Assembly: GCA_024178355.1 (NCBI GenBank)
Contig: JAMZNZ010000003.1
Span: forward strand, 124,001-188,000
Direction: 5' to 3'
Source: Maricaulaceae bacterium EIL42A08
Lineage (GTDB): Bacteria; Pseudomonadota; Alphaproteobacteria; Caulobacterales; Maricaulaceae
DNA length: 64,000 nucleotides
Each line of letters opens with the position of its first letter. Within the stretch, counting starts at the first letter, position 1. Positions 1 to 64,000 of the stretch are shown here, piece after piece. The notes beneath the pieces are model-generated. The model did not search any database. It was not told the DNA's origin and saw only the letters and a list, made by a program, of their open reading frames with translations. The position numbers and the translations under genes are program-made.

Positions 1-812
1 CGTGCGGGCGCGGGGTGAAACGCTCGACCGGCCAGGAAAATCACCCCTGACGTGCCCAGCGAGATCAGGCCTTCGCCATCATCAACAGCGCCTACACCCA
101 CCGCGCCGGCTGCATTGTCTCCACCGCCCGCAGCCACAGGAACCGGGTCCATGCCCCAGCTTCTGGCAAGCTCTTGGTGGAGCTGTCCGGTCACCTCGCA
201 GCCCTCATGGAGCCGGGGCATGGCTGTCGGGCTGAGGTCACAGGCCGCAAGCGCATCGATTGACCATTTTCGACTTGCCACGTCCAGCCAGCTTGTCCCG
301 GCGCTGTCGGATAAATCGCTGGCTTTTTCTCCGGTCATCCGGAGGCGGACGTAATCCTTGGGGAGAAGTACGGTTTTGATCTTATCAAATACGTCGCGCT
401 CATGGTCGCGCAGCCAAATCAGCTTTGGGGCCGTAAATCCCGGCATGACAAGATTGCCGGTCACCGCTTCGATGTTCGGGATGCGGTTTTTTAGGGTCGT
501 GCACTGGGCGTGCGAGCGCCCATCATTCCACAAGATGGCCGGGCGCAGGGGGCGGTCGTCTTTGCCCAGCACTGTTGCACCATGCATCTGACCACTCAGT
601 CCGATGGCGCGAACATTGCGACGTAGCGGGGCCGGTAAATCGAGCACCGCTGCCTGTGTTGCAGACCACCAGTCCTCCGGATGCTGTTCAGACCATAGCG
701 GGTGTGGGCGTGCAACGTCGAGCGGAGCATTAGCTTGAGCTTGAATGACGTTGTCGGCGTCAATCAGCATCGCCTTGACGCCGGACGTCCCGATGTCGAT
801 GCCCAAATACAT
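1..812 (-). CDS. xylB: Xylulokinase (FGGY carbohydrate kinase), 3' end cut by window edge
   Basis: Phosphorylates D-xylulose to xylulose 5-phosphate with ATP in the cytoplasm. About 270 N-terminal residues are visible. They open with MYLGIDIGTSGVKAMLID, the FGGY phosphate-1 loop. RPHPLWSEQ and GQMHGAT follow (the latter a xylulokinase signature), then ILWNDGR, GNLVMPGFTAPKL, LLPKDYVRLRMTG, GGGDNAAGAVG and LGTSGV. The whole series matches E. coli-type XylB closely, so I prefer xylulokinase over other FGGY kinases. The ATG at 812 is the start. The gene reads off the left edge, so roughly the last 200 residues are missing. It is divergent from the aldose epimerase gene, with a LacI-type operator between them, so it is probably induced by the sugar sensed by the repressor at 1875-2897. 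Confidence 0.93.
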   Translation of the reverse strand, partial: MYLGIDIGTSGVKAMLIDADNVIQAQANAPLDVARPHPLWSEQHPEDWWSATQAAVLDLPAPLRRNVRAIGLSGQMHGATVLGKDDRPLRPAILWNDGRSHAQCTTLKNRIPNIEAVTGNLVMPGFTAPKLIWLRDHERDVFDKIKTVLLPKDYVRLRMTGEKASDLSDSAGTSWLDVASRKWSIDALAACDLSPTAMPRLHEGCEVTGQLHQELARSWGMDPVPVAAGGGDNAAGAVGVGAVDDGEGLISLGTSGVIFLAGRAFHPAPA

Positions 813-869
813 GGCGATCTGGTCTCCCTGCCGCCTCTCTTGGTGTTCTAACGGCGCTGGCTCCAGAAA

Positions 870-887
870 AATGATAGCGCTATCATT
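870..887. promoter_or_regulatory. Perfect 18-bp palindromic operator of LacI/GalR type
   Basis: AATGATAGCGCTATCATT is its own reverse complement and has the central CG step typical of LacI/GalR-family sites. It lies 58 bp upstream of the xylB start (812, minus) and 54 bp upstream of the epimerase start (941, plus). One repressor dimer could therefore control both divergent promoters. The likely ligand-responsive protein is the LacI-family regulator encoded just downstream at 1875-2897. Confidence 0.8.
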
Positions 888-940
888 GTAGCGTGCAAAG
901 GTCGATTTTAAGCGTGAGGGCATGCAGAGTGTGTGAGATC

Positions 941-1813
941 ATGGAGCTTCGTTCGGCGGACTGGGTCGTAGACGTCGATCAGCAAGGTGGAGCGATCCGC
1001 CAGGCGCGTTGGCGTGGCTTGGACATTCTTCGCCCGTACCGTTCGCAGTGGGACGCTTTCGCGGCGATGTGCAATGCCAGCTTTCCGCTCGTGCCATACT
1101 CAAACCGCGTTCGCGATGGCCGGTTTAATTTTGAGGGTGTTGAGTATCAGATACCGTCCTTTCGCCCCGGCGATCGCCACGCGCTGCACGGGGTCGGCTG
1201 GCTGGCCCGGTGGGCAGGGGAGCAGCCGCGACGCAATCTTGCACGGTTAATCCTGCGCCATGATGGTCCGGCCTGGCCGTGGCGCCTTGAAGTGACTCAC
1301 GAAATCGAGATTGAGCGCGACCGCCTTGTCTTTCGCCTGAGCTTGACCAACACCGATAAAGGCCCGCAACCCGTCGGTCTGGGCTTTCATCCATATTTCC
1401 CGCGCGATGAGGACACCCGTCTGAGCTTTGACAGCACCGGCGTCTGGACCGGTGAGGCAGCGGGCTTGAGCGAACACCTGATGGATGTGCCCGAACATTG
1501 GCGATTTAGCGAGGGCTGTCCGTTGCCTGAAGAAGAGATTGACCACTGCTTTGCCGGATGGTCTGGACGCGCCCGGATCGATTGGCCGAAATCAGGGTTG
1601 AGCGTTGCGATCAGCGGCGACCGGAATTTGGACCATGCTGTGGTTTTCATCCCTCCAGATCAGAAGTATTTCTGCTTCGAGCCCGTCTCTCACATGTCCA
1701 ATGCGATCAACCATTTTAACGATGAGACCGTGACAGGACTGAGGCACCTGGCCCCCGGCGATGCCTACACGGTGTCCATGGTTCTTATGCCATCGTTGGC
1801 TGGACAAAGCTGA
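941..1813 (+). CDS. Aldose 1-epimerase (mutarotase) family protein
   Basis: Likely interconverts alpha and beta anomers of an aldose before catabolism. The 290-residue product has the COG2017/galactose mutarotase pattern: SFPLVPYSNRVRDGRF near residue 50, HALHGVGW with the catalytic-type His, LGFHPYF with the second His, and a C-terminal FCFEPVSHMSNAIN segment. An in-frame GTG at 893 would add 16 residues but sits almost on the operator, so the ATG at 941 (MELRSADW) is preferred. No strong ribosome binding site is visible for either start. The context (xylulokinase divergent, LacI repressor 61 bp downstream) points to a pentose, perhaps xylose, as substrate; that part is inference. Confidence 0.85.
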   Translation: MELRSADWVVDVDQQGGAIRQARWRGLDILRPYRSQWDAFAAMCNASFPLVPYSNRVRDGRFNFEGVEYQIPSFRPGDRHALHGVGWLARWAGEQPRRNLARLILRHDGPAWPWRLEVTHEIEIERDRLVFRLSLTNTDKGPQPVGLGFHPYFPRDEDTRLSFDSTGVWTGEAAGLSEHLMDVPEHWRFSEGCPLPEEEIDHCFAGWSGRARIDWPKSGLSVAISGDRNLDHAVVFIPPDQKYFCFEPVSHMSNAINHFNDETVTGLRHLAPGDAYTVSMVLMPSLAGQS

Positions 1814-1874
1814 TGATACATCGCCTTTCCCCCAGCCCCGGCCCGACGGCGGTTACATGCTCGGAGCTATCCCC

Positions 1875-2897
1875 ATGAGTGGCAGCAACAAACCGCGTTC
1901 GCGTTGGCGGTCAGGGGCGACCATCAAGGATGTGGCCGCGGCTGCGGGTGTTTCGCCTATGACGGTGTCGCGCGTTCTGAACAAAGAGCCCGTCGTAACT
2001 CTCGCAACCCGGGAAAAAGTTTTGAAGGCTGTTGGCGACCTGGACTATCGACCAAATTTCTCTGCCCGCAGCCTTGCCAAGGCGCGGTCATTTTTTATTG
2101 GGTTGCTCTACGACAACCCAAGCGCTGGTTATATTAGCGAGTTCCTAAACGGGGCCGTGGCGCGTGGAAAAGCCGATCGATACCATTTGGTGCTGGAGTA
2201 TTGTCCTTCAGGTCTCCAGTCGGTGTTCTCAGATGCGAACGTTGATGGTGTGATCCTCCTCCCGCCAGTTTGTGATGACATCAACACGATTGTGGCAGTT
2301 GAGCGTTTGGGTGTTCCATATGTGCGGATTTCGCCAGACCTTGCGCACGAAAAAGGGCTTCAGATTACCATTGATGACCGTGCAGCGGCTGCGAGAATGG
2401 TCCGCTATCTCATTGATCTGGGCCATCGTGAAATCGGATTTATCAAGGGCCATCCCAATCAGGGCGCGAGCCGTGAGCGAGAAGCAGGTTTCAGGGCCGT
2501 CATGGCCGAAGGCGGCTTGCCTGTCCGTGAGGACTTCGTTGTGCAGGGCTATTTCTCCTACAAGTCCGGGCTCGTCGCAGCTGAAGTCATTTTAAGCAAG
2601 ACAGACAGGCCAACGGCAATATTTGCATCTAACGATGATATGGCTGCAGCAACGGTCGCACAGGCACACAGGCTAGGCCTTGAAGTGCCTACAGATCTCA
2701 CTGTAGTTGGCTTTGACGACACTGAAATCGCGAGTGCTGTTTGGCCGACCCTGACCACGATGCGCCAGCCAATACGTGAAATGGCGGAGGCAGCCGTCGA
2801 TCAATTGATCGCGATGATTAACAATGTCGACGCTGCTGAGTCGCCAAGGAATAGCTCTTTCGTGTGCGAGCTTGTCCAGCGAGATTCATCAGGATAA
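1875..2897 (+). CDS. LacI/GalR-family transcriptional repressor
   Basis: The 340-residue protein has an N-terminal helix-turn-helix, ATIKDVAAAAGVSPMTVSRVLN, around residues 15-36. The hinge-helix segment YRPNFSARSLAKARS follows, whose Leu normally intercalates at the CG centre of the operator. A periplasmic-binding-protein-like effector domain comes next (RYLIDLGHREIGFIKG, PTAIFASNDDMAAATV, LTVVGFDDTEIASAVWPTLTTMRQP). The start at 1875 has GGAG about 8 nt upstream; in-frame starts further upstream lie inside or next to the epimerase gene. The effector is unknown, but neighbouring xylulokinase and epimerase genes suggest xylose or a related sugar. The second half of the gene reads less GC-rich than its neighbours, which with the IS6 relic downstream hints at an acquired segment. 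Confidence 0.92.
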   Translation: MSGSNKPRSRWRSGATIKDVAAAAGVSPMTVSRVLNKEPVVTLATREKVLKAVGDLDYRPNFSARSLAKARSFFIGLLYDNPSAGYISEFLNGAVARGKADRYHLVLEYCPSGLQSVFSDANVDGVILLPPVCDDINTIVAVERLGVPYVRISPDLAHEKGLQITIDDRAAAARMVRYLIDLGHREIGFIKGHPNQGASREREAGFRAVMAEGGLPVREDFVVQGYFSYKSGLVAAEVILSKTDRPTAIFASNDDMAAATVAQAHRLGLEVPTDLTVVGFDDTEIASAVWPTLTTMRQPIREMAEAAVDQLIAMINNVDAAESPRNSSFVCELVQRDSSG

Positions 2898-3017
2898 CCG
2901 AGACGCGGCTAGGCGCTGGCCACAAGACGCCCGTGTTTAAAATTCATCTCATTCCTAAGCGATGGCTTGTCGACACTTTAGGGCTGACAGTGCGAGCGCC
3001 GATCTTGGCAGTTGCAC

Positions 3018-3340
3018 CAGGTTACCCAGTGGTGCTGGCACCTGGACGAGGAGTTCGTAAGAATAAACTGGCAAACACTATCTCTGGCGCACCGTTGATC
3101 ACGTGGGCGAGATGCTGGACTCTTGCGTTGCGTAGACGCGTGATAAGGCTTCAGCATTGATGTTTCTCAAGCAGGCGATGAAGCACTATGCCAAGCTTGA
3201 GGGGGTGGTGACCGATCGGCTCAGATCTTAAAGCGCAGCGATCCGCGAGATTGGTCACGCGGATCGCCAGGATACAGGCCGACATGGGAACGATCGCGCA
3301 GAAAACCCCCATCTGCCGTTTCGACAGAGCGAGCCTTGGA
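3018..3340 (+). pseudogene. Decayed IS6-family transposase remnant
   Basis: Conceptual translation gives WCWHLDEEFVRIN from 3030. A frameshift near 3094 leads to VDHVGEMLDSCVA, a stop at 3133, then TRDKASALMFLKQAMKHY, TDRLRS, a stop at 3229, AAIREIGHADRQ, and NDRAENPHLPFRQSE near the end. The order and spacing match the catalytic region of IS6/IS26-type DDE transposases: WHLDE with the first Asp, VDHEGEVL, TRDKxAALxFLKKAMK, TDGLRSY with the second Asp, and NRAENSHxPFRRRE with the Glu. One frameshift and two in-frame stops mean it is dead. Neither N-terminus nor terminal inverted repeats could be found. The rest of the 2898-3373 gap holds nothing recognisable. Confidence 0.85.
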
Positions 3341-3373
3341 CTTTACACGATCACGACACGATCGCCGCCCGGT

Positions 3374-4279
3374 TTACTCGGTCACGATGCTCGGTAAGCC
3401 GACCAGTTCGCGAATTTGAGCCGGGCTGACCCCTTGCGACCGCAATGTGGACAGGGCCATGTCGCCATCTCGCTTTGCCAGCCGACGCCCGCTGGCGTCC
3501 CGTATAATGCGGTGGTGGCGGTAGAGGGGTGTCGGCAGGTCCAGCAGCGCCTGAATGAGACGGTGCACCGGTGTCGAGGAAAAAAGATCGCATGCTCTAG
3601 TCACATGACTGATCTGCTGGCTCCAATCATCCACCACAACTGCGAGGTGATAGGCGATCATTCCGTCACGTCGTCGTAGCACAATGTCGCCCAGACCGTG
3701 TTTTAAGCTTGCCGCGCTCAGCTGGATATGGCCGGTTTCGCCGGCCGGCCCCTCGCCAAGTTCATCGAAGCCAAGCTCTTCCAGCTTTGCTTCTCCTCCG
3801 AGGGCATCAATCGCGCGGGCCATGTTCAGGCGCAGTGCAACGCTCGGCCCATCGAGTTCAATCTGCGCATCTCTGCACATCCCGGGATATGCCGGGGGAT
3901 GATCTGCTCCCTCTTGTGGCGCACCGACCGCCGCCTCGATTTCCTTGCGGGAGCACTGACAAGCGTAGACTAGGTCCCGGTCGATCAATGTTTGAAGCGC
4001 CTGATTATGACGGTTTCTCTGCTGCGACGCGAACATCGCTTCGCCGTCCCAGTGCAGCCCAAGCCAACGCAGGTCCTCAAAAATGCTCTCCACATGCTCG
4101 CTCCGGGTCCGCGTCTGGTCCAGGTCGTCCACGCGAAGGTAGAACCTACCCTTGGCCTGCCTTGCAGCCTCCCAGGCGACAAACGCGGAAAAGGCGTGGC
4201 CCAAATGAAGCGAGCCGGTCGGCGAGGGTGCAAATCGCTCGACGACATCGGTGGTGTCTTTAGCCTCGAAATAGCCCAT
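3374..4279 (-). CDS. gluQ: Glutamyl-Q tRNA(Asp) synthetase (GluQ-RS)
   Basis: Activates glutamate and attaches it to queuosine at position 34 of tRNA-Asp; it is a GluRS paralogue lacking the anticodon-binding domain. The 301-residue product fits that family rather than full-length GluRS. It carries RFAPSPTGSLHLGHAFSAF (HIGH-type motif, residues 25-28), the zinc-site pattern CQC..YPGMC (C-x-C, then Y-x3-C), and LAKRDGD (KMSKS-like) near residues 267-273. The start at 4279 is preferred because AAGGA lies about 5 nt upstream; an ATG 6 nt earlier would sit directly on that sequence. The open frame extends to 4531, but that extension shows no family similarity. Single-gene unit. Confidence 0.9.
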   Translation of the reverse strand: MGYFEAKDTTDVVERFAPSPTGSLHLGHAFSAFVAWEAARQAKGRFYLRVDDLDQTRTRSEHVESIFEDLRWLGLHWDGEAMFASQQRNRHNQALQTLIDRDLVYACQCSRKEIEAAVGAPQEGADHPPAYPGMCRDAQIELDGPSVALRLNMARAIDALGGEAKLEELGFDELGEGPAGETGHIQLSAASLKHGLGDIVLRRRDGMIAYHLAVVVDDWSQQISHVTRACDLFSSTPVHRLIQALLDLPTPLYRHHRIIRDASGRRLAKRDGDMALSTLRSQGVSPAQIRELVGLPSIVTE

Positions 4280-4285
4280 TTTCAT

Positions 4286-4680
4286 CCTTGTGCAGCTTAT
4301 TGAGCACCCCTGGTAGCGCATCCTGTCGCAAGTGGCATCCGCCACACATTCGGCACCAGTATCCTTTTTTGAGAGCGAACGTTGTGCCAACCTGCCGGTT
4401 CCGGTCACGACCGCGAGCGTCTCGAGCCCTATGGGCCTGGGAAGCGATAGCCTGCCTGTCCGCGCGGAGAAAGCGTGCGCGGACCGGCCATTGCGGAAGA
4501 GATACGGTCTCTCAAGCTCCTGTTCAGGCAAATCATGGCAAATGATGCGATGCTTTGTTGCCTGAAGGCCAGTCAGTTTCTTCTTCGACCAATGTCGGGC
4601 TCGCGGTGATTGCGATGTGCCGACACACTTCCTCCACGACCGGAAAATACCGGCGAGTTTAACTGGGGAGGGAGGCCGCC
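4286..4680. other. Intergenic region upstream of the acetate symporter operon
   Basis: No gene is supported in these about 395 bases. It contains an 8-bp inverted repeat GTCCGCGC/GCGCGGAC (4458-4465 and 4477-4484, 11-nt loop). It also contains the repeat cluster at 4525-4564 described separately, and a strong ribosome binding site (GGGGAGGGAGG) just before the DUF4212 start. Promoters for gluQ (minus) and the symporter operon (plus) must lie here, but no convincing -35/-10 pair was identified. Confidence 0.6.
4525..4564. promoter_or_regulatory. Repeat cluster, candidate regulator site upstream of DUF4212-actP
   Basis: A tandem imperfect 10-bp repeat, GGCAAATCAT then GGCAAATGAT (4527-4546), contains the small inverted repeat ATCAT-N5-ATGAT. 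It is framed by perfect 7-bp arms CAGGCAA (4525-4531) and TTGCCTG (4558-4564). It lies about 120-155 bp before the symporter operon start, a plausible place for an activator such as the CrbR-like regulator. That assignment is inference. Confidence 0.4.
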
Positions 4681-5007
4681 ATGGCGACTTCTGAATATCA
4701 ATCCGGAAATAAGCCCGAGGCGGGCCTGTCCGGTGAGCACACCATCTCCGAGAGCAGGTTCAAAGCCTACTGGAAGGAAAATCTCACCCTGATGGGGATC
4801 CTTCTGGCCATCTGGTTCTCGGTTTCCTTTGGTGCCGGCATCCTTTTTCGAGATGTCCTGGATCAGGTCTCCATTGGCGGCGCGCCATTGGGCTTCTGGT
4901 TTGCCCAGCAAGGGGCCATCTACGTCTTTGTCATTCTGATCTTCGTCTACTCGTTCATGATGCACCGCATTGAACGCAAGTACGATGTTGATGACGACGA
5001 AGGTTAG
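4681..5007 (+). CDS. DUF4212 sodium/substrate symporter small subunit
   Basis: Small membrane protein of 108 residues with two predicted transmembrane segments (LTLMGILLAIWFSVSFGAGILF around 37-58, and FWFAQQGAIYVFVILIFVYSFMM around 71-93) and a charged, acidic C-terminus. The YWKENL..L...L.IWFxVSFG pattern and the position directly before an SSS symporter identify it as DUF4212, the small partner of VC_2705-type cation/acetate symporters. A strong ribosome binding site precedes the ATG. The downstream symporter starts 11 bp after its stop, so the two are translated from one message. Confidence 0.92.
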   Translation: MATSEYQSGNKPEAGLSGEHTISESRFKAYWKENLTLMGILLAIWFSVSFGAGILFRDVLDQVSIGGAPLGFWFAQQGAIYVFVILIFVYSFMMHRIERKYDVDDDEG

Positions 5008-5018
5008 GGGAGGCGACC

Positions 5019-6950
5019 ATGGAATCGACCATTTTCGGCCTGACCCCGACGGTGTTCTGGACGGCCTTTTTCGTTATCTCTACCTTCGGGCTTTATATCG
5101 GCATTGCCGTCTGGGCCCGCGCTGCAACCACTGACGACTTTTACGTTGCCGGTCATGACATCCACCCGGTGTTTAATGGCATGGCGACAGCTGCCGACTG
5201 GATGAGCGCAGCCTCATTCCTGTCCATGGCGGGCCTCATTGCGTTCATGGGCTATGACGGTTCGGTCTTCTTGATGGGCTGGACGGGTGGCTATGTGCTG
5301 CTGGCGCTCCTGCTGGCACCCTATCTGCGCAAGTTTGGCAAGTTTACCGTGCCGGACTTTGTGGGCGACCGCTACTACAGCCAGGCCGCCCGCATCGTCG
5401 CGGTGATCTGTGCCCTCTTCATCTCGTTTACCTATATCGCCGGGCAAATGCGCGGGACGGGCATCGCCTTTTCCAACTTCCTCGGCGTGGAGATTGAGCT
5501 GGGCGTGATTATCGGTGCGGTGATTGTGCTGTTTTACGCGGTCCTCGGCGGCATGAAGGGCGTCACCTATACCCAGGTCGCCCAGTACTGCGTGTTGATC
5601 TTCGCCTTTACAGTTCCGGCGATTTTCTTAAGCCTTCAAATCACGGGTACGCCGATCCCGCAGCTGGGCTTTATCGGCAATACGTCTGAGGGCGTGCCGC
5701 TGTTGGCGAACCTTGATCGGACACTGACGGATCTGGGCTTCACCTCCTATCTCCAGGGCGAGAAGGCCATGATCGATGTGGCTGCCATCACGCTTGCGCT
5801 GATGGTGGGGACTGCCGGTCTGCCGCACGTGATCATTCGCTTCTTCACCGTGCCGAAAGCGTCTGACGCCCGCAAGTCAGCAGGCTGGGCACTGATCTTT
5901 ATCGCGATCCTCTACACCACGGCCCCGGCAGTGGCGGTGTTTGCCCGGTCAAACTTCATCGATACGGTCAATGAAAGCACCTATTCCATCGACGTGGCCC
6001 GCGGCGAAGCCGAAGCTGCCGACATGGGTGAGGGCGCAACACCCCAGTGGTTCTACAACTGGGAACGCACCGGCCTTCTGGGCTTCACCGACAAAAACGG
6101 TGACGGCCAGATCCAGTATCGCGCTGATCCTGAGGTCAACGAGGTGACCACGCTTGATCGCGATATCTTCGTGCTGGCCAATCCGGAGATCGGCAATCTG
6201 CCCGGTTGGGTGATTGGTCTGGTGGTTGCCGGTGGCCTTGCTGCTGCACTGTCCACGGCCGCGGGCCTCTTGATGGTGATCAGCTCGGCGGTGTCCCATG
6301 ACCTGTGTCGGAAGGTGTTGTTCAAGAATATGTCCGACACTCAGGAACTGCTGGTCGCGCGCTTTGCGGCTGTGGGGGCTGTGCTGGTGGCGATCTATGC
6401 AGGCATCAACCCGCCAGGCTTTGTAGCCGCCGTGGTGGCCTTTGCCTTCGGGCTCGGAGCTGCCAGCTTCTTCCCGGTGATCTTCCTCGGGATTTTCTGG
6501 AAGCGCATGAACAAGCAGGGGGCGATTGCCTCCATGACGGTCGGCCTGTCGGTGACCGCCGCCTACATCGTGCACTTCAAAATCGGCTTTACCTCCGTTG
6601 TTATCGGAGCCTGCGCCCTGATTGTCGCGGCGGTGCTGATGATCCTGCACTTTGGCCTCAAGGATGAGAGCGATACCCGGCCGATGTTCTTCGGTTCGCT
6701 GGCTCTGATCGGTGTGTTTGCACTCGGCGCATTTGGCATCCTGCCAGACATTGCCATGGGCACGGCTGATCAATGGTTCCTGGGCATCTCTCCGGAGGGC
6801 TTTGGGGCTGTGGGCATGATGATTGCCATGGCGACCGCCATTGTGACATCGCTGGCAACCCAGGCCCCACCACAAGAGGTGCAGGACCTGGTAGAAGAGA
6901 TCCGCATTCCTTCTGCCAAGGCCCATGTGAGCCACGGTCCGGCTGAGTAA
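5019..6950 (+). CDS. actP: Cation/acetate symporter, SSS family (ActP-like, VC_2705 type)
   Basis: Inner-membrane Na+:solute symporter of 643 residues, predicted to import acetate or other short monocarboxylates. It shows the SSS fold, for example FYVAGHDIHPVFNGMATAADWMSAASFLSMAG near residues 42-75, AGQMRGTGIAF, YAVLGGMKGVTYTQVAQYCVL, GTAGLPHVIIRFFTVP and GGLAAALSTAAGLLMVISSAVSHDL. An extra hydrophilic stretch around residues 305-385 separates two transmembrane helices, as in the VC_2705 subfamily. The operon with a DUF4212 subunit, followed by a CrbS-like sensor, the CrbR-like regulator and acs, strongly supports acetate as substrate. A clear terminator follows at 6974. Confidence 0.9.
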   Translation: MESTIFGLTPTVFWTAFFVISTFGLYIGIAVWARAATTDDFYVAGHDIHPVFNGMATAADWMSAASFLSMAGLIAFMGYDGSVFLMGWTGGYVLLALLLAPYLRKFGKFTVPDFVGDRYYSQAARIVAVICALFISFTYIAGQMRGTGIAFSNFLGVEIELGVIIGAVIVLFYAVLGGMKGVTYTQVAQYCVLIFAFTVPAIFLSLQITGTPIPQLGFIGNTSEGVPLLANLDRTLTDLGFTSYLQGEKAMIDVAAITLALMVGTAGLPHVIIRFFTVPKASDARKSAGWALIFIAILYTTAPAVAVFARSNFIDTVNESTYSIDVARGEAEAADMGEGATPQWFYNWERTGLLGFTDKNGDGQIQYRADPEVNEVTTLDRDIFVLANPEIGNLPGWVIGLVVAGGLAAALSTAAGLLMVISSAVSHDLCRKVLFKNMSDTQELLVARFAAVGAVLVAIYAGINPPGFVAAVVAFAFGLGAASFFPVIFLGIFWKRMNKQGAIASMTVGLSVTAAYIVHFKIGFTSVVIGACALIVAAVLMILHFGLKDESDTRPMFFGSLALIGVFALGAFGILPDIAMGTADQWFLGISPEGFGAVGMMIAMATAIVTSLATQAPPQEVQDLVEEIRIPSAKAHVSHGPAE

Positions 6951-6973
6951 AACAGACGATCAGACCTGACCCG

Positions 6974-7005
6974 GCGGCGGCTGAGCGATCAGCCGCCGCT
7001 TTTTC
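6974..7005 (+). terminator. Rho-independent terminator after actP
   Basis: Perfect 11-bp stem GCGGCGGCTGA/TCAGCCGCCGC with a GCGA tetraloop, followed by TTTTT. It ends the DUF4212-actP transcript 23 bp past the stop codon. Confidence 0.9.
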
Positions 7006-7092
7006 TTGTCCTTCCGCGACCCTGCGCCGCAAGCCGGTGCTTTCATTGGCGTATAGAATTGAAACTCGCCTCAGCAATTGGGAGAGACGCGT

Positions 7093-10000
7093 TTGGGCCT
7101 GACACTAGCTTTGGCAGTCCTTTTAGGCTGGGTGGCCCTCCTGTTTGTCATCGCCTTTTACGGGGATGCGCGAGCACACAGGCTTGATCGCACCCCGCGG
7201 TCCAGAGTCTGGCTCTACGTTTTTGGTCTCGGGGTCTATTGCACCAGCTGGACCTTTTATGGCGCGGTGGGGGATGCTGCGCGCAATGGCTGGGATTATC
7301 TGCCGATCTATCTGGGGCCGGCGCTGGTTTTCCTGATCGGCTTTCCCATTGTGCGCCGACTGGTACGCCTCGGGCGTGAGCATAATACCGGCTCGATCGC
7401 GGACTTTCTGTCGGCCCGCTATGGCAAGTCGGCGGCTGTGGGAGCGCTGGCTGCGGCAGGGCTTTTGCTGGCCGTCATTCCCTACATTGCGCTCCAGTTG
7501 AAAAGCGCAGCCTCGACGCTCTCTCTCATGGTGGAGGGGAACACCCCGGACGCTGTCTGGAGTATCGGTGCCGCCATCGCCTTTGCGGCCTTTGCCATCC
7601 TGTTTGGCCAGCGCAAAGCCGACGTAGCGGTGGGAAATCGCGGCCTTGTGCTGGCGGTTGCCACCGAGAGCCTGATCAAGCTTCTGGCCATGGTCGCGGT
7701 TGGCGTCTTTGCCTGTGTTGTGTGGACCCAGATCCCTGCGAGTGTGCGCAAGAGCGCGATTGAAGAGTCTGCTTTCATGGCGGGTGGCTTTGATGTGCGC
7801 TTCGTCGTGATCACGGTTCTGGCCGGGCTCGCGGCTCTGACCCTGCCGCGCCAGTTTCACATGATGGTGGTGGAAACCCGCAAGCCTGAAGATGCCCGAC
7901 TATCGCGCTGGGCGTTCCCCGCTTACCTGGCGGTTGTCGCGCTCGTGGCACCACCGGTGGCCTTCGTTGGTGCAACCATGCTCGGAGAGGCGGATCCCGA
8001 CTCTTATGTGCTGGCTCTCCCGTTGGCCATGGGGGCAGAAGGGCTAGCCATGCTCGCCTTTATCGGCGGCTTTTCTGCGGCGGCTGGCATGGTGACCATC
8101 TCCGCGCTGGCCATGTCGACCATGCTGGTCAACGACCTTGCCGCTCCTGTGTTGCTGAAATCCCGGCTCAATGCCGAGACTGGTCTTGCGTCGAACTTCC
8201 TGACCTGGCGCCGCGTGGCAGTAGTAGGCCTTGTCGGGGCTGCACTGATCTTCCAGCTGGGGATGGACCGCTCGGTGGGGCTTGCCGGGATCGGGCTTGT
8301 GGCGTTTGCCGGTGCCGCCCAGCTCGCTCCCGCCTTGTTGTTTGGACTGTTCTGGCGACGTGCTAACCGGGCTGGCGCTCTGGCGGGCATGGGCACAGGT
8401 CTGTTTCTCTGGTTCAGCCTGATCCTGGTGCCGACCTATACCGGCCAGCTGCCGCCTTCGCCGATGGGGGTGGACGCCTTCGCTTTTGCCAGCGCGGTCT
8501 GCCTGATTGCGAACACCGTCATCTTCATAGTGGCCGTGGCCTTTTCCTCAACCGGGCTCGTTGATCAGATGCAGGCTGACGCCTTTACCGGTCACGCCAG
8601 CAGGCACAGTCCAGACACCCATGGCGCGCGGGTGTCTGACCTTCAGTCCGTACTCATCCGCGTTCTTGGAGAGGTGGAGGCAGAAGCGACTCTGGCCGAG
8701 CTCTCAAAGACCGTCGGGCGGTCGCTGAAACCCAACGACACCCCGACGCCGGCCCTGATCAGTCTTGCTGAGGCGCGTCTGGCCCGTTCGCTCGGGGCGG
8801 CTTCGGCGCGCATATTGATGACGCGGGTTCTCACCGGCGCTCGGGTCAGCCCGGGCGATGTGGTGACCCTGATCGACGAAACCGCCGAAAAGCTGCGCAC
8901 CAGTCATGACCGACTTGAGGAGAGCGAGCGCTCCATCCGCTTTTACACCGACAACCTGCCAGCGCTTCTAAGCTATGCCGACCGGGATTACAGGCTGCGC
9001 TTTGCCAACAAGGGCTATCTCGACTTCTTTGATATCAATGAGAGCGCAGTTGGTGAGCCGATGGCCGCGTTCATGACCGCCGAAGAGTATGAGCTGCGCC
9101 GCCCTCATATGGAGGCTGCGCTCAACGGAGACCGTCAGGTCTTTGATATTTCGCGACGAAAGGGCGAGCGTCGCCGCCGGTCCTGGCAGGTGGTTTATCA
9201 ACCGCGCATCGAAAATGACGAGGTGGTCGGCTTCTTTGCTGTCTACCAGGACAATACCGCCAGGCGTGAGGCCGAGGAGGGCCTGCGACGCGCGTTCGAG
9301 ACCCTCGAAGCGCGTGTGGATGAGCGTACGGCCGCTCTGAAAGCTGAAAGCGAGGCAAGGCTCGATCTGGCCCGGGATCTGGAAACTGCAAGACGCACCG
9401 CCGAGGCCGCCACCCAGTCCAAGACCCGTTTCCTGGCGGCGGCCAGCCATGACTTGTTGCAACCCCTGTCCGCCGCACGCCTGTTTGCCGGAGCGCTGGA
9501 GGAGGACCTGAAGGAAGGATCTGAAGGACAGGCAAAACTGGCGCGGCGGATTGAGCATTCCATTGATCATGCTGACCGTCTGTTGCGGGCATTGCTGGAT
9601 ATTTCGAGACTGGATGCCGACGGAGTTACGCCCCGTCAAAGCGTCTTCTCACTGGGTGAACTGATCGAGGAAACCGCGGCGCAATTCATCCCGAAGGCTG
9701 AAGCCAAGGGGCTGAAGCTGAGGATCGTCCCGTGCCGCCTGGCCGTGTTTTCGGATCGTGGCCTGATGACCAGCGTGTTGCAGAATCTGATCTCCAACGC
9801 GGTGCGCTATACCCGGAGTGGAACCGTTCTGGTCGGCGCGCGCCGTCAGGGCGACACGGTGCGCCTTCAGGTGATCGACACAGGTCCCGGCATCCCCGTG
9901 GAGCGCCAGCGCGCTGTCTTCAAGGAGTTCGAACGCGGGGCCATGGCCGATCAGACTGATAGGGGTCTGGGTCTGGGCCTGGCTGTTGTCGACCGGATTT

Positions 10001-10503
10001 GCACCACGCTGGGCCACAAGCTCTCTCTACAATCGGTGGAAGGGCAGGGCTCAACCTTTGAAGTGACCCTTCCGCGCGCGGCCTCAGAGCCCTTGGCCAG
10101 ACGCTCCACTCGGCGCAGATCTGAAAAGCTGGATGGCCTGAAAGTGCTCTGCCTTGAAGATGAGGCCCCGGTTCTCGATGCCATGCTGGCGCTGTTGAAG
10201 CGCTGGGGCTGTGATGCGCGTGGTGCTCGCGATGAAGCCTCAGCGAGGGCGGCCTTCAGTGATGGCACCCCCGACGTTGTGGTTCTGGATTACCAGCTGG
10301 AAGACGGGGCCACAGGTCCAGCCGTTTACGGTGAGTTGTGTGAGATGTGGGGGGCAAAGCCGCCTGGCGTTCTGATCACCGCAGAGCGCGGACAGGAGCC
10401 CCAGGCCGCTGCGCACAAGGCGAAGCTGGAATTGATCCAGAAGCCAGCGCCCCCGGCAGTGCTGAGAGCGACACTCAATACCCTGAAGCGCAAGGCCGGG
10501 TAG
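7093..10503 (+). CDS. crbS: CrbS-like hybrid sensor: SSS transporter domain fused to PAS, histidine kinase and receiver
   Basis: The 1136-residue membrane sensor has an N-terminal sodium/solute-symporter-like domain (about 1-490, 12-13 helices), a linker matching the STAC position (about 500-590) and a PAS domain (about 615-720). A coiled coil (EEGLRRAFETLEARVDERTAALKAE) follows. The HisKA domain has ASHDLLQPLSAARL (phospho-acceptor His about 786), the HATPase has NLISNAVRYT and DTGPGIP, and the C-terminal receiver has VVVLDYQLEDG (Asp about 1066). This is the architecture of CrbS/MxtR kinases, which control acs and acetate-symporter genes. TTG at 7093 is chosen because GGAGAG lies 6 nt upstream; a TTG at 7078 has no such signal. 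It converges on the cognate-looking regulator with a 4-bp gap. Confidence 0.82.
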   Translation: MGLTLALAVLLGWVALLFVIAFYGDARAHRLDRTPRSRVWLYVFGLGVYCTSWTFYGAVGDAARNGWDYLPIYLGPALVFLIGFPIVRRLVRLGREHNTGSIADFLSARYGKSAAVGALAAAGLLLAVIPYIALQLKSAASTLSLMVEGNTPDAVWSIGAAIAFAAFAILFGQRKADVAVGNRGLVLAVATESLIKLLAMVAVGVFACVVWTQIPASVRKSAIEESAFMAGGFDVRFVVITVLAGLAALTLPRQFHMMVVETRKPEDARLSRWAFPAYLAVVALVAPPVAFVGATMLGEADPDSYVLALPLAMGAEGLAMLAFIGGFSAAAGMVTISALAMSTMLVNDLAAPVLLKSRLNAETGLASNFLTWRRVAVVGLVGAALIFQLGMDRSVGLAGIGLVAFAGAAQLAPALLFGLFWRRANRAGALAGMGTGLFLWFSLILVPTYTGQLPPSPMGVDAFAFASAVCLIANTVIFIVAVAFSSTGLVDQMQADAFTGHASRHSPDTHGARVSDLQSVLIRVLGEVEAEATLAELSKTVGRSLKPNDTPTPALISLAEARLARSLGAASARILMTRVLTGARVSPGDVVTLIDETAEKLRTSHDRLEESERSIRFYTDNLPALLSYADRDYRLRFANKGYLDFFDINESAVGEPMAAFMTAEEYELRRPHMEAALNGDRQVFDISRRKGERRRRSWQVVYQPRIENDEVVGFFAVYQDNTARREAEEGLRRAFETLEARVDERTAALKAESEARLDLARDLETARRTAEAATQSKTRFLAAASHDLLQPLSAARLFAGALEEDLKEGSEGQAKLARRIEHSIDHADRLLRALLDISRLDADGVTPRQSVFSLGELIEETAAQFIPKAEAKGLKLRIVPCRLAVFSDRGLMTSVLQNLISNAVRYTRSGTVLVGARRQGDTVRLQVIDTGPGIPVERQRAVFKEFERGAMADQTDRGLGLGLAVVDRICTTLGHKLSLQSVEGQGSTFEVTLPRAASEPLARRSTRRRSEKLDGLKVLCLEDEAPVLDAMLALLKRWGCDARGARDEASARAAFSDGTPDVVVLDYQLEDGATGPAVYGELCEMWGAKPPGVLITAERGQEPQAAAHKAKLELIQKPAPPAVLRATLNTLKRKAG

Positions 10504-10507
10504 GAGC

Positions 10508-11161
10508 CTAGCTGTCTGTTGGTGGCTCAACCAGAAGCGCCTGCGCCACCAGTACCGCCTGAGTGCGGTTGATGACATCCAGCTTTCTGAAAATTGCCGT
10601 GACGTGCGCTTTTACGGTGGCTTCTGAAATGCCCATATCATAGGCGATCTGCTTGTTGAGCCGCCCGGCGGCCAGGCCTTGCATGACACGTAGTTGCGCC
10701 GGGGTAAGCTGGGCGAGTTTCGCCGCCGCTTCAGCGGCTTCATCCGCCTCTTCGCTGTCGTCTTCTGGGGCCCAGATTTCGCCATCGATGATGGCCTGAA
10801 GCGCCTCACACAATGTGTCCATGCCAGCGGTCTTGGGGATGAACCCTGAAGCTCCAAACTCCAGCGCGCGAGCGGCAACGCCCGGTGCGGTGCTGGCGCT
10901 GATGACCACGACCGGCACATTGGGATAGGCGCGCCGAAGTTCGGCGAGGCCTACAAAGCCAGAGCTGTCTTCCATGTGAAGATCAAGGCAAACCAGCTCT
11001 GCGGCACCGGCCTGAAGCGCGGTTGCGGTTTCAGCCAGAGAGCTTGTCTCAACGACCGTCCGATCTGGGGCAACCCGACCGACTGCGGCTGCCAAAGCTG
11101 CACGAAAAAGCGGGTGGTCATCGGCAAGAAGGATGCGGCTCATATGGGGCGCGGCGTCCAT
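10508..11161 (-). CDS. crbR: CrbR-like NarL/FixJ-family response regulator
   Basis: Cytoplasmic transcription factor of 217 residues. The N-terminal receiver (ILLADDHPLFR; phospho-acceptor Asp in LVCLDLHMEDSSGF; VVVISAS; GFIPKT with the conserved Lys) is followed by an acidic linker (EDDSEEADEAAEAAAK). A LuxR-type helix-turn-helix ends the protein (LTPAQLRVMQGLAAGRLNKQIAYDMGISEATVKAHVTAIFRKL). AGGAGG lies 5 nt before the ATG at 11161. It lies convergent to the CrbS-like kinase and divergent to the porin gene upstream of acs. By homology to CrbSR and MxtR/ErdR systems it should activate acs and the actP operon; direct targets here are inferred. Confidence 0.82.
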   Translation of the reverse strand: MDAAPHMSRILLADDHPLFRAALAAAVGRVAPDRTVVETSSLAETATALQAGAAELVCLDLHMEDSSGFVGLAELRRAYPNVPVVVISASTAPGVAARALEFGASGFIPKTAGMDTLCEALQAIIDGEIWAPEDDSEEADEAAEAAAKLAQLTPAQLRVMQGLAAGRLNKQIAYDMGISEATVKAHVTAIFRKLDVINRTQAVLVAQALLVEPPTDS

Positions 11162-11233
11162 AAACGCCTCCTGATCGTCTTTGATGGCCTGACGCTAATG
11201 GTTGGGCGTTGCGGCGTCGCCTCACCAAAAAGT

Positions 11234-11275
11234 CGCATACCGATCAGGGCCAATTTCGACCATTGGCGCATACCG
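11234..11275. promoter_or_regulatory. Composite repeat element between crbR and porin genes
   Basis: Direct repeats CGCATACCG at 11234-11242 and 11267-11275 start exactly 33 bp apart (about three helical turns). Between them, abutting the second copy, is an inverted repeat GCCAAT/ATTGGC (11249-11254, 11262-11267). It lies about 95-135 bp before the porin start and about 75-115 bp before crbR, which is typical for a regulator that binds side by side on one DNA face. Confidence 0.45.
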
Positions 11276-11369
11276 CCGCTTTGCCGACCTCTCGATACTG
11301 CTTGCCAAGACGCCGGACGATCGGCGCACGGGGAGCCTCGATGCTCCAGATAATCGGGAGGCTGCATAC

Positions 11370-12725
11370 ATGACGGTTTCGTGTGTTCTTAAAATGACCC
11401 TTGCTGCTGGCGTGTCTGCCATGGCGTTGAGCTCAGGCGCTTTGGCGTCAAACCCTGAGGAAATGGAGGCGCGCCTGGCTGCGCTGGAGGCCATGGTGGC
11501 CGAGTTGCGCAATGAGCTGGAGGCCGAGCGTGCCCGGACCGCAGAGCGCGATGACGCTATGGCCAATCGGGTCGTGGAGCTGGAAGCCCGTGAGCAGCCA
11601 GCCTCAGTCACCGCCGCTGCCAGCCCGCCGGGCAATGGCTTCATGGCGGGCAATACAAACATCACCTATGGCGGCTTCATCGATATTGATGCGCACCTGA
11701 CCGATGTATCGGACGGGGATCTGGCACCGACCTCCATTACCCGGGACTTCTATATCCCCGGCGCAACGCCGGTTGGTGGAACGGGCGATAGCGAGCCGGA
11801 CTTTGATTTTACCGCCCAGGGCTCCCGCTTCTTCTTTGCCACCACCACGCCGGTCGGCGACAGCGAGGTGAAAAGCCGGCTAGAGTTTGATTTCCTGGGA
11901 TCACCCGGTGGCAATGAACGTGTGTCCAATTCCTATAACCCGCGCCTGCGCGTGGCCTGGGCCGAGATGGGCAATTGGCGCATCGGCCAGGACTGGACGA
12001 CGTTCCAGAACACCTCTGCGATCCCTGAAAGCGCGAGCTTCCTGGTGCTGTCCGATGGTATGGTCTTCGTGCGCCAGGCACAGATCCGCTACACCAATGG
12101 CAACTTCCAGGCTTCGCTTGAAAACACGGACACAACGGTCACCCCCTTTGGTGGCGGTGGCCGGATTGAGTCTGGTGACGGAGCCACCCCAGACTTTGTG
12201 GCTCGCTACAATATCCGCCACGACGGCGTGAATGTGGCGCTTGCCGCGATAGCGCGTCGCCTGTCGGCAGAAACCGGCACCATCGATGGCGATGCACTGG
12301 GCTGGGGCGTCTCAGTCCAGGGGCGCGTCTCGCTGACCGACAGCTCTGACCTGCGCTTCTCGGCGACCGCCGGTGAGGGCGTAGGTCGTTATATCGGGCT
12401 GAATGCCATTAACGGCGCGGTTGCGACGGCCAGCGGCGATATTGAGCCGATCCCCGTTTACGGTGGGTTGATCGCCTGGCGTCAGGAGCTGGGCGAAGGT
12501 CGCCGTTTCAATGTCGGCTATTCCTTCCTGGAAACCGATAACGATGTGGCGCTGACCGGAAATGGCGCAACCCGTTCGGTTCAGTCCGGCTATGCGGCCT
12601 ACCTCACCTCGCTGGGCGGCGGTGTCACCGTTGGAGGTGAGCTGATGATCGGAAACCGGGAGCTGGAAAACGGCACCTCAGGCACGATCAGTCGCATCAC
12701 GCTTTCAACCAAGTACGCGTTTTAA
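11370..12725 (+). CDS. DcaP-like outer-membrane porin
   Basis: Outer-membrane channel of 451 residues. A signal peptide (MTVSCVLKMTLAAGVSAMALSSGALA) is followed by a coiled coil (about 30-75, PEEMEARLAALEAMVAELRNELEAERAR). A beta-barrel begins with NITYGGFIDIDAHLTD and ends in the C-terminal aromatic TLSTKYAF. The coiled coil plus barrel layout and ARVAWAEMGNWRIGQDWTTF-like segment match DcaP/trimeric porins that admit small organic acids. The start at 11370 has GGGAGG about 9 nt upstream; an earlier in-frame ATG at 11202 would bury the signal peptide. The gene stands directly before acs, so it plausibly serves carboxylate entry; substrate is inferred. Confidence 0.85.
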   Translation: MTVSCVLKMTLAAGVSAMALSSGALASNPEEMEARLAALEAMVAELRNELEAERARTAERDDAMANRVVELEAREQPASVTAAASPPGNGFMAGNTNITYGGFIDIDAHLTDVSDGDLAPTSITRDFYIPGATPVGGTGDSEPDFDFTAQGSRFFFATTTPVGDSEVKSRLEFDFLGSPGGNERVSNSYNPRLRVAWAEMGNWRIGQDWTTFQNTSAIPESASFLVLSDGMVFVRQAQIRYTNGNFQASLENTDTTVTPFGGGGRIESGDGATPDFVARYNIRHDGVNVALAAIARRLSAETGTIDGDALGWGVSVQGRVSLTDSSDLRFSATAGEGVGRYIGLNAINGAVATASGDIEPIPVYGGLIAWRQELGEGRRFNVGYSFLETDNDVALTGNGATRSVQSGYAAYLTSLGGGVTVGGELMIGNRELENGTSGTISRITLSTKYAF

Positions 12726-12735
12726 ATCCCCCCGG

Positions 12736-12773
12736 GGTGGTGGGCCGCCTTCGGGTGGCCTGCCGCACCTTTT
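12736..12773 (+). terminator. Hairpin with TTCG tetraloop and short T-run between porin and acs
   Basis: GGCCGCC (12743-12749), loop TTCG, GGTGGCC (12754-12760), extendable outward with wobble pairs and followed by CTTTT. It can end porin transcripts or attenuate read-through into acs, whose start is 25 bp further on. Confidence 0.5.
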
Positions 12774-12797
12774 GCGATCTTACAAGGAGGTCGAACC

Positions 12798-14771
12798 ATG
12801 GACGGATCAATCCCAAAAGCTGCAGGCGGCGCACCGGCTCTGGTGCCAGTTCCCGACAGCTATGCGGAACATGCTTCTATCACCGCCAAGGTGTACGAGC
12901 AGAAGTACAAGCGCTCTCTGGAGGACCCGGACGGTTTCTGGCGCGATGAGCTTAACCGCCTTGATTGGTTTCAGGCTCCCACGAAGATCTCTGACGTCAG
13001 CTGGGATCCTGATGATCTCCACATTCGCTGGTTTGAAGATGGCTATTTGAACGTCGCCTATAATTGCATCGACAGGCATCTTGATCAGCGCGCCAACGAT
13101 GTTGCGATCATCTGGGAAGGCGATAATCCGGGTTTCCACCACTCGATCACCTATGCCCAGCTGCACAATCATGTGTGCCGGATGGCCAATGAGCTGAAGA
13201 AGATTGGCGTCAGGAAGGGTGACCGGGTCACCATCTACATGCCGATGATCCCGGAGGCGACCTTCGCCATGCTGGCCTGTGCGCGTATTGGCGCGGTTCA
13301 CACGGTGGTGTTCGGCGGCTTCTCACCTGAAGCCCTGGCCGGTCGCATTGAAGATTGCGGGTCTGAGTTCGTCATCACCGCTGACCAGGGCGTGCGCGGC
13401 GGCAAGGGCGTGGCGCTGAAGTCCAACGTGGACAAGGCGCTGGACCTGGTTGAAGGCGTGCGCGCCGTCCTGTGTGTGCGCCATACTGGCGCCAGCGTGC
13501 CCTGGGTTGAGGGGCGCGACTTCTGGCACCATGAGCTGGCGCTAGAGGTGGATGCCCAATGCACGCCAGAACCCATGAATGCAGAAGACCCGCTTTTCAT
13601 CCTCTACACCTCCGGTTCGACCGGAAAGCCCAAGGGAGTGCTTCACACCACGGGGGGATATCTGCTCTGGTCGGCGCTGACCTTTGACGCTTTATTCGAT
13701 GTGAAACGGGGCGAGGTATTCTGGTGTACCGCCGATATCGGCTGGATTACCGGTCACACCTATCTGACCTACGGGCCACTGGCCAATGGCGTCACGACGT
13801 TGATGTTTGAGGGCATTCCCACCTATCCGGCCCCGGACCGCTTCTGGCGGGTCTGTGCCAAGCACAAGGTGAATGTCTTCTACACCGCGCCGACGGCTCT
13901 GCGATCCGTCATGCGTGAAGGCGATGAGCCGGTTGAGAGGCATGACCTGTCATCGCTGCGCCTTCTGGGCAGTGTGGGCGAGCCGATCAATCCGGAGGCC
14001 TGGGCCTGGTATCACCGGGTTGTTGGCAAGGGAAAACTGCCCATCGTGGACACCTGGTGGCAGACCGAAACCGGGGCCTGTCTGATGACTCCGCTCCCGG
14101 GCGCGCATGCGCTCAAACCCGGCGCGGCGAGCTTTCCCATGTTCGGCATTGAACCGGGCCTGGTGGATAACGAAGGCAATCCGCTTCCCGACGAGGGGGC
14201 GGCAGAAGGCAATCTCATCATCAAGGGCAGCTGGCCAGGTCAGATGCGCACCGTCTATGGCGACCACAAGCGCTTTGCCGAGACCTATTTCTCGACCTAT
14301 CGCGGCCTCTACTTTACCGGTGATGGCGCGCGCCGTGACGAGGACGGCTATTGGTGGATTACCGGGCGTGTGGACGATGTTCTCAACGTCTCCGGCCACC
14401 GGCTGGGTACCGCCGAGATCGAGAGCGCTCTGGTCTCCCACCCGCTCGTCGCGGAAGCCGCGGTGGTCGGCTACCCCCATGATATCAAGGGGCAGGGCGT
14501 TTATTGCTACGTCACACTCAATGCCGGACTGGAGCCTACTGACGAGACGGCGAAGCAATTGCGCAATCATGTGCGCTCTGAAATCGGTCCTGTCGCCAGT
14601 CCAGACCTGATCCAGTTTGCGCCGGGGCTGCCCAAGACCCGATCCGGCAAGATCATGCGCCGGATTTTGAGAAAGATCGCCGAGAACCAGTTCGATGCGC
14701 TAGGCGATACCTCAACGCTGGCAGATCCGGCTGTGGTTGATGATCTCATCGAAGGCCGCGTGAACCGCTAG
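12798..14771 (+). CDS. acs: Acetyl-CoA synthetase (AMP-forming)
   Basis: Converts acetate, ATP and CoA to acetyl-CoA, AMP and PPi in the cytoplasm. At 657 residues it is full length for Acs. It shows [52 protein letters not shown], the P-loop-like [20 protein letters not shown] (about 265-285), [24 protein letters not shown] with the acetate-pocket Trp, and [13 protein letters not shown] with the catalytic, normally acetylatable Lys about 618. AAGGAGG lies 7 nt before the ATG. It is the last gene of the acetate module and is followed by a good terminator. Expected to be controlled by the CrbSR pair nearby. Confidence 0.97.
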
Positions 14772-14817
14772 AAGCGGTCGCTCGCCCGCAATGCCAAGCG
14801 GCATCGCAAGACAATGG

Positions 14818-14865
14818 CTGGCGCGCCTCGCCTTAATTTTAGGCGTGCCAGTCGTTTTGTTTTTG
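14818..14865 (+). terminator. Rho-independent terminator after acs
   Basis: Stem arms CTGGCGCGCCT (14818-14828) and AGGCGTGCCAG (14841-14851) pair over 11 bp with one G-T wobble around a 12-nt loop. A T-rich tail TCGTTTTGTTTTTG follows. Confidence 0.8.
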
Positions 14866-15148
14866 TGTCTGAGGCATTCTGGATATCTTCCAAACAAATC
14901 TGCCCTTGCCGCGCTTTCCCAGCCAGGTGTGTCAACGTGTCGCCTTCCATGCTTTCAAGGGGTTGGGCGCGTCTCCAAGTGTCCTGAAAGCCCAGCTTTT
15001 AAACGGTTTGTGCTCAGTGAGCACGTCCCAGCCGCCATCTACGACTTTAGCCGCTGAGGCATATTGCCATACTTTTAATATGGCCATTATTCCGCAATAG
15101 CGGTGCGGACATTTCAAAAGGTGAGTCCTGATCAAAGGGGAGGGGCGC
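14866..15148. other. Intergenic region and presumed ccoN promoter
   Basis: No gene is seen between the acs terminator and ccoN. The region holds a hyphenated palindrome GTGCTCA-G-TGAGCAC (15010-15024) and an AT-rich patch at about 15059-15096 with the near-repeat TATTGCCAT / TATGGCCAT. A GGGGAGG ribosome binding site lies just before ccoN. A canonical FNR/FixK box (TTGAT-N4-ATCAA), usual before cbb3 genes, was looked for and not found; only a half site ATCAA at about 15131 is present. Confidence 0.55.
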
Positions 15149-16810
15149 ATGTCCGCATCCGCGGTAAAACTCAAGACAGGCTTTGATGCACAGGCCGGGA
15201 TCGTTGCGGCGATCTTCGTTGTGGGGGTCCTGTGGTCCCTCTTTGCCGCTGCAAACGGAGCTGACGCCGCCATTCGCACCCACGCCTGGGTCATTGGTCT
15301 GGGCTTTCTGGTGGGACTATTCTCCATGGCCGGGGTTTACTCCGGCGGTGGGGTCAGCATCGACAAGACCCAGTATAACGAGACCATTATCAAATACGGC
15401 GTGATCGCCTCGCTCTTCTGGGCTGTGGCCGGCTTGCTGGTCGGGGTGGTGATCGCGTTTCAGCTGGCCTTCCCGGCGCTTTTGTCCTTTCCGGACTTTC
15501 CTGAACTGAATTTTGGCCGCCTGCGCCCGCTGCATACCAGTGCGGTGATCTTTGCGTTCGGCGGCAATGTGCTAATCGCGACCAGCTTCTACGTGGTTCA
15601 GCGAACCTGCCGCACGCGGCTGGCGGGCGGTGTCTGGCCCTGGTTTGTGTTCTGGGGATATCAGCTCTTCATTGTCGTGGCCGCGACCGGCTATCTGCTG
15701 GGGATTACGCAGGGCAAGGAATACGCCGAGCCGGAATGGTATGCCGACCTGTGGCTGACGATTGTGTGGGTGGCCTATCTGCTGGTCTTCATGGCCACGC
15801 TGATGCGTCGCAAGGAGCCGCATATCTATGTGGCCAACTGGTTCTATCTCGCCTTCATCGTAACGATTGCGCTTCTGCACGTGGTCAACAATCTGGCCAT
15901 GCCCGTCTCGATCATTGGCGCGCGCAGCTATTCGGCCTTCTCCGGGGTTCAGGATGCCCTGACCCAGTGGTGGTACGGCCACAACGCGGTGGGCTTCTTC
16001 CTGACCGCCGGCTTCCTGGCGATCATGTACTACTTCATCCCCAAGCGGGCTGAGCGGCCGGTATTTTCCTACCGCCTGTCGATCATCCACTTCTGGGCGC
16101 TGATCTTCATCTATATCTGGGCGGGGCCCCACCACCTGCACTACACGGCTTTGCCTGAATGGGCGCAGACGCTGGGGATGACCTTCTCCATCATGCTGTG
16201 GATGCCCAGCTGGGGCGGCATGATCAACGGCCTGATGACGCTGTCGGGGGCCTGGGACAAGCTTCGCACCGACCCGGTGATCCGCATGCTGGTGGTCTCT
16301 GTGGCCTTTTACGGCATGTCGACCTTTGAAGGCCCGGTCATGTCGATCCGCGCGGTGAATTCGCTTTCGCACTACACCGACTGGACCATTGGCCACGTGC
16401 ACTCCGGTGCGCTGGGCTGGGTTGGCTTTATCAGCTTTGGCGCGATCTACTGCCTGGTCCCGTGGCTGTGGAAGCGCAAGGGCATGTTCTCCAAGGCGTT
16501 GATCGAGTGGCACTTCTGGATCGCGACCATCGGCATCCTGCTCTACATCACGTCCATGTGGGTGTCGGGCATCATGCAGGGCCTGATGTGGCGGGCCTAT
16601 GACAGCCTGGGCTTCCTGGAGTTTAGCTTCATCCAGACGGTCGAGGCGATGCAGCCCTACTACATCATCCGCGGCCTGGGTGGGGTGCTCTACCTCGCAG
16701 GTGCCCTGCTGATGTGCTGGAACGTCTACAAAACCATCAAGGGCGATGTGCGCGAGAGCGATGCTTCGGTGAAGCCGCAATCGGCTTCCATCGCCGCACC
16801 GGCCGAATAG
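15149..16810 (+). CDS. ccoN: cbb3-type cytochrome c oxidase subunit I
   Basis: Catalytic subunit of the high-affinity cbb3 terminal oxidase, holding low-spin heme b and the heme b3/CuB centre in the inner membrane. At 553 residues with 12-14 helices it is full length. Typical blocks include [58 protein letters not shown] (His ligand and active-site Tyr region), [20 protein letters not shown] (paired His copper ligands) and [20 protein letters not shown] (His ligands of the hemes). First gene of ccoNOQP; ccoO starts 11 bp after its stop. Expected to be induced at low oxygen, though no FNR-type box is evident. Confidence 0.97.
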
Positions 16811-16821
16811 GGGACAGGGAT

Positions 16822-17583
16822 ATGGCTGAGAAAACCAATCCGATCTGGGCCTGGCACAAGAAGGTCCTTGAAAAGAACTCCATCCTGCTGACGGCCGGTG
16901 TGCTGGTGGTGGTATCCATCGGCGGCCTGGTGGAGATAGCGCCGCTTTTCTATCTCGATGAAACCATCGAAGAGGTTGAAGGTGTGCGACCCTATTCCCC
17001 GCTCGCGCTGATGGGCCGCGACATCTATATCCGCGAGGGCTGCTACACCTGCCACTCCCAGATGGTGCGCCCGCTGCGTGACGAGGTGGAGCGCTACGGT
17101 CACTACTCGCTGGCGGCTGAAAGCATGTATGACCGCCCCTTCCAGTGGGGCTCCAAGCGGACAGGTCCCGATTTGGCTCGCGTTGGTGGCAAGTTCTCCG
17201 ATGAGTGGCACCGTGATCACATGCGCGATCCGCGCTCTGTGGTGCCTGAATCCATCATGCCGCCCTACGCCCATCTGGAGCGCACACCGCTGGAGATCGA
17301 AGCGGTTGAAGGGCGCATGCGCGCGCTGACCCGCCTGGGCACGCCTTATGATGAGCTGGATCGGCTTGAGAACGCGGTAAGCGACATCCACACCCAGCTT
17401 GATCCGTTTGCGGCTGACTATGACGGCTTCATTGCTCGCTATCCCGGCGCGCCGGTACGTGACTTTGACGGCAATCCGGATGAGGTGACCGAGCTTGATG
17501 CGCTGATCGCCTATCTGCAGGTGCTCGGCACCATGGTGGATTTCTCCACCTATGAGGCCGATGCCGACGAGAATCTGAGGTAG
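16822..17583 (+). CDS. ccoO: cbb3-type cytochrome c oxidase subunit II
   Basis: Membrane-anchored monoheme cytochrome c subunit of cbb3 oxidase that passes electrons to CcoN. It has one N-terminal helix ([23 protein letters not shown]), then a periplasmic domain with the heme-c motif CYTCHSQ (C74, C77, H78). MMP-type axial-ligand segments follow, such as [15 protein letters not shown]. The ATG at 16822 follows GGGACAGGG and gives 253 residues, normal for CcoO. An open frame extends upstream into ccoN but lacks family similarity. Confidence 0.96.
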
Positions 17584-17588
17584 CGACC

Positions 17589-17795
17589 ATGTACGAACTC
17601 CTCGCAAGCTTTGCCCAGACCTGGGGCATGTTGCTCTTCATCACGCTGTTCATCGCCGGTGGGGTCTATGCCCTGTGGCCGAAGAACCAGGCGGCGTTTG
17701 ATGAAGCGGCCAGCCTGCCCCTGATGGATGATGACCGGCCCGCCGCAGCTGACGATGTGGCACCCTGCGACAAGGATGTGAAACACCATGGCTGA
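17589..17795 (+). CDS. ccoQ: cbb3-type oxidase small subunit CcoQ
   Basis: Small protein of 68 residues with one transmembrane helix (GMLLFITLFIAGGVYALWP) followed by the usual KNQAAFDEAASLPLMDDD motif of CcoQ/FixQ. It stabilises the oxidase complex. It lies 5 bp after ccoO, and its end overlaps the ccoP start by 8 bp. The tail CDKDVKHHG carries a lone Cys and two His, which is slightly unusual but of unknown meaning. Confidence 0.92.
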   Translation: MYELLASFAQTWGMLLFITLFIAGGVYALWPKNQAAFDEAASLPLMDDDRPAAADDVAPCDKDVKHHG

Positions 17796-18750
17796 GGACC
17801 AAAAAAAGGAAGTCGACGGCTATTCAGGCGTTGAAACGACCGGCCACGAGTGGGACGGCATCAAAGAGCTGGACAACCCGCTGCCGCGCTGGTGGCTTTG
17901 GATTTTCTACGCTTCGATCGTGTGGGCGGCAGTCTACATGGTGTTCATGCCCGCCATTCCTGCCCCTCCGGGTATGGATGGTCATACGCCAGGTCTGCGC
18001 AATCACTCAGAGCGCGCCAATGTCCATGCCGCTATTTCAGAGCTTGAAACCTCGCGCGGTCCGATGTTCACCCAGCTCCAACAGGCGGCGGATGCGGGCG
18101 GACCGGCTGCGATTGAAAGCGATCCGGCGCTGTTGAACTTTGCGCTGGCTGCTGGCGAGTCGGCTTTTGGCGATAACTGTGCGACCTGCCACGGTGCGGG
18201 TGGTCAGGGCTTTGTGGGCTATCCCAATCTCAATGACGATGACTGGATCTGGCCGAGCTCGTTTGACGATATCCGCGCCACCATCCGCCACGGCATCCGC
18301 TGGGAGGATGATCCTGACAGTCGCTTTTCCCAGATGCCGGCCTATGGCCGCGACGGCCTCCTGTCGCGCGATGAGATCAGCGCGGTGGCCGACTATGTGA
18401 TGGCGTTGTCCGACATGATCGAACCGACGCCTGAGGGTCAAGGTGCGGGCGCGGAGATTTTTGCGAACCAGTGTTCAGCCTGTCACGGAGTGAACGGTCT
18501 GGGCGACCAGTCTATTGGTGCGCCGAACCTGGCCGATGCCATTTGGCTTTATGGCTCTGAGCCGGACCAGGTGCGCAACTCCATCTGGCGCGGGCCCTAT
18601 GGCGTGATGCCGGCGTGGAATGAGCGCCTCGATGAGACGACTATCACCGCCCTTGCCGCCTACGTCTATCTGCGCGGTGAGCGGGCTGGCGACAGCTTTG
18701 CTGACCTGCGCGACGAGATGGCTGAAGAACTGGCAGACGCCGGCCGCTGA
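17788..18750 (+). CDS. ccoP: cbb3-type cytochrome c oxidase subunit III (diheme)
   Basis: Diheme cytochrome c subunit, 320 residues. A single N-terminal helix (WWLWIFYASIVWAAVYMVFMPAIP) anchors it. The two heme-c sites are CATCHG (C131-H135) and CSACHG (C229-H233), each followed by a methionine ligand region (FSQMPAYGRDG and GVMPAWNERLDETTI). It receives electrons from soluble or membrane cytochrome c and passes them to CcoO. Overlap with ccoQ implies translational coupling. It ends ccoNOQP; the assembly genes begin 57 bp downstream. Confidence 0.97.
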   Translation: MAEDQKKEVDGYSGVETTGHEWDGIKELDNPLPRWWLWIFYASIVWAAVYMVFMPAIPAPPGMDGHTPGLRNHSERANVHAAISELETSRGPMFTQLQQAADAGGPAAIESDPALLNFALAAGESAFGDNCATCHGAGGQGFVGYPNLNDDDWIWPSSFDDIRATIRHGIRWEDDPDSRFSQMPAYGRDGLLSRDEISAVADYVMALSDMIEPTPEGQGAGAEIFANQCSACHGVNGLGDQSIGAPNLADAIWLYGSEPDQVRNSIWRGPYGVMPAWNERLDETTITALAAYVYLRGERAGDSFADLRDEMAEELADAGR

Positions 18751-18807
18751 TGCGGCTGGCGTTCTGTCGCCAACCCTTGTGACCGGCCTGTCCGATCGGA
18801 GCGGGAT

Positions 18808-20292
18808 ATGGAACTGATCCGCAACAAGCCCGAGCCGAAAGAAGCGGCCGCGGGCGTGATCGAGCACGATGCGGTCGCCGTCAATGATCCCGCACGCCGG
18901 GAGCTCTACCACAAGCGCGAGCAAATTTATCCCAAGTTGGTCCAGGGCAAGTTCCGCTTTGCCAAATGGGTCTTCATGATCCTGGCACTTGGGGCCTACT
19001 ATCTGACGCCCTTCATCCGCTGGGATCGGGGTGAGGGCGCGCCGGATCAGGCCGTACTCGTCGACTTTGCCAATGCCCGCTTTTATTTCTTCTTCATCGA
19101 GCTCTGGCCACAGGAGGTGTATTACATCACCGGGCTTTTGATCCTCGCCTCACTCTTCCTGTTTCTGATCACCGCGCTGTTTGGCCGGGTCTGGTGTGGT
19201 TATGCTTGTCCGCAGACGGTGTGGACTGACCTCTTCATCGCTGTGGAGCGCCTGTTTGAGGGTGACCGCAACAAGCGCATGAAGCTCGATAAGCAGCCCT
19301 GGTCGGTGGACAAGGCCTGGCGAAAGGTCGGCAAGCACAGCGTCTGGATCTTGATTGCCGGGGCCACTGGCGGGGCGTGGATTTTGTATTTCCACGATGC
19401 CTTTGCGGTGGTGAACAACTTCGTCACCGGCGAGGCGGCGCTGACCAGCTATGTCTTCTTCGCGCTTTTGACCTTCACCACTTATACGCTGGCCGGGACC
19501 ATGCGCGAGCAGGTGTGCACCTATATGTGCCCGTGGCCGCGCATCCAGGGCGCTCTGACCGATGCCGACGCGCTCAATGTCACTTACCGCACCGACCGAG
19601 GTGAGCCGCGGGGCCGCCACAAGAAGGGCGAGAGCTGGGAGGGTCGGGGCGATTGCATCGACTGCAAGGCCTGCGTCGCGGCCTGCCCCATGGGCATTGA
19701 TATCCGTGAAGGTGCGCAGCTGGAATGCATTGGCTGTGCGCTTTGCATCGATGCCTGCGATGACATCATGGGCAAGATTGGCCGCCCCAAAGGCCTCATC
19801 GCCTATGACACGGATCTGAATATCGAACGCCGGGTGGCGGGCGAGACACCGCGCTTCGATCTAATCCGGCCCCGCACGATTCTCTACACGGCTCTGATCG
19901 CCGCCATCAGCGGCTTGATGCTGTTCGGGCTGGCCAACCGGACAGAGCTGTCGCTCGATTCCTACCGCGACCGCGCGCCGAATTATGTGATCCTGTCCGA
20001 TGGCAGCGTTCGCAATGGGTACACCCTCACCGTGGTCAACAAGGCCAATGAGTCGCGGGTGCTGTCTCTGGCGCTTCAGGGCGATCCGGCTTTCACTATG
20101 CGGGTATTGGGCGCAGATGCTGAAGCGCTGGCGGTGGGACCCGATGAAACCCGCGACTACCGCATATTCCTCAACCTGCCGCGCGAAGCGGTGGATGCGG
20201 CGTCTGAACCAATTGCTTTCGTGGTCACCGACCCGGTGACTGGCGAGGTGGCAGAAACCCCGTCCGTATTCCAGACCGGAGAGATGCGATGA
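18808..20292 (+). CDS. ccoG: Cytochrome c oxidase accessory protein CcoG (FixG/RdxA)
   Basis: Polytopic inner-membrane iron-sulfur protein of 494 residues, needed for cbb3 oxidase biogenesis and thought to handle copper reduction. Membrane segments carry VWCGYACPQTVWTD and CTYMCPWPRIQGA. A two-cluster ferredoxin domain follows with CIDCKACVAACP (starting at residue 283) and CIGCALCIDACDD. A C-terminal immunoglobulin-like domain (NGYTLTVVNKANESRVLSLAL) closes it. GGAGCGGG precedes the ATG. It overlaps ccoH by 4 bp, so G, H, I and S form one translationally coupled operon. Confidence 0.96.
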   Translation: MELIRNKPEPKEAAAGVIEHDAVAVNDPARRELYHKREQIYPKLVQGKFRFAKWVFMILALGAYYLTPFIRWDRGEGAPDQAVLVDFANARFYFFFIELWPQEVYYITGLLILASLFLFLITALFGRVWCGYACPQTVWTDLFIAVERLFEGDRNKRMKLDKQPWSVDKAWRKVGKHSVWILIAGATGGAWILYFHDAFAVVNNFVTGEAALTSYVFFALLTFTTYTLAGTMREQVCTYMCPWPRIQGALTDADALNVTYRTDRGEPRGRHKKGESWEGRGDCIDCKACVAACPMGIDIREGAQLECIGCALCIDACDDIMGKIGRPKGLIAYDTDLNIERRVAGETPRFDLIRPRTILYTALIAAISGLMLFGLANRTELSLDSYRDRAPNYVILSDGSVRNGYTLTVVNKANESRVLSLALQGDPAFTMRVLGADAEALAVGPDETRDYRIFLNLPREAVDAASEPIAFVVTDPVTGEVAETPSVFQTGEMR

Positions 20293-20771
20293 TGGCTGAA
20301 ACACGCGAACCCAGGTTTACAATCAAGGGCTGGCATGTGCTGGCGGCCATGGTGGGTTTCTTTGGCGTCATTATTGCCGTGAATACCGTGTTCATCACCT
20401 TCGCCCTGAACACATTCCCCGGTGAGGAGACGCGCCGCTCCTACGTTCAGGGGCTTGAGTATAACGACGTGATCGAAGCGCGCCGGGCCCAGGAAGCTCT
20501 GGGCTGGACGGCCAGCGCCAACCTGGCTGAGGGGCACGCGCTTGTTGAAGTGCTGGGTGCTGACGGTGCGCCAGTGACCGGCCTGCGTCTGACCGGCACG
20601 CTCCAGCATCCAGCCGACATGACGCTTGATCGTGAGCTTGTCTTCACTGAAGTGCGCGACGGGGTCTATGCGGCGGGGGCGGCAGACCTGCCTGATGGTC
20701 GCTGGACTCTTGCTGCAAATGCGCAGGGCGATACGCCGTTCGCACTGGAAACCGAGCTATGGCACCGCTAG
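20289..20771 (+). CDS. ccoH: Cytochrome oxidase assembly protein FixH/CcoH
   Basis: Membrane-anchored assembly factor of 160 residues. One N-terminal helix (GWHVLAAMVGFFGVIIAVNTVFITFAL) is followed by the family-typical YVQGLEYNDVIEARRAQEALGW and a beta-rich periplasmic domain ending LETELWHR. The ATG overlaps the ccoG stop; a second ATG 3 nt later is equally possible. It overlaps the ccoI start by 13 bp. It associates with newly made cbb3 subunits. Confidence 0.93.
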   Translation: MMAETREPRFTIKGWHVLAAMVGFFGVIIAVNTVFITFALNTFPGEETRRSYVQGLEYNDVIEARRAQEALGWTASANLAEGHALVEVLGADGAPVTGLRLTGTLQHPADMTLDRELVFTEVRDGVYAAGAADLPDGRWTLAANAQGDTPFALETELWHR

Positions 20772-22933
20772 ACGCCGCATCACCGGCCATCGACCCGGTT
20801 GCCTTTGTGCGCGGGGATGGCGCTGAAAAGCGCCTGGATCTCGCCGTTCAGAACGCGCGATGCGCCGCCTGCATCGCCCGGATCGAAGATGGCGTGCGCA
20901 AACTTTCCGGGATCAGGTCGGTCCGCCTGAACCTGTCGACCGGGCGGCTTGCAGTGGCGTTCGCTGGTGATGACGGCCTTGCCGTATCTATCATCCAGAC
21001 GCTTGAAAAACTCGGCTATCCGGCCGCGCCCTACGCGCCGGACACCAGGGATGATCCTCGCACGGCTGAAGAAAAGCGCCTGGTGCGCGCACTCGCCGTG
21101 GCGGGCTTTGCCAGCGCCAATGTCATGCTGCTCTCCATCGCTGTCTGGGCCGGTGAAGGCGAGATGGATATTGCCACCAAGACGCTGATGCACTGGCTCT
21201 CTGGCCTGATCGCGCTTCCTACGGTGGCCTATGCCGGCTGGCCCTTCTTTGAAAGCGGCTGGAAGAGTTTGCGGGCGCGCGCGGTCAACATGGACGTGCC
21301 GATCTCTCTGGCTGTATTGCTCGCCTGCGGGCTGTCGATCTATGAAACGGCGATGGGCCATGGCGCGGCCTATTTCGATGCTGCGGTCATGTTGCTCTTC
21401 TTCCTGCTGATCGGGCGGTTTCTGGATGTGCGCCTGCGCGCCAGAGCGGGGCAGGCCGCTCGCGACCTTGCCGCGCTCCAGGCCAGCATCGCCCATCGCA
21501 TTGAAGCGGATGGATCGATCAAGACTGTCCCGGCAGGTGAGATTGAGCCTGGTGACCGGCTGATCGTGCCGAACGGAGAGCGCGTGCCGGTCGATGGTCG
21601 CATTGCCGCGGGTGAGGGAGAGGTCGATGCCTCTCTGGTCACCGGTGAAACCGCACCCTTACATGTGTCGCCGGGGGCTGAAGCCTGGTCGGGCATGGTC
21701 AACCTGGGACGGCCTTTGACGCTGACAGCAACGGCGGCCAGTCAGGACTCCCTGCTCGCTGAAATCGCCCGTCTGGTTGAGGCTGGAGAGCAGTCCCGCT
21801 CGCGCTATGTGCGCTATGCCGACCGGGCGGCACGGGCCTATGTGCCAGCGGTGTTCACCATGTCAGCAGCAACTTTTGTGGGCTGGATGGTGTTTGGTGG
21901 AACGGTCCACGACTCGCTGATGAACGCGATCGCAGTCCTGATCATCACCTGCCCGTGCGCCATGGCGCTGGTTGTCCCGGCAGTTCAGGTCGTTGCCACC
22001 GGGCGTCTGTTCAAGGATGGCATTCTGGTCAAGTCCGGCGACGCGCTGGAGAGGCTGGCTACAGCCCGGTCCGTCGTTTTCGACAAGACTGGGACCCTGA
22101 CTGAGGGCCGCGCCCGCTTGCTCAATATCGACACCTTCAAGCCGGACATGCTCGAAGCCGCAGCACGCCTGACCCGCCTGTCTCGCCACCCCCTGTCGCG
22201 TGCCGTGTCTGACGCGGCTGGCGAGGGACCGGTCGCCGACAGATTTGAAGACGTCGCTGGTGGCGGGCTCCTAGGCGAGGTGGACGGTGTGGCCGTTCGT
22301 TTCGGCTCCGCCCGTTGGCTTGGCCTTGATCGCCCCAGCGATGACGCTGCGCAAGAAGCCTGGCTGGCGGTCGGCGATCAGGCCCCTGTGCGCTTTATGT
22401 TTGCCGATACGCTCCGCACCGATGCGGTGGAGGCTGTTCGCCAGCTGGCTGCACGCGGACTGGACGCTGAGCTATTGTCAGGTGATCGCGAAGCGCCAGT
22501 TGCCGAGACGGCACGTTCGCTCGGCATCGAGCGCTGGCAAGCCAGCCTGAAACCCCAGGACAAGATCGCACGCATCGAAGCGCTGAATGCTGACGGCCAC
22601 GCGCCGCTCATGGTGGGCGATGGCGTCAATGATGCGCCCGCGCTCGCGGCCGCCCATGTCTCTGTGTCCATGGGCAGCGCGGCGGAGATTTCCCGCTCGG
22701 CCGCCGATCTGGTTATCCAGAGAGATAAGCTCTCCTCGCTGGCGCGCGCGATTGATGTGGCGGTCAAAGCCAGGGCCCGGGTGATGGAGAATTTCGCCCT
22801 TGCGAATATCTACAACATCATCGCGGTGCCGCTGGCCGTGTTTGGTCTGGTGACGCCCCTGGTGGCCGCGATTGCCATGTCGGCCAGTTCTATTGTCGTT
22901 ATGCTCAACGCTTTAAGGCTGACCCGCTCATGA
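20759..22933 (+). CDS. ccoI: Copper-exporting P1B-type ATPase for cbb3 assembly (FixI/CcoI)
   Basis: Delivers copper across the inner membrane for the CuB site of CcoN. It has 724 residues: a heavy-metal-associated domain with C35-A-A-C38, eight predicted transmembrane helices including the CPC motif (C398-P-C400), VTGETAP in the actuator domain, phosphorylated Asp 442 in FDKTGTLTEG, an HP locus (LSRHPLSRAV) and MVGDGVNDAPALAAA. Low-flux FixI/CcoI pumps and detoxifying CopA share these motifs. Location between ccoH and ccoS decides for FixI/CcoI. Its stop overlaps ccoS. Confidence 0.95.
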   Translation: MAPLDAASPAIDPVAFVRGDGAEKRLDLAVQNARCAACIARIEDGVRKLSGIRSVRLNLSTGRLAVAFAGDDGLAVSIIQTLEKLGYPAAPYAPDTRDDPRTAEEKRLVRALAVAGFASANVMLLSIAVWAGEGEMDIATKTLMHWLSGLIALPTVAYAGWPFFESGWKSLRARAVNMDVPISLAVLLACGLSIYETAMGHGAAYFDAAVMLLFFLLIGRFLDVRLRARAGQAARDLAALQASIAHRIEADGSIKTVPAGEIEPGDRLIVPNGERVPVDGRIAAGEGEVDASLVTGETAPLHVSPGAEAWSGMVNLGRPLTLTATAASQDSLLAEIARLVEAGEQSRSRYVRYADRAARAYVPAVFTMSAATFVGWMVFGGTVHDSLMNAIAVLIITCPCAMALVVPAVQVVATGRLFKDGILVKSGDALERLATARSVVFDKTGTLTEGRARLLNIDTFKPDMLEAAARLTRLSRHPLSRAVSDAAGEGPVADRFEDVAGGGLLGEVDGVAVRFGSARWLGLDRPSDDAAQEAWLAVGDQAPVRFMFADTLRTDAVEAVRQLAARGLDAELLSGDREAPVAETARSLGIERWQASLKPQDKIARIEALNADGHAPLMVGDGVNDAPALAAAHVSVSMGSAAEISRSAADLVIQRDKLSSLARAIDVAVKARARVMENFALANIYNIIAVPLAVFGLVTPLVAAIAMSASSIVVMLNALRLTRS

Positions 22934-23100
22934 CTGCATTGCTTTGGCTGATACCGGCTGCGCTCGGGCTTGGAGCGCTAGGGCTTGTCGCCTTCTTCTG
23001 GTCAACCCGTGCCGGCCAGTATGATGATCTGCAAGGAGCCGCCGAGCGCATCCTGATCGATGATGACGGCCCCATTGTGGATGACGAGGAGGAGGGCTGA
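22930..23100 (+). CDS. ccoS: cbb3 oxidase maturation protein CcoS (FixS)
   Basis: Short protein of 56 residues beginning MTALLWLIPAALGLGALGL. It has one transmembrane helix, the AFFWSTRAGQYDDLQGAAERIL core typical of CcoS, and an acidic tail (DDDGPIVDDEEEG). It starts with ATGA overlapping the ccoI stop. CcoS is needed for cofactor insertion into the oxidase. Its small size makes it easy to miss, but family motif and position are clear. Confidence 0.95.
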   Translation: MTALLWLIPAALGLGALGLVAFFWSTRAGQYDDLQGAAERILIDDDGPIVDDEEEG

Positions 23101-23139
23101 TGGCAATCGCGCGTCATTTATCCTGCGTCTTCGTGTCCG

Positions 23140-23153
23140 TTGACCTAGGGTCA
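23140..23153. promoter_or_regulatory. Palindrome upstream of the DUF2189 gene
   Basis: TGACC-TAG-GGTCA is a perfect hyphenated palindrome (23141-23153). With the preceding T it reads TTGACC, which could double as a -35 element (CACAAT lies 17 nt further on). It resembles half of an FNR/Crp site (TTGAC) but the right half does not fit TTGAT-N4-ATCAA. It lies 58-71 bp before the ATG at 23211. Confidence 0.4.
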
Positions 23154-23210
23154 GTCAAATCACACAATTTTGTTATGGATTTTGCGGCCTAGCGGCCCAG
23201 GGAGGAAACC

Positions 23211-23987
23211 ATGGTTATTGTTCAACGGCTGCGCCGGGATGCGCCCTGGAAATGGTTGAAGGATGGTTTTGCTGACATGATGGCGACGCCTTTGCTTTCG
23301 CTGGGCTACGGGCTGATGTTTGTATTGGTAGGGCTGGCGATCACCGTGGGGCTTTGGTGGCTTGATATGCTCGCGCTGACACCGGTTCTTGTTGGCGGGT
23401 TTGCGCTTGTTGCCCCTTCATTCGCGGTTGGAATTTACAGAATTAGCCAGGTTCGAGAGTCCGGTGAGACGCCGCGGCTCCTGGACTTCTGGCGGATTCC
23501 GGGCATGCGAATTGGTCAGCTGGCCTTGCTGAGTGTCCTACTGCTCGTGTTTTTCATGGCTTGGTCGCGTCTGGCCCAATTCCTCTACGCTGGATTTAGT
23601 CATGGCAGCTATCTGCCACCCAGCGAGTTTCTGACCTTCGTCTTCAATGAGCCTGCTGGACTGACCTTGCTCGTGGTTGGCACAATTATCGGAGCGGTTC
23701 TGGGGTTTGCCGCCTTCACCGTTTCGGCGTTGTCCTTTCCCATGCTGGCCGATCAGGACGTGGACGCGGTCACGGCACTGGTGGCCAGCGTCAAGACAGT
23801 GATCCAGCAGCCCTTCCTGATGGTGACGTGGGCTTGGCTGATCGCCTTCTTCGTCGCGGTTGGTGGAGCCTTTTTCCTGATAGGACTGGCCGTGACATTT
23901 CCCTGGATTGCCCACGCCAGTTGGCGAGCCTACAAGGATTTCGACCCCAAGCCTGATCCACGCGCCATGGGCTGGGTGGAAACCTGA
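23211..23987 (+). CDS. DUF2189 integral membrane protein
   Basis: Membrane protein of 258 residues with about six hydrophobic segments. It shows the family-typical start W(L)KDGFADMMATPLLSLGYGLMFVLVGL, then FALVAPSFAVGIYRISQVRESGETP, SFPMLADQDVDAVTALVASVKTVIQQP near residue 180, and FPWIAHASWRAYKDF near the end. DUF2189 has no established biochemical function. It is often near respiratory genes in alphaproteobacteria, and here follows the cbb3 assembly operon but has its own upstream region and its own terminator. GGAGG lies before the ATG. Confidence 0.85.
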   Translation: MVIVQRLRRDAPWKWLKDGFADMMATPLLSLGYGLMFVLVGLAITVGLWWLDMLALTPVLVGGFALVAPSFAVGIYRISQVRESGETPRLLDFWRIPGMRIGQLALLSVLLLVFFMAWSRLAQFLYAGFSHGSYLPPSEFLTFVFNEPAGLTLLVVGTIIGAVLGFAAFTVSALSFPMLADQDVDAVTALVASVKTVIQQPFLMVTWAWLIAFFVAVGGAFFLIGLAVTFPWIAHASWRAYKDFDPKPDPRAMGWVET

Positions 23988-24016
23988 AGCCTGAACCGTG
24001 AAAATGGCTTAAAGAT

Positions 24017-24048
24017 CGGCGGCGACAGATTATGTCGCCGCCGCTTTT
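24017..24048 (+). terminator. Rho-independent terminator after DUF2189 gene
   Basis: Perfect 11-bp stem CGGCGGCGACA/TGTCGCCGCCG with a 5-nt loop GATTA, followed by CTTTT. Confidence 0.85.
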
Positions 24049-24177
24049 GCTTAAAAGCCCACCTCGCGAGCGTGGTCTTCCTGACAAAATGCTAATTTGC
24101 GCACCAGCTGCACTCTCCCATAATCAGAATATGGATCAGCTGTGGCGGGGGGGCGTAGGCATTGTCTGCGCAATTTT

Positions 24178-25068
24178 ATGCTTAAAATCAATGGCCTGAA
24201 CAAGACTTACGCGAATGGTGTGCGGGCGCTCGACGGGGTGTCACTGGAAATCCCGAGGGGAATGTTTGGTCTTCTTGGGCCAAATGGGGCGGGCAAATCG
24301 TCGCTGATGCGAACCATCGCGACCCTGCAGACAGCCGATAGCGGCTCGATCAATTTTGGTGATCTGGACGTGTTTGCCAACCCACAGGGTTTGCGCTCGA
24401 CGCTGGGGTATCTGCCCCAGGACTTTGGTGTCTATCCGCGCATGTCAGCCCGAGCGATGCTCGATCACCTGGCCATCCTGAAGGGCATCTCTGATGCAAA
24501 GGCACGAAAGTCGCTGGTCGAAACCTTGCTGGAGCAAACCAATCTGACCCAGCATGCCAGGAAGTCAGTCGCCTCCTATTCAGGCGGCATGCGCCAGCGC
24601 TTTGGTATCGCCCAGGCGCTGATCGGTGACCCTCAGCTGATTATTGTCGATGAACCGACCGCGGGTCTTGATCCAGAAGAACGTAATCGCTTCCACAATC
24701 TCTTGTCTGAGATCGGGGAAAGCGTGGTGGTGATTCTGTCGACCCACATTGTTGAAGATGTGGCTGACCTTTGCCCCAATATGGCGATCATGAACAGGGG
24801 GCGGATCGTGAAGGCTGGCGCACCAGGCGATCTGGTGGCTGAGCTGGACGGCCGGGTCTGGGGCAAGACGATCACAAAGGCTGAGCTCGCTCCCCTTCGC
24901 CAGCGGCTCACCGTCATTTCAGAGCGCCTGACCGTCGGCAAGGTTCGTGTCCACGTGCTGTCTGACGCTAATCCAGGTGAAGGCTTCGAACCTGTCAGTC
25001 CGGATCTGGAAGATGTCTATTTCGCCACCATTCGCGGCAATAACGCTGACGCGGCTGTCCCGGCCTAA
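24178..25068 (+). CDS. ABC transporter ATP-binding protein
   Basis: Cytoplasmic ATPase of 296 residues with Walker A GPNGAGKSS, signature YSGGMRQRFG, Walker B LIIVDEPTAGLD and H-loop STHIVED. Family is ABC-2 type (drug/lipid or peptide-linked exporters). The ATG at 24178 (MLKINGLNKTYANG) fits the family start; an upstream GTG at 24142 would add 12 unrelated residues, and no clear ribosome binding site is seen for either. It lies 33 bp before the permease/peptidase gene, its certain partner. Substrate unknown. Confidence 0.9.
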   Translation: MLKINGLNKTYANGVRALDGVSLEIPRGMFGLLGPNGAGKSSLMRTIATLQTADSGSINFGDLDVFANPQGLRSTLGYLPQDFGVYPRMSARAMLDHLAILKGISDAKARKSLVETLLEQTNLTQHARKSVASYSGGMRQRFGIAQALIGDPQLIIVDEPTAGLDPEERNRFHNLLSEIGESVVVILSTHIVEDVADLCPNMAIMNRGRIVKAGAPGDLVAELDGRVWGKTITKAELAPLRQRLTVISERLTVGKVRVHVLSDANPGEGFEPVSPDLEDVYFATIRGNNADAAVPA

Positions 25069-25101
25069 GGCCTCAACCCGACCCCAAAGGAGGAGCAGAT
25101 C

Positions 25102-28100
25102 ATGCTCTCGAAAATTGCCGGGTTTGAGGTTCGCTATCAGCTGTTCTCACCCGTTTTCATCGCCGTCTTCGCCATTTTCTTCCTGCTGGTTTTTGCTGGC
25201 GTCACCATCGACAATGTCCAGATTGGTGGCGGCGGAGCCACCAATATCAACTCGCCCAACGCGCTGACCATCAACATCCTGATCTTCTCGCTGTTTGGCG
25301 GACTGATCCCTGTGGCCTTCCTGTCTTCAGGCGTACTGCGCGATCGCTCGTTCAAGACCGAGGAACTCTTCTTCTCCCGCCCGGTGGGAAAGATATCTTT
25401 CGTGTTGGGGCGCTTTATCGGTGGCTTTGTTGCGACCGCTTTGTGCTTTGCCAGCGTGCCCCTCGCCTTCCTTCTGGGCAGCCAGATGCCCTGGCTCGAT
25501 CAGGAGCTGATTGGTCCGACCAACCTTGTCTGGTTTATCTATCTTTATGCCATCTTCGGCCTGATCAACATGTGGGTCGTTGGCTGCATTCTCTACGCAG
25601 TAGCGGCCTTCACCCGCTCCCAGCTGGGTGTCTGGGTGGGCTTCCTGGGACTGCTGGTGCTCTACCTGGTCGGCAGCCTGATTGCCCAGCAGGAGCCATC
25701 ACTGCGCGACACCCTCGCGCTCGTCGATCCGTTTGGCTTCAACACCTTCAGCGAAGTGACGCGCTACTGGACGACGTTCGAGGCCAACAGCCGCGTGGCC
25801 CCGTTTGAGGGCATTCTTCTGGTCAATCGCCTTTTGTGGATTGGTGTGGGTGCTGGCCTTCTGGCGCTGACGATCGCTACCTTTCAGTTCCGCAAGGCCG
25901 GGTCTGGCTCCAGCCGCAAGGCTGGCAAGGCCCAGGTCGCCACAGGGCCCACCAGTGCAATCTCTGAATTTGATCTGCCGCGGGTTCAGCCCACGCTGAA
26001 CACCGCAACGACCCGCCAGCAATTTTTTGCTCGCACCGGGTTCGAGGTCAAAGGCGTCGTGCTCAACATCGCCTTCTGGGTGATCCTGGGCTTTGGCCTG
26101 TTCAATACCGTGCCGGGCTTCTTTCTGGCCAACGGGATTTACGGCACCGACAACTATCCGGTGACCCGGGTGATGATGAACACCATCGCGTCGGCCTATT
26201 CCATCATTCCGATCATCATCGTGATCTACTACGCCGCCGAGCTGGTCTGGCGTGAACGCCGCTTTGGCTTCAACGAAATCGTGGATGCGACCCCGACCCC
26301 GAGCTGGGTATTCGTGTCCTCCAAGTTTCTGGCCATGATGGTCGTGATCCTCGCGCTTTCGGTTGTCGCCATCCTTGCGGCCATCATCTCCCAGACGATC
26401 ATGGGCTATACGGTCTACGAGCTGGATCAGTATGTGATCCGCGGCTTGATCGAGATCGTCGCGCCAGCAGGCCTGCTCGCGGCACTCGCCATCTTCTTCC
26501 AGGTGATCTTGAACAATCGCTGGCTGGGCATGGCGGCCATGCTGGTCTTCTTTGTTATCTCGCTGGTGATGAGCCAGGTTGGCTTTGACCATAATCTCTA
26601 CCAGTACGGCTTGCCGCCCGGCGCGCCCTATTCGGACATGAATGGCTACGGCCACTTCCTGTCCATGGTGTTGTGGTTCCTGACCTATTGGGGATTCTGG
26701 GCGCTGCTGCTCATGACCCTGTCATACCTGTTGTGGAGCCGTGGGGCCCTGACCCCAATCCTGCGCCGCCTGATCGCTTTGCCGCGCAGCTTCACCCCGG
26801 CCACGACCGGCCTCGTTCTGGTCGCGATTGTCGGAGCTGGCGCTACCGGCAGCTGGATCTTCTACAACACAAATGTGCTGAACACCTATGTGTCCGGCCC
26901 TGACGCGCGCCGCCTCGCGGCGGAGTATGAGCGCCAGTATATCCATCTGCTGGATGAGCATCAGCCGACGATCACGGCGACAGCCTATGAGGTCGACATT
27001 TATCCCGATGAGCGGCGCTATGCAGCAACCGGGACGTACACGCTGGAAAATCTGCACGATGAACCGCTGGAGTCCCTCTGGATCTCCTACGGGGCTGGCA
27101 CCAGCGTTGTCGACCACGCCGTTGAGGGTGGGACGCTGGCAAGCGAGGACGAGGACTTCCTGCTCTACAGCTTTGATCTGGGCATCCCGATGCAGCCAGG
27201 CGAGGAACGCACTTTCACTTTCAGTGTCGAGCGCAACAATCCTGGCTTCCGCAATTCCGGTAATGTCACGACGGTCAACTACAACGGCACCTTCTTTAAC
27301 AATGGCGAGTCCATGGCCCAGATCGGCTTTGATCAGGGGCGGCGCCTGACCGATCGTGCAGATCGTCGCCGACAGGGGCTGGAGCCCATCGACCGGGCGT
27401 TCGATCTGGAAGACGAGCATCGTCACTACGAGAACGGAATCACCAACTCTCACTTCGTGGACTTTCGCACCATCGTATCGACCAGTGCCGATCAGATTGC
27501 CGTGGCACCGGGATATCTGGAGCGCGAATGGGAAGAAGACGGACGGCGCTATTTCGAATACGTCATGGATCGCCCGATCCTGAACTTCTATTCGTGGATG
27601 TCGGCCGACTACACGGTGGCAGAGCGCGAAGTGGACGGCATCAATCTGCAGGTCTTCTACCATGAGCCCCATCGCTGGAATGTGGAGCGCATGCTCGAGG
27701 CGTCTGAAGACAGCCTGCGCTACTTCTCTGAAACGTTGAGCTCGTTCCAGTATCGCCAGTTCCGCATTCTGGAATTCCCGGCCTATCAGACCTTTGCCCA
27801 GGCCTTCCCCAACACAATCCCCTACTCTGAAGGGATTGGCTTTATCGGGGATATCCGCGATCCGGCGGACATCGACTATGTGTACTACGTCACGGCTCAC
27901 GAAGCAGCGCACCAGTGGTGGGCCCACCAGGTGATGGCGGCGAATGTGCAGGGCTCGACCATGCTCATCGAGACCTTCGCTCAGTACTCAGCCTTGATGG
28001 TCATGCGTAATGAGTATGGCGATGATGCCATGCGCCGTTTCCTGAAATGGGAGCTGGATTCCTATCTGGGTGGTCGCGGATCCGAAGCCATTGAGGAGCA

Positions 28101-28698
28101 GCCGCTTTATCGGGTGGAGAACCAGCAATACATTCACTACCGCAAGGGCTCGGTGATCATGTACGCGCTGCAGGACTATCTTGGTGAGGACACGGTCAAC
28201 CGGGTCATGCGCCGACTTATCGACGAGCGTGCGTTCCAGAGCGAACCCTATGCCACGACCCTCGATTTCCTTCGCTTGTTACGAGAGGAGGCGGGGCCTG
28301 AATGGGAAGGCGTCATTCACGACTTCTTCGAGCGCATCATCCTGTTCGATCTGAAGGTTGCTGATGACGGTGCAACCGCGACCCGGCGCGAAGATGGACG
28401 ATGGGATGTCACCATCACCGTGGACGCGGCGAAATACGTCGCCGATGGCGCTGGTGAACAGACCGAGGAGCCGATCGATTATCTGATTGATATTGGCGTT
28501 TTCACCCGTGACCTTGATGGTGCGCTTGAGGGTTCAGATCATGTGCTCTACCTGGAAAAGCACCGCATCAACGAGAATACAATGACTTTTACGTTCACCG
28601 TTGATGAAGAGCCGGTCTTTGTTGGCATTGATCCGAACAACAAGCTGATCGATCGTGACTCCGACGACAACCTCCAGAGGGTGTCGATAAACGGGTAA
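25102..28698 (+). CDS. ABC-2 permease fused to M1-family aminopeptidase
   Basis: Giant 1198-residue membrane protein. Residues 1 to about 600 hold two ABC-2 permease units, each about six helices, separated by a soluble linker (about 270-310). Residues about 610-1198 form an extracytoplasmic M1 gluzincin domain. Its zinc motif is HEAAHQWW (H933, E934, H937) with the third ligand Glu957 in MLIETFAQYSALMV. That leaves 19 residues between the second His and the Glu rather than the 18 usual in soluble aminopeptidase N. A typical catalytic Tyr region (HYRKGSVIMYALQDYLGED) follows. With the upstream ATPase it forms a transporter-peptidase system; the substrate is unknown. AGGAGGAG precedes the ATG. 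Confidence 0.9.
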   Translation: MLSKIAGFEVRYQLFSPVFIAVFAIFFLLVFAGVTIDNVQIGGGGATNINSPNALTINILIFSLFGGLIPVAFLSSGVLRDRSFKTEELFFSRPVGKISFVLGRFIGGFVATALCFASVPLAFLLGSQMPWLDQELIGPTNLVWFIYLYAIFGLINMWVVGCILYAVAAFTRSQLGVWVGFLGLLVLYLVGSLIAQQEPSLRDTLALVDPFGFNTFSEVTRYWTTFEANSRVAPFEGILLVNRLLWIGVGAGLLALTIATFQFRKAGSGSSRKAGKAQVATGPTSAISEFDLPRVQPTLNTATTRQQFFARTGFEVKGVVLNIAFWVILGFGLFNTVPGFFLANGIYGTDNYPVTRVMMNTIASAYSIIPIIIVIYYAAELVWRERRFGFNEIVDATPTPSWVFVSSKFLAMMVVILALSVVAILAAIISQTIMGYTVYELDQYVIRGLIEIVAPAGLLAALAIFFQVILNNRWLGMAAMLVFFVISLVMSQVGFDHNLYQYGLPPGAPYSDMNGYGHFLSMVLWFLTYWGFWALLLMTLSYLLWSRGALTPILRRLIALPRSFTPATTGLVLVAIVGAGATGSWIFYNTNVLNTYVSGPDARRLAAEYERQYIHLLDEHQPTITATAYEVDIYPDERRYAATGTYTLENLHDEPLESLWISYGAGTSVVDHAVEGGTLASEDEDFLLYSFDLGIPMQPGEERTFTFSVERNNPGFRNSGNVTTVNYNGTFFNNGESMAQIGFDQGRRLTDRADRRRQGLEPIDRAFDLEDEHRHYENGITNSHFVDFRTIVSTSADQIAVAPGYLEREWEEDGRRYFEYVMDRPILNFYSWMSADYTVAEREVDGINLQVFYHEPHRWNVERMLEASEDSLRYFSETLSSFQYRQFRILEFPAYQTFAQAFPNTIPYSEGIGFIGDIRDPADIDYVYYVTAHEAAHQWWAHQVMAANVQGSTMLIETFAQYSALMVMRNEYGDDAMRRFLKWELDSYLGGRGSEAIEEQPLYRVENQQYIHYRKGSVIMYALQDYLGEDTVNRVMRRLIDERAFQSEPYATTLDFLRLLREEAGPEWEGVIHDFFERIILFDLKVADDGATATRREDGRWDVTITVDAAKYVADGAGEQTEEPIDYLIDIGVFTRDLDGALEGSDHVLYLEKHRINENTMTFTFTVDEEPVFVGIDPNNKLIDRDSDDNLQRVSING

Positions 28699-28720
28699 TC
28701 GGCCATTCCAGCTAAAGGTG

Positions 28721-28754
28721 ACAGCCCCACGCCTGTCTGGCGTGGGGCTGTTTG
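28721..28754 (+). terminator. Rho-independent terminator after permease-peptidase gene
   Basis: Perfect 13-bp stem ACAGCCCCACGCC/GGCGTGGGGCTGT with loop TGTCT, ending in TTT. The remaining about 170 bp before gltX holds a small inverted repeat CCACCC/GGGTGG (28837-28842, 28853-28858) and no gene. Confidence 0.8.
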
Positions 28755-28924
28755 CGCCATGTCGCCTGGAAAATTTATCGGAGTGAGGAAGAGTCTGTGC
28801 CAATCAGCTTGTATGTGGTGCGCGGAGTGGTTATCCCCACCCTGAACGCATCGGGTGGTTGCCTGACCGCTTTGGACACACGTTGATAATGCCTGCCTTT
28901 TTTCACTGACATGATGATTGCTCA

Positions 28925-30574
28925 ATGACGACCTATATCAGCCGTATCTTCCCGGACTCCCTGCCATCTCTAGAAGAGATAGAAGCGCGCTATCCGCGCC
29001 GGTCTTTGCCTGATGGGGCCATGGTCACGCGCGTTGGACCAAGCCCCACCGGTTTTATGCACATTGGCACGCTGTATACGGGTCTCCTGTGCGTCCAGCT
29101 GGCGCGCCAAACCGGTGGTGTTTCGATCATGCGTATCGAGGACACCGACAAGAAGCGGGAAGTTGAAGGCGCTGTCGATTTTACCATTGATGGCTTTGAG
29201 ACATTTGGCGTTGAGTTTGATGAGGGCGTTGGCCGTGGCCTGGTGGATCGGGGCGATTACGGACCCTATCGCCAAAGCGACCGTAAGGATGTGTATCAGG
29301 CCTTTGTCCGGCATTTGTGCGAAAAAGGTCTGGCCTATCCGTGCTTTGCCACCGCTGAAGAGCTGGACGCGATGCGCGAGAAGCAGCAGGCCGCTGACGC
29401 GCGCACCGGGTATTATGGCCACTGGGCGACGTGGCGGGATAAAAGCCAAGAGGCTGTGTTAGAGGCGCTGGATAGCGGACGCCCTTACGTCATTCGCCTT
29501 CGAGCTGAAGGCAAGCAAACACGTAAGGTCAGATTTGAAGATCTGCTTATGGGTCCGCGCACAATGCCGGAAAATGACTTTGACGTTGTGCTGCTGAAGG
29601 CTGACGGTCTGCCGACCTATCATATGGCTCACGCGGTGGACGACTATCTTATGGGGACCACCCACGTCATTCGCGGCGATGAATGGCTGCCCTCCGTTCC
29701 TCTTCACTTGCAACTTTTCGAGGCGATCGGAAAGGCTGCGCCGGCCTATGCGCATATTGCGCCCATCAACAAGATGGATGGCACGTCGCGCCGTAAACTG
29801 TCCAAGCGCAAAGACCCTGAAGCCAGCGTCGGTTTCTTCGATCAGGCTGGATATCCCGCCGATGCGGTTCTCGATTATCTACGCACGCTGGCTGATGCCG
29901 GTTTTGAAGACTGGAAGGCGCAGGACCCTGAGAGAAGCAGCTGGGATTTCGAACTGAGCTTCAAGGGGTTGCGCGGCAGTAGCGGGCCGCTTTTCGACTT
30001 TGCAAAGCTCGGCAATATCAGCCGCAATCTGATCGCTTCACTGTCTGCCGATGAGTTGATGGGGATTTTGAAGCCGTGGGCCGGAACCTATGATGAGAAG
30101 CTGGCCGGGTTGATTGAAAAAGACCCTGAGCGTGTCAAAGCGGTCCTGAATATCGAGCGCGGTGTTCCAAACGCGCGCAAGGATATCGAGAAATGGTCGG
30201 ACGTTCTTGCAGAGGTGTGCGGCTTCTTTGATGAGCATTTTGAGCTTACTGCCGCGCAGGCTCAGTCAATGCTGCCTTACCTGACCCCTGATGAGCTGGC
30301 GGCGCTGGTGCGCGATTATCTGACCCAGCTTGATCTGGCTGACGACCGAGAGGCCTGGTTCGGTAAGATCAAGTTGCTGGCGGAGCGTCACGGGTTTGCG
30401 CTGCGGCCCAAGGACTTCAAGAAAAACCCCGATGCCTACAAAGGCGCGGTGTCTGATGTCGCCAAGGTCTTTCGTGTGCTGTTGCTTGGTAAGGAGCAAA
30501 CGCCTGATCTGTATTCGGTGATGCAGGTTCTGGGCGACGACGGCGTTCGTGCTCGGATTAACAAGGTCCTGTAA
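28925..30574 (+). CDS. gltX: Glutamyl-tRNA synthetase, long form resembling clostridial-type GltX
   Basis: Charges tRNA-Glu with glutamate. Class I signatures are GPSPTGFMHIGTLYTGLL (HIGH motif at 46-49) and RRKLSKRKDPEAS (KMSKS at 291-295). Also seen are RIEDTDKKREVEGAVDFTI, GDYGPYRQSDRKDVYQAF and GDEWLPSVPLHLQLFEAIG. The C-terminal helical anticodon-binding region ends around 545. The 549-residue length and the N-terminal stretch before the catalytic core (SLEEIEARYPRRSLPDGAMVTR) resemble GltX of Clostridia-like bacteria more than the about 450-480-residue enzymes usual in Alphaproteobacteria. A GluRS with relaxed or tRNA-Gln-directed specificity is possible. No ribosome binding site is obvious before the ATG. 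Confidence 0.9.
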   Translation: MTTYISRIFPDSLPSLEEIEARYPRRSLPDGAMVTRVGPSPTGFMHIGTLYTGLLCVQLARQTGGVSIMRIEDTDKKREVEGAVDFTIDGFETFGVEFDEGVGRGLVDRGDYGPYRQSDRKDVYQAFVRHLCEKGLAYPCFATAEELDAMREKQQAADARTGYYGHWATWRDKSQEAVLEALDSGRPYVIRLRAEGKQTRKVRFEDLLMGPRTMPENDFDVVLLKADGLPTYHMAHAVDDYLMGTTHVIRGDEWLPSVPLHLQLFEAIGKAAPAYAHIAPINKMDGTSRRKLSKRKDPEASVGFFDQAGYPADAVLDYLRTLADAGFEDWKAQDPERSSWDFELSFKGLRGSSGPLFDFAKLGNISRNLIASLSADELMGILKPWAGTYDEKLAGLIEKDPERVKAVLNIERGVPNARKDIEKWSDVLAEVCGFFDEHFELTAAQAQSMLPYLTPDELAALVRDYLTQLDLADDREAWFGKIKLLAERHGFALRPKDFKKNPDAYKGAVSDVAKVFRVLLLGKEQTPDLYSVMQVLGDDGVRARINKVL

Positions 30575-30639
30575 GCCTTCGACGCGGCGCGCGGGTCAAT
30601 AGGCCTTGCCCCATCTATGGTGCTGGCAGAAGATGGCCT

Positions 30640-31680
30640 ATGCACACACGCCGTGACACACTTTGCGGGTTGGCAAGCGTACCGCTTCTCGGCCTTTCGG
30701 GCTGCTCGACGCGAGACCTGCCAGATACCATCGAGATCCATGATCCCGATGCGCGAGCCCTGTTTCGCGGATCGCCGGGGTTGTCTCAGCTCGCAGATGG
30801 GTTTGTCTGGAGTGAGGGGCCGACCTGGGACCGCGAGCGCGGCTGTCTTTATTTCACCGATGTGCCGTCAAATATTGCCTATCGCTGGTCTGATGAGGCC
30901 GGGCTGGAGGTGCTGCTCGATCCGTCCGGTGTTGATCCGACCGAAGCTGAAGGCATGCGTGAGCCGGGTGCAAACGGCCTCTGGTTCGGTGAAGATGGAT
31001 GGCTATACCTGTGCAATCACGGAACCCGGTCGGTGGAGCGCCTGCGGCTTGAAAGCCCGGTCAGGCAGAGGCTCGTCAACCAGTTTAGTGGCCTGAAATT
31101 CAATAGCCCGAATGATCTGGTTCGTAGCCGTGATGGCAGTCTTTACTTCACCGATCCGCCTTATGGGCTTGAGGGGCTGAACGCCTCGCCCTTGAAGGAA
31201 ATGAGCGCTAACGGTGTTTATCGTCTGGGCCGTGACGGTCAGTGCACGCGATTATATGACCAGTTGAGCTTTCCCAACGGCATCGCTCTGTCGCCTGATG
31301 AGCGCTGGCTCTATGTCTCCCAGTCCGATCCTGTGGCCCCTTACATTTACCGTGCCGAGTTGTACGCAGACGGCGGCGTCGGCCCGCTGGAGCGTTGGTT
31401 TGATACCAGTGTCTTTCTGGCAGCCGGTGATCCAGGCCTGCCTGATGGCCTGTGTGTCTCCACAGACGGGATTGCGTTCGCCACCGGACCGGGCGGTGTT
31501 TTCGTGCTCGCCCCGGACGGGCATTTAATGGCTCGTATCCTGACCGGGCGCGCGACCGCGAACTGTGCGTTTGGCGGTGAGGATGGACGCATACTGTTCA
31601 TGACCGCCCATGACCGTCTCCTGCAATTACCCACCCAGGTCGCCGGTGTTCAGTGGCGCACCTTAAGCCCGCCTGGTTAA
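30640..31680 (+). CDS. SMP-30/gluconolactonase family lipoprotein
   Basis: Six-bladed beta-propeller of 346 residues, predicted to hydrolyse sugar lactones such as glucono-1,5-lactone. MHTRRDTLCGLASVPLLGLSGC is a lipoprotein signal with lipobox LSGC. The family segments WSEGPTWDRERGCLYFTD, ANGLWFGEDGWLYLCNHG, FNSPNDLVRSRDGSLYFTDPPYG (metal-binding Asn/Asp), FPNGIALSPDERWLYVSQS and LPDGLCVSTDG follow. It would act in the periplasm. Its last four bases overlap the convergent GFOR-like oxidoreductase gene, an attractive partner because that family produces lactones. Confidence 0.85.
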   Translation: MHTRRDTLCGLASVPLLGLSGCSTRDLPDTIEIHDPDARALFRGSPGLSQLADGFVWSEGPTWDRERGCLYFTDVPSNIAYRWSDEAGLEVLLDPSGVDPTEAEGMREPGANGLWFGEDGWLYLCNHGTRSVERLRLESPVRQRLVNQFSGLKFNSPNDLVRSRDGSLYFTDPPYGLEGLNASPLKEMSANGVYRLGRDGQCTRLYDQLSFPNGIALSPDERWLYVSQSDPVAPYIYRAELYADGGVGPLERWFDTSVFLAAGDPGLPDGLCVSTDGIAFATGPGGVFVLAPDGHLMARILTGRATANCAFGGEDGRILFMTAHDRLLQLPTQVAGVQWRTLSPPG

Positions 31681-32870
31681 AGGGTGACCACTCGGCCGCT
31701 TTCAGCCGCCTGGTAGGTCGCCTCAATAATACGCAGGTCGCGCCGACCCATGACGCCATCAGTCAGGATGGGCGTGTTGGAGCGCACTGCGCTGGCGAAG
31801 TGGTCCATCATGCGATGAAACTGGACCGAGGGGTCGCCGGGGGTTAGCGGTTCGCTGACCCCGTCGCGCACAAGCGTCATCACCTGTCCGCCATAGGAGG
31901 TGGCCGGACGCATGATCAGCTCGCCGCTGGTCCCGCGCACAAGCGCTTCATTGCTGCCTGGCAGGTCATAGGATGTCGAAAGCTCGGCGACGGCACCGGA
32001 AGGAAATTCCAGGCGGCTTTCCACCGTGGCGAATACTTCTGAAAAGCGGGGATCATTGGCTGGTGTCGTCGTGGTGGCCGAGATGCGAGCTGGCAGCTCA
32101 CCGGTAAGATAGAGCGCGGCCTGCACGCCATACAGGCCATAGTCTTCAAGGGGGCCGCCGCCGGCCAGGGCCCGCGATGCGCGCCAGTTTTGAGCCGGTG
32201 ATGTGGGGCCCATGGTGTACTGATGCTTGCTACCAATCCACTCGATATCGCCCACGGCGCCTGAGCGCATCAGGTCCATCGCGGCCAGATTATAAGGTTC
32301 GAAGTGGCAGCGATAGCCGATCATGAGCTTGCGGTCTGCACGCTGCGAGGCGGCGATCATGCGGTCGCATTCAGCGACGCTGAGCGCCATCGGCTTTTCG
32401 CACAGCACATGCTTGCCCGCGGCGAAGGACTTTTCTGCCCACTCGGCATGAAGCCCGCTGGGCAGCACGATATAAACCGCATCGATCCGGTCGTCTGTGG
32501 CGATGGCATCAAAGTTTTCATAGCTGTAGATCGCGTCTTCCGGCACGCCGTACGCGCGCCCTACGGCCAGAGCCTTGTCGCGATTGCCCGAGACCAGACC
32601 CGCCACATGGCAAGACTGCGTGCGCTGTATGGCGGGCATCATCTGGCGCAGGGCGTATCCACCAAGGCCTATAATCGCGATGCCGACACTGTCCGACGCG
32701 GGAGCTTCAGGCGGGGAGGCGGGCAGAGTGACGCCGCGCGGTATCGGCTGGCCGGTAGCCTCAAGACTTTGCGAGCGGCCAAATGCAAGCTCCGCCGTTG
32801 GGCCGATAATCAATCCAGCCGCAGCCAGTTGAAGCAAGCGACGTCGCGAAAAATGAGTGGGCCTGGACAT
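31677..32870 (-). CDS. Tat-exported Gfo/Idh/MocA oxidoreductase (glucose-fructose oxidoreductase-like)
   Basis: NAD(P)-dependent sugar oxidoreductase of 397 residues. HFSRRRLLQLAAAGLIIGPTAELAFG is a twin-arginine signal, as in Zymomonas GFOR, which is exported with its bound cofactor. The Rossmann motif VGIAIIGLGGYA begins near residue 62, with VLCEKPMALS (Lys of the EKP motif) and GYRCHFEPYNLAAMDL. A C-terminal alpha/beta domain carries GGGPLEDYGLYGVQAALYLTG. It may oxidise an aldose to the lactone. The convergent gluconolactonase-like lipoprotein could hydrolyse the product. Substrate specificity is not provable from sequence. Confidence 0.85.
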   Translation of the reverse strand: MSRPTHFSRRRLLQLAAAGLIIGPTAELAFGRSQSLEATGQPIPRGVTLPASPPEAPASDSVGIAIIGLGGYALRQMMPAIQRTQSCHVAGLVSGNRDKALAVGRAYGVPEDAIYSYENFDAIATDDRIDAVYIVLPSGLHAEWAEKSFAAGKHVLCEKPMALSVAECDRMIAASQRADRKLMIGYRCHFEPYNLAAMDLMRSGAVGDIEWIGSKHQYTMGPTSPAQNWRASRALAGGGPLEDYGLYGVQAALYLTGELPARISATTTTPANDPRFSEVFATVESRLEFPSGAVAELSTSYDLPGSNEALVRGTSGELIMRPATSYGGQVMTLVRDGVSEPLTPGDPSVQFHRMMDHFASAVRSNTPILTDGVMGRRDLRIIEATYQAAESGRVVTL

Positions 32871-32950
32871 GGGACATTGCTCCTGATGACTTGAGACAGT
32901 CCTCGCTAGGATAGGGGGTCGGCCGTCGGCTCACCAGTCGTTTTAAGATG

Positions 32951-34744
32951 TCAGCTCGAAGGAGTACCATCCGTAAATTGAAGCCGGGCAAGGCGCGCAT
33001 ATAGGCCGCCACTAGCCACCAATCCGTCATGGGTGCCCTCAGCGACGATGCGCCCCTGGTCCAGAACAAGGATGCGATCGGCCTTCTTTACGGTCGCGAG
33101 CCTGTGCGCGATGACCAGAGTGGTGCGATCACGGGCCAGCCTGTCCACGGCCTCCTGGACGGCTCGTTCGCTTTGTGCGTCCAGTGCGCTGGTTGCCTCA
33201 TCCAGCAGCAGGATCGGTGCGTCGCGAAGAATGGCCCGGGCAATGGCGATGCGCTGGCGCTGTCCACCGGACAGCATGACCCCGCGCTCACCCACATAGG
33301 TGTCATAGCCGTCAGGCAGTGCGGTAATGAAGTCGTGCGCAGCGGCTGCACGGGCTGCCAGCCCCACCTCTTCATCACTGGCTTGCGGTCGTCCGAAGCG
33401 AATATTGTCGCGCGCCGACGCTGCAAATATCACCGGGTCCTGGGGCACCAGCGACAGGGCCCGCCGAAACTCGCTGCGCGCCATGGCGGCGAGATTGATG
33501 CCATCAAGCATGATCTGGCCAGACTGTGGCTCATAAAAGCGCAGGAGTAGCTGGATCAGGGTGGACTTACCTGCGCCTGAGGGACCAACCAGAGCCACCG
33601 TTTCGCCTGGAGCAATCGACACCGAGATATCGTGCAACGCTGGCGCTTCTGGCCGGGTTTCGTAGGCGAAGGTCACGTTCTCTAGCTCAATTGCACCTTT
33701 TACGGGCTCTGGCAGGTGCACCGGGCTGGTCGGGTCCTGGATGCTGTCTTCGGCCTGTAAGAGCTCAATAAGACGCTCGGTAGCGCCAGCGGCGCGTTGC
33801 AGCTCGGTCCACAATTCTGAAAGTGCAGCCACAGCGCCCGCGACCATGCCTGCAAAGAACAGGAATTGTACCAGCTCTCCGGCGCTCATGGCCCCGGCGG
33901 CAACGTCACGCGCTCCCATCCACAGCACGCCGAGAATGCCTGCAAACACGACAAAGATGACGATGGCGGTCAGCTGGGCACGCACGGTTATGCGTTGTCG
34001 GGCGCTGGTAAAGCTGCGCTCGGTAACATCACTGAACGTGGCCTGGCTTTCGCCTTCATGGGTGAAGGCCTGAACGGTTTGAATCGACAATAGCGCTTCA
34101 GAGGCATTGCCCGAGGATGCAGCGATCCAGTCCTGATTTTCCCGACTGAGCGTTCGCAGGCGACGACCGAGTAGAATAATGGGAAGCATCAGAAGTGGCA
34201 CGATCAGAAGCACCAGGCCGGTCAGCTTGGGCGTCGTCCAGAGCATCAGGACCAGCCCGCCAGATAACACGATAATATTGCGCAGGAACCAGGAGGCGGA
34301 GGAGCTGACAACGGTCAGCAAGAGGGTGGTATCTGTCGTGATGCGACTGAGAACTTCACCGGTCAGCAGGCGGTCGAAGAAGGCGGGGCTGATTGAGAGC
34401 ATCCGGTCAAAGACGGCGATGCGGATATCGGCAATGACACGCTCGCCCAGGCGTGTGACCATCCAGTAGCGCAGCGCGGTTCCGCTCGCGAACAGGGCCG
34501 CCAAGCCCAACGCACCGAGAAAATAGCGATTGAGTTGAGAGAAGTCGCCAGCCGCAAAACCGTCCACGACGGAGCGTGCAGCCAGAGGTAGGGCTAGAGA
34601 CACCGCAGCGGTCAAGACCAGGGCTGAAAGGGCAAGCGCAGCCGTTAACGTATAGGGCTTCAAGAAAGGCGCGAGTGCGCGCAGGACGCTGATATTTCGC
34701 GAGGATGGTCGCTTGGCCTCAGCATGGGACTGCGCGTCTGACAT
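32951..34744 (-). CDS. MsbA-like ABC exporter (fused permease-ATPase)
   Basis: Half-transporter of 597 residues that should act as a homodimer in the inner membrane. Six helices (about 25-320) precede the nucleotide-binding domain: VALVGPSGAGKSTLIQLLLRFYEP (Walker A), LSGGQRQRIAIARAIL (signature), ILLLDEATSALDAQSE (Walker B), IAHRLATVKKADRILVLDQG (H-loop). The ATG at 34744 (MSDAQSHAEAKRPSSRN) has GGGCGGA upstream; an extension to 34885 is unsupported. Resembles the alphaproteobacterial MsbA/ABC-B lipid or drug exporters; substrate unknown. Stands alone. Confidence 0.88.
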   Translation of the reverse strand: MSDAQSHAEAKRPSSRNISVLRALAPFLKPYTLTAALALSALVLTAAVSLALPLAARSVVDGFAAGDFSQLNRYFLGALGLAALFASGTALRYWMVTRLGERVIADIRIAVFDRMLSISPAFFDRLLTGEVLSRITTDTTLLLTVVSSSASWFLRNIIVLSGGLVLMLWTTPKLTGLVLLIVPLLMLPIILLGRRLRTLSRENQDWIAASSGNASEALLSIQTVQAFTHEGESQATFSDVTERSFTSARQRITVRAQLTAIVIFVVFAGILGVLWMGARDVAAGAMSAGELVQFLFFAGMVAGAVAALSELWTELQRAAGATERLIELLQAEDSIQDPTSPVHLPEPVKGAIELENVTFAYETRPEAPALHDISVSIAPGETVALVGPSGAGKSTLIQLLLRFYEPQSGQIMLDGINLAAMARSEFRRALSLVPQDPVIFAASARDNIRFGRPQASDEEVGLAARAAAAHDFITALPDGYDTYVGERGVMLSGGQRQRIAIARAILRDAPILLLDEATSALDAQSERAVQEAVDRLARDRTTLVIAHRLATVKKADRILVLDQGRIVAEGTHDGLVASGGLYARLARLQFTDGTPSS

Positions 34745-35096
34745 GGAAAATCCGCCCTGGCTGCCGACATGACTTAAACCCAGCGATCCAGGTGACAATA
34801 CAAAGCGCTCCATACCCGCTGGGCATGGAGGCAAGCTGTCCATCAAATGGCCCGCCTGCAGGTTCAAGACCAAGCCAGTGACCAAGGCAACCCAAATTAA
34901 CCGGGAGTGCGTCGCCGAGCGTGTTTGGCGCGAGCCCGAGTGACCGGTTGTTCATCTTAGAGGTTGAGCGGTGTCGAAGCCGGGTCGCGCCATTCCATCT
35001 CGTGGAAGGCGCCCCTGTTCTCTACGGCTTACATAAGCGCCACCTCACCTGCAGACTGCGGTGATCCAACGGCACTCTCGGCCCGTATATTGTTAC
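34745..35096. other. Divergent intergenic region between ABC exporter and RND pump
   Basis: No gene or RNA is supported in these 352 bases. An imperfect hairpin lies at 34809-34829 (TCCAT-A-CCC, loop GCT, GGG-C-ATGGA). The region must carry promoters for both neighbours. No repressor gene of the TetR type usually found next to RND pumps is present here. Confidence 0.5.
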
Positions 35097-36209
35097 ATGA
35101 TAGAACATTTTGTCCCGCTTGCGCTGGCCGCATGCGCCCTTGTTGCGTGTTCGGATGCCAGCGAAAACTCTGCTCCTCGCGGCGGTGAACGCGCCGAACA
35201 GGCCGTTGGTGTCATCGCTCAGGAGGTTGTCCTGGAGCGCGAGGCCGAGCGTATCGAGGCACTGGGCACCGCGCGCGCCATGGCCAGTGCCACCATCTTC
35301 TCTGAAGCTTCAGGTGAAGTTGAACGTGTGGCCTTTGCCGCAGGTGATCGGGTTGAGGCGGGCGACGTGCTGGTTCAGCTGGAAGCCGACGAGGAGCGCC
35401 TCGCTGTGCGCCTGTCCGAAGTCGCCGTGCGCGAAGCCGAGCAATTGCTGGCCCGCTATCGACGCATTGAAGATACCGGTGCGATCTCCGACAGCCAGAT
35501 TGACGAGGCCGTGATCGCGCTGGAGGCCGCCGAAATCCAGCTGGAGCAGGCTCAGGTCGCGCTGGATCGCCGCACCGTCCGCGCGCCTTTCGATGGGTAT
35601 GTGGGATTGACAAATATTGATGCCGGTGCCCGCATCACCTCAACCACCGAGATTACCGAGCTGGATAACCGCACAACGCTTTATGTCGATTTCAATCCGC
35701 CAGAGCAGGTCTTTGGCCGTATTGAAGTGGGCGATGTGGTTGAGGCTGAGCCGTTCGCTGGCCCGACCCGCAGCTATGATGCGCGCATCATCAACGTGGA
35801 CAGCCGGATCAATCCGGCGGCCCGCACCTTCACGGTTCGCGCATCACTGGATAATAGCGCCGACGAGCTTCGCCCCGGTATGAGCTTTGCGGTGAAATTC
35901 GATATTCTGTCTGATGCCTGGCCGGTCGTTCCCGAAGCTGCGATCAGCTGGGGCAGTGATGGGGCCTATGTCTGGGTGATCGAAGACAACCGTGCCCGGC
36001 AAAAGCCGATTGCGCTGGTACAGCGCCGTCAGGGCACAGTGCTGGTGAGCGGTGACTTTGGCGACGGCGATTTTGTCGTCGCCGAAGGTGTGCAGCGCAT
36101 GCGCGACGGCGTTCTGGTTGAAATGATCGAGGTCCGCCAGGCCAGCGCTGATCCGCAGATGGTCTCGGCCAGCATTAACGGCGCTGCGCAAGGGGCGCTC
36201 GCCCAATGA
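35097..36209 (+). CDS. RND efflux periplasmic adaptor lipoprotein
   Basis: Membrane-fusion protein of 370 residues linking the RND permease to the outer-membrane channel. The lipoprotein signal MIEHFVPLALAACALVAC ends in the lipobox LVAC. Barrel-sandwich and hairpin sequences follow (ASGEVERVAFAAGDRVEAGDVLVQLEAD; a helical hairpin about 110-160; VRAPFDGYVGLTNIDAGARI), then a beta-barrel domain (INVDSRINPAARTFTVRASLDN, LRPGMSFAVKFDI). An upstream GTG at 35061 lacks a signal peptide. The ATG at 35097 has no ribosome binding site and may be leaderless. ATGA overlap with the permease gene. Confidence 0.9.
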   Translation: MIEHFVPLALAACALVACSDASENSAPRGGERAEQAVGVIAQEVVLEREAERIEALGTARAMASATIFSEASGEVERVAFAAGDRVEAGDVLVQLEADEERLAVRLSEVAVREAEQLLARYRRIEDTGAISDSQIDEAVIALEAAEIQLEQAQVALDRRTVRAPFDGYVGLTNIDAGARITSTTEITELDNRTTLYVDFNPPEQVFGRIEVGDVVEAEPFAGPTRSYDARIINVDSRINPAARTFTVRASLDNSADELRPGMSFAVKFDILSDAWPVVPEAAISWGSDGAYVWVIEDNRARQKPIALVQRRQGTVLVSGDFGDGDFVVAEGVQRMRDGVLVEMIEVRQASADPQMVSASINGAAQGALAQ

Positions 36210-39200
36210 CACTTCCTGGATCGGACTTGCCAGCGCTTGCGGTCAAGCGCCCCATTCTTGCGATTGTCCTCAACCTGCTCATCGTGATTGCGGGCCTTGC
36301 AACCTTGCTGGCCGTTGAGGTGCGTGAGTTGCCTGACGTGGACCGCCCCATCGCGACGATCCGTGCGGTGTTGCCGGGTGCTGCCCCTGAGACCGTTGAC
36401 GCCGAGGTGACCAGCGTTCTGGAAGGTGCTGCGGCGCGCGTTAGTGGCGTGCGCGATATCCGTTCATCCAGTGAAGAGAACAGCTCGCGCATCCGTGTGG
36501 AATTCAATCCGGGCGTTGATCTTGATAACGCAGCCGCGGACCTGCGCGAAGCCGTGAGCCAGGTGAGCCGCCGCCTGCCAGACCGGGTTGAACAGCTCAG
36601 CGTGGTCAAGGCCGACGATGATGCTGAACCAGTGGTCGATCTTGCCGTGATCAGCGATGTCTACGACCAGCAGGAGCTTACCCGCCTGATTGAAAACGAC
36701 ATTGTGCCGGAGCTGACCGCGATTGATGGCGTGGCGACGGTGAACTTGTCAGGCACGCGGGCCCAGCAGCTGCGCGTCGTTATCGATCCGCTTCGACTCA
36801 GCCGGTTTGGTCTGACGGTTGGCGATGTGGCCACCGCCTTGCGCCAGGCTCCGTTCGACGTGCCCGTGGGCAGCCTGCGCTCCACTGATCAGAACTTCAT
36901 TGTGCGCGCCGAAGCGACCGCCGCCACGCCAGAGCGCGTGAAGGCTGTGATCATTCAGGACCAGACCCGCGTGGGCGATGTGGCCGAAGCCTTTTTCGCG
37001 CCCGCCGACGCCAGCAGCTATAACCGGCTCGATGGCCGCGAGGTGATCGGCATTGGCGTGATCCGTCAGGCGCGCTCCAACACCATCAATATCTCCGACG
37101 CGGTTCAGGCTCGCGTGGCACAGCTCAATGAGCGCTTTGATGATCTGGAGATAACCGTCACCTCTGATGAGGCCGAGTTCATTCGCCGTTCGGTCGAAGA
37201 AGTGCTCTTAACGCTCGCGGTCACGGTGCTGATCGTGGTGGGCGTCATCTGGCTTTTCCTTGGCAAGTTTCGCGCAACGCTGATCCCGTCGGCGGCGATC
37301 CCAGCCGCGTTGGTAGGCGCGATTGCCGGCCTTTGGTTGTTCGGATTCTCGATCAACATTCTGACGCTGCTCGCGCTGGTACTGGCAACTGGTCTGATTG
37401 TCGACGATGCCATCGTGGTGCTGGAAAACATTCACCGGCTTCAGGCCAAGGGTGTTGGCCGCCGCGCCGCAGCCGTCATCGGCACGCGCCAGGTCTTCTT
37501 CGCCGTTGTTGCCACCACGGCCGTCCTCGTTGCGGTCTCCGTACCGATCAGCCTTCTGCCCTCAACGACGGGGCGCCTGTTCCGCGAGTTTGGTTTCCTG
37601 CTGGCCCTGGCGGTCATCATTTCTTCCTTTGTGGCGCTGACCGTGGTTCCGGCTTTCGCTGCGCGCGTTGACCTGACGGCTGGCGATCATAAGCGTGGAC
37701 CAATCCGGCGCACCGGCGGCGCGATCGCGCGCGCCTATGCCGTGGCGATCCGCAAGGCGCTGGATCACCCTTGGGTGACGGTTGGGATCAGCGTCATCGC
37801 TGCGGGTGGTGCGGTCTTCGCGGCCATGAATCTCGATCGCGAGCTGACCCCGCAGGAAGACCGCGGCATCGTGAATATCTGGGCCGGTGGCCCCGATGGC
37901 GTTGGCCTTGATTACATGGAGCGCCAGGCTGATCAGATTGAAGCCATCCTCCAGCCCTTCGTGGACAGCGGCGAGATCGCCTCGGTCTCGATGATTGTCG
38001 GGCGCTGGGATCCGAACCGCATATGGGTGACCGCGCGGCTGGCTCCGCTGGATCAGCGCACCCGCAGCCAGGATGAGATTGCCGCCGCGCTTCGAGGTCC
38101 GCTCAATGAAATCCCCGGCGTGCGTGCGGCAGCCTGGGGCCGGGGCGGGATCAGTCTGGGCGGTGGCGGTGGTCAACGTGACGGTATTCAGGTCGCACTG
38201 ACCGGACCTGAATATGAACAGATTTTCCTTGCGGCACGCGATCTGGCTGACCGGCTCGATGTTGAATCTGACATCATCGCCAATCCCGAGATCGGGTATG
38301 AGCCGACCCAACCTCAGCTTTCGATTCAGATTGACCGTCGCCGTGCGGCCGATCTTGGTGTGTCGCTCGACCAGCTGTCGGTCACCCTGCGCGCCATGGT
38401 CGACGGCGAAGACCTTGTTGATCTGAACGTCAATGACCGGGTTATCCCGATCGTGCTGGAAAGCGAGACCGGCGCGGTGCGTGATCCGTCCGACCTTCGT
38501 AACCTCTACGTTCGCTCCAACGCCGGTGACCTGATCCCGCTTTCAGCGCTGACCACCATCGTGGAAGAAGGTGTCGCGGCTGAGCTGGAGCGCACTGAAC
38601 AGCGCCGCGCCATTGAAATGGAAGCTGACATTGTCGGCGGAGCCACCCTGGCTGAAGCGGTGGAAGATATGCGCGCCTACGCGGCCGATCTGCCGCCGGG
38701 TATCGACCTGATCTTCCAGGGCGATGCCGATACGCTCAATGAAGCCAGCCGCGACATGGTGCTGACCTATGCCTTCGCGCTGGTCATCGTCTTCCTGGTG
38801 CTGGCAGCACAGTTTGAAAGCCTGACCGGCCCGCTCGTGGTCATGCTGACGGTGCCTTTCGCGCTGGCCGCAGCCGTTTATTCGCTCTTCTTTACCGGCA
38901 CCTCGCTCAACATCTTCTCCCAGATCGGGCTGGTGATGCTGATCGGCCTGATGGCGAAGAATGGCATTCTGGTGATCGAATTTGCCGACCAGCTGCGTGC
39001 TGAGGGCAAGTCGGTTCGCAAGGCGATTGAGGAAGCCGCGATTATTCGTCTACGCCCTATTGCAATGACCCTGATTTCCACCGTGATTGGTGCGCTGCCG
39101 CTAATCCTGGCCAGTGGTGCGGGCGCTCAGGCCCGCATCTCCATCGGCTGGACGGTCTTTGGTGGGCTCGGGTTGGCTGCGGCCTTCACGCTCTTCCTGA

Positions 39201-39325
39201 CACCGGTGGTTTATCTGGGTCTTGCCCGCTTCGGCACGCCGCGCTCTGCCGCGGAGAAGCGTCTGGCCGATGAGATGGATGCAGCTGATGCGGTGGTGCT
39301 GGCTGATAACGGACCAGCCGAATGA
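36206..39325 (+). CDS. RND efflux permease (AcrB/MexF, HAE1 type)
   Basis: Proton-driven inner-membrane pump of 1039 residues with two repeats of six helices and large periplasmic loops. The proton-relay pair Asp400-Asp401 sits in ATGLIVDDAIVVLENIHRLQAKG. The second repeat has LAAQFESLTGPLVVMLTVPFALAAA and GLMAKNGILVIEFADQLRAEGKS. These mark the hydrophobe/amphiphile efflux subfamily rather than heavy-metal pumps. It overlaps the adaptor and outer-membrane factor genes by ATGA on both sides, so all three subunits are co-translated. Substrate range cannot be read from sequence. Confidence 0.95.
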   Translation: MTLPGSDLPALAVKRPILAIVLNLLIVIAGLATLLAVEVRELPDVDRPIATIRAVLPGAAPETVDAEVTSVLEGAAARVSGVRDIRSSSEENSSRIRVEFNPGVDLDNAAADLREAVSQVSRRLPDRVEQLSVVKADDDAEPVVDLAVISDVYDQQELTRLIENDIVPELTAIDGVATVNLSGTRAQQLRVVIDPLRLSRFGLTVGDVATALRQAPFDVPVGSLRSTDQNFIVRAEATAATPERVKAVIIQDQTRVGDVAEAFFAPADASSYNRLDGREVIGIGVIRQARSNTINISDAVQARVAQLNERFDDLEITVTSDEAEFIRRSVEEVLLTLAVTVLIVVGVIWLFLGKFRATLIPSAAIPAALVGAIAGLWLFGFSINILTLLALVLATGLIVDDAIVVLENIHRLQAKGVGRRAAAVIGTRQVFFAVVATTAVLVAVSVPISLLPSTTGRLFREFGFLLALAVIISSFVALTVVPAFAARVDLTAGDHKRGPIRRTGGAIARAYAVAIRKALDHPWVTVGISVIAAGGAVFAAMNLDRELTPQEDRGIVNIWAGGPDGVGLDYMERQADQIEAILQPFVDSGEIASVSMIVGRWDPNRIWVTARLAPLDQRTRSQDEIAAALRGPLNEIPGVRAAAWGRGGISLGGGGGQRDGIQVALTGPEYEQIFLAARDLADRLDVESDIIANPEIGYEPTQPQLSIQIDRRRAADLGVSLDQLSVTLRAMVDGEDLVDLNVNDRVIPIVLESETGAVRDPSDLRNLYVRSNAGDLIPLSALTTIVEEGVAAELERTEQRRAIEMEADIVGGATLAEAVEDMRAYAADLPPGIDLIFQGDADTLNEASRDMVLTYAFALVIVFLVLAAQFESLTGPLVVMLTVPFALAAAVYSLFFTGTSLNIFSQIGLVMLIGLMAKNGILVIEFADQLRAEGKSVRKAIEEAAIIRLRPIAMTLISTVIGALPLILASGAGAQARISIGWTVFGGLGLAAAFTLFLTPVVYLGLARFGTPRSAAEKRLADEMDAADAVVLADNGPAE

Positions 39326-40680
39326 TCCGCTTTACCCCTCTCCTTGCGTTAGTGTCCGCGCTGGCGGTGACCGCGTGTGCGGCCGGGCCGGATTACATGC
39401 CGCCAGCCACGCCGGAACCGGACGCGTTCTCGCGCACCCTGGACGAGTCCAGCGGGGCTGTGTCTGTGTCCACCTGGTGGTCGGGCTTTGAAGACCCCAC
39501 GCTGGCGCGCGTCGTTGAAGCCGCGCTTGAGGCCAATCTTGATGTCGCGCAAAGCGCGCAGCGCCTCGCCGCGGCTGAGGCTTTGCTCGGGGCTGCGGGT
39601 TCAGACTTCCTGCCCACGGTGGATGGTGGCGCAAGTTATGCTCTGCGCAGCACCGGAGCGGACAGTGCGGGCGCGTCGCTATCCCTGTCCCAGGTGATCG
39701 ACACCAATGGCCGCTTGCGCCGCGCTCAGGAGCGCGCTGCTGCGGAGCGTCTGGCCGCTCAATTCAGCCTTGAAGACATTCGCCGCCTGACGGCCGCCTC
39801 GGCGGCGACGCTTTATGTGGACCTGCGTCGGGCGCGCACGCGTCTGGCGCTGCTGGATACCTCGCTGGAGCTGCAGCAGCGCACGCTTGATATCGTGGAA
39901 CAGCGCGCTCAGGCGGGCCTGTCTGCCGATCTTGATGTGCGCCGTGCGACGGCGGATCTGGCTCGCACCCGCGCCCAGCGCGGGGCGTTGGAACTTCAGG
40001 AAGCCCGCGCACGAAACGGGCTTGCGGTCCTGATCGCTGAGGTCCCCGGCCAACCGTTGGCTGTTCTGGCGAATGAAAGTGACGCTTCCACTGAAGCACT
40101 GGACCTTGGCTACAGGGCAGCTTTGCCGGTGGGCACCCCGACCGAGCTTTTACGCCGCCGCCCGGACTTGCGTGTGGCCGAGGCCCGGCTTGTTGCCGCA
40201 ACCGCGGACATCGGCATTCAGGCCGCTGATCTTTATCCGTCCCTGCGCCTGCCAGGCTCGATCAACGCCGATTTTTATGATGGTCTCTCCACCAATCTCA
40301 CCGCGTCGCTCAGCGCGGTTCTGGACATTCCGCTGTTTGACTTTGGCCGCCGCAGGGCGGAGCTGACCGCAGCTGAGGCGCGCGCCGCAGAGGCGGCGCT
40401 GGGCTACCAGCAAGCCGTCCTGTCCGCGCTTGAAGATGTGGAAACCGGTCTGGTCGCCATCGAAAGCGTGCAGGCACGTCTCGCGGATCTGGAGATCGCA
40501 GTTGACGAGGGCGAGCGCGCCTACGGCCAGCTCAACGCGCTTTATCGCGAGGGCCTCGCCAGCTTTATCGACGTGCTGGATGCCCAGCGTACCCTGATCG
40601 GTAGCCGCGAAGCGCTGGTGGACACCCAGGCAAACCTGGCGTCAGCCATCATCGAGCTTAACCTGGCGCTGGCGTCCTGA
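39322..40680 (+). CDS. Outer-membrane efflux lipoprotein (NodT/OprM family)
   Basis: TolC-like channel of 452 residues. The lipoprotein signal MIRFTPLLALVSALAVTAC precedes AAGPDYMPPATPEPDAF. Two repeated helical barrel units follow, with WWSGFEDPTLARVVEAALEANLDVAQSAQRL near 50-80 and LRRRPDLRVAEARLVAATADIGIQAADLYPSLRL near 275-310. C-terminal motifs are DIPLFDFGRRRAEL and LNALYREGLASFIDVLDAQRTLI. It completes the tripartite pump. Confidence 0.94.
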   Translation: MIRFTPLLALVSALAVTACAAGPDYMPPATPEPDAFSRTLDESSGAVSVSTWWSGFEDPTLARVVEAALEANLDVAQSAQRLAAAEALLGAAGSDFLPTVDGGASYALRSTGADSAGASLSLSQVIDTNGRLRRAQERAAAERLAAQFSLEDIRRLTAASAATLYVDLRRARTRLALLDTSLELQQRTLDIVEQRAQAGLSADLDVRRATADLARTRAQRGALELQEARARNGLAVLIAEVPGQPLAVLANESDASTEALDLGYRAALPVGTPTELLRRRPDLRVAEARLVAATADIGIQAADLYPSLRLPGSINADFYDGLSTNLTASLSAVLDIPLFDFGRRRAELTAAEARAAEAALGYQQAVLSALEDVETGLVAIESVQARLADLEIAVDEGERAYGQLNALYREGLASFIDVLDAQRTLIGSREALVDTQANLASAIIELNLALAS

Positions 40681-40704
40681 CTGATTGGCAAGCCCGGTGC
40701 GACC

Positions 40705-40732
40705 GTGGCAGAGCGCATCCGCGCCCTGCCAC
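40705..40732. terminator. Hairpin between convergent efflux and protease genes
   Basis: GTGGCAG-A-GCGC, loop ATCC, GCGC-C-CTGCCAC: 11 paired bases with one A-C mismatch, placed between two convergent stop codons. It has no T-run on either strand, so its role as a bidirectional terminator is uncertain. Confidence 0.35.
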
Positions 40733-40746
40733 AGCCACGTCCGGTC

Positions 40747-43700
40747 TTATCCGTCGAGCTCGCTGAGCAATTCCTCAACCGCGCGCACTAGCGGCAAGTC
40801 TTCACCCCGGGCGGCATTTTCCGGCGGATTGTCGACCATGATGTCGGGCATGAGTCTCTGATTTTCCACCGGCACATCGTTCTCATCCAGAACCGGCAAC
40901 TGCGGAATTCCAAAGCGCAGGTCTCCGCTCATCAGGGTTTCCCACCACACGGCGGTTCCAGTCCCTGGCACCGGCATGCCAACCAGCTCACCCACGTCGA
41001 AATGGCTATAGGCCCAGGGGAACATGTGGGCGTTGGAATAATTGCCCTCATTCATCACCACGATGGACGGTTTGGTCCAGCGCTCCTCCGGTGCGCCGCG
41101 CACGATCCGGTCCCGGGCCCGCATGTTGAAATAGGCCTCTCCATCCAGCGTCACCAGAAGGTCATCATGCAGCCAGCCGCCTCCATTGAAGCGGGTGTCC
41201 ACGACCACAGCCTCCTTGTCGAAGTTGCGCCCCATGAGGTCGGAGTAGAAGGCGCGGAAGCCGCTATCATTCATGGAACGGATATGGACATAGCCAATGC
41301 GTCCGTTGGAGGCCTCCTCCACGATGGCGCGGCGGCGTTCAATCCAGCGCTGGTAGAGCGCCTGATTTTCCTGGCCTTGCGACCAGGTGCGTACGATTAC
41401 GTCACGCTCACGCCCGCCGCGCGGGTTTTGGACACTCAAACGAACCCGGTCACCAGCAACCCGGTTAAGATGCTCAAACGGGTTCACCCCGGCATCGAGA
41501 TCAACGCCGCCGATTCCAGTGATGCGTGAGCCAGCCTCGAGGTTAAGCTCACCGCGATCCAGTGGTCCGCCAGGCAGGATCTCGGCAAGGACCAGGCCCG
41601 GGCCACCGGCTTCCAGGTCGAAGATGGCGCCCAGCGCTGCGGTGTTGTCGTCTTCAAACTCGCCGCCGGGACGATAATACATGCCCGTATGGCTGGCATT
41701 GAGTTGGCCCAGCATCTCCGACATCAACAGGGCGAAGTCGCGATTATTGCGGGTTCCGGCAACGCGCGGTTCATAAGCGGTGCGCATGGCATCCCAGTCT
41801 ACACCGTGGAAGTCAGGATCATAGAATTTATCGTTCACCTGGCGCCAGACATGGTCGAAGAAATAGGCCCGCTCAGCATCGGCGCGCAGGTTCAGCTCGG
41901 CGCTAGTGGCGATGCCCGAAGGGGATCCGCTGGACAGGTCGATTTTGCGCAAGGAGCCGTTCGCAAGCACGACGGCGGTATTGTCATCAATGAGCTCGAT
42001 ATCGGCACCGCCGCGCGCGCCCAGCTGGGCCAGGCGCTTGGTCTCCCCTTCGTGCAGATCGTGAACCCACAGATCATATCCGCCTTCAAAAGCAGCCAGA
42101 TAGTAAAGCTTCGAACCGTCCTCGCTCCAGACTGCATCGGTCAGATCAGACGCATAGATGGTCAAGCGGCGGGTCCGGCGCTCCACCGCATCAAGCTCCA
42201 GCTCCATCGGCGGGGTCGTGATCTCTTCAAACCATTCGAAGAAGTCCAGAAGGACACCCCCTTCAGCCGGTGTGGTTTCCTCTTCGTCCTCGTCTTCTCG
42301 GCCTTCTTCTAGCAATGAGCGCTCAAACTCGGTGAGGTTGAAGCGGTCCCAGCCGTTCTGTGTCAGGAAGCCGCCAACCACATCCAGCTCAGCTCCCCAA
42401 CTGCCATGGGTCCGCTCGCCATAGCGGTCGGTGAACCAGTAAATTGCTTCACCGGACGGATGCCAGATCGGACGCTGGTCAGCATAGCCGGACATGGAGA
42501 TGTTGATCGGCGCAGCCGACCCATCGGCCGGTGCCACACCGATCTCACCGTAAAAGATGAAGCCGTCGATATAGTCTGCCGTGATCCAGCGGGAGTCCGG
42601 GCTCCAGTCAAAGCTGATATCGCCGTCGGAGTAGGAGTAATTCAGATCCGCAGCAAACACTATGCGCTTGTTTCCGCCGTTGCGATTGATAACCGAGATG
42701 GCATCGCGATTTTCCACAAAGGCGATCAATTCCCCATTCGGCGCATAAGCGGGCTGGAAGGCCTCACCGCCTTCTTCAGGGCGAAAGACTTCACGTTCGC
42801 GCCAGCCGGTTGCCGCTGAAAAGCGTGGCTCGGTGTCATCGGTGAGTGTGCTCTCGAACAGCGTCCAGGCCCCGTCCCGATTGCCCGCATAGATGAGTGA
42901 ACGACCATCGGGTGAAAAGCTCACCGAGCGTTCCTGTTCGGGTGTGTTTGTGATGCGCACTGTGTCGGAAAAATCGACAGATGTGACGAAGACTTCGCCA
43001 CGTGAGATGAAAGCGATCTCCTTGCCATCAGGCGAGATATCAAACTGGCTGATGCGACCGGCTATGGAAACCGGCTGCGGTGCGTTGAACAGCTGGGCTG
43101 CCGGGAAGGTGATGTCGAGCTGTTGCGGCTCGCCCCCATCCCGGATTGTGTAAAGATCACCATGATAGCTATAGGCGACCAGACCGTCAGAGCTCGCTGA
43201 AAGCTCCCGGGCGGCGTGGGGGCCATGGTTCGATAGCCGTTCGCGATTGCCGGTCGCCAGATCGACGCGATACGCGTTGAAGCTATCCCCATCGACCTCT
43301 GACAGCATGAAGAGCGCATTATCGCCAGCCCACGCGGGCGCATGATCACCGCCGGCATTATCGGTAATTTTCTCATGCTCGCCGCTGGCAATGTCATAAA
43401 TCCAGATATCTCGGGCAAAAGAAGAGACATCGCGCTGCCGGAACGCGTTCTCGTATGCCTTTTCCTCACGATAGGCGATACGGGTGCCGTCCGGGCTGTA
43501 ACGCGCCTGATTGCCTGGATTGGTCATGACCCGGCGTGGTGTGCCGCCTGCCGTGGCGATCTCGTAAAGCTCCGGCAGGGCCCCGGTGGGAAAGTAGCTG
43601 GAGGCTGCGCTGTCACCGCGTGAGGACGAAAACAGAATGGCCGACCCGTCTGGCGAGAAGTCGCTGGGGTGGTCATCGGCGGAGTGATAGGTCACCCGCT

Positions 43701-44004
43701 CAAGCCCGGATCCGTCCGCGTTCATGATAAAGACATCCAGATCGCCAAAGCGATCAGACGCAAACGCAATCTGACGGCCATCGCGCGACCAGACTGGGTG
43801 ACCATCCCAGGCCTCGTTCAGAGTCATCAAGGTGGCCTGACCGCCCGATGCACTGACCTTCCACAAATCGCCATAGGCAGTGAAAAGGATTGTCTCGCCA
43901 TCTGGCGACACGGCTGGCTGTCGAAGCCAGTGGGCGTCGTCCTGAGCCATGCTACCGGTTGAAATCAAAAAGGCCGCGAGGCCGCCTGCAAATAGGTGCT
44001 TCAT
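40747..44004 (-). CDS. Tricorn-type S41 family periplasmic protease
   Basis: Secreted serine protease homologue of 1085 residues. The signal peptide is MKHLFAGGLAAFLISTGSMA. An N-terminal beta-propeller of TolB/WD40-like repeats (SPDGETILFTAYGDLWKVSASGG, WSRDGRQIAFASDRFGD, SPDGSAILFSSSRGD) leads to a second six-bladed propeller. A PDZ domain (GPGLVLAEILPGGPLDRGELNLEAGSRITGIGG) precedes an S41 core (GRIGYVHIRSMNDSGFRAFYSDL, VVVDTRFNGGGWLHDDL). The nucleophilic Ser is in NEGNYSNAHMFP, and the end is VRAVEELL. The start at 44004 has GGGAGA upstream; the extended frame from 44079 lacks the signal at its start. Likely degrades peptides in the periplasm. Confidence 0.9.
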   Translation of the reverse strand: MKHLFAGGLAAFLISTGSMAQDDAHWLRQPAVSPDGETILFTAYGDLWKVSASGGQATLMTLNEAWDGHPVWSRDGRQIAFASDRFGDLDVFIMNADGSGLERVTYHSADDHPSDFSPDGSAILFSSSRGDSAASSYFPTGALPELYEIATAGGTPRRVMTNPGNQARYSPDGTRIAYREEKAYENAFRQRDVSSFARDIWIYDIASGEHEKITDNAGGDHAPAWAGDNALFMLSEVDGDSFNAYRVDLATGNRERLSNHGPHAARELSASSDGLVAYSYHGDLYTIRDGGEPQQLDITFPAAQLFNAPQPVSIAGRISQFDISPDGKEIAFISRGEVFVTSVDFSDTVRITNTPEQERSVSFSPDGRSLIYAGNRDGAWTLFESTLTDDTEPRFSAATGWREREVFRPEEGGEAFQPAYAPNGELIAFVENRDAISVINRNGGNKRIVFAADLNYSYSDGDISFDWSPDSRWITADYIDGFIFYGEIGVAPADGSAAPINISMSGYADQRPIWHPSGEAIYWFTDRYGERTHGSWGAELDVVGGFLTQNGWDRFNLTEFERSLLEEGREDEDEEETTPAEGGVLLDFFEWFEEITTPPMELELDAVERRTRRLTIYASDLTDAVWSEDGSKLYYLAAFEGGYDLWVHDLHEGETKRLAQLGARGGADIELIDDNTAVVLANGSLRKIDLSSGSPSGIATSAELNLRADAERAYFFDHVWRQVNDKFYDPDFHGVDWDAMRTAYEPRVAGTRNNRDFALLMSEMLGQLNASHTGMYYRPGGEFEDDNTAALGAIFDLEAGGPGLVLAEILPGGPLDRGELNLEAGSRITGIGGVDLDAGVNPFEHLNRVAGDRVRLSVQNPRGGRERDVIVRTWSQGQENQALYQRWIERRRAIVEEASNGRIGYVHIRSMNDSGFRAFYSDLMGRNFDKEAVVVDTRFNGGGWLHDDLLVTLDGEAYFNMRARDRIVRGAPEERWTKPSIVVMNEGNYSNAHMFPWAYSHFDVGELVGMPVPGTGTAVWWETLMSGDLRFGIPQLPVLDENDVPVENQRLMPDIMVDNPPENAARGEDLPLVRAVEELLSELDG

Positions 44005-44089
44005 ATCAGTCTCCCAATGCCAGCTTGTTCGCGGCACTTCACTTTGGGCAGAAAATTGCCATGAAGCCTGGGCATTCACAATCCTGAGA

Positions 44090-45178
44090 TCACTCGCCCT
44101 CCGGCTCGTAACCGGTCATTTCCAGATAGCCGCGACCGGAGTGACTGCCGCTGATCGTCACCGGACCCTCCCAGTATGAGAAGAGTGTCGGCATCCAGCT
44201 TTGCGCGTTGATCGCCTCGATCTCCACATCAAGATCGCGGGTGGGCAACTCCACGCGCCAGCGCACCGGTACATCGCGGCCGCGCACCAGTGCAGTTTCC
44301 AGTGCGGTCATCGTCAACTCGCCGTCAGCAATAGCCGTCAGCTCACCATCGGCTGAGATCCAGCTGCCGGAGGTATAGACGCTGCCATCAGTCTGGCGCA
44401 GCTGAAAGCCCATCATCTTCTCCCCGGTGTCGAGGTGGAAGGACACCCAGTCCCAGCCCAGCTGGTTTTCCGACAAGGGTTGAGACGAGTATTCCCGGTC
44501 CAGCCAGGCCTGGCCCGTCACCGCGACTGCGCCCTCGGGCAGGTCGAGCGTTCCGCCAACCTCATAAAAGGGCTGTGAGTAGTAGTAGCTTGCTTGACCT
44601 TCAGCCGATTTGACCGAGAAACCGTCATTGCCGTGGAAAACCAGAGGCCCTGTGGCATCAAGGCTGAGCTGGTAGGCGAAGTCTGGGCCTCGGGCGGTCA
44701 GGTCCAGCGCTGACAGGGCATCCTCGCCTGCGCTCAACCGATCCGTAGCGCTGGCCATCGACCATTCGTCGATAAAGGCTTCAAAGGGCTGGGCGTTGGC
44801 TCCGGCAACCCCGACCCCGCCACGGGCGAGGCGCTCGGCGTGGAAATGATCGCTGGGTGTCGTCACAGCGGCATGGCCCATCCACAGCTGGGGCGCGGAC
44901 CAGCCTTCGCCTGCCTCTGGCTCCAGTGCAGACCGGAACAGCGTCCATTGCGCGCCATAGGGCGTGCCGTCTTCTGCTTGCAGGACGGCGGTCAGATACC
45001 ACCACTCGATCCGGTATTCAGGATGGGCGCCGTGGTCTGCGGGAAAGGTGAACTCGGTGCCTTCCACCGGCACCGCAAAGCCTTCAGACCGGGTGCCGAG
45101 GCCAGCAAAGCCTTGCGCCAGCGATGGCGCGGCGACGGTCACCAACAGCAGTCCGGCAAGGATGATGCGCGTGAGCAT
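44090..45178 (-). CDS. Secreted lipocalin-like hydratase-family protein (AttH/CrtC-like)
   Basis: Periplasmic protein of 362 residues. The signal peptide MLTRIILAGLLLVTVAAPSLA precedes FPADHGAHPEYRIEWWYLTAVLQAEDGTPYGAQWTLFR, the hallmark of the AttH/carotenoid 1,2-hydratase-like double-lipocalin fold. LDREYSSQPLSENQLGWDWVSFHLDTGEKMMGFQLRQTDG and SYWEGPVTISGSHSGRGYLEMTGY follow. It starts 3 bp after the stop of the FtsX-like permease gene in a three-gene ATPase-permease-lipocalin operon, as in Agrobacterium attEFGH. True enzymatic activity is unknown; carotenoid hydration is not supported because no carotenoid genes are nearby. Confidence 0.85.
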   Translation of the reverse strand: MLTRIILAGLLLVTVAAPSLAQGFAGLGTRSEGFAVPVEGTEFTFPADHGAHPEYRIEWWYLTAVLQAEDGTPYGAQWTLFRSALEPEAGEGWSAPQLWMGHAAVTTPSDHFHAERLARGGVGVAGANAQPFEAFIDEWSMASATDRLSAGEDALSALDLTARGPDFAYQLSLDATGPLVFHGNDGFSVKSAEGQASYYYSQPFYEVGGTLDLPEGAVAVTGQAWLDREYSSQPLSENQLGWDWVSFHLDTGEKMMGFQLRQTDGSVYTSGSWISADGELTAIADGELTMTALETALVRGRDVPVRWRVELPTRDLDVEIEAINAQSWMPTLFSYWEGPVTISGSHSGRGYLEMTGYEPEGE

Positions 45179-45181
45179 CGG

Positions 45182-47590
45182 CTAGCGCTCCTGAGCGAAG
45201 GTCTGCAGAAAGGCGCGCGGCGACCGGGTGGCGAGCGCGCGGGCCGGCAAGGCTGCGGCCACCACGGCAGCCAGCGCCGCCATCACCGCCAGACGCAGCC
45301 AGTCGCCGGGGAAGAGATGCATGGGCAATTGCCAGCCAAAGGCCTCCACATTCACCACCGCCAGCAGCGCCCAGGCCAGGATCAACCCGGTGGGTAGCGC
45401 CACCAGCCAGGTCAGCAGCGACAGCACGATGGCGCGCACCAACTCCAGCCGCGCCAGCCTTGACCGGGTGAGACCCAGCGCCCAGATCGGGGCCAGCTGA
45501 GGCAGGCGCATGCTCGCAAGCGTGGTCAGGCTGGCAAACATGGCAAAGGCCGCCACCGACAGGGTCAGTACATTCAGCGCCGCCGTGACCGCAAAGGTGC
45601 GCTCAAACACCGACAGGGAGAAGGCCTTCACGCTGGCCTGGTCCACGACGCCATTGGCGGGCAGGTCGAAATTTTGCTGGAGCGCCTCGGTCAGGGCTGC
45701 GGCCTCAGCTGGATCAACCCGAACACCGTAGCGGAGCCGCGAAACGCCATCGCCAAAGCGGCGGGTCAGCGCGTCGAGCCCGATGATCGCCTGGGCGCTG
45801 GGATTGCCGTAATCAGTGTAGACGCCGACGAGATTCAGGCTGTCACCCGCACCCACCGAGATCGGTGTGCCCATGGGAATATCCAGCCTGCGCCAGGTTT
45901 GTTCATTCAGGAGAAGCCCCTCGCCGGACGCCACCGCATCCCAGGCCTCGGCTTGGGCCACCAGAAGCGGCCAGTGATCGCGATAGGTCGCGTGATCGAC
46001 AATGCCAAAGACTTCGCCGGGCTGGCTCTCAATCTCGGTGTCGGCGCTCCAGATCGGCAGGACGGCGTCGCTGCGCGCTTCCAGGAATGCGCGGACGTCC
46101 AACGATTGGGCTTCGTCTCGCGTGGTCACGTAAAGCTCTGAAGCGAGACGCTGATCCAGCCAGCCTTCAAAGGTCAGGCGGAAGCTGGAGACCATGGTCC
46201 CGACGCCAATATTGGCCGCCAGTGCCAGCATCAACGCCATCAGCGCCATGGAGAGGCCGGGCAATTGCTGGCGGGTGTCGGCCATGAACCATTCGGCCAC
46301 CGGTCCGCGCGTTGCGATCTGACCGAGCTTGAGTGCGAGTGCCAGTGCAGGAGGCAGCAGAAGCGCTGAACCAAACAGGATTGCCGCCATGAGTGCAAAG
46401 CCGGCCACAATTCCGCTTGAGACATTGGGAATGATCGCCGCGGCGAGGAATAAAAGCGCCGCGGCTCCCGCTTGGAGCACGTATCGACGCGAGGATGCCA
46501 TGGCCCAGGCGCGCGGTTGAGCCGAGGCCAGCAGCGGCAGGCGGGCCGCCTTGAATACGGATTGCGCCGTGGCCCCCAATGCCCCCAGCGTGGCGATGGC
46601 AAAGCCGGAGACCCACCATTCAGGCCGGATCGCCAGCTCGCCTGAAACCGGCGCGCCATAAAGACCGCGCAAAGTCGCGGCCACATCCGGCAGAAGCGCG
46701 CTCGCAACTCCATAGCCGAGCACGATCCCGGCAGCCCCGGCGATCAGAGCAAGGGCGATGACTTCGGCAAGCAGGGCGATGATGACGGAGGAGACCGGCG
46801 CGCCAAGGGCCCGAACCGTGCGCAGGCTGGCGCGCCGTTGCTCGAAGCTCAGACCCACAGCCGCGTAGACGATGAACAGGCCCACCGCAAAGGACAGAAA
46901 GCCGAAAGCGGTGAGGTTGAGATGAAAGCTGCCGGTCAGCTGTTCAACCTCACCATTGCCGGTGCCGCTCGACTGCAGCAGCTCCGGCACAAGCTCTGAA
47001 AGCGGCGTCAGGCCGGGGCGCGCTTCAGGATCAATCGTAATGATATCGATGAAGTCACCCCGATCCAGAAGGCGTGCCGCAACGCCGATATCCGTGATGA
47101 TCTCGGTCCGACTGACATTCGCGCTCGCCTGAACCGGTGGCAGGTCGAGGCTGGAGTTCGACAGGAACTCGGCGGTTTCCGGGGCGGCCAGCAGAACGCC
47201 GGGCGCGGTCAGGAAGGCCGCGCCCGGGCCGTCGCCACCAAGAGGCGTCTGAGGGCCGGCGGCGCTCAGCGGCTCCACGCCGCGCAAGGTGAAGACCTGC
47301 TCACCCACCTCCAGCGAGCCGTCGATAACTGGCGAGGCAGCCCAGCCATCACGGCGCAGCCGCGTCCAGTTTTCAATGGGGATGGCTCCGGTTTCATCGG
47401 TCAGTACGATCAGTGCGCCACCGCCCAGCGTGGCGCTGGCTCGGTCATAGCTGGCGCGGGCCTCAGCATTGATCGCCTGTACGCTGGTCCATAGCGCTGT
47501 GGCGAGGCTAAGCCCGATCAGCAGCGTTGCCAGCTGACCCGGCTTGCGCCGCCAGTGGGAGAGGAGGGTGAGGAGGACTGTCAGGCTCAA
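45182..47590 (-). CDS. FtsX-like ABC permease, two-repeat
   Basis: Inner-membrane permease of 802 residues with the MacB-PCD/FtsX layout: an N-terminal helix followed by a periplasmic domain, three helices around 220-350, a helical middle, a second periplasmic domain, and three C-terminal helices (ALNVLTLSVAAFAMFASLTTLASMRL and following). It acts with the LolD-like ATPase whose gene overlaps by ATGA. FtsX-type systems often move lipoproteins or apply force to extracytoplasmic partners, and the secreted AttH-like protein is the likely client. Confidence 0.87.
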   Translation of the reverse strand: MSLTVLLTLLSHWRRKPGQLATLLIGLSLATALWTSVQAINAEARASYDRASATLGGGALIVLTDETGAIPIENWTRLRRDGWAASPVIDGSLEVGEQVFTLRGVEPLSAAGPQTPLGGDGPGAAFLTAPGVLLAAPETAEFLSNSSLDLPPVQASANVSRTEIITDIGVAARLLDRGDFIDIITIDPEARPGLTPLSELVPELLQSSGTGNGEVEQLTGSFHLNLTAFGFLSFAVGLFIVYAAVGLSFEQRRASLRTVRALGAPVSSVIIALLAEVIALALIAGAAGIVLGYGVASALLPDVAATLRGLYGAPVSGELAIRPEWWVSGFAIATLGALGATAQSVFKAARLPLLASAQPRAWAMASSRRYVLQAGAAALLFLAAAIIPNVSSGIVAGFALMAAILFGSALLLPPALALALKLGQIATRGPVAEWFMADTRQQLPGLSMALMALMLALAANIGVGTMVSSFRLTFEGWLDQRLASELYVTTRDEAQSLDVRAFLEARSDAVLPIWSADTEIESQPGEVFGIVDHATYRDHWPLLVAQAEAWDAVASGEGLLLNEQTWRRLDIPMGTPISVGAGDSLNLVGVYTDYGNPSAQAIIGLDALTRRFGDGVSRLRYGVRVDPAEAAALTEALQQNFDLPANGVVDQASVKAFSLSVFERTFAVTAALNVLTLSVAAFAMFASLTTLASMRLPQLAPIWALGLTRSRLARLELVRAIVLSLLTWLVALPTGLILAWALLAVVNVEAFGWQLPMHLFPGDWLRLAVMAALAAVVAAALPARALATRSPRAFLQTFAQER

Positions 47591-48243
47591 GACAGTCGCC
47601 CACCGGTCAGGTGTACGCGCCGCGAGAGCAGTTCAGCCGCAGCGATCGAGTGGGTCACCATGATGAGCGCTGTTTCAGCGTCCGCACACAGCTCCAGCAT
47701 CAGGGCGAGGACCTGGGCGCTGGTCTCCTCATCAAGATTGCCGGTTGGCTCGTCCGCCAGAAGCAGGGCCGGGCGTGTGGCAAGCGCGCGCGCCACGGCC
47801 ACGCGCTGCTGCTGCCCACCGGACAGCTGCTCGGGGAAGCGATCTGAAAAGGCGGTGAGGCCCAAACGCTCGGTCAGCATGTCGATCCAGTTTGGGTCCA
47901 GGCGCTTGGCCAGCCTGGCCTGTAGCGCAATATTCTGGCGCACGGTCAGGGAGGGGACGAGATTAAACTGCTGGAAGACCAGCCCGATCTGGCTGCGACG
48001 CCTCGCTGCGCGGCCCTTGTCATCGAGGTCGGACACCCGCTCTCCATCGATCTGGATCGTTCCGGCGTCTGGGGCATCCAATAGCCCGATCATGTGCAGC
48101 AGCGTGCTTTTGCCTGACCCGGACTCGCCGGTAATCGCCAGGCTCTCGCCCCGGTCGATCTCAAGACTGATCCCGCGCAGGACAGGCTGGCGGTCCTCAC
48201 CGCTTCCATAGGACTTTTCCAGATGGTCGATCTTAACAAGCAT
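47587..48243 (-). CDS. LolD-like ABC transporter ATP-binding protein
   Basis: Cytoplasmic ATPase of 218 residues. Walker A is GESGSGKSTLLHMIGLLD, the Q-loop is IGLVFQQFNLVPSLTV, the signature is LSGGQQQRVAVARALA, Walker B is LLLADEPTGNLDEE, and the H-loop is MVTHS. All are typical of the LolD/MacB subfamily that pairs with FtsX-like permeases. First gene of the ATPase-permease-lipocalin operon. The 274-bp upstream region is shared with the divergent pcs gene. Confidence 0.93.
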   Translation of the reverse strand: MLVKIDHLEKSYGSGEDRQPVLRGISLEIDRGESLAITGESGSGKSTLLHMIGLLDAPDAGTIQIDGERVSDLDDKGRAARRRSQIGLVFQQFNLVPSLTVRQNIALQARLAKRLDPNWIDMLTERLGLTAFSDRFPEQLSGGQQQRVAVARALATRPALLLADEPTGNLDEETSAQVLALMLELCADAETALIMVTHSIAAAELLSRRVHLTGGRLS

Positions 48244-48354
48244 TCTGATCCCGCCGCCTTGGTCCGGATAAGACTTAGAGCACGCGCCGTGCCCTGACAG
48301 GACCCCGTGTCAGGTCATGACAACGAAAGACATCACTCCGCTGCGCCATTTCAG

Positions 48355-48369
48355 GTGAAATTTTTTCAC
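48355..48369. promoter_or_regulatory. Hyphenated palindrome upstream of pcs
   Basis: GTGAAA-TTT-TTTCAC, perfect 6-bp arms, 149 bp before the pcs start and 112 bp before the divergent ABC ATPase gene. A candidate operator; the binding protein is unknown. A second nearby repeat, TGTCA-N5-TGACA, is at 48308-48322. Confidence 0.4.
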
Positions 48370-48383
48370 GAAGTGCGGCAGGC

Positions 48384-48426
48384 TGTCGCACCCTGTGTGG
48401 CCTGAGAATCTGATGGGGGTGCGACA
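48384..48426. promoter_or_regulatory. Ten-bp inverted repeat upstream of pcs
   Basis: TGTCGCACCC (48384-48393) and GGGTGCGACA (48417-48426) are perfect inverted arms separated by 23 bases. The centre lies about 113 bp before the pcs start codon. It may be a looped or two-turn operator, or an RNA hairpin in the leader, for control of the 3-hydroxypropionate genes. Confidence 0.45.
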
Positions 48427-48517
48427 ATTCCCCCAGACTGTTCGCACGTGCAGCACATTGCGGTGCGCCATTTTGTCCTATCTCATGTCGCCAAACGACC
48501 CTGGGGAGAGGGACACA

Positions 48518-51500
48518 ATGAACGAGATCGCAACGATGTCTGCAGGCGCAATGACGCCGCCCGTCGCGCGCACTAACACCATTGTTGACCGCGCCAGCTG
48601 GCAGGCCATGCGCGATGCATGCCTGGACAATCCCGGCGAATTTCATGGGCGCATGGCGCGTCGCAATATCTGCTGGTTCCTGGCCGACCAGGGCGATAAC
48701 GGCGTCTGGGCCTTCTTCGATGACGAGGCCAGCGCCTGGACCGGATGGGATGGCAAGACCGGCGCGCCGGTCACCCTCGACCTGCCCAAAGACTACGCCC
48801 CATGGGATGTGGCGCTAAACACCTCCAATCCGCCGAACTGGCGCTGGTTTGAGGGCGCGCTGACCAATGCGGCGTTCAACGAAGTCGACCGCCACGTGCT
48901 CGCCGGGCACGGCGCGGAAGCGGCGCTGATCTTTGAAGGCGACCGCTGGAACATGTCCACCAATGACGGGCGCGGCGGCCCTGTGGACGAATTCAAGGTC
49001 AGCCGCAAGGAACTGCTCTACTACTCGGTTAAATGCGCGCTGGCGCTGAAAAATCTGGGTCTGAAAGCCGGTGACCGCATCGCGCTGAACATGCCCAACA
49101 TTCCCGAGCAGATTTACTGGACCGAAGCGGCCAAACGTCTGGGCATCATCTACACGCCAGTCTTCGGCGGATTTTCCGACAAGACGCTGTCGGACCGCAT
49201 CGCCGATGCGGGCGCGAAGGTGGTCATTACCGCTGATGGCTGTTTCCGCAACGCCCAGCTCGTGCCGTTCAAGCCCAGCTATACCGACCCGGCGCTGGAT
49301 AACTTTGTAGCGGTTTCGGTCGCCAAGCAGATCCTTCAGGACACGCTCAGCGATCCCGATCTCGGCATCACCGCAGAAGACGCGGGCGTCATCATGGATG
49401 CGGTGGACGACACGCTGACCGGTGAAGTCACCGTGGAACGGTCCGACGTCATGCGCGGCGTGGGCAAGGCGCTGACCGAGATGGGCCAGACCGGCTCCAT
49501 CAATGCTGAACAGGCCGCGCGCCTTCGCATCGCCGCCGCTGCGGCGCTGGTGGACTCGCCTGATCGCGTCGAAGCGGTGATTGTCGCCAAGCACACTGGC
49601 CAGGCGGACCTCAGCTGGAATCCGTCCCGCGACCGCTGGAGCGATGACCTCACGGGTGCGGCGCTGGAAACCATCCTGTCTGAAGCGCGCAAGGCCGGGT
49701 TTGATATTGCCGACGAGGCGGCGCTGCTGGCGCTCGACGGACAGGACTTTGTGCGCGCTCTGTGGGCCAGCTGTCCGCCTCTTCCCGTTGATGCAGAATA
49801 TCCCAACTTCATCATCTACACGTCCGGGTCCACCGGTAAGCCGAAAGGCGTCGTCCACGTCCATGGCGGTTATACCGCAGGCGTCGCGGTGACCATGGCG
49901 GTGTCGTTTGATGCAGAGCCGGGTGATGTGCTCTTCGTGGTCGCTGACCCGGGCTGGATTACCGGCCAGTCCTACCTGATCGCAGGCGCCCTGCTGACCC
50001 GCGTCACGTCGGTGATCGCCGAAGGCTCGCCGGTTTTCCCGCACTCAGGTCGTTTTGCCTCCATGATCGAACGCCACGGCGTGACGATCTTCAAGGCCGG
50101 TGTCACCTTCCTCAAATCGGTGATGCAGAACCCGGAAAACCTTAGCGATATCAAGCAGTATGACCTGTCCTCGCTGAAGGTTTCCACCTTCTGCGCCGAG
50201 CCGGTTTCGCCGCCGGTTCAGGCCTTCGCCATGGAGCACGTGACCCCGTGGTATATCAACTCCTACTGGGCGACCGAGCATGGCGGAATCGTCTGGACGC
50301 ATTTTTACGGCAATGGCGATTTTGAGCTGCGGCCAGACGCCCACACCTATCCGCTGCCATGGATTGTCGGCGATGTGTGGGTGGAGGATCCTGAGGCTGG
50401 ATCACACTCTGGCGACACCTCCATCGCCCCCCTGTCGCGCACTGAAGACGGCGGCGTGCCGTTCCGCCGGGGTGCAGCCGGTGAGGAGAAGGGCGAGATC
50501 GTCATTGCGCTGCCCTATCCCTATCTGGCGCGCACCATCTGGGGCGATGCCGATAATTTCGTCATTGAGGCTAATGGTGCAGGCGCGAAAGTGCGCGATG
50601 GCTGGGCCGGTGATGCGACCCGCTATGCCGATACCTACTGGCGGCGCTGGAAGGGCGCTTGGGCTTACACCCAGGGCGATTTCGCCATCGCCCACGACGA
50701 CGGGTCTTTCTCGCTCCACGGCCGCTCGGACGATGTGATCAACGTGTCCGGTCACCGGATTGGCACTGAAGAAATCGAAGGCGCGATCCTGAGGGACAAG
50801 GCGCTCGACCCGAACTCGCCGGTGGGCAATGTGCTGGTCATCGGCGCGCCCCACCGCGAAAAAGGCGTAACGCCAGTGGCCTTTGTGACGCCAGCGGCCG
50901 GTCAGAAGCTGACGGTGGAAGACAAGCGCCGCCTGACCAATCTGGTGCGCACCGAGAAGGGCGCGGTGGCCGCGCCATCTGATTTCCTGGAAGTGCCGGA
51001 ATTTCCTGAAACCCGCAGCGGCAAATACATGCGCCGCATGGTGCGCGCGATCGTGGAAGGCGGCGAGGTGGGTGACACCACCACGCTTCGAAACCCTGAA
51101 AGCCTGGAGACGCTGAAAAACGTCGTGGAGGCCTGGAAGCGTCGCCAGAAGCTGTCGGAAGACCAGGCCCTGTTCGAGCGCTATCGCTACTTCCTGATCC
51201 AGTACAACACGGTGGCTGAAGGAAAGCGCGTGGCCACCGTCACAGTGACCAACCCGCCGGTCAACGCGCTTAATGAGCGGGCCATTGATGAGCTTGGTAT
51301 CATCGTGGAACACCTGTCGCGCAAGGCCGATGTGGCCGCGGTGGTGTTTACCGGTTCTGGCTCGGCAAGCTTTGTGGCCGGGGCCGATATTCGCCAGATG
51401 CTGGAAGAGGTGAACACCGTCTCAGAAGCCATGGCGCTGCCCAACAACGCCCAGCTGGCCTTCGCCAAGATTGAGAAGATGGGCAAGCCCTGTATCGCTG

Positions 51501-54055
51501 CGATCCAGGGCGTAGCGCTGGGCGGCGGGATGGAGTTTGCGCTGGCCTGTCACTATCGCATTGCCGAGCGCACGGCACGCTTTGGCCAGCCGGAAATCAA
51601 TCTGCGCCTGCTTCCAGGTTATGGCGGGACGCAGCGCCTGCCGCGCCTGCTGGCTGATCGCAAGCCGGAGACTGGCCTGCGCGATGCGCTGGATCTCATC
51701 CTAGGGGGGCGGGCCATCGATGCCGAGGCGGCGCTGGAGCTTGGGGCGATTGATCGACTGACCACCGGCGCGGATGACGCGCTGTCGCTGGCCCACGCCG
51801 CGGTGCGTGACTTCGTCAAGCACGGCGAGGAGAGCGAGCTGGGCGAAGCCTTCGTCGCCCGCCGGGACGCCACCGCACGCTGGCAGGGGCCAGGCGAAGC
51901 TGATCTCGACGCCGCGCTCGCAGACCCCTTCGTGCAGCGCATCTTAAAACAGCTGGACTGGGCAGGCCGCGACAAGGCTGGCGAACGCGCGCTTGGCGCC
52001 ATCCGAACGGGGTGGGCCGACGGCATGGAGGCAGGCCTTAACGCTGAAGCGAAAGCCTTTGCCGAAGCCATCATCGACCCTGAGGGCGGCAAGACCGGCA
52101 TCCAGCTCTTCATGGACAAGCAGGCTCCGCCGCTTCCCGTTCGCCGCGATGGGGTCTGGATTGATGACGAGCACGAGCCGCGCAAGGACAAGCTCATCAA
52201 GGAGGGCGACCTCCTGCCCGTGGGCGCGCCTTTCTATCCTGGCATCACTCCGATTCCGGAGTATCAGCTGGCCTTCGGTATCGCCAAGGACCCGGACACC
52301 GGTGCCCCGCGCTTTGGTCCGCCAGCCACCCATGAGAAGGAACTCATCGTTCCGGTGCGCAAGCCGGAGCCCAATGAGGCGCTGGTCTACATGCTGACCA
52401 GTGAGGTGAACTTCAATGACAACTGGGCGCTGACCGGCATTCCGGTGTCACCCTTTGATGGCCATGACGAAGACGTTCAGATCACCGGCTCGGGCGGTCT
52501 GGCGCTGATCGCAGCGCTTGGGACCGAAGCCAAGGCGCAGGGGCGTCTGAAGGTCGGCGATCTGGTCAATGTCTATTCGGGCACCAACGATCTCCTGTCG
52601 CCGGCGGTGGGTGATGACCCGATGTATGCGGGCTTCTCCATTCAGGGCTATGAGACCAAGACCGGCAGCCATGCCCAATTCCTGAATGTGCAGGCCCCTC
52701 AGCTCCACAAGCCACCGTCAGACCTGACGCTGGAACAGGCCGGAGCCTACACGCTTAATCTCGGCACGATCACCCGCTGCCTGTTCACCACGCTTCAGAT
52801 CACGCCGGGCCATACGATCTTTGTGGAGGGCTCTGCCACCGGGACCGGGCTGGATGCGCTGAAAAGCTCCATCCGCACCGGCCTTGCCGCCACCGGCATG
52901 GTGTCCAGCGAGGAACGGGCCGACTTTATCAAAACGCAAGGCGCGGTGGGTGCGATCAACCGTAAGGATCCGGCCTTCGCCGACGCCTTCACGCCTGTGC
53001 CTGATGATGCAGACGAGGCCATCGCGTGGGAGAAGGCCGGTGAGCCGATCCTTCAGCGTTATCGCGACATGAATGACGGCAAGCTGGCGGACTTCGTGGT
53101 CAGTCACGCGGGCGAACGGGCCTTCCCGCGCAGCTTCCAGCTGCTGGCTGAGGGCGGATCGCTGGCCTTTTACGGGGCGTCGTCGGGGTACCACTTCACC
53201 TTCATGGGCAAGACTGGCGAAGCTTCGCCGGAAGAGATGCTGGCCCGCGCTGAACTGCGTGGCGGGGAGTCGGTGCTGCTCTATTATGGGGCAGGCACGA
53301 CCGAGCTGGCCGACCAGAAGGGCCTGGAGATGATCGAGGCGGCGCGCCTGTTCAAGGCTCGCATCGCGGTCGTGGCCTACACCAATGCCCAGCGCGAATT
53401 CTTGCAATCGCTGGGTCTGGAGGACGCAGTTGAAGGTGTGATCAGCATCGAAGCGCTGAAAAAGCGCGGCGGTGAAGATTTCGACTGGCCTACCAGCCTG
53501 CCGCGCCTGCCAGATTCCAAGACCGAAACCGAAGCCTTCAAGCGTGGGGTTCGCGACTACCAGCAAAAAACGCTCAAGCCCTTCGGTTCGGCGGTGGGCA
53601 AGCTCTTGCGCTCGCCAGGCAATCCGCGCGGCGCGCCAGATCTGGTGATCGAGCGCGCAGCCGTGGACACGCTGGGTGTTTCCTCCTCGCTGGTACGTCC
53701 GTTTGGCGGTCGTGTCGTCTACGCCGAGGAGATGGCCAACAAGCGCTACACCTTCTACGCGCCGCAGGTCTGGACCCGTCAGCGGAAAATCTTGATGCCG
53801 ACCGCGTCGATCCTGGGCACGCACCTGTGCAACGCCCATGAGGTGGAGGTCATGAACTCCATGATCGCCGCCGGACTGCTGGATGTGACCGAGCCGACCA
53901 TGACGCCATGGGAAGGCCTGCCGGAAGCGCACCAGGCGATGTGGGACAATACCCACTCTGGCGCAACCTATGTGGTCAACCACGCGCTGCCCGCTGAAGG
54001 CCTGCGCACCCGTGATGAACTTCTGGAGTATTGGGCCTCGGCCGAGCGCAGCTAG
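48518..54055 (+). CDS. pcs: Propionyl-CoA synthase, trifunctional (3-hydroxypropionate to propionyl-CoA)
   Basis: Cytoplasmic fusion enzyme of 1845 residues, close to the about 1820 of Chloroflexus Pcs. Residues 1 to about 880 form an acyl-CoA synthetase ([20 protein letters not shown] near 431-450; catalytic Lys in TRSGKYMRRM). It carries an insertion of about 160 residues before the P-loop, as in known Pcs. Residues about 900-1190 are an enoyl-CoA hydratase/crotonase domain (GSASFVAGADIRQML, GVALGGGMEFALACHYRIAE). Residues about 1250-1845 are an MDR-type enoyl-CoA reductase (FVEGSATGTGLDALKSSIR near 1430). The steps are 3-HP-CoA formation, dehydration to acryloyl-CoA and NADPH reduction. 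The ATG at 48518 follows GGGGAGAGGG. Operon with mcr. Confidence 0.95.
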   Translation: MNEIATMSAGAMTPPVARTNTIVDRASWQAMRDACLDNPGEFHGRMARRNICWFLADQGDNGVWAFFDDEASAWTGWDGKTGAPVTLDLPKDYAPWDVALNTSNPPNWRWFEGALTNAAFNEVDRHVLAGHGAEAALIFEGDRWNMSTNDGRGGPVDEFKVSRKELLYYSVKCALALKNLGLKAGDRIALNMPNIPEQIYWTEAAKRLGIIYTPVFGGFSDKTLSDRIADAGAKVVITADGCFRNAQLVPFKPSYTDPALDNFVAVSVAKQILQDTLSDPDLGITAEDAGVIMDAVDDTLTGEVTVERSDVMRGVGKALTEMGQTGSINAEQAARLRIAAAAALVDSPDRVEAVIVAKHTGQADLSWNPSRDRWSDDLTGAALETILSEARKAGFDIADEAALLALDGQDFVRALWASCPPLPVDAEYPNFIIYTSGSTGKPKGVVHVHGGYTAGVAVTMAVSFDAEPGDVLFVVADPGWITGQSYLIAGALLTRVTSVIAEGSPVFPHSGRFASMIERHGVTIFKAGVTFLKSVMQNPENLSDIKQYDLSSLKVSTFCAEPVSPPVQAFAMEHVTPWYINSYWATEHGGIVWTHFYGNGDFELRPDAHTYPLPWIVGDVWVEDPEAGSHSGDTSIAPLSRTEDGGVPFRRGAAGEEKGEIVIALPYPYLARTIWGDADNFVIEANGAGAKVRDGWAGDATRYADTYWRRWKGAWAYTQGDFAIAHDDGSFSLHGRSDDVINVSGHRIGTEEIEGAILRDKALDPNSPVGNVLVIGAPHREKGVTPVAFVTPAAGQKLTVEDKRRLTNLVRTEKGAVAAPSDFLEVPEFPETRSGKYMRRMVRAIVEGGEVGDTTTLRNPESLETLKNVVEAWKRRQKLSEDQALFERYRYFLIQYNTVAEGKRVATVTVTNPPVNALNERAIDELGIIVEHLSRKADVAAVVFTGSGSASFVAGADIRQMLEEVNTVSEAMALPNNAQLAFAKIEKMGKPCIAAIQGVALGGGMEFALACHYRIAERTARFGQPEINLRLLPGYGGTQRLPRLLADRKPETGLRDALDLILGGRAIDAEAALELGAIDRLTTGADDALSLAHAAVRDFVKHGEESELGEAFVARRDATARWQGPGEADLDAALADPFVQRILKQLDWAGRDKAGERALGAIRTGWADGMEAGLNAEAKAFAEAIIDPEGGKTGIQLFMDKQAPPLPVRRDGVWIDDEHEPRKDKLIKEGDLLPVGAPFYPGITPIPEYQLAFGIAKDPDTGAPRFGPPATHEKELIVPVRKPEPNEALVYMLTSEVNFNDNWALTGIPVSPFDGHDEDVQITGSGGLALIAALGTEAKAQGRLKVGDLVNVYSGTNDLLSPAVGDDPMYAGFSIQGYETKTGSHAQFLNVQAPQLHKPPSDLTLEQAGAYTLNLGTITRCLFTTLQITPGHTIFVEGSATGTGLDALKSSIRTGLAATGMVSSEERADFIKTQGAVGAINRKDPAFADAFTPVPDDADEAIAWEKAGEPILQRYRDMNDGKLADFVVSHAGERAFPRSFQLLAEGGSLAFYGASSGYHFTFMGKTGEASPEEMLARAELRGGESVLLYYGAGTTELADQKGLEMIEAARLFKARIAVVAYTNAQREFLQSLGLEDAVEGVISIEALKKRGGEDFDWPTSLPRLPDSKTETEAFKRGVRDYQQKTLKPFGSAVGKLLRSPGNPRGAPDLVIERAAVDTLGVSSSLVRPFGGRVVYAEEMANKRYTFYAPQVWTRQRKILMPTASILGTHLCNAHEVEVMNSMIAAGLLDVTEPTMTPWEGLPEAHQAMWDNTHSGATYVVNHALPAEGLRTRDELLEYWASAERS

Positions 54056-54103
54056 CGCTTGGAATAGACGCCTTTTCTTGATTGATTTTTGGAGACGACC
54101 GTT

Positions 54104-57100
54104 ATGAGTGCCAAGACAGGACGCCTCACCGGTAAAGTGGTTTTGATCACGGGGGCCGCAGGCAATCTAGGCAGCGAGATGTCGCGCCGCTTTGCCCGCG
54201 AAGGGGCCACGCTGATCCTCACCGGACGCACCCGAGACCGCATCCAGGCCGCTGCTGACGCCGTTGTCGCCGAAACCGGCGTGCCGGCCGATCAGGTCTC
54301 GGTGGCGGTTCTGGATGGCGGCGATCCGGCGTCGGTTTGCGCCGCCATGGACGAGGTTAAAGCCAGCCATGGTCGCATCGACGTCCTGGTCAATAACGCT
54401 GGCTCTGCCGGTCCAAAGCAGCCGCTTGATAATGTGCCGCTGACCGAAGCGGAGATGAAGGCCAATGGCGATACCGAGACGGTGTCAGACGCCATGCGCA
54501 GCATCCTCGCAGTGACCTGGAATCTGGCGCGTGCGGCCTCACCATTGATGGCGCCGGGCGCTTCGATGGTGAATATCTCGACGATCTTTTCCCATACCCG
54601 CTATTACGGGCGCACGGCCTATGTGGTGCCAAAAGCGGCGCTTAATGCGCTGTCGAAACAGCTGGCCCATGAGTTCGGGGCGCGCGGTGTCCGGGTCAAC
54701 ACGGTCTTCCCCGGGCCCATCGAAAGCGATCGCATCCGCACGGTATTTGCCGCCATGGACGAGGTGCAGGGCAACAAGTCCGGCACGACGGCGGACTATT
54801 TCATGGGCCGCATGTCGCTGAGCCGGAGTATCGAAGGCGGCAAGCCCGACAAGACCCTGCCGACACCCAGCGACATCGCCCAGACCTGCCTGTTCCTGGC
54901 CAGCGATGAGAGCGCGGCGCTCAACGGTGCTGAAGTGGATGTGGCCCATGGCCTGAGCGCGGCCAAGGAAAGCAAGTCCACCTACATGACCCGCCCGACC
55001 CTGCGCACGCTGGATGGTGCGGGCCTGTCGGTGCTGATCATTGCCGGTGAAAAGTGGGATGAGGCGCTGGAAGTGGCGCGCACGCAGATCGCTTGTGGTG
55101 CGCGGGTGCTGCTGGGCACGGCGCGCGAGGCTGATGCAGCCCAGGCCCAGGCCCGGGCCAAGGTCTCTGACGATTTTGAAGGCCTGACCATCATGCGGCT
55201 TAGCCGTCTTGATGCTGACGCCATGGCCGAGCGCTTAAAAGCCTACACCGATGAGCATGGCCCGATTTCCAGCGCCATCGTCATGCCGGTCAAACCGGCG
55301 CGCTATTTTGCCGGTGCGCTTCTGGATGCCGAAGACGAAGCCATCAATGAGTTTCTTGAGGTGGAGCTGACCGGGGCGATCGCTGCGGCACGCACGCTGG
55401 CGCGCTACTGGAAGTCCGCCCCTGAAATGCCCCAGCCGCCGCGCTGTGTCTTTATGACCAATGCCGGCGACGGGGTCGGTGATGTCTACAGCAAGGTGCT
55501 GTCCGCAGGCATCACACAGCTGATCCGCATCTGGCGCGATGAATCGCGGGTAGATGTGGATGCGGGCCGGGGCGGTCAGGCGGTCTGGGGCAACCAGATC
55601 GTGCGCTATACCAACCGGGAGGTGGAGAACACGCGCTTTGCCGCCGGTCACGCCTCGCGGATCATCTTTAAAGAAAAGAAGATCAGCTCTATCGATCTTC
55701 ACCTGCCGGAAAATATCGGTGAGGAGACCGGGGCCAGCACCGGCATGGTCGGCTTTGCTGAGAACATCACCGGCCTTCATCTGGGCAAGGTGGCGCTGAT
55801 CACCGGGGGCTCTGCCGGTATTGGTGGGCAGGTGGCCCGCCTGCTGGCGCTGGCCGGGGCCAAGGTGATGATGGTTGCGCGACGCAAAAGCGAGCTTGAA
55901 GCTGCCCGCGAGCGTATCATTGGCGAGCTCAATGATATCGGCTTTTCCGGGGTGGAGCGCCGGGTGCGCATCATGGCCGATGTGGATGTTAGCGATTTTG
56001 CCTCGCTGAAAAGTGCGCTCGATGAAACCATCAAGGCCTGGGGCCGGGTGGATTATCTCATCAACAATGCTGGCGTTGCAGGCGCTGAAGACATGGTCGT
56101 TGATATGGATATCGACGCCTGGCGCTTTACGCTCGATGCCAACCTGATTTCCAACTACTTCCTGGCCCACCACGCGGCCCCACTGATGAAGAAGCAGGGC
56201 GGGGGCTATGTGCTCAACGTCTCGTCCTATTTCGGCGGTGAAAAGCTGCGCGCGGTGGCCTACCCGAACCGGGCCGACTACGCGGTCTCGAAAGCCGGAC
56301 AGCGGGCCATGGTGGAAAGCTTCTCGCGCTTTTTGGGGCCGAACAAGATCCAGTATAACGCCATTGCGCCAGGCCCGGTGGACGGTGACCGCCTGTCAGG
56401 TACTGGCGGTCGTCCGGGCCTGTTCCAGCGCCGCGCGCGTCTGATCCTTGAAAACAAGCGCCTGAATGCCGTCTACGCAGAGGTCATCAAGGCCGTGCGT
56501 GAGGGCGCAGAGCTCGACACGGTGTTGAGCCGCCTCGCCCACAACACGGCCGGTACGCTGTCCCATGACATGCTGGCACCGGAAGGCCTGCGCAAGCTGG
56601 CGCTGACCTTTGCCCGCCAGGGCGATGGCGTGTGTACCTGGGACCAGTATCTGCTGACCCCAACGCTGGCTGAGCGCCTGATCGCGCGCCTGCACACCGG
56701 TGGCTATCTGTTGAAGTCGGAAAAGTGGGGCAAGGTTACCGGAGGTGACTGGCTGAAGATCACGCCGCCTGATGATGCGCCTTTCCTGCCGACCGACCTG
56801 ATCAACACCAATGCCGAACAGATCGGCAAGGGTGTCACCTCCCAGCTGCATCTGGGGGCGATGCCCACTGAAGCCGATGTGGCCCAGGCCACCGTCTTCT
56901 ATCTGGCTGATCGCGCGGTGAGCGGTGAAACCTTCATGCCGTCTGGCGGCCTCAACGTGGAGCGCTCCACCGTTGAACGTGAGCTGTTCGGCGGCCCAAG
57001 CCAGGCGCGCCTTGAGAAGATGAAAGGCAAGATGGTCTGGTTTGTGGGCGATCACCTGGCCGACTATATCGCCGCCGCCGCAGATCGCCTGATCAACGAG

Positions 57101-57736
57101 TGCGAGGCTGAAGGCGTTGTCGTTCTTGCGCGCACCAAAGCAAGCGGCAAGGCGGTCACCGACCTCATCGACAAGAAGGCGGCCAAGGCGGTCCACGTGC
57201 TGGTCGCCGGCGATGATATCGAAGCGACCATGGACCAGGCGCTGGCCAAGTGGGGTCGTCCAACGACCGTGGTTTCGGTGCCGGGTGATGCCCTGCCTGA
57301 AACCCTGTTTGACGATGACAACCCGCTGTCGCCGGAGGCTTTTGCCAAGGTGGTCGACGACAATCTGACCCGTCACTTCCGGGTCTCGCGCAAGGCGTCG
57401 CTCTATGACGGGTGTCAGCTGGTGCTAGTCACGCCCGACGTGCCGTTCGGCACCCGCACCGCTGCGTTCGAGATTGCCAATTTCATCAAGTCGACGCTGC
57501 ACGCCTTCACTGCGACGCTGGCGGTTGAGAACGAACGGCTGGTCCACAATGTGCCGACCAACCAGATCAACCTGACCCGCCGGGTCCGCTCGGAAGAGCC
57601 GCGCAACGCCGAAGAGCACGCCGAGGAGCTAAAGCGCTTCACCACCGCCATGCTGCTGGTCGGCGCGCCGCTACCGGACTCCCAGGACAGCCGCTACCGC
57701 GCCCGCATCTATCGCGGCACGTCGATGACGGTGTAG
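54104..57736 (+). CDS. mcr: Malonyl-CoA reductase, bifunctional (3-hydroxypropionate forming)
   Basis: Reduces malonyl-CoA through malonate semialdehyde to 3-hydroxypropionate with NADPH. The 1210-residue tandem short-chain dehydrogenase matches Chloroflexus Mcr (about 1220) in order and wording. The N-terminal half has TGAAGNLG (16-23) and catalytic Tyr173-x3-Lys177 (YVVPKAALNAL). The C-terminal half has TGGSAGIG (about 567-574) and Tyr726-x3-Lys730 (YAVSKAGQRAM). ANQIVRYTNRE-type and RPGLFQRRARLILENKRLN segments are diagnostic. In known enzymes the C-terminal half makes the semialdehyde and the N-terminal half reduces it. ATG at 54104 with GGAG 9 nt upstream; the in-frame TTG at 54089 is less likely. 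It starts 48 bp after pcs, whose substrate it makes. Confidence 0.95.
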   Translation: MSAKTGRLTGKVVLITGAAGNLGSEMSRRFAREGATLILTGRTRDRIQAAADAVVAETGVPADQVSVAVLDGGDPASVCAAMDEVKASHGRIDVLVNNAGSAGPKQPLDNVPLTEAEMKANGDTETVSDAMRSILAVTWNLARAASPLMAPGASMVNISTIFSHTRYYGRTAYVVPKAALNALSKQLAHEFGARGVRVNTVFPGPIESDRIRTVFAAMDEVQGNKSGTTADYFMGRMSLSRSIEGGKPDKTLPTPSDIAQTCLFLASDESAALNGAEVDVAHGLSAAKESKSTYMTRPTLRTLDGAGLSVLIIAGEKWDEALEVARTQIACGARVLLGTAREADAAQAQARAKVSDDFEGLTIMRLSRLDADAMAERLKAYTDEHGPISSAIVMPVKPARYFAGALLDAEDEAINEFLEVELTGAIAAARTLARYWKSAPEMPQPPRCVFMTNAGDGVGDVYSKVLSAGITQLIRIWRDESRVDVDAGRGGQAVWGNQIVRYTNREVENTRFAAGHASRIIFKEKKISSIDLHLPENIGEETGASTGMVGFAENITGLHLGKVALITGGSAGIGGQVARLLALAGAKVMMVARRKSELEAARERIIGELNDIGFSGVERRVRIMADVDVSDFASLKSALDETIKAWGRVDYLINNAGVAGAEDMVVDMDIDAWRFTLDANLISNYFLAHHAAPLMKKQGGGYVLNVSSYFGGEKLRAVAYPNRADYAVSKAGQRAMVESFSRFLGPNKIQYNAIAPGPVDGDRLSGTGGRPGLFQRRARLILENKRLNAVYAEVIKAVREGAELDTVLSRLAHNTAGTLSHDMLAPEGLRKLALTFARQGDGVCTWDQYLLTPTLAERLIARLHTGGYLLKSEKWGKVTGGDWLKITPPDDAPFLPTDLINTNAEQIGKGVTSQLHLGAMPTEADVAQATVFYLADRAVSGETFMPSGGLNVERSTVERELFGGPSQARLEKMKGKMVWFVGDHLADYIAAAADRLINECEAEGVVVLARTKASGKAVTDLIDKKAAKAVHVLVAGDDIEATMDQALAKWGRPTTVVSVPGDALPETLFDDDNPLSPEAFAKVVDDNLTRHFRVSRKASLYDGCQLVLVTPDVPFGTRTAAFEIANFIKSTLHAFTATLAVENERLVHNVPTNQINLTRRVRSEEPRNAEEHAEELKRFTTAMLLVGAPLPDSQDSRYRARIYRGTSMTV

Positions 57737-57765
57737 GCGGAGCGCTAGCGCTTCAGCCGCTCCGC
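57737..57765. terminator. Hairpin between convergent mcr and fghA
   Basis: GCGGAGCG (57737-57744) and CGCTCCGC (57758-57765), perfect 8-bp arms directly after the mcr stop and reaching into the last codons of fghA. The loop contains the palindrome AGCGCTAGCGCT. No T-run is present, so function as a terminator is uncertain. Confidence 0.4.
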
Positions 57766-58590
57766 GTGCCAGGCAAGATGGTCTGGCATGAAGGTGGAGA
57801 TGAAGAAGTAGCTGTGGTCATAGCCAGTGTGGCGGCGCAGGGTCAGCGGCTGTCCGGCTGCCCGACAGGCCGCTTCCAGGCGCTCTGGCATCAGCTGGTT
57901 TTCCAGGAAGGTGTCCGCTTCGCCCTGATCAACAAGCAAATGGTCAAGTTTCGCCCCATTCTCGATCAGCTTGCAGGCATCATAGTCGGACCAGCTTGAA
58001 GCGTCCTCGCCCAGATATCCCCCAAGCGCCTTATGCCCCCAGGGGCAATTGGTGGGGGATACAATGGGCGCAAAGGCGCTGACCGCCTTGAAGCGATCCG
58101 GGTTGCGAAGCGCGATGGTGAGCGCACCATGCCCGCCCATGGAATGGCCCATGATGGACTGGCGGCGCATGTCTGCAGGCAGGTTTTTACCAATAAGTTC
58201 AGGAAGTTCGTGTTCTATATAGCTGCGCATGCGATAGTGTTTCGACCAGGGTTCCTCGGTGGCATCCACATAGAAGCCTGCCCCAAGACCGAAGTCGTAG
58301 GCACCGTCTGGATCATCGGGGACATCCTCGCCGCGCGGGCTGGTGTCCGGGGCGATGAAAATCAGGCCATGTTCGGCGCAAGTCGCTCTAAACTCACCTT
58401 TTTCTGTCACATTGGCATGGGTGCAGGTCAGCCCCGACAGGTACCAGACCACGGGGAGAGTTTCGCCCTCGCCATGGTCCGGCACGAAGGCTGAAAAGGT
58501 CATTTTCGTGCCGGTCTCACCAGAGTCATGGCTGTAGGCATATTGCGTCCCGCCATGGGCTCGTACGCGGCTTTCTTCGCTCAAGGCCAT
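57745..58590 (-). CDS. fghA: S-formylglutathione hydrolase
   Basis: Hydrolyses S-formylglutathione to formate and glutathione, the second step of glutathione-dependent formaldehyde detoxification. The alpha/beta hydrolase of the esterase D family has 281 residues: VVWYLSGLTCTHANVTEKG (oxyanion region), FIAPDTSPRGEDVPDDPDGAYDFGLGAGFYVDAT, the nucleophile elbow GHSMGGHGAL (Ser150) and GYDHSYFFISTFMPDH with the catalytic His. The ATG at 58590 is chosen; an in-frame GTG lies directly before it. It starts two bases after the stop of the dehydrogenase gene, so the pair is co-translated. Confidence 0.96.
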   Translation of the reverse strand: MALSEESRVRAHGGTQYAYSHDSGETGTKMTFSAFVPDHGEGETLPVVWYLSGLTCTHANVTEKGEFRATCAEHGLIFIAPDTSPRGEDVPDDPDGAYDFGLGAGFYVDATEEPWSKHYRMRSYIEHELPELIGKNLPADMRRQSIMGHSMGGHGALTIALRNPDRFKAVSAFAPIVSPTNCPWGHKALGGYLGEDASSWSDYDACKLIENGAKLDHLLVDQGEADTFLENQLMPERLEAACRAAGQPLTLRRHTGYDHSYFFISTFMPDHLAWHAERLKR

Positions 58591-58592
58591 CA

Positions 58593-59702
58593 CTAGAAGA
58601 CCACCACGGAGCGGATGCTCTCACCGGCATGCATCAGGTCGAAGCCCTTATTAATCTCTTCAAGATCAAGCACATGGGTGATCATCGGGTCGATCTCGAT
58701 CTTGCCTTGCATATACCAGTCGACGATCTTCGGCGTGTCGGTACGGCCCCGCGCACCGCCAAAGGCTGAGCCTTTCCAGACCCGACCCGTGACCAGCTGG
58801 AAGGGGCGGGTGGAGATCTCCTTGCCGGCCTCAGCCACACCAATCACAATGCTTTCACCCCAGCCGCGGTGACAGGCTTCCAGCGCCTGACGCATCACGT
58901 CGGTATTGCCTGTACAATCAAATGTATAGTCAGCTCCGCCGCCGGTCAGCTCCACCAGGTGAGCGACCAGATCACCGGATACGGTCTTCGGATTCACAAA
59001 CAGGTCGGCACCAAAGCGCTTGCCCCAATCTTCTTTCGACGGGTTGATGTCAACGCCGATCACCAGGCCTGCGCCGGCCATCTTTGCGCCCTGGATAACA
59101 TTGAGACCAATCCCGCCGAGCCCAAAGACAATGACCGTATCGCCCGGCTGGACCTTGGCTGTGTTCACGACCGCGCCCACGCCTGTGGTGACGCCACATC
59201 CGGCGTAGCAAACCTTGTCGAAAGGGGCCTTCTTGTCGATTTTGGCCAGCGCAATTTCCGGCACAACGATGAAGTTGGAGAAAGTCGAGCAGCCCATATA
59301 GTGGTGGATTTTCTCGCCCTTATAGGAAAAGCGCGAGGTGCCGTCAGGCATCAGACCCTGACCCTGAGTGGAGCGGATGGCCGTGCACAGGTTCGACTTC
59401 TGGCTCAGACAGGTTTTGCACTCGCGGCATTCTGGTGTGTAAAGCGGTATGACGTGGTCATCGACCGCAACGCTCTTAACGCCTGTGCCCAATTCGCGAA
59501 CAATACCAGCACCTTCGTGACCAAGAACGGAGGGGAAAACACCTTCGCTATCAAGGCCGTCGAGCGTGTAGGCGTCGGTGTGGCAGATGCCAGTCGCCTT
59601 GATTTCAACCAGGACCTCGCCCTCCTTCGGGCCTTCCAGATCAAGCTCAACGATTTCCAGCGGCTTCTTGGCCTCAAAGGCGACAGCGGCACGGGTTTTC
59701 AT
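58593..59702 (-). CDS. adhC: S-(hydroxymethyl)glutathione dehydrogenase (class III alcohol dehydrogenase)
   Basis: NAD-dependent oxidation of S-hydroxymethylglutathione to S-formylglutathione; also reduces S-nitrosoglutathione in this family. The 369-residue zinc MDR enzyme has catalytic Cys and His in [14 protein letters not shown] and LGHEGAGIV. The structural zinc site is [15 protein letters not shown], and the NAD fold contains [18 protein letters not shown]. The class III end is ESIRSVVVF. The ATG at 59702 follows GGAGGAAG; an in-frame TTG at 59717 overlaps that site. First gene of a two-gene operon with fghA, divergent from pyc. Confidence 0.97.
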
Positions 59703-59940
59703 GGGCACTTCCTCCAAATCAAGGGCTTAACAATCATCGTCAGACGTAAACCAGGGTGGGCAACTTGCCAGCACAGGTGTGTAATCGAAGATGTGTTTAT
59801 CCTATCGGGGCTTAGGACCCAAGGCTGTGCCCGTTAGACCGCTACCCAAATTAATTCGGGTCTTTGGCGTCATCTGAACTAGTATTGGCTTCACCGGGCC
59901 TGAGGTTTCTCACTGCCTGCCGCAATGCCAAGGACATATC

Positions 59941-62900
59941 GTGACGTTTAACAAAATTCTGGTCGCCAATCGTGGCGAAATCGCCATCCGGGTCATGCGC
60001 GCGGCCAATGAGATGGGCAAGAAAACCGTCGCGATCTATGCGGAGGAAGACAAGCTCTCGCTCCACCGCTTCAAGGCTGATGAAGCCTATAAGATCGGCG
60101 AAGGACTGGGACCCGTCGCGGCCTATCTGTCCATTCAAGAGGTCATCCGTGTTGCCAGACAGTGCGGCGCCGATGCCATCCATCCAGGCTATGGCCTCCT
60201 CTCGGAAAACCCTGATTTCGTGGATGCTTGTGTGGAGGCCGGGATCACCTTCATCGGGCCGAAGGCTGAAACCATGCGCGCGCTGGGCGACAAGGCGAGC
60301 GCGCGCCGCGTCGCGATTGAAGCTGGCGTTCCGGTCATCCCGGCCACCGAAGTGCTGGGCGATGACATGAAGGCCATCGCCAAGGAGGCCGAGGAGATCG
60401 GCTATCCCCTTATGCTGAAAGCCAGCTGGGGTGGCGGTGGCCGCGGCATGCGGGCGATCAACGGTCCTGACGAACTTGAAAATAAGGTGCTCGAAGGCCG
60501 CCGCGAGGCTGAAGCCGCATTCGGCAATGGCGAGGGTTATCTTGAAAAGATGATCACTCACGCCCGCCATGTGGAGGTCCAGATTCTGGGCGATACCCAC
60601 GGCCAGATCTACCACCTTCATGAGCGCGATTGCTCGGTTCAACGCCGCAATCAGAAAGTCGTGGAGCGCGCGCCGGCACCATACCTCACGCCTGAACAGC
60701 GCGCCGAGCTGTGTGAGCTGGGCCGCAAGATCTGCGCGCACGTGAATTATGAATGCGCCGGTACGGTCGAATTCCTGATGGATATGGAGACCGAGGCCTT
60801 CTACTTCATCGAGGTGAACCCGCGCATCCAGGTGGAGCATACCGTCACCGAGGAAGTGACCGGCATCGACATCGTGCGCGCGCAAATCCTGATCAAGGAA
60901 GGTGCAAGCCTGGCTGACGCCACCGGAGCGGCGTTGCAGGACGCGGTGAAGCTGGAAGGTCACGCCATTCAGTGCCGGGTCACCACCGAAGACCCCACCA
61001 ACAACTTCATTCCTGATTACGGCCGGATTTCTGCTTACCGGTCGGCCACCGGCATGGGCATCCGACTTGATGGCGGCACGGCGTATTCTGGCGCAACAAT
61101 CACACGCTACTATGACAGTCTGCTTGAGAAGGTGACCGCTTGGGCACCGACGCCAGATGCGGCAATCAAGCGGATGGACCGGGCCCTGCGCGAGTTTCGT
61201 ATTCGCGGTGTCAGTACGAATATCGACTTTGTCATCAATCTTTTAAAGCACCCGACCTTTCTGTCGAATGAGTATTCGACGACCTTTATCGACACGACCG
61301 AAGAGCTGTTTGATTTCAGGCCGCGCCGGGATCGGGCAACGCGCATTCTGCGCTATATCGCCGACATCACCGTCAACGGGCATCCAGAAACCGAGGGTCG
61401 GGCCACACCGCGTGCTGATATTGAAGACCCCCGTGCGCCCAGGTCCACAGGGCTGGAACTCAAGCCCGGAACGCGCCAGCTGCTTGATGAGAAAGGGCCG
61501 CAGGCGGTTGCCGACTGGATGAAGGCACAAAAGCGCCTGCTCATCACCGATACGACCATGCGCGATGCTCACCAGTCTTTGCTGGCCACACGGATGCGGT
61601 CCTACGACATGGTCAAGATCGCGCCCGCCTATGCAGAAAAACTGCCTGAGCTGTTTTCGCTGGAGTGCTGGGGCGGAGCGACCTTCGATGTGGCCTATCG
61701 CTTCTTGCAGGAATGCCCGTGGCAGCGCCTGCGTGATATTCGCGAACGGGCTCCCAATATCCTGACCCAGATGCTGCTGCGCGGAGCCAATGGTGTCGGC
61801 TATACGACCTATCCAGACAATGTGGTCCGCGCCTTCGTGCAGCAGGCTGCTGATAGTGGCGTGGACGTGTTTCGCGTGTTCGACAGCCTGAACTGGGTTG
61901 AGAATATGCGCGTGGCCATGGATGCGGTTCTGGAGACCGGCAAGATCTGTGAAGGCACCATTTGCTACACCGGCAACATCATGGACCCGGACCGGTCGAA
62001 ATATGACCTGAAATACTATGTCGCGATGGCCAAGGAGCTGGAGGCTGCCGGGGCCCATGTGCTGGGCCTGAAGGACATGGCTGGCCTGCTAAAACCGGCT
62101 GCCGCCGAAGTGCTGATCCCGGCGCTTAAAGACGCAGTGGATCTGCCGATCCATTTCCATACCCACGACACGTCGGGGATGGCGTCGGGCACTATTCTGG
62201 CGGCGTCTGCAGCTGGTGTGGACGCGGTGGATGCGGCGATGGATGCCCTGTCTGGAAACACCTCTCAGGCGACGCTCGGCACGATTGTCGAGGCGCTGGA
62301 GTTTACTGATCGCGACACGGGTCTGAATACCGAAGCCATCCGCGAAATCTCCAACTACTGGGAGGCTGTACGCAATCACTATGTGGCGTTTGAAAGTGGG
62401 CTGCAGTCGCCTGCGTCGGAAGTCTATCTCCATGAAATGCCAGGCGGTCAGTTCACCAATCTGAAGGCTCAGGCCCGGTCCATGGGGTTAGAAGAGCGCT
62501 GGCATGAAGTCGCCCACATGTATTCACAGGTGAACCACATGTTCGGCGACATCGTGAAGGTGACGCCGTCCTCCAAGGTGGTTGGCGACATGGCGCTGAT
62601 GATGGTGTCACAGAACCTGACCCGCGCCGAGGTGGAGGATCCCGAAACCGAGGTGACCTTTCCCGAATCGGTGATCGACGTGATGCGCGGCAATCTGGGC
62701 CAGCCGCCTGGAGGCTTCCCGGACACCATCATCAAGAAGGTCCTTAAAGACGAAAAACCCAATCTTGACCGGCCCGGAAAAGGCGTTCCGCCGACCGATC
62801 TGGACGCGGTGCGCGCTGAGCTCTGTGAAACCCTCGACCGCGAGATCACGGGCGAAAATCTGATGGGATATCTGATGTATCCCAAAGTCTTCACCGACTA

Positions 62901-63378
62901 CATGACCCGCTACAAAGATTATGGCCCGGTCCGGACCCTTCCCACTCACGCCTTTTTCTACGGCATGCAGCCCGGTGAAGAGATCGAGGTTGAAATTGAT
63001 CCCGGCGTCACGCTGGTGATCCGGCTTCAGACCGTGGGCCAGACCCATGACGATGGCGAAGTTCGTGTTTTCTTTGAGCTAAACGGTCAGCCGCGAACCA
63101 TCCGTGTGCCCAACCGTAAGGTCGCCGCCAAGACGGCCAAGCGCAAGAAAGCTGAGGCCGGTAACGCCAAACAGATCGGCGCGCCGATGCCGGGTGTCAT
63201 TGGCTCGGTCGCGGTAAAAGAGGGCCAGAGGGTCAAAGCCGGCACCAAGCTATTCACTATCGAGGCCATGAAAATGGAAAGCGCAATCAACGCTGAAGCG
63301 GACGGCCGGATCGCCGCTATCCACGTGGCTGCCGGGGATCAGATCGACGCCAAGGACCTGCTTCTGGAGTTCAAATAA
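59941..63378 (+). CDS. pyc: Pyruvate carboxylase (single-chain)
   Basis: Biotin- and ATP-dependent carboxylation of pyruvate to oxaloacetate, the main anaplerotic entry. The 1145-residue chain holds biotin carboxylase (ILVANRGEIAIRVMRAANE; KASWGGGGRGMRAI; FIEVNPRIQVEHTVTEEVTG; about 1-450). Carboxyltransferase follows from about 530 (TDTTMRDAHQSLLATRMR; DVFRVFDSLNW; HTHDTSGMASG). The C-terminal biotin carboxyl carrier domain has EAMKMES with biotinyl Lys about 1111. The start is GTG at 59941 with AAGGA 6 nt upstream. It stands alone, divergent from adhC. With pcs-mcr nearby it gives this organism two CO2-fixing anaplerotic options. Confidence 0.97.
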   Translation: MTFNKILVANRGEIAIRVMRAANEMGKKTVAIYAEEDKLSLHRFKADEAYKIGEGLGPVAAYLSIQEVIRVARQCGADAIHPGYGLLSENPDFVDACVEAGITFIGPKAETMRALGDKASARRVAIEAGVPVIPATEVLGDDMKAIAKEAEEIGYPLMLKASWGGGGRGMRAINGPDELENKVLEGRREAEAAFGNGEGYLEKMITHARHVEVQILGDTHGQIYHLHERDCSVQRRNQKVVERAPAPYLTPEQRAELCELGRKICAHVNYECAGTVEFLMDMETEAFYFIEVNPRIQVEHTVTEEVTGIDIVRAQILIKEGASLADATGAALQDAVKLEGHAIQCRVTTEDPTNNFIPDYGRISAYRSATGMGIRLDGGTAYSGATITRYYDSLLEKVTAWAPTPDAAIKRMDRALREFRIRGVSTNIDFVINLLKHPTFLSNEYSTTFIDTTEELFDFRPRRDRATRILRYIADITVNGHPETEGRATPRADIEDPRAPRSTGLELKPGTRQLLDEKGPQAVADWMKAQKRLLITDTTMRDAHQSLLATRMRSYDMVKIAPAYAEKLPELFSLECWGGATFDVAYRFLQECPWQRLRDIRERAPNILTQMLLRGANGVGYTTYPDNVVRAFVQQAADSGVDVFRVFDSLNWVENMRVAMDAVLETGKICEGTICYTGNIMDPDRSKYDLKYYVAMAKELEAAGAHVLGLKDMAGLLKPAAAEVLIPALKDAVDLPIHFHTHDTSGMASGTILAASAAGVDAVDAAMDALSGNTSQATLGTIVEALEFTDRDTGLNTEAIREISNYWEAVRNHYVAFESGLQSPASEVYLHEMPGGQFTNLKAQARSMGLEERWHEVAHMYSQVNHMFGDIVKVTPSSKVVGDMALMMVSQNLTRAEVEDPETEVTFPESVIDVMRGNLGQPPGGFPDTIIKKVLKDEKPNLDRPGKGVPPTDLDAVRAELCETLDREITGENLMGYLMYPKVFTDYMTRYKDYGPVRTLPTHAFFYGMQPGEEIEVEIDPGVTLVIRLQTVGQTHDDGEVRVFFELNGQPRTIRVPNRKVAAKTAKRKKAEAGNAKQIGAPMPGVIGSVAVKEGQRVKAGTKLFTIEAMKMESAINAEADGRIAAIHVAAGDQIDAKDLLLEFK

Positions 63379-63382
63379 TCGC

Positions 63383-64000
63383 CTAGTCGCCGGATGGGAT
63401 CAGGATGAGTTCAGTCTGGCGACCGTCGATATAGCGCACGGTTTCGCCGTCGAAGATGGCGTTCTTTTCTGACCTGAAATCAACCACCTGGCCGCCCCAC
63501 TCGGGCACGGGCGCATAGCTGGTCAGCTCAATGGCCCAGGCAGTGTTTGCTTTGATGGGCATGGCCCCGCGTGGATCGGCCTCCTGATTGTCCCAGAAGC
63601 CGATGGCGGGCCCGGCCCCGTGACCGTGGGTGCCAATGGGGTGGGTGTAAACCGACGGATCCAGCCCTTCCGCGATGGCCTGCTCCCGGGTCAGGCGGAG
63701 TGCTTCGTTGCCGCTGCGGCCGACCGCATAATTTCGGACCAGGATGTCCTGAACCTGATTGGTATTGGCCAGACCCTGACGCAATCCCGCGGGGGCCTCG
63801 GTTTCACCTTCGCGCAGCACATAGGCAAGCTGCTGGGTGTCGGTATTGAGCCTCAAGTAGGTGATCCCGAAATCGGTCCAGAGCAGGTCGCCCGGCTGAA
63901 TAATTTCATCGCCCCGCAGAAAGCCGTCCGCGCCCTCGCGCTGGATCGCGACCGAAGGCTGGAACCAGGGGACAAGACCTAGCCGATCCACCTCATCGCG
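63383..64000 (-). CDS. M24-family (Xaa-Pro) metallopeptidase, 5' part beyond window
   Basis: The C-terminal 205 residues are visible; the gene reads in from the right edge, where the frame stays open to 64000. It shows the pita-bread fold: LLWTDFGITYLRLNTDTQQLAYVLR with the first metal Asp, THPIGTHGHGAGPAIGFWDNQ with metal His, NTAWAIELTSYAPVPEWGG with the ligand Glu region, and an RQTELILIPSGD end. Most like the M24 aminopeptidase P/prolidase-type enzymes of proteobacteria, often periplasmic; an N-terminal signal cannot be checked here. Converges on pyc with a 4-bp gap. Confidence 0.85.
   Translation of the reverse strand, partial: RDEVDRLGLVPWFQPSVAIQREGADGFLRGDEIIQPGDLLWTDFGITYLRLNTDTQQLAYVLREGETEAPAGLRQGLANTNQVQDILVRNYAVGRSGNEALRLTREQAIAEGLDPSVYTHPIGTHGHGAGPAIGFWDNQEADPRGAMPIKANTAWAIELTSYAPVPEWGGQVVDFRSEKNAIFDGETVRYIDGRQTELILIPSGD

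Follow-up and report, generated by a model that had tools for sequence, protein, structure and literature searches.

A propionyl-CoA synthase–malonyl-CoA reductase operon that may stand in for a lost glyoxylate bypass in a predicted phototroph of the Maricaulaceae

The closest described counterparts of the locus studied here are a propionyl-CoA synthase (Pcs; PDB 6eqo), which we take to be that of Erythrobacter sp. NAP1, and malonyl-CoA reductases (Mcr), among them 6k8s and 6k8v, presumably from Porphyrobacter dokdonensis, and 8hi4, which from its residue numbering is probably the Roseiflexus enzyme. The steps from acetyl-CoA to succinyl-CoA that we propose for this locus are common to the 3-hydroxypropionate bi-cycle of Chloroflexus, although no autotrophy is claimed for the genome analysed here. 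According to the accessible part of a review, the opening reactions of the bi-cycle could serve to refill the TCA cycle (PMC8307300). The aerobic anoxygenic phototroph Porphyrobacter ULC335 likewise carries key enzymes of the 3-hydroxypropionate pathway and raises the expression of these genes by day, and the accessible portion of that study reports no full fixation pathway (PMC10674011).

We analysed a window of 64,000 nucleotides (the whole stretch of DNA under study) from the genome of Maricaulaceae bacterium EIL42A08, in which pcs and mcr lie side by side (Table 1). The earlier note on this DNA saw no further autotrophy genes in the window; this view of the surroundings has to be amended, as a bicarbonate-fixing anaplerotic neighbour, pyruvate carboxylase, is encoded 2.2 kb downstream of the operon.

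Table 1. Coordinates of the features in the window and the evidence for their assignment.
Feature	Position	Strand	Length (aa)	Evidence
VC_2705-family sodium/solute symporter	5019..6950	+		TIGR03648, 802 bits (cut-off 321)
Hybrid histidine kinase with a fused sodium:solute symporter domain (architecture CrbS-like)	7078..10503	+		Pfam SSF, PAS, HisKA, HATPase and receiver; all NCBIfam models below cut-off (closest: NahK/ErcS-type domain, 361 bits vs 400)
LuxR-type response regulator (ErdR/CrbR-like)	10508..11161	-		NF041830 ErdR, 211 bits (below cut-off 390); Pfam
acs, acetyl-CoA synthetase (acetate activation)	12798..14771	+	657	TIGR02188, 983 bits (cut-off 725)
pcs, trifunctional propionyl-CoA synthase	48518..54055	+	1845	Pfam, phmmer, identity to NAP1, dN/dS
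mcr, bifunctional malonyl-CoA reductase	54104..57736	+	1210	Pfam, phmmer, residues, dN/dS
Pyruvate carboxylase	59941..63378	+	1145	NF009554, 1804 bits (cut-off 965); TIGR01235, 1786 bits (cut-off 1114); Pfam

The analysis confirmed, at the level of sequence, that 48518–57736 is a genuine Pcs–Mcr operon with predicted enzyme activities. Both frames run from an ATG to a stop codon, a purine-rich stretch precedes each start, and the two genes are separated by 48 bp; the enzymes, their lengths and this gap, all named in the earlier note, were thus borne out by the open reading frames, Pfam and phmmer. The Pcs shows the expected fusion of acyl-CoA synthetase, enoyl-CoA hydratase and reductase in that order, in a protein for which about 1800 residues are expected (AMP-binding 160–607/765–836, enoyl-CoA hydratase 903–1084, zinc-type reductase 1458–1557; Pfam). 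It shares these three domains with 6eqo, to which it aligns essentially in full (residues 22–1843, 3150 bits; phmmer), and it is 75% identical to the Pcs of NAP1 (locus L060). The Mcr consists of two SDR-type regions (Pfam) and aligns across its whole length with 8hi4 and 8hjw (for the latter, residues 4–1210, 1133 bits; phmmer) and across its halves with 6k8s and 6k8v. All these matches are far beyond chance. None of the visible active-site residues of Mcr is lost: in an alignment that covers SDR1 and SDR3 catalytic and CoA-binding positions and ends before Arg1164 (SDR4, malonyl-CoA binding), 13 of the 13 visible positions match Roseiflexus Mcr (T165, Y172, R175, Y178, K182, S731, Y743, R746, Y749, K753, R785, L795 and R799; residues as listed in PMC10470521). 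Compared with three relatives of the same genus, dN/dS is 0.08–0.14 for pcs and 0.07–0.17 for mcr, and both genes are under purifying selection. A chance or composite open reading frame can be rejected, given the full-length matches and dN/dS values of 0.07–0.17. A strongly foreign composition was rejected as well (GC 0.63 in the operon and 0.61 in the window).

The Pcs–Mcr pair is not rare. A tblastn search gave 369 candidates (E <= 1e-3), some of which may not be Pcs; our set of loci holds the best 80. In 77 of the 82 loci that could be tested, Pcs is followed by Mcr, which lies at most 277 nt downstream in 74 of them, the window included, and is recovered through interrupted alignments in three more. 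The pair is present in many Sphingomonadales, Beta- and Gammaproteobacteria and Gemmatimonadota, so that its attribution to Chloroflexaceae and scattered marine proteobacteria, as first proposed, was too narrow. In contrast to the adjoining Mcr of the window, no Mcr was found within 7–10 kb after Pcs in three Chloroflexota loci (L125, L130 and L131). The window Pcs does not fall outside the characterised clades; it groups with NAP1 and Blastomonas inside the Pcs clade of proteobacteria (FastTree, 85 of 88 Pcs). Across 63 loci, the Pcs tree has 41 and the Mcr tree 44 well-supported splits; 31 are common to both and three Pcs splits conflict, whereas trees with shuffled names share none or one. 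In none of six relatives of the genus were the genes that flank the operon in the window seen next to pcs-mcr (the flanks compared being short for some), and the operon therefore seems to have moved; three relatives (G223, G305 and G232) have pcs-mcr flanks in common.

The earlier note considered the host an apparent heterotroph. It is no plain heterotroph: pufL, pufM, bchC, bchX, bchI and bchO all score over cut-off in its genome, and by this photosynthesis gene cluster the host is predicted to be a pigmented, aerobically growing anoxygenic phototroph, probably of the Oceanicaulis/Photocaulis group. The presence of pcs tracks phototrophy. In a selected set, consisting of 42 of the 50 isocitrate lyase-tested named loci (of 80) and 38 genomes of the host's order that lack pcs, reaction-centre genes occur in 40/42 and 3/38 genomes, respectively (Fisher 9.5e-17, kinship ignored); one Sphingomonas MAG with pcs gave no reaction-centre match. 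Within the genus itself, the figures are 7/7 with pcs and 3/8 without (Fisher 0.026), the latter three being phototrophs that lack pcs.

Isocitrate lyase gave no match in the host genome; it is present in 13 of 15 genomes of the genus, and an ICL-type gene is found in all six other members carrying pcs. NAP1, which belongs to a different family, has a divergent ICL-type gene (G401). In six relatives, malate synthase, isocitrate lyase and an ScfR-type regulator (aceB-aceA-scfR) stand beside a BON gene; in the present genome this block is missing, its flanking TonB-receptor and BON genes being direct neighbours, which also distinguishes the genome from ULC335, as far as the accessible portion of that study goes. 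Malate synthase was not found by nucleotide search of the genome or in the stretches examined. The glyoxylate bypass genes thus appear to have been lost, and the methylmalonyl-CoA mutase genes next to the site of the missing block were kept. No crotonyl-CoA carboxylase/reductase (Ccr) scored over cut-off in the genome; the best match (147 bits against 379) was Pcs itself, and a true Ccr was rejected.

The earlier note had suggested searches for these two enzymes, for methylmalonyl-CoA mutase and for propionyl-CoA carboxylase, and had envisaged that the operon replaces or supplements the glyoxylate or ethylmalonyl-CoA routes. Replacement is supported in this genome by the lack of detected isocitrate lyase and Ccr. 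It does not hold as a general role because 55 of 58 genomes carrying pcs, including the six others in the genus, keep an ICL-type gene (the 58 comprise eight genomes and a further 50 drawn from the 80 named loci; of 89 loci with pcs, nine had been left out, one as a duplicate and eight in which the contig stops within the operon or shortly beyond it). Elsewhere, it looks as if the operon supplements the bypass, and replacement would be a special feature of this genome.

The spacers between aceA and scfR in most of the six relatives contain, by eye, a TGTAAAT...TTACA-like palindrome. This was not seen upstream of pcs, and a common operator for aceA and pcs was dropped. A palindrome of another kind lies upstream of pcs (48385–48393/48417–48425); it resembles those in G366 and, imperfectly, G203. 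With 2 matches in the window against 2.0 expected, its half-site shows no enrichment, and the element is no more than a lead. Promoter and terminator scans yielded about as many sites as in shuffled sequences.

We consider that the operon probably encodes the reductive half of a route from acetyl-CoA to succinyl-CoA that here replaces the lost bypass. Acetyl-CoA carboxylase would convert acetyl-CoA to malonyl-CoA, Mcr would reduce this to 3-hydroxypropionate with two NADPH, Pcs would form propionyl-CoA at the expense of ATP and NADPH, and propionyl-CoA carboxylase, epimerase and methylmalonyl-CoA mutase would lead to succinyl-CoA; by the stoichiometry of the route, acetyl-CoA and two bicarbonates would give a C4 acid. 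The gene content is consistent with this proposal: the genome encodes methylmalonyl-CoA mutase and MeaB, AccA and AccD (acetyl-CoA carboxylase carboxyltransferase), and PccB, assigned by PDB matches (its best NCBIfam model, the methylmalonyl-CoA decarboxylase subfamily, scores 769, below the cut-off of 999). PccA was not found around PccB (C1:417001–512000), nor methylmalonyl-CoA epimerase in the genome stretches examined; both are presumably present. Enzyme activity, flux and light dependence are predicted. Such a route would be costly in ATP and reductant and would save organic carbon, which would suit cells that make ATP from light.

Against replacement, a strain unable to grow on acetate could simply have lost the bypass; failure to use acetate is reported for Apolloniradiicaulis (PMC13029026), another phototroph in this family. 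This leads to the main competing explanation, in which the operon serves mainly as an outlet for surplus NADPH and ATP in the light and aids the use of mixed substrates, being dispensable on acetate, while the bypass was lost for unrelated reasons in a strain that feeds on amino acids and C4 acids. In its favour, each turn of the route consumes three NADPH, pcs is linked with phototrophy and most carriers keep isocitrate lyase. A role in co-assimilation has also been proposed for ULC335 (PMC10674011) and for incomplete pathways (PMC9802188), in the accessible parts of these studies. However, the retained mutase genes speak against this explanation, as does the acetyl-CoA synthetase gene beside a CrbS/CrbR-like sensor pair, an arrangement that suggests acetate use, and we regard it as unlikely.

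Pcs alone could assimilate external 3-hydroxypropionate or acrylate (e.g. from DMSP), with Mcr as an accessory, and in Aneurinibacillus L116, for which no reaction-centre genes were found, the 3.3 kb between Pcs and the end of the contig contain no Mcr; yet the close linkage of the two genes, their largely concordant trees and similar constraint make this reading very improbable, and it would not by itself predict the link with phototrophy. A full autotrophic bi-cycle with its malyl-CoA/mesaconyl-CoA branch is also very improbable. In its favour, the key enzymes are present, and some photosynthetic Burkholderiales MAGs have the pathway in sufficiently complete form according to the accessible part of a survey (PMC9802188); against it, Apolloniradiicaulis shows no photoautotrophic growth (PMC13029026).

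Returning to replacement of the bypass, a broader version, which we neither favour nor disfavour, is that a light-harvesting lineage swapped the glyoxylate bypass for the 3-hydroxypropionate route, Pcs–Mcr being a carbon-saving anaplerotic module of phototrophs paid for by light. The relatives would then represent earlier states (bypass only, or both together) and the present genome, with aceB-aceA-scfR missing, the end state. Phototrophs from two phyla or more (Pseudomonadota and Gemmatimonadota) would hold the module, beside Chloroflexota with unlinked genes, and light would provide the ATP. This genome offers a natural test of what Pcs and Mcr do in proteobacteria that lack a known complete bi-cycle: any growth of the strain on acetate would have no detectable isocitrate lyase or Ccr as a fallback. 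From the strong overlap between pcs and reaction-centre genes, it seems possible that light powers the fixation of bicarbonate into C4 acids in aerobic phototrophs; if true, such light-driven fixation would bear on the uptake of inorganic carbon by aquatic bacteria.

The glyoxylate bypass appears to be gone from the genome of Maricaulaceae bacterium EIL42A08. Isocitrate lyase was found in 13 of the 15 genomes of the genus; it was not found in this genome, nor in one 1.7-Mb assembly of 240 contigs. The bypass locus was inspected in six of the 13 genomes (G123, G203, G223, G232, G257 and G366). The first four share the order TonB receptor (a weak match in G123, 28%), malate synthase (aceB), isocitrate lyase (aceA), regulator with an ScfRs domain (short-chain fatty acyl-CoA regulator, the domain being confirmed in G366 and G223) and BON gene. 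The aceB-aceA-regulator block of G257 and G366 likewise adjoins the BON gene, with no TonB receptor seen in the stretch examined. MeaB is next in line in G123, G203, G257 and G366, and in G366 the mutase follows as well. In EIL42A08, 196 bp separate the TonB receptor from the BON gene, which is followed by MeaB and both mutase subunits. When the G366 stretch was searched against this genome at the nucleotide level, its first 5.4 kb (aceB-aceA-scfR) remained unmatched and the BON, MeaB and mutase parts were matched. The contig carrying the junction is 1.36 Mb long, and the gap is therefore no contig-end effect. G366, the closest relative by propionyl-CoA synthase (Pcs, 89%), has the bypass genes together with pcs and mcr (bifunctional malonyl-CoA reductase), which suggests that the operon was acquired first and the bypass lost later.

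We searched 58 pcs-bearing genomes for isocitrate lyase. The canonical kind (E <= 1e-50) is present in 22, and 33 have a divergent relative of 530-590 aa (E ~1e-18 to 2e-23), probably an isocitrate lyase of another type. The operon thus usually coexists with the bypass outside EIL42A08. Neither kind was found in three of the 58: EIL42A08, a Gemmatimonas MAG (L115, no match) and a betaproteobacterial MAG (L083, a weak 3e-14 match at most). Both MAGs carry pcs-mcr and reaction-centre genes without a convincing isocitrate lyase.

The earlier note had described the host as an apparent heterotroph, a label not borne out by its genome, which is 99.99% complete at 2.99 Mb in 6 contigs: pufL and pufM lie about 56 kb from pcs, with bchC, bchX, bchI and bchO nearby, all over their cut-offs. 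Within the genus, reaction-centre genes occur in 7/7 genomes with pcs versus 3/8 without (Fisher 0.026, kinship ignored). Outside it, they occur in 40 of 42 versus 3 of 38 (Fisher 9.5e-17, kinship again ignored), the 42 being a selection and the 38 all coming from the host's own order, five of them less than 90% complete. By record titles, the positive genomes span Alpha-, Beta- and Gammaproteobacteria, Gemmatimonadota and Chloroflexota; reaction-centre genes were not found in two of the 42, namely a Sphingomonas MAG (L074) and the Aneurinibacillus genome (L116). G257 has reaction-centre L/M matches at two separate places (C1:770818-772478 and 2175917-2177598), and four such matches were also seen in the genomes of loci L059, L063 and L085. 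Photosynthesis genes are already known in Oceanicaulis and Photocaulis (PMC13029026), in a paper whose text gave no match for hydroxypropionate.

The two reading frames start and stop where the earlier note had placed them, 48 bp apart (see table). Pcs comprises AMP-binding (160-607, C-terminal part 765-836), enoyl-CoA hydratase (903-1084) and zinc-type reductase (1458-1557) Pfam domains, and aligns to PDB 6eqo over residues 22-1843 (3150 bits). It contains NFNDNWA and two further motifs, presumably those of acyl-CoA synthetases. Mcr has two SDR-type Pfam regions and aligns to 8hjw (residues 4-1210) and 8hi4 (6-1210). Of the residues given for Roseiflexus Mcr (PMC10470521), all 13 covered by the displayed alignment to 8hi4, a structure numbered in agreement with that paper, are identical; the displayed part ends before Arg1164. 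Measured against three genus relatives, pcs has a dN/dS of 0.08-0.14 and mcr one of 0.07-0.17, and both are therefore under purifying selection. The finding is sound, and the enzyme pair itself is already known.

Coordinates of the main features (window positions unless C1, a contig of the EIL42A08 genome, is named)
Feature	Coordinates	Remark
VC_2705-family symporter	5019-6950	
Symporter-kinase fusion (hybrid kinase, CrbS-like)	7078-10503	
ErdR-like regulator	10508-11161	match under cut-off
Acetyl-CoA synthetase	12798-14771	
pcs	ATG 48518 to stop 54055	1845 aa
mcr	ATG 54104 to stop 57736	1210 aa
Pyruvate carboxylase	59941-63378	
TonB receptor	C1:189113-191677	
BON gene	C1:191874-192947	

A Pcs alignment scanned against one genome per species (84,980 species) gave 369 places with an encoded relative (E <= 1e-3), among which there may be proteins other than Pcs. 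The 80 best of these 369, 59-76% identical to the window's Pcs, are by record title mainly Sphingomonadales, with Beta- and Gammaproteobacteria, Gemmatimonadota, Chloroflexota and one Aneurinibacillus; within the host's order, pcs occurs in 9/398 genomes. Eight loci from the host genome and its order bring the set to 88. Mcr follows within 277 nt downstream in 74, and with an interrupted alignment in three more; six end too soon after Pcs to judge. It was not found after Pcs in five, four Chloroflexota and the Aneurinibacillus, two of which have just 1.1 and 3.3 kb beyond Pcs. In Aneurinibacillus danicus, a Firmicute (L116:2249-7609, Pcs 59% identical to the window's), the contig ends with no Mcr in the sequence after Pcs and the genome has no reaction-centre genes; Pcs possibly has another use there. 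A tree built from 85 Pcs proteins joins the window's to those of its genus; next come some alphaproteobacterial MAGs together with NAP1, Blastomonas and sequences related to them. FastTree trees of 63 loci with both proteins have 41 (Pcs) and 44 (Mcr) splits supported at 0.9 or more; 31 are common, three Pcs splits conflict with the Mcr tree, and shuffled names give 0-1 in common. Pcs and Mcr have thus travelled together for the most part. Their occurrence in Alpha- and Gammaproteobacteria was already known (PMC9802188).

Upstream regions were compared for the window and loci L042, L138, L139, L140 and L141, one genus group. A palindrome lies 5' of pcs at 48385-48425 (arms GGGTGCGAC/GTCGCACCC), likewise in G366 and imperfectly in G203; G223, G305 and G232 have another kind, TGTTGCAAAGCAACA, suggesting different regulators. 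Directly upstream of pcs, on the minus strand (44090-48243), are genes for a CrtC-like lipocalin, an FtsX-type permease and a LolD-like ATPase. Convergent with mcr (57745-59717) are genes of formaldehyde detoxification, for S-formylglutathione hydrolase and a class III alcohol dehydrogenase, and 2.2 kb downstream of mcr is pyruvate carboxylase, a second bicarbonate-fixing anaplerotic enzyme absent from the earlier note. The window also holds an acetate block (5019-14771), which includes a DcaP-type porin; its symporter, symporter-kinase fusion, ErdR-like regulator and acetyl-CoA synthetase resemble the CrbS/CrbR acetate system.

The earlier note had envisaged that the operon replaces or supplements the glyoxylate or ethylmalonyl-CoA routes. 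Of the genes to be sought, both methylmalonyl-CoA mutase subunits and MeaB are present, as is PccB, assigned from PDB matches along its full length (877 bits with 3n6r; no NCBIfam model reaches its cut-off); AccA and AccD are over cut-off. Crotonyl-CoA carboxylase/reductase gave no match over cut-off in the genome, and PccA and the epimerase were not found in the stretches examined. Our best reading is that acetyl-CoA and two bicarbonates would be converted to succinyl-CoA with consumption of ATP and NADPH; the genes are observed, and we infer the flux and its dependence on light. The strongest rival sees in the operon a device for redox purposes and co-assimilation, in a strain that has given up growth on acetate.

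The anaplerotic idea as such was known before: according to a review, the TCA cycle could be replenished by the first bi-cycle reactions (PMC8307300). Key 3-hydroxypropionate enzymes are raised by day in ULC335 (PMC10674011), bi-cycle genes occur in aerobic phototrophs of Microcystis blooms (PMC11089705), and partial bi-cycles without Pcs and Mcr have been described (PMC6593406). Among the matches listed from titles and abstract beginnings of the open-licence literature, a scope outside which most subscription papers fall, there was no report of the operon in Maricaulaceae, of bypass loss or of the cross-phylum reaction-centre link. The main interest of the finding lies in the absent bypass and in the link of pcs with phototrophy.
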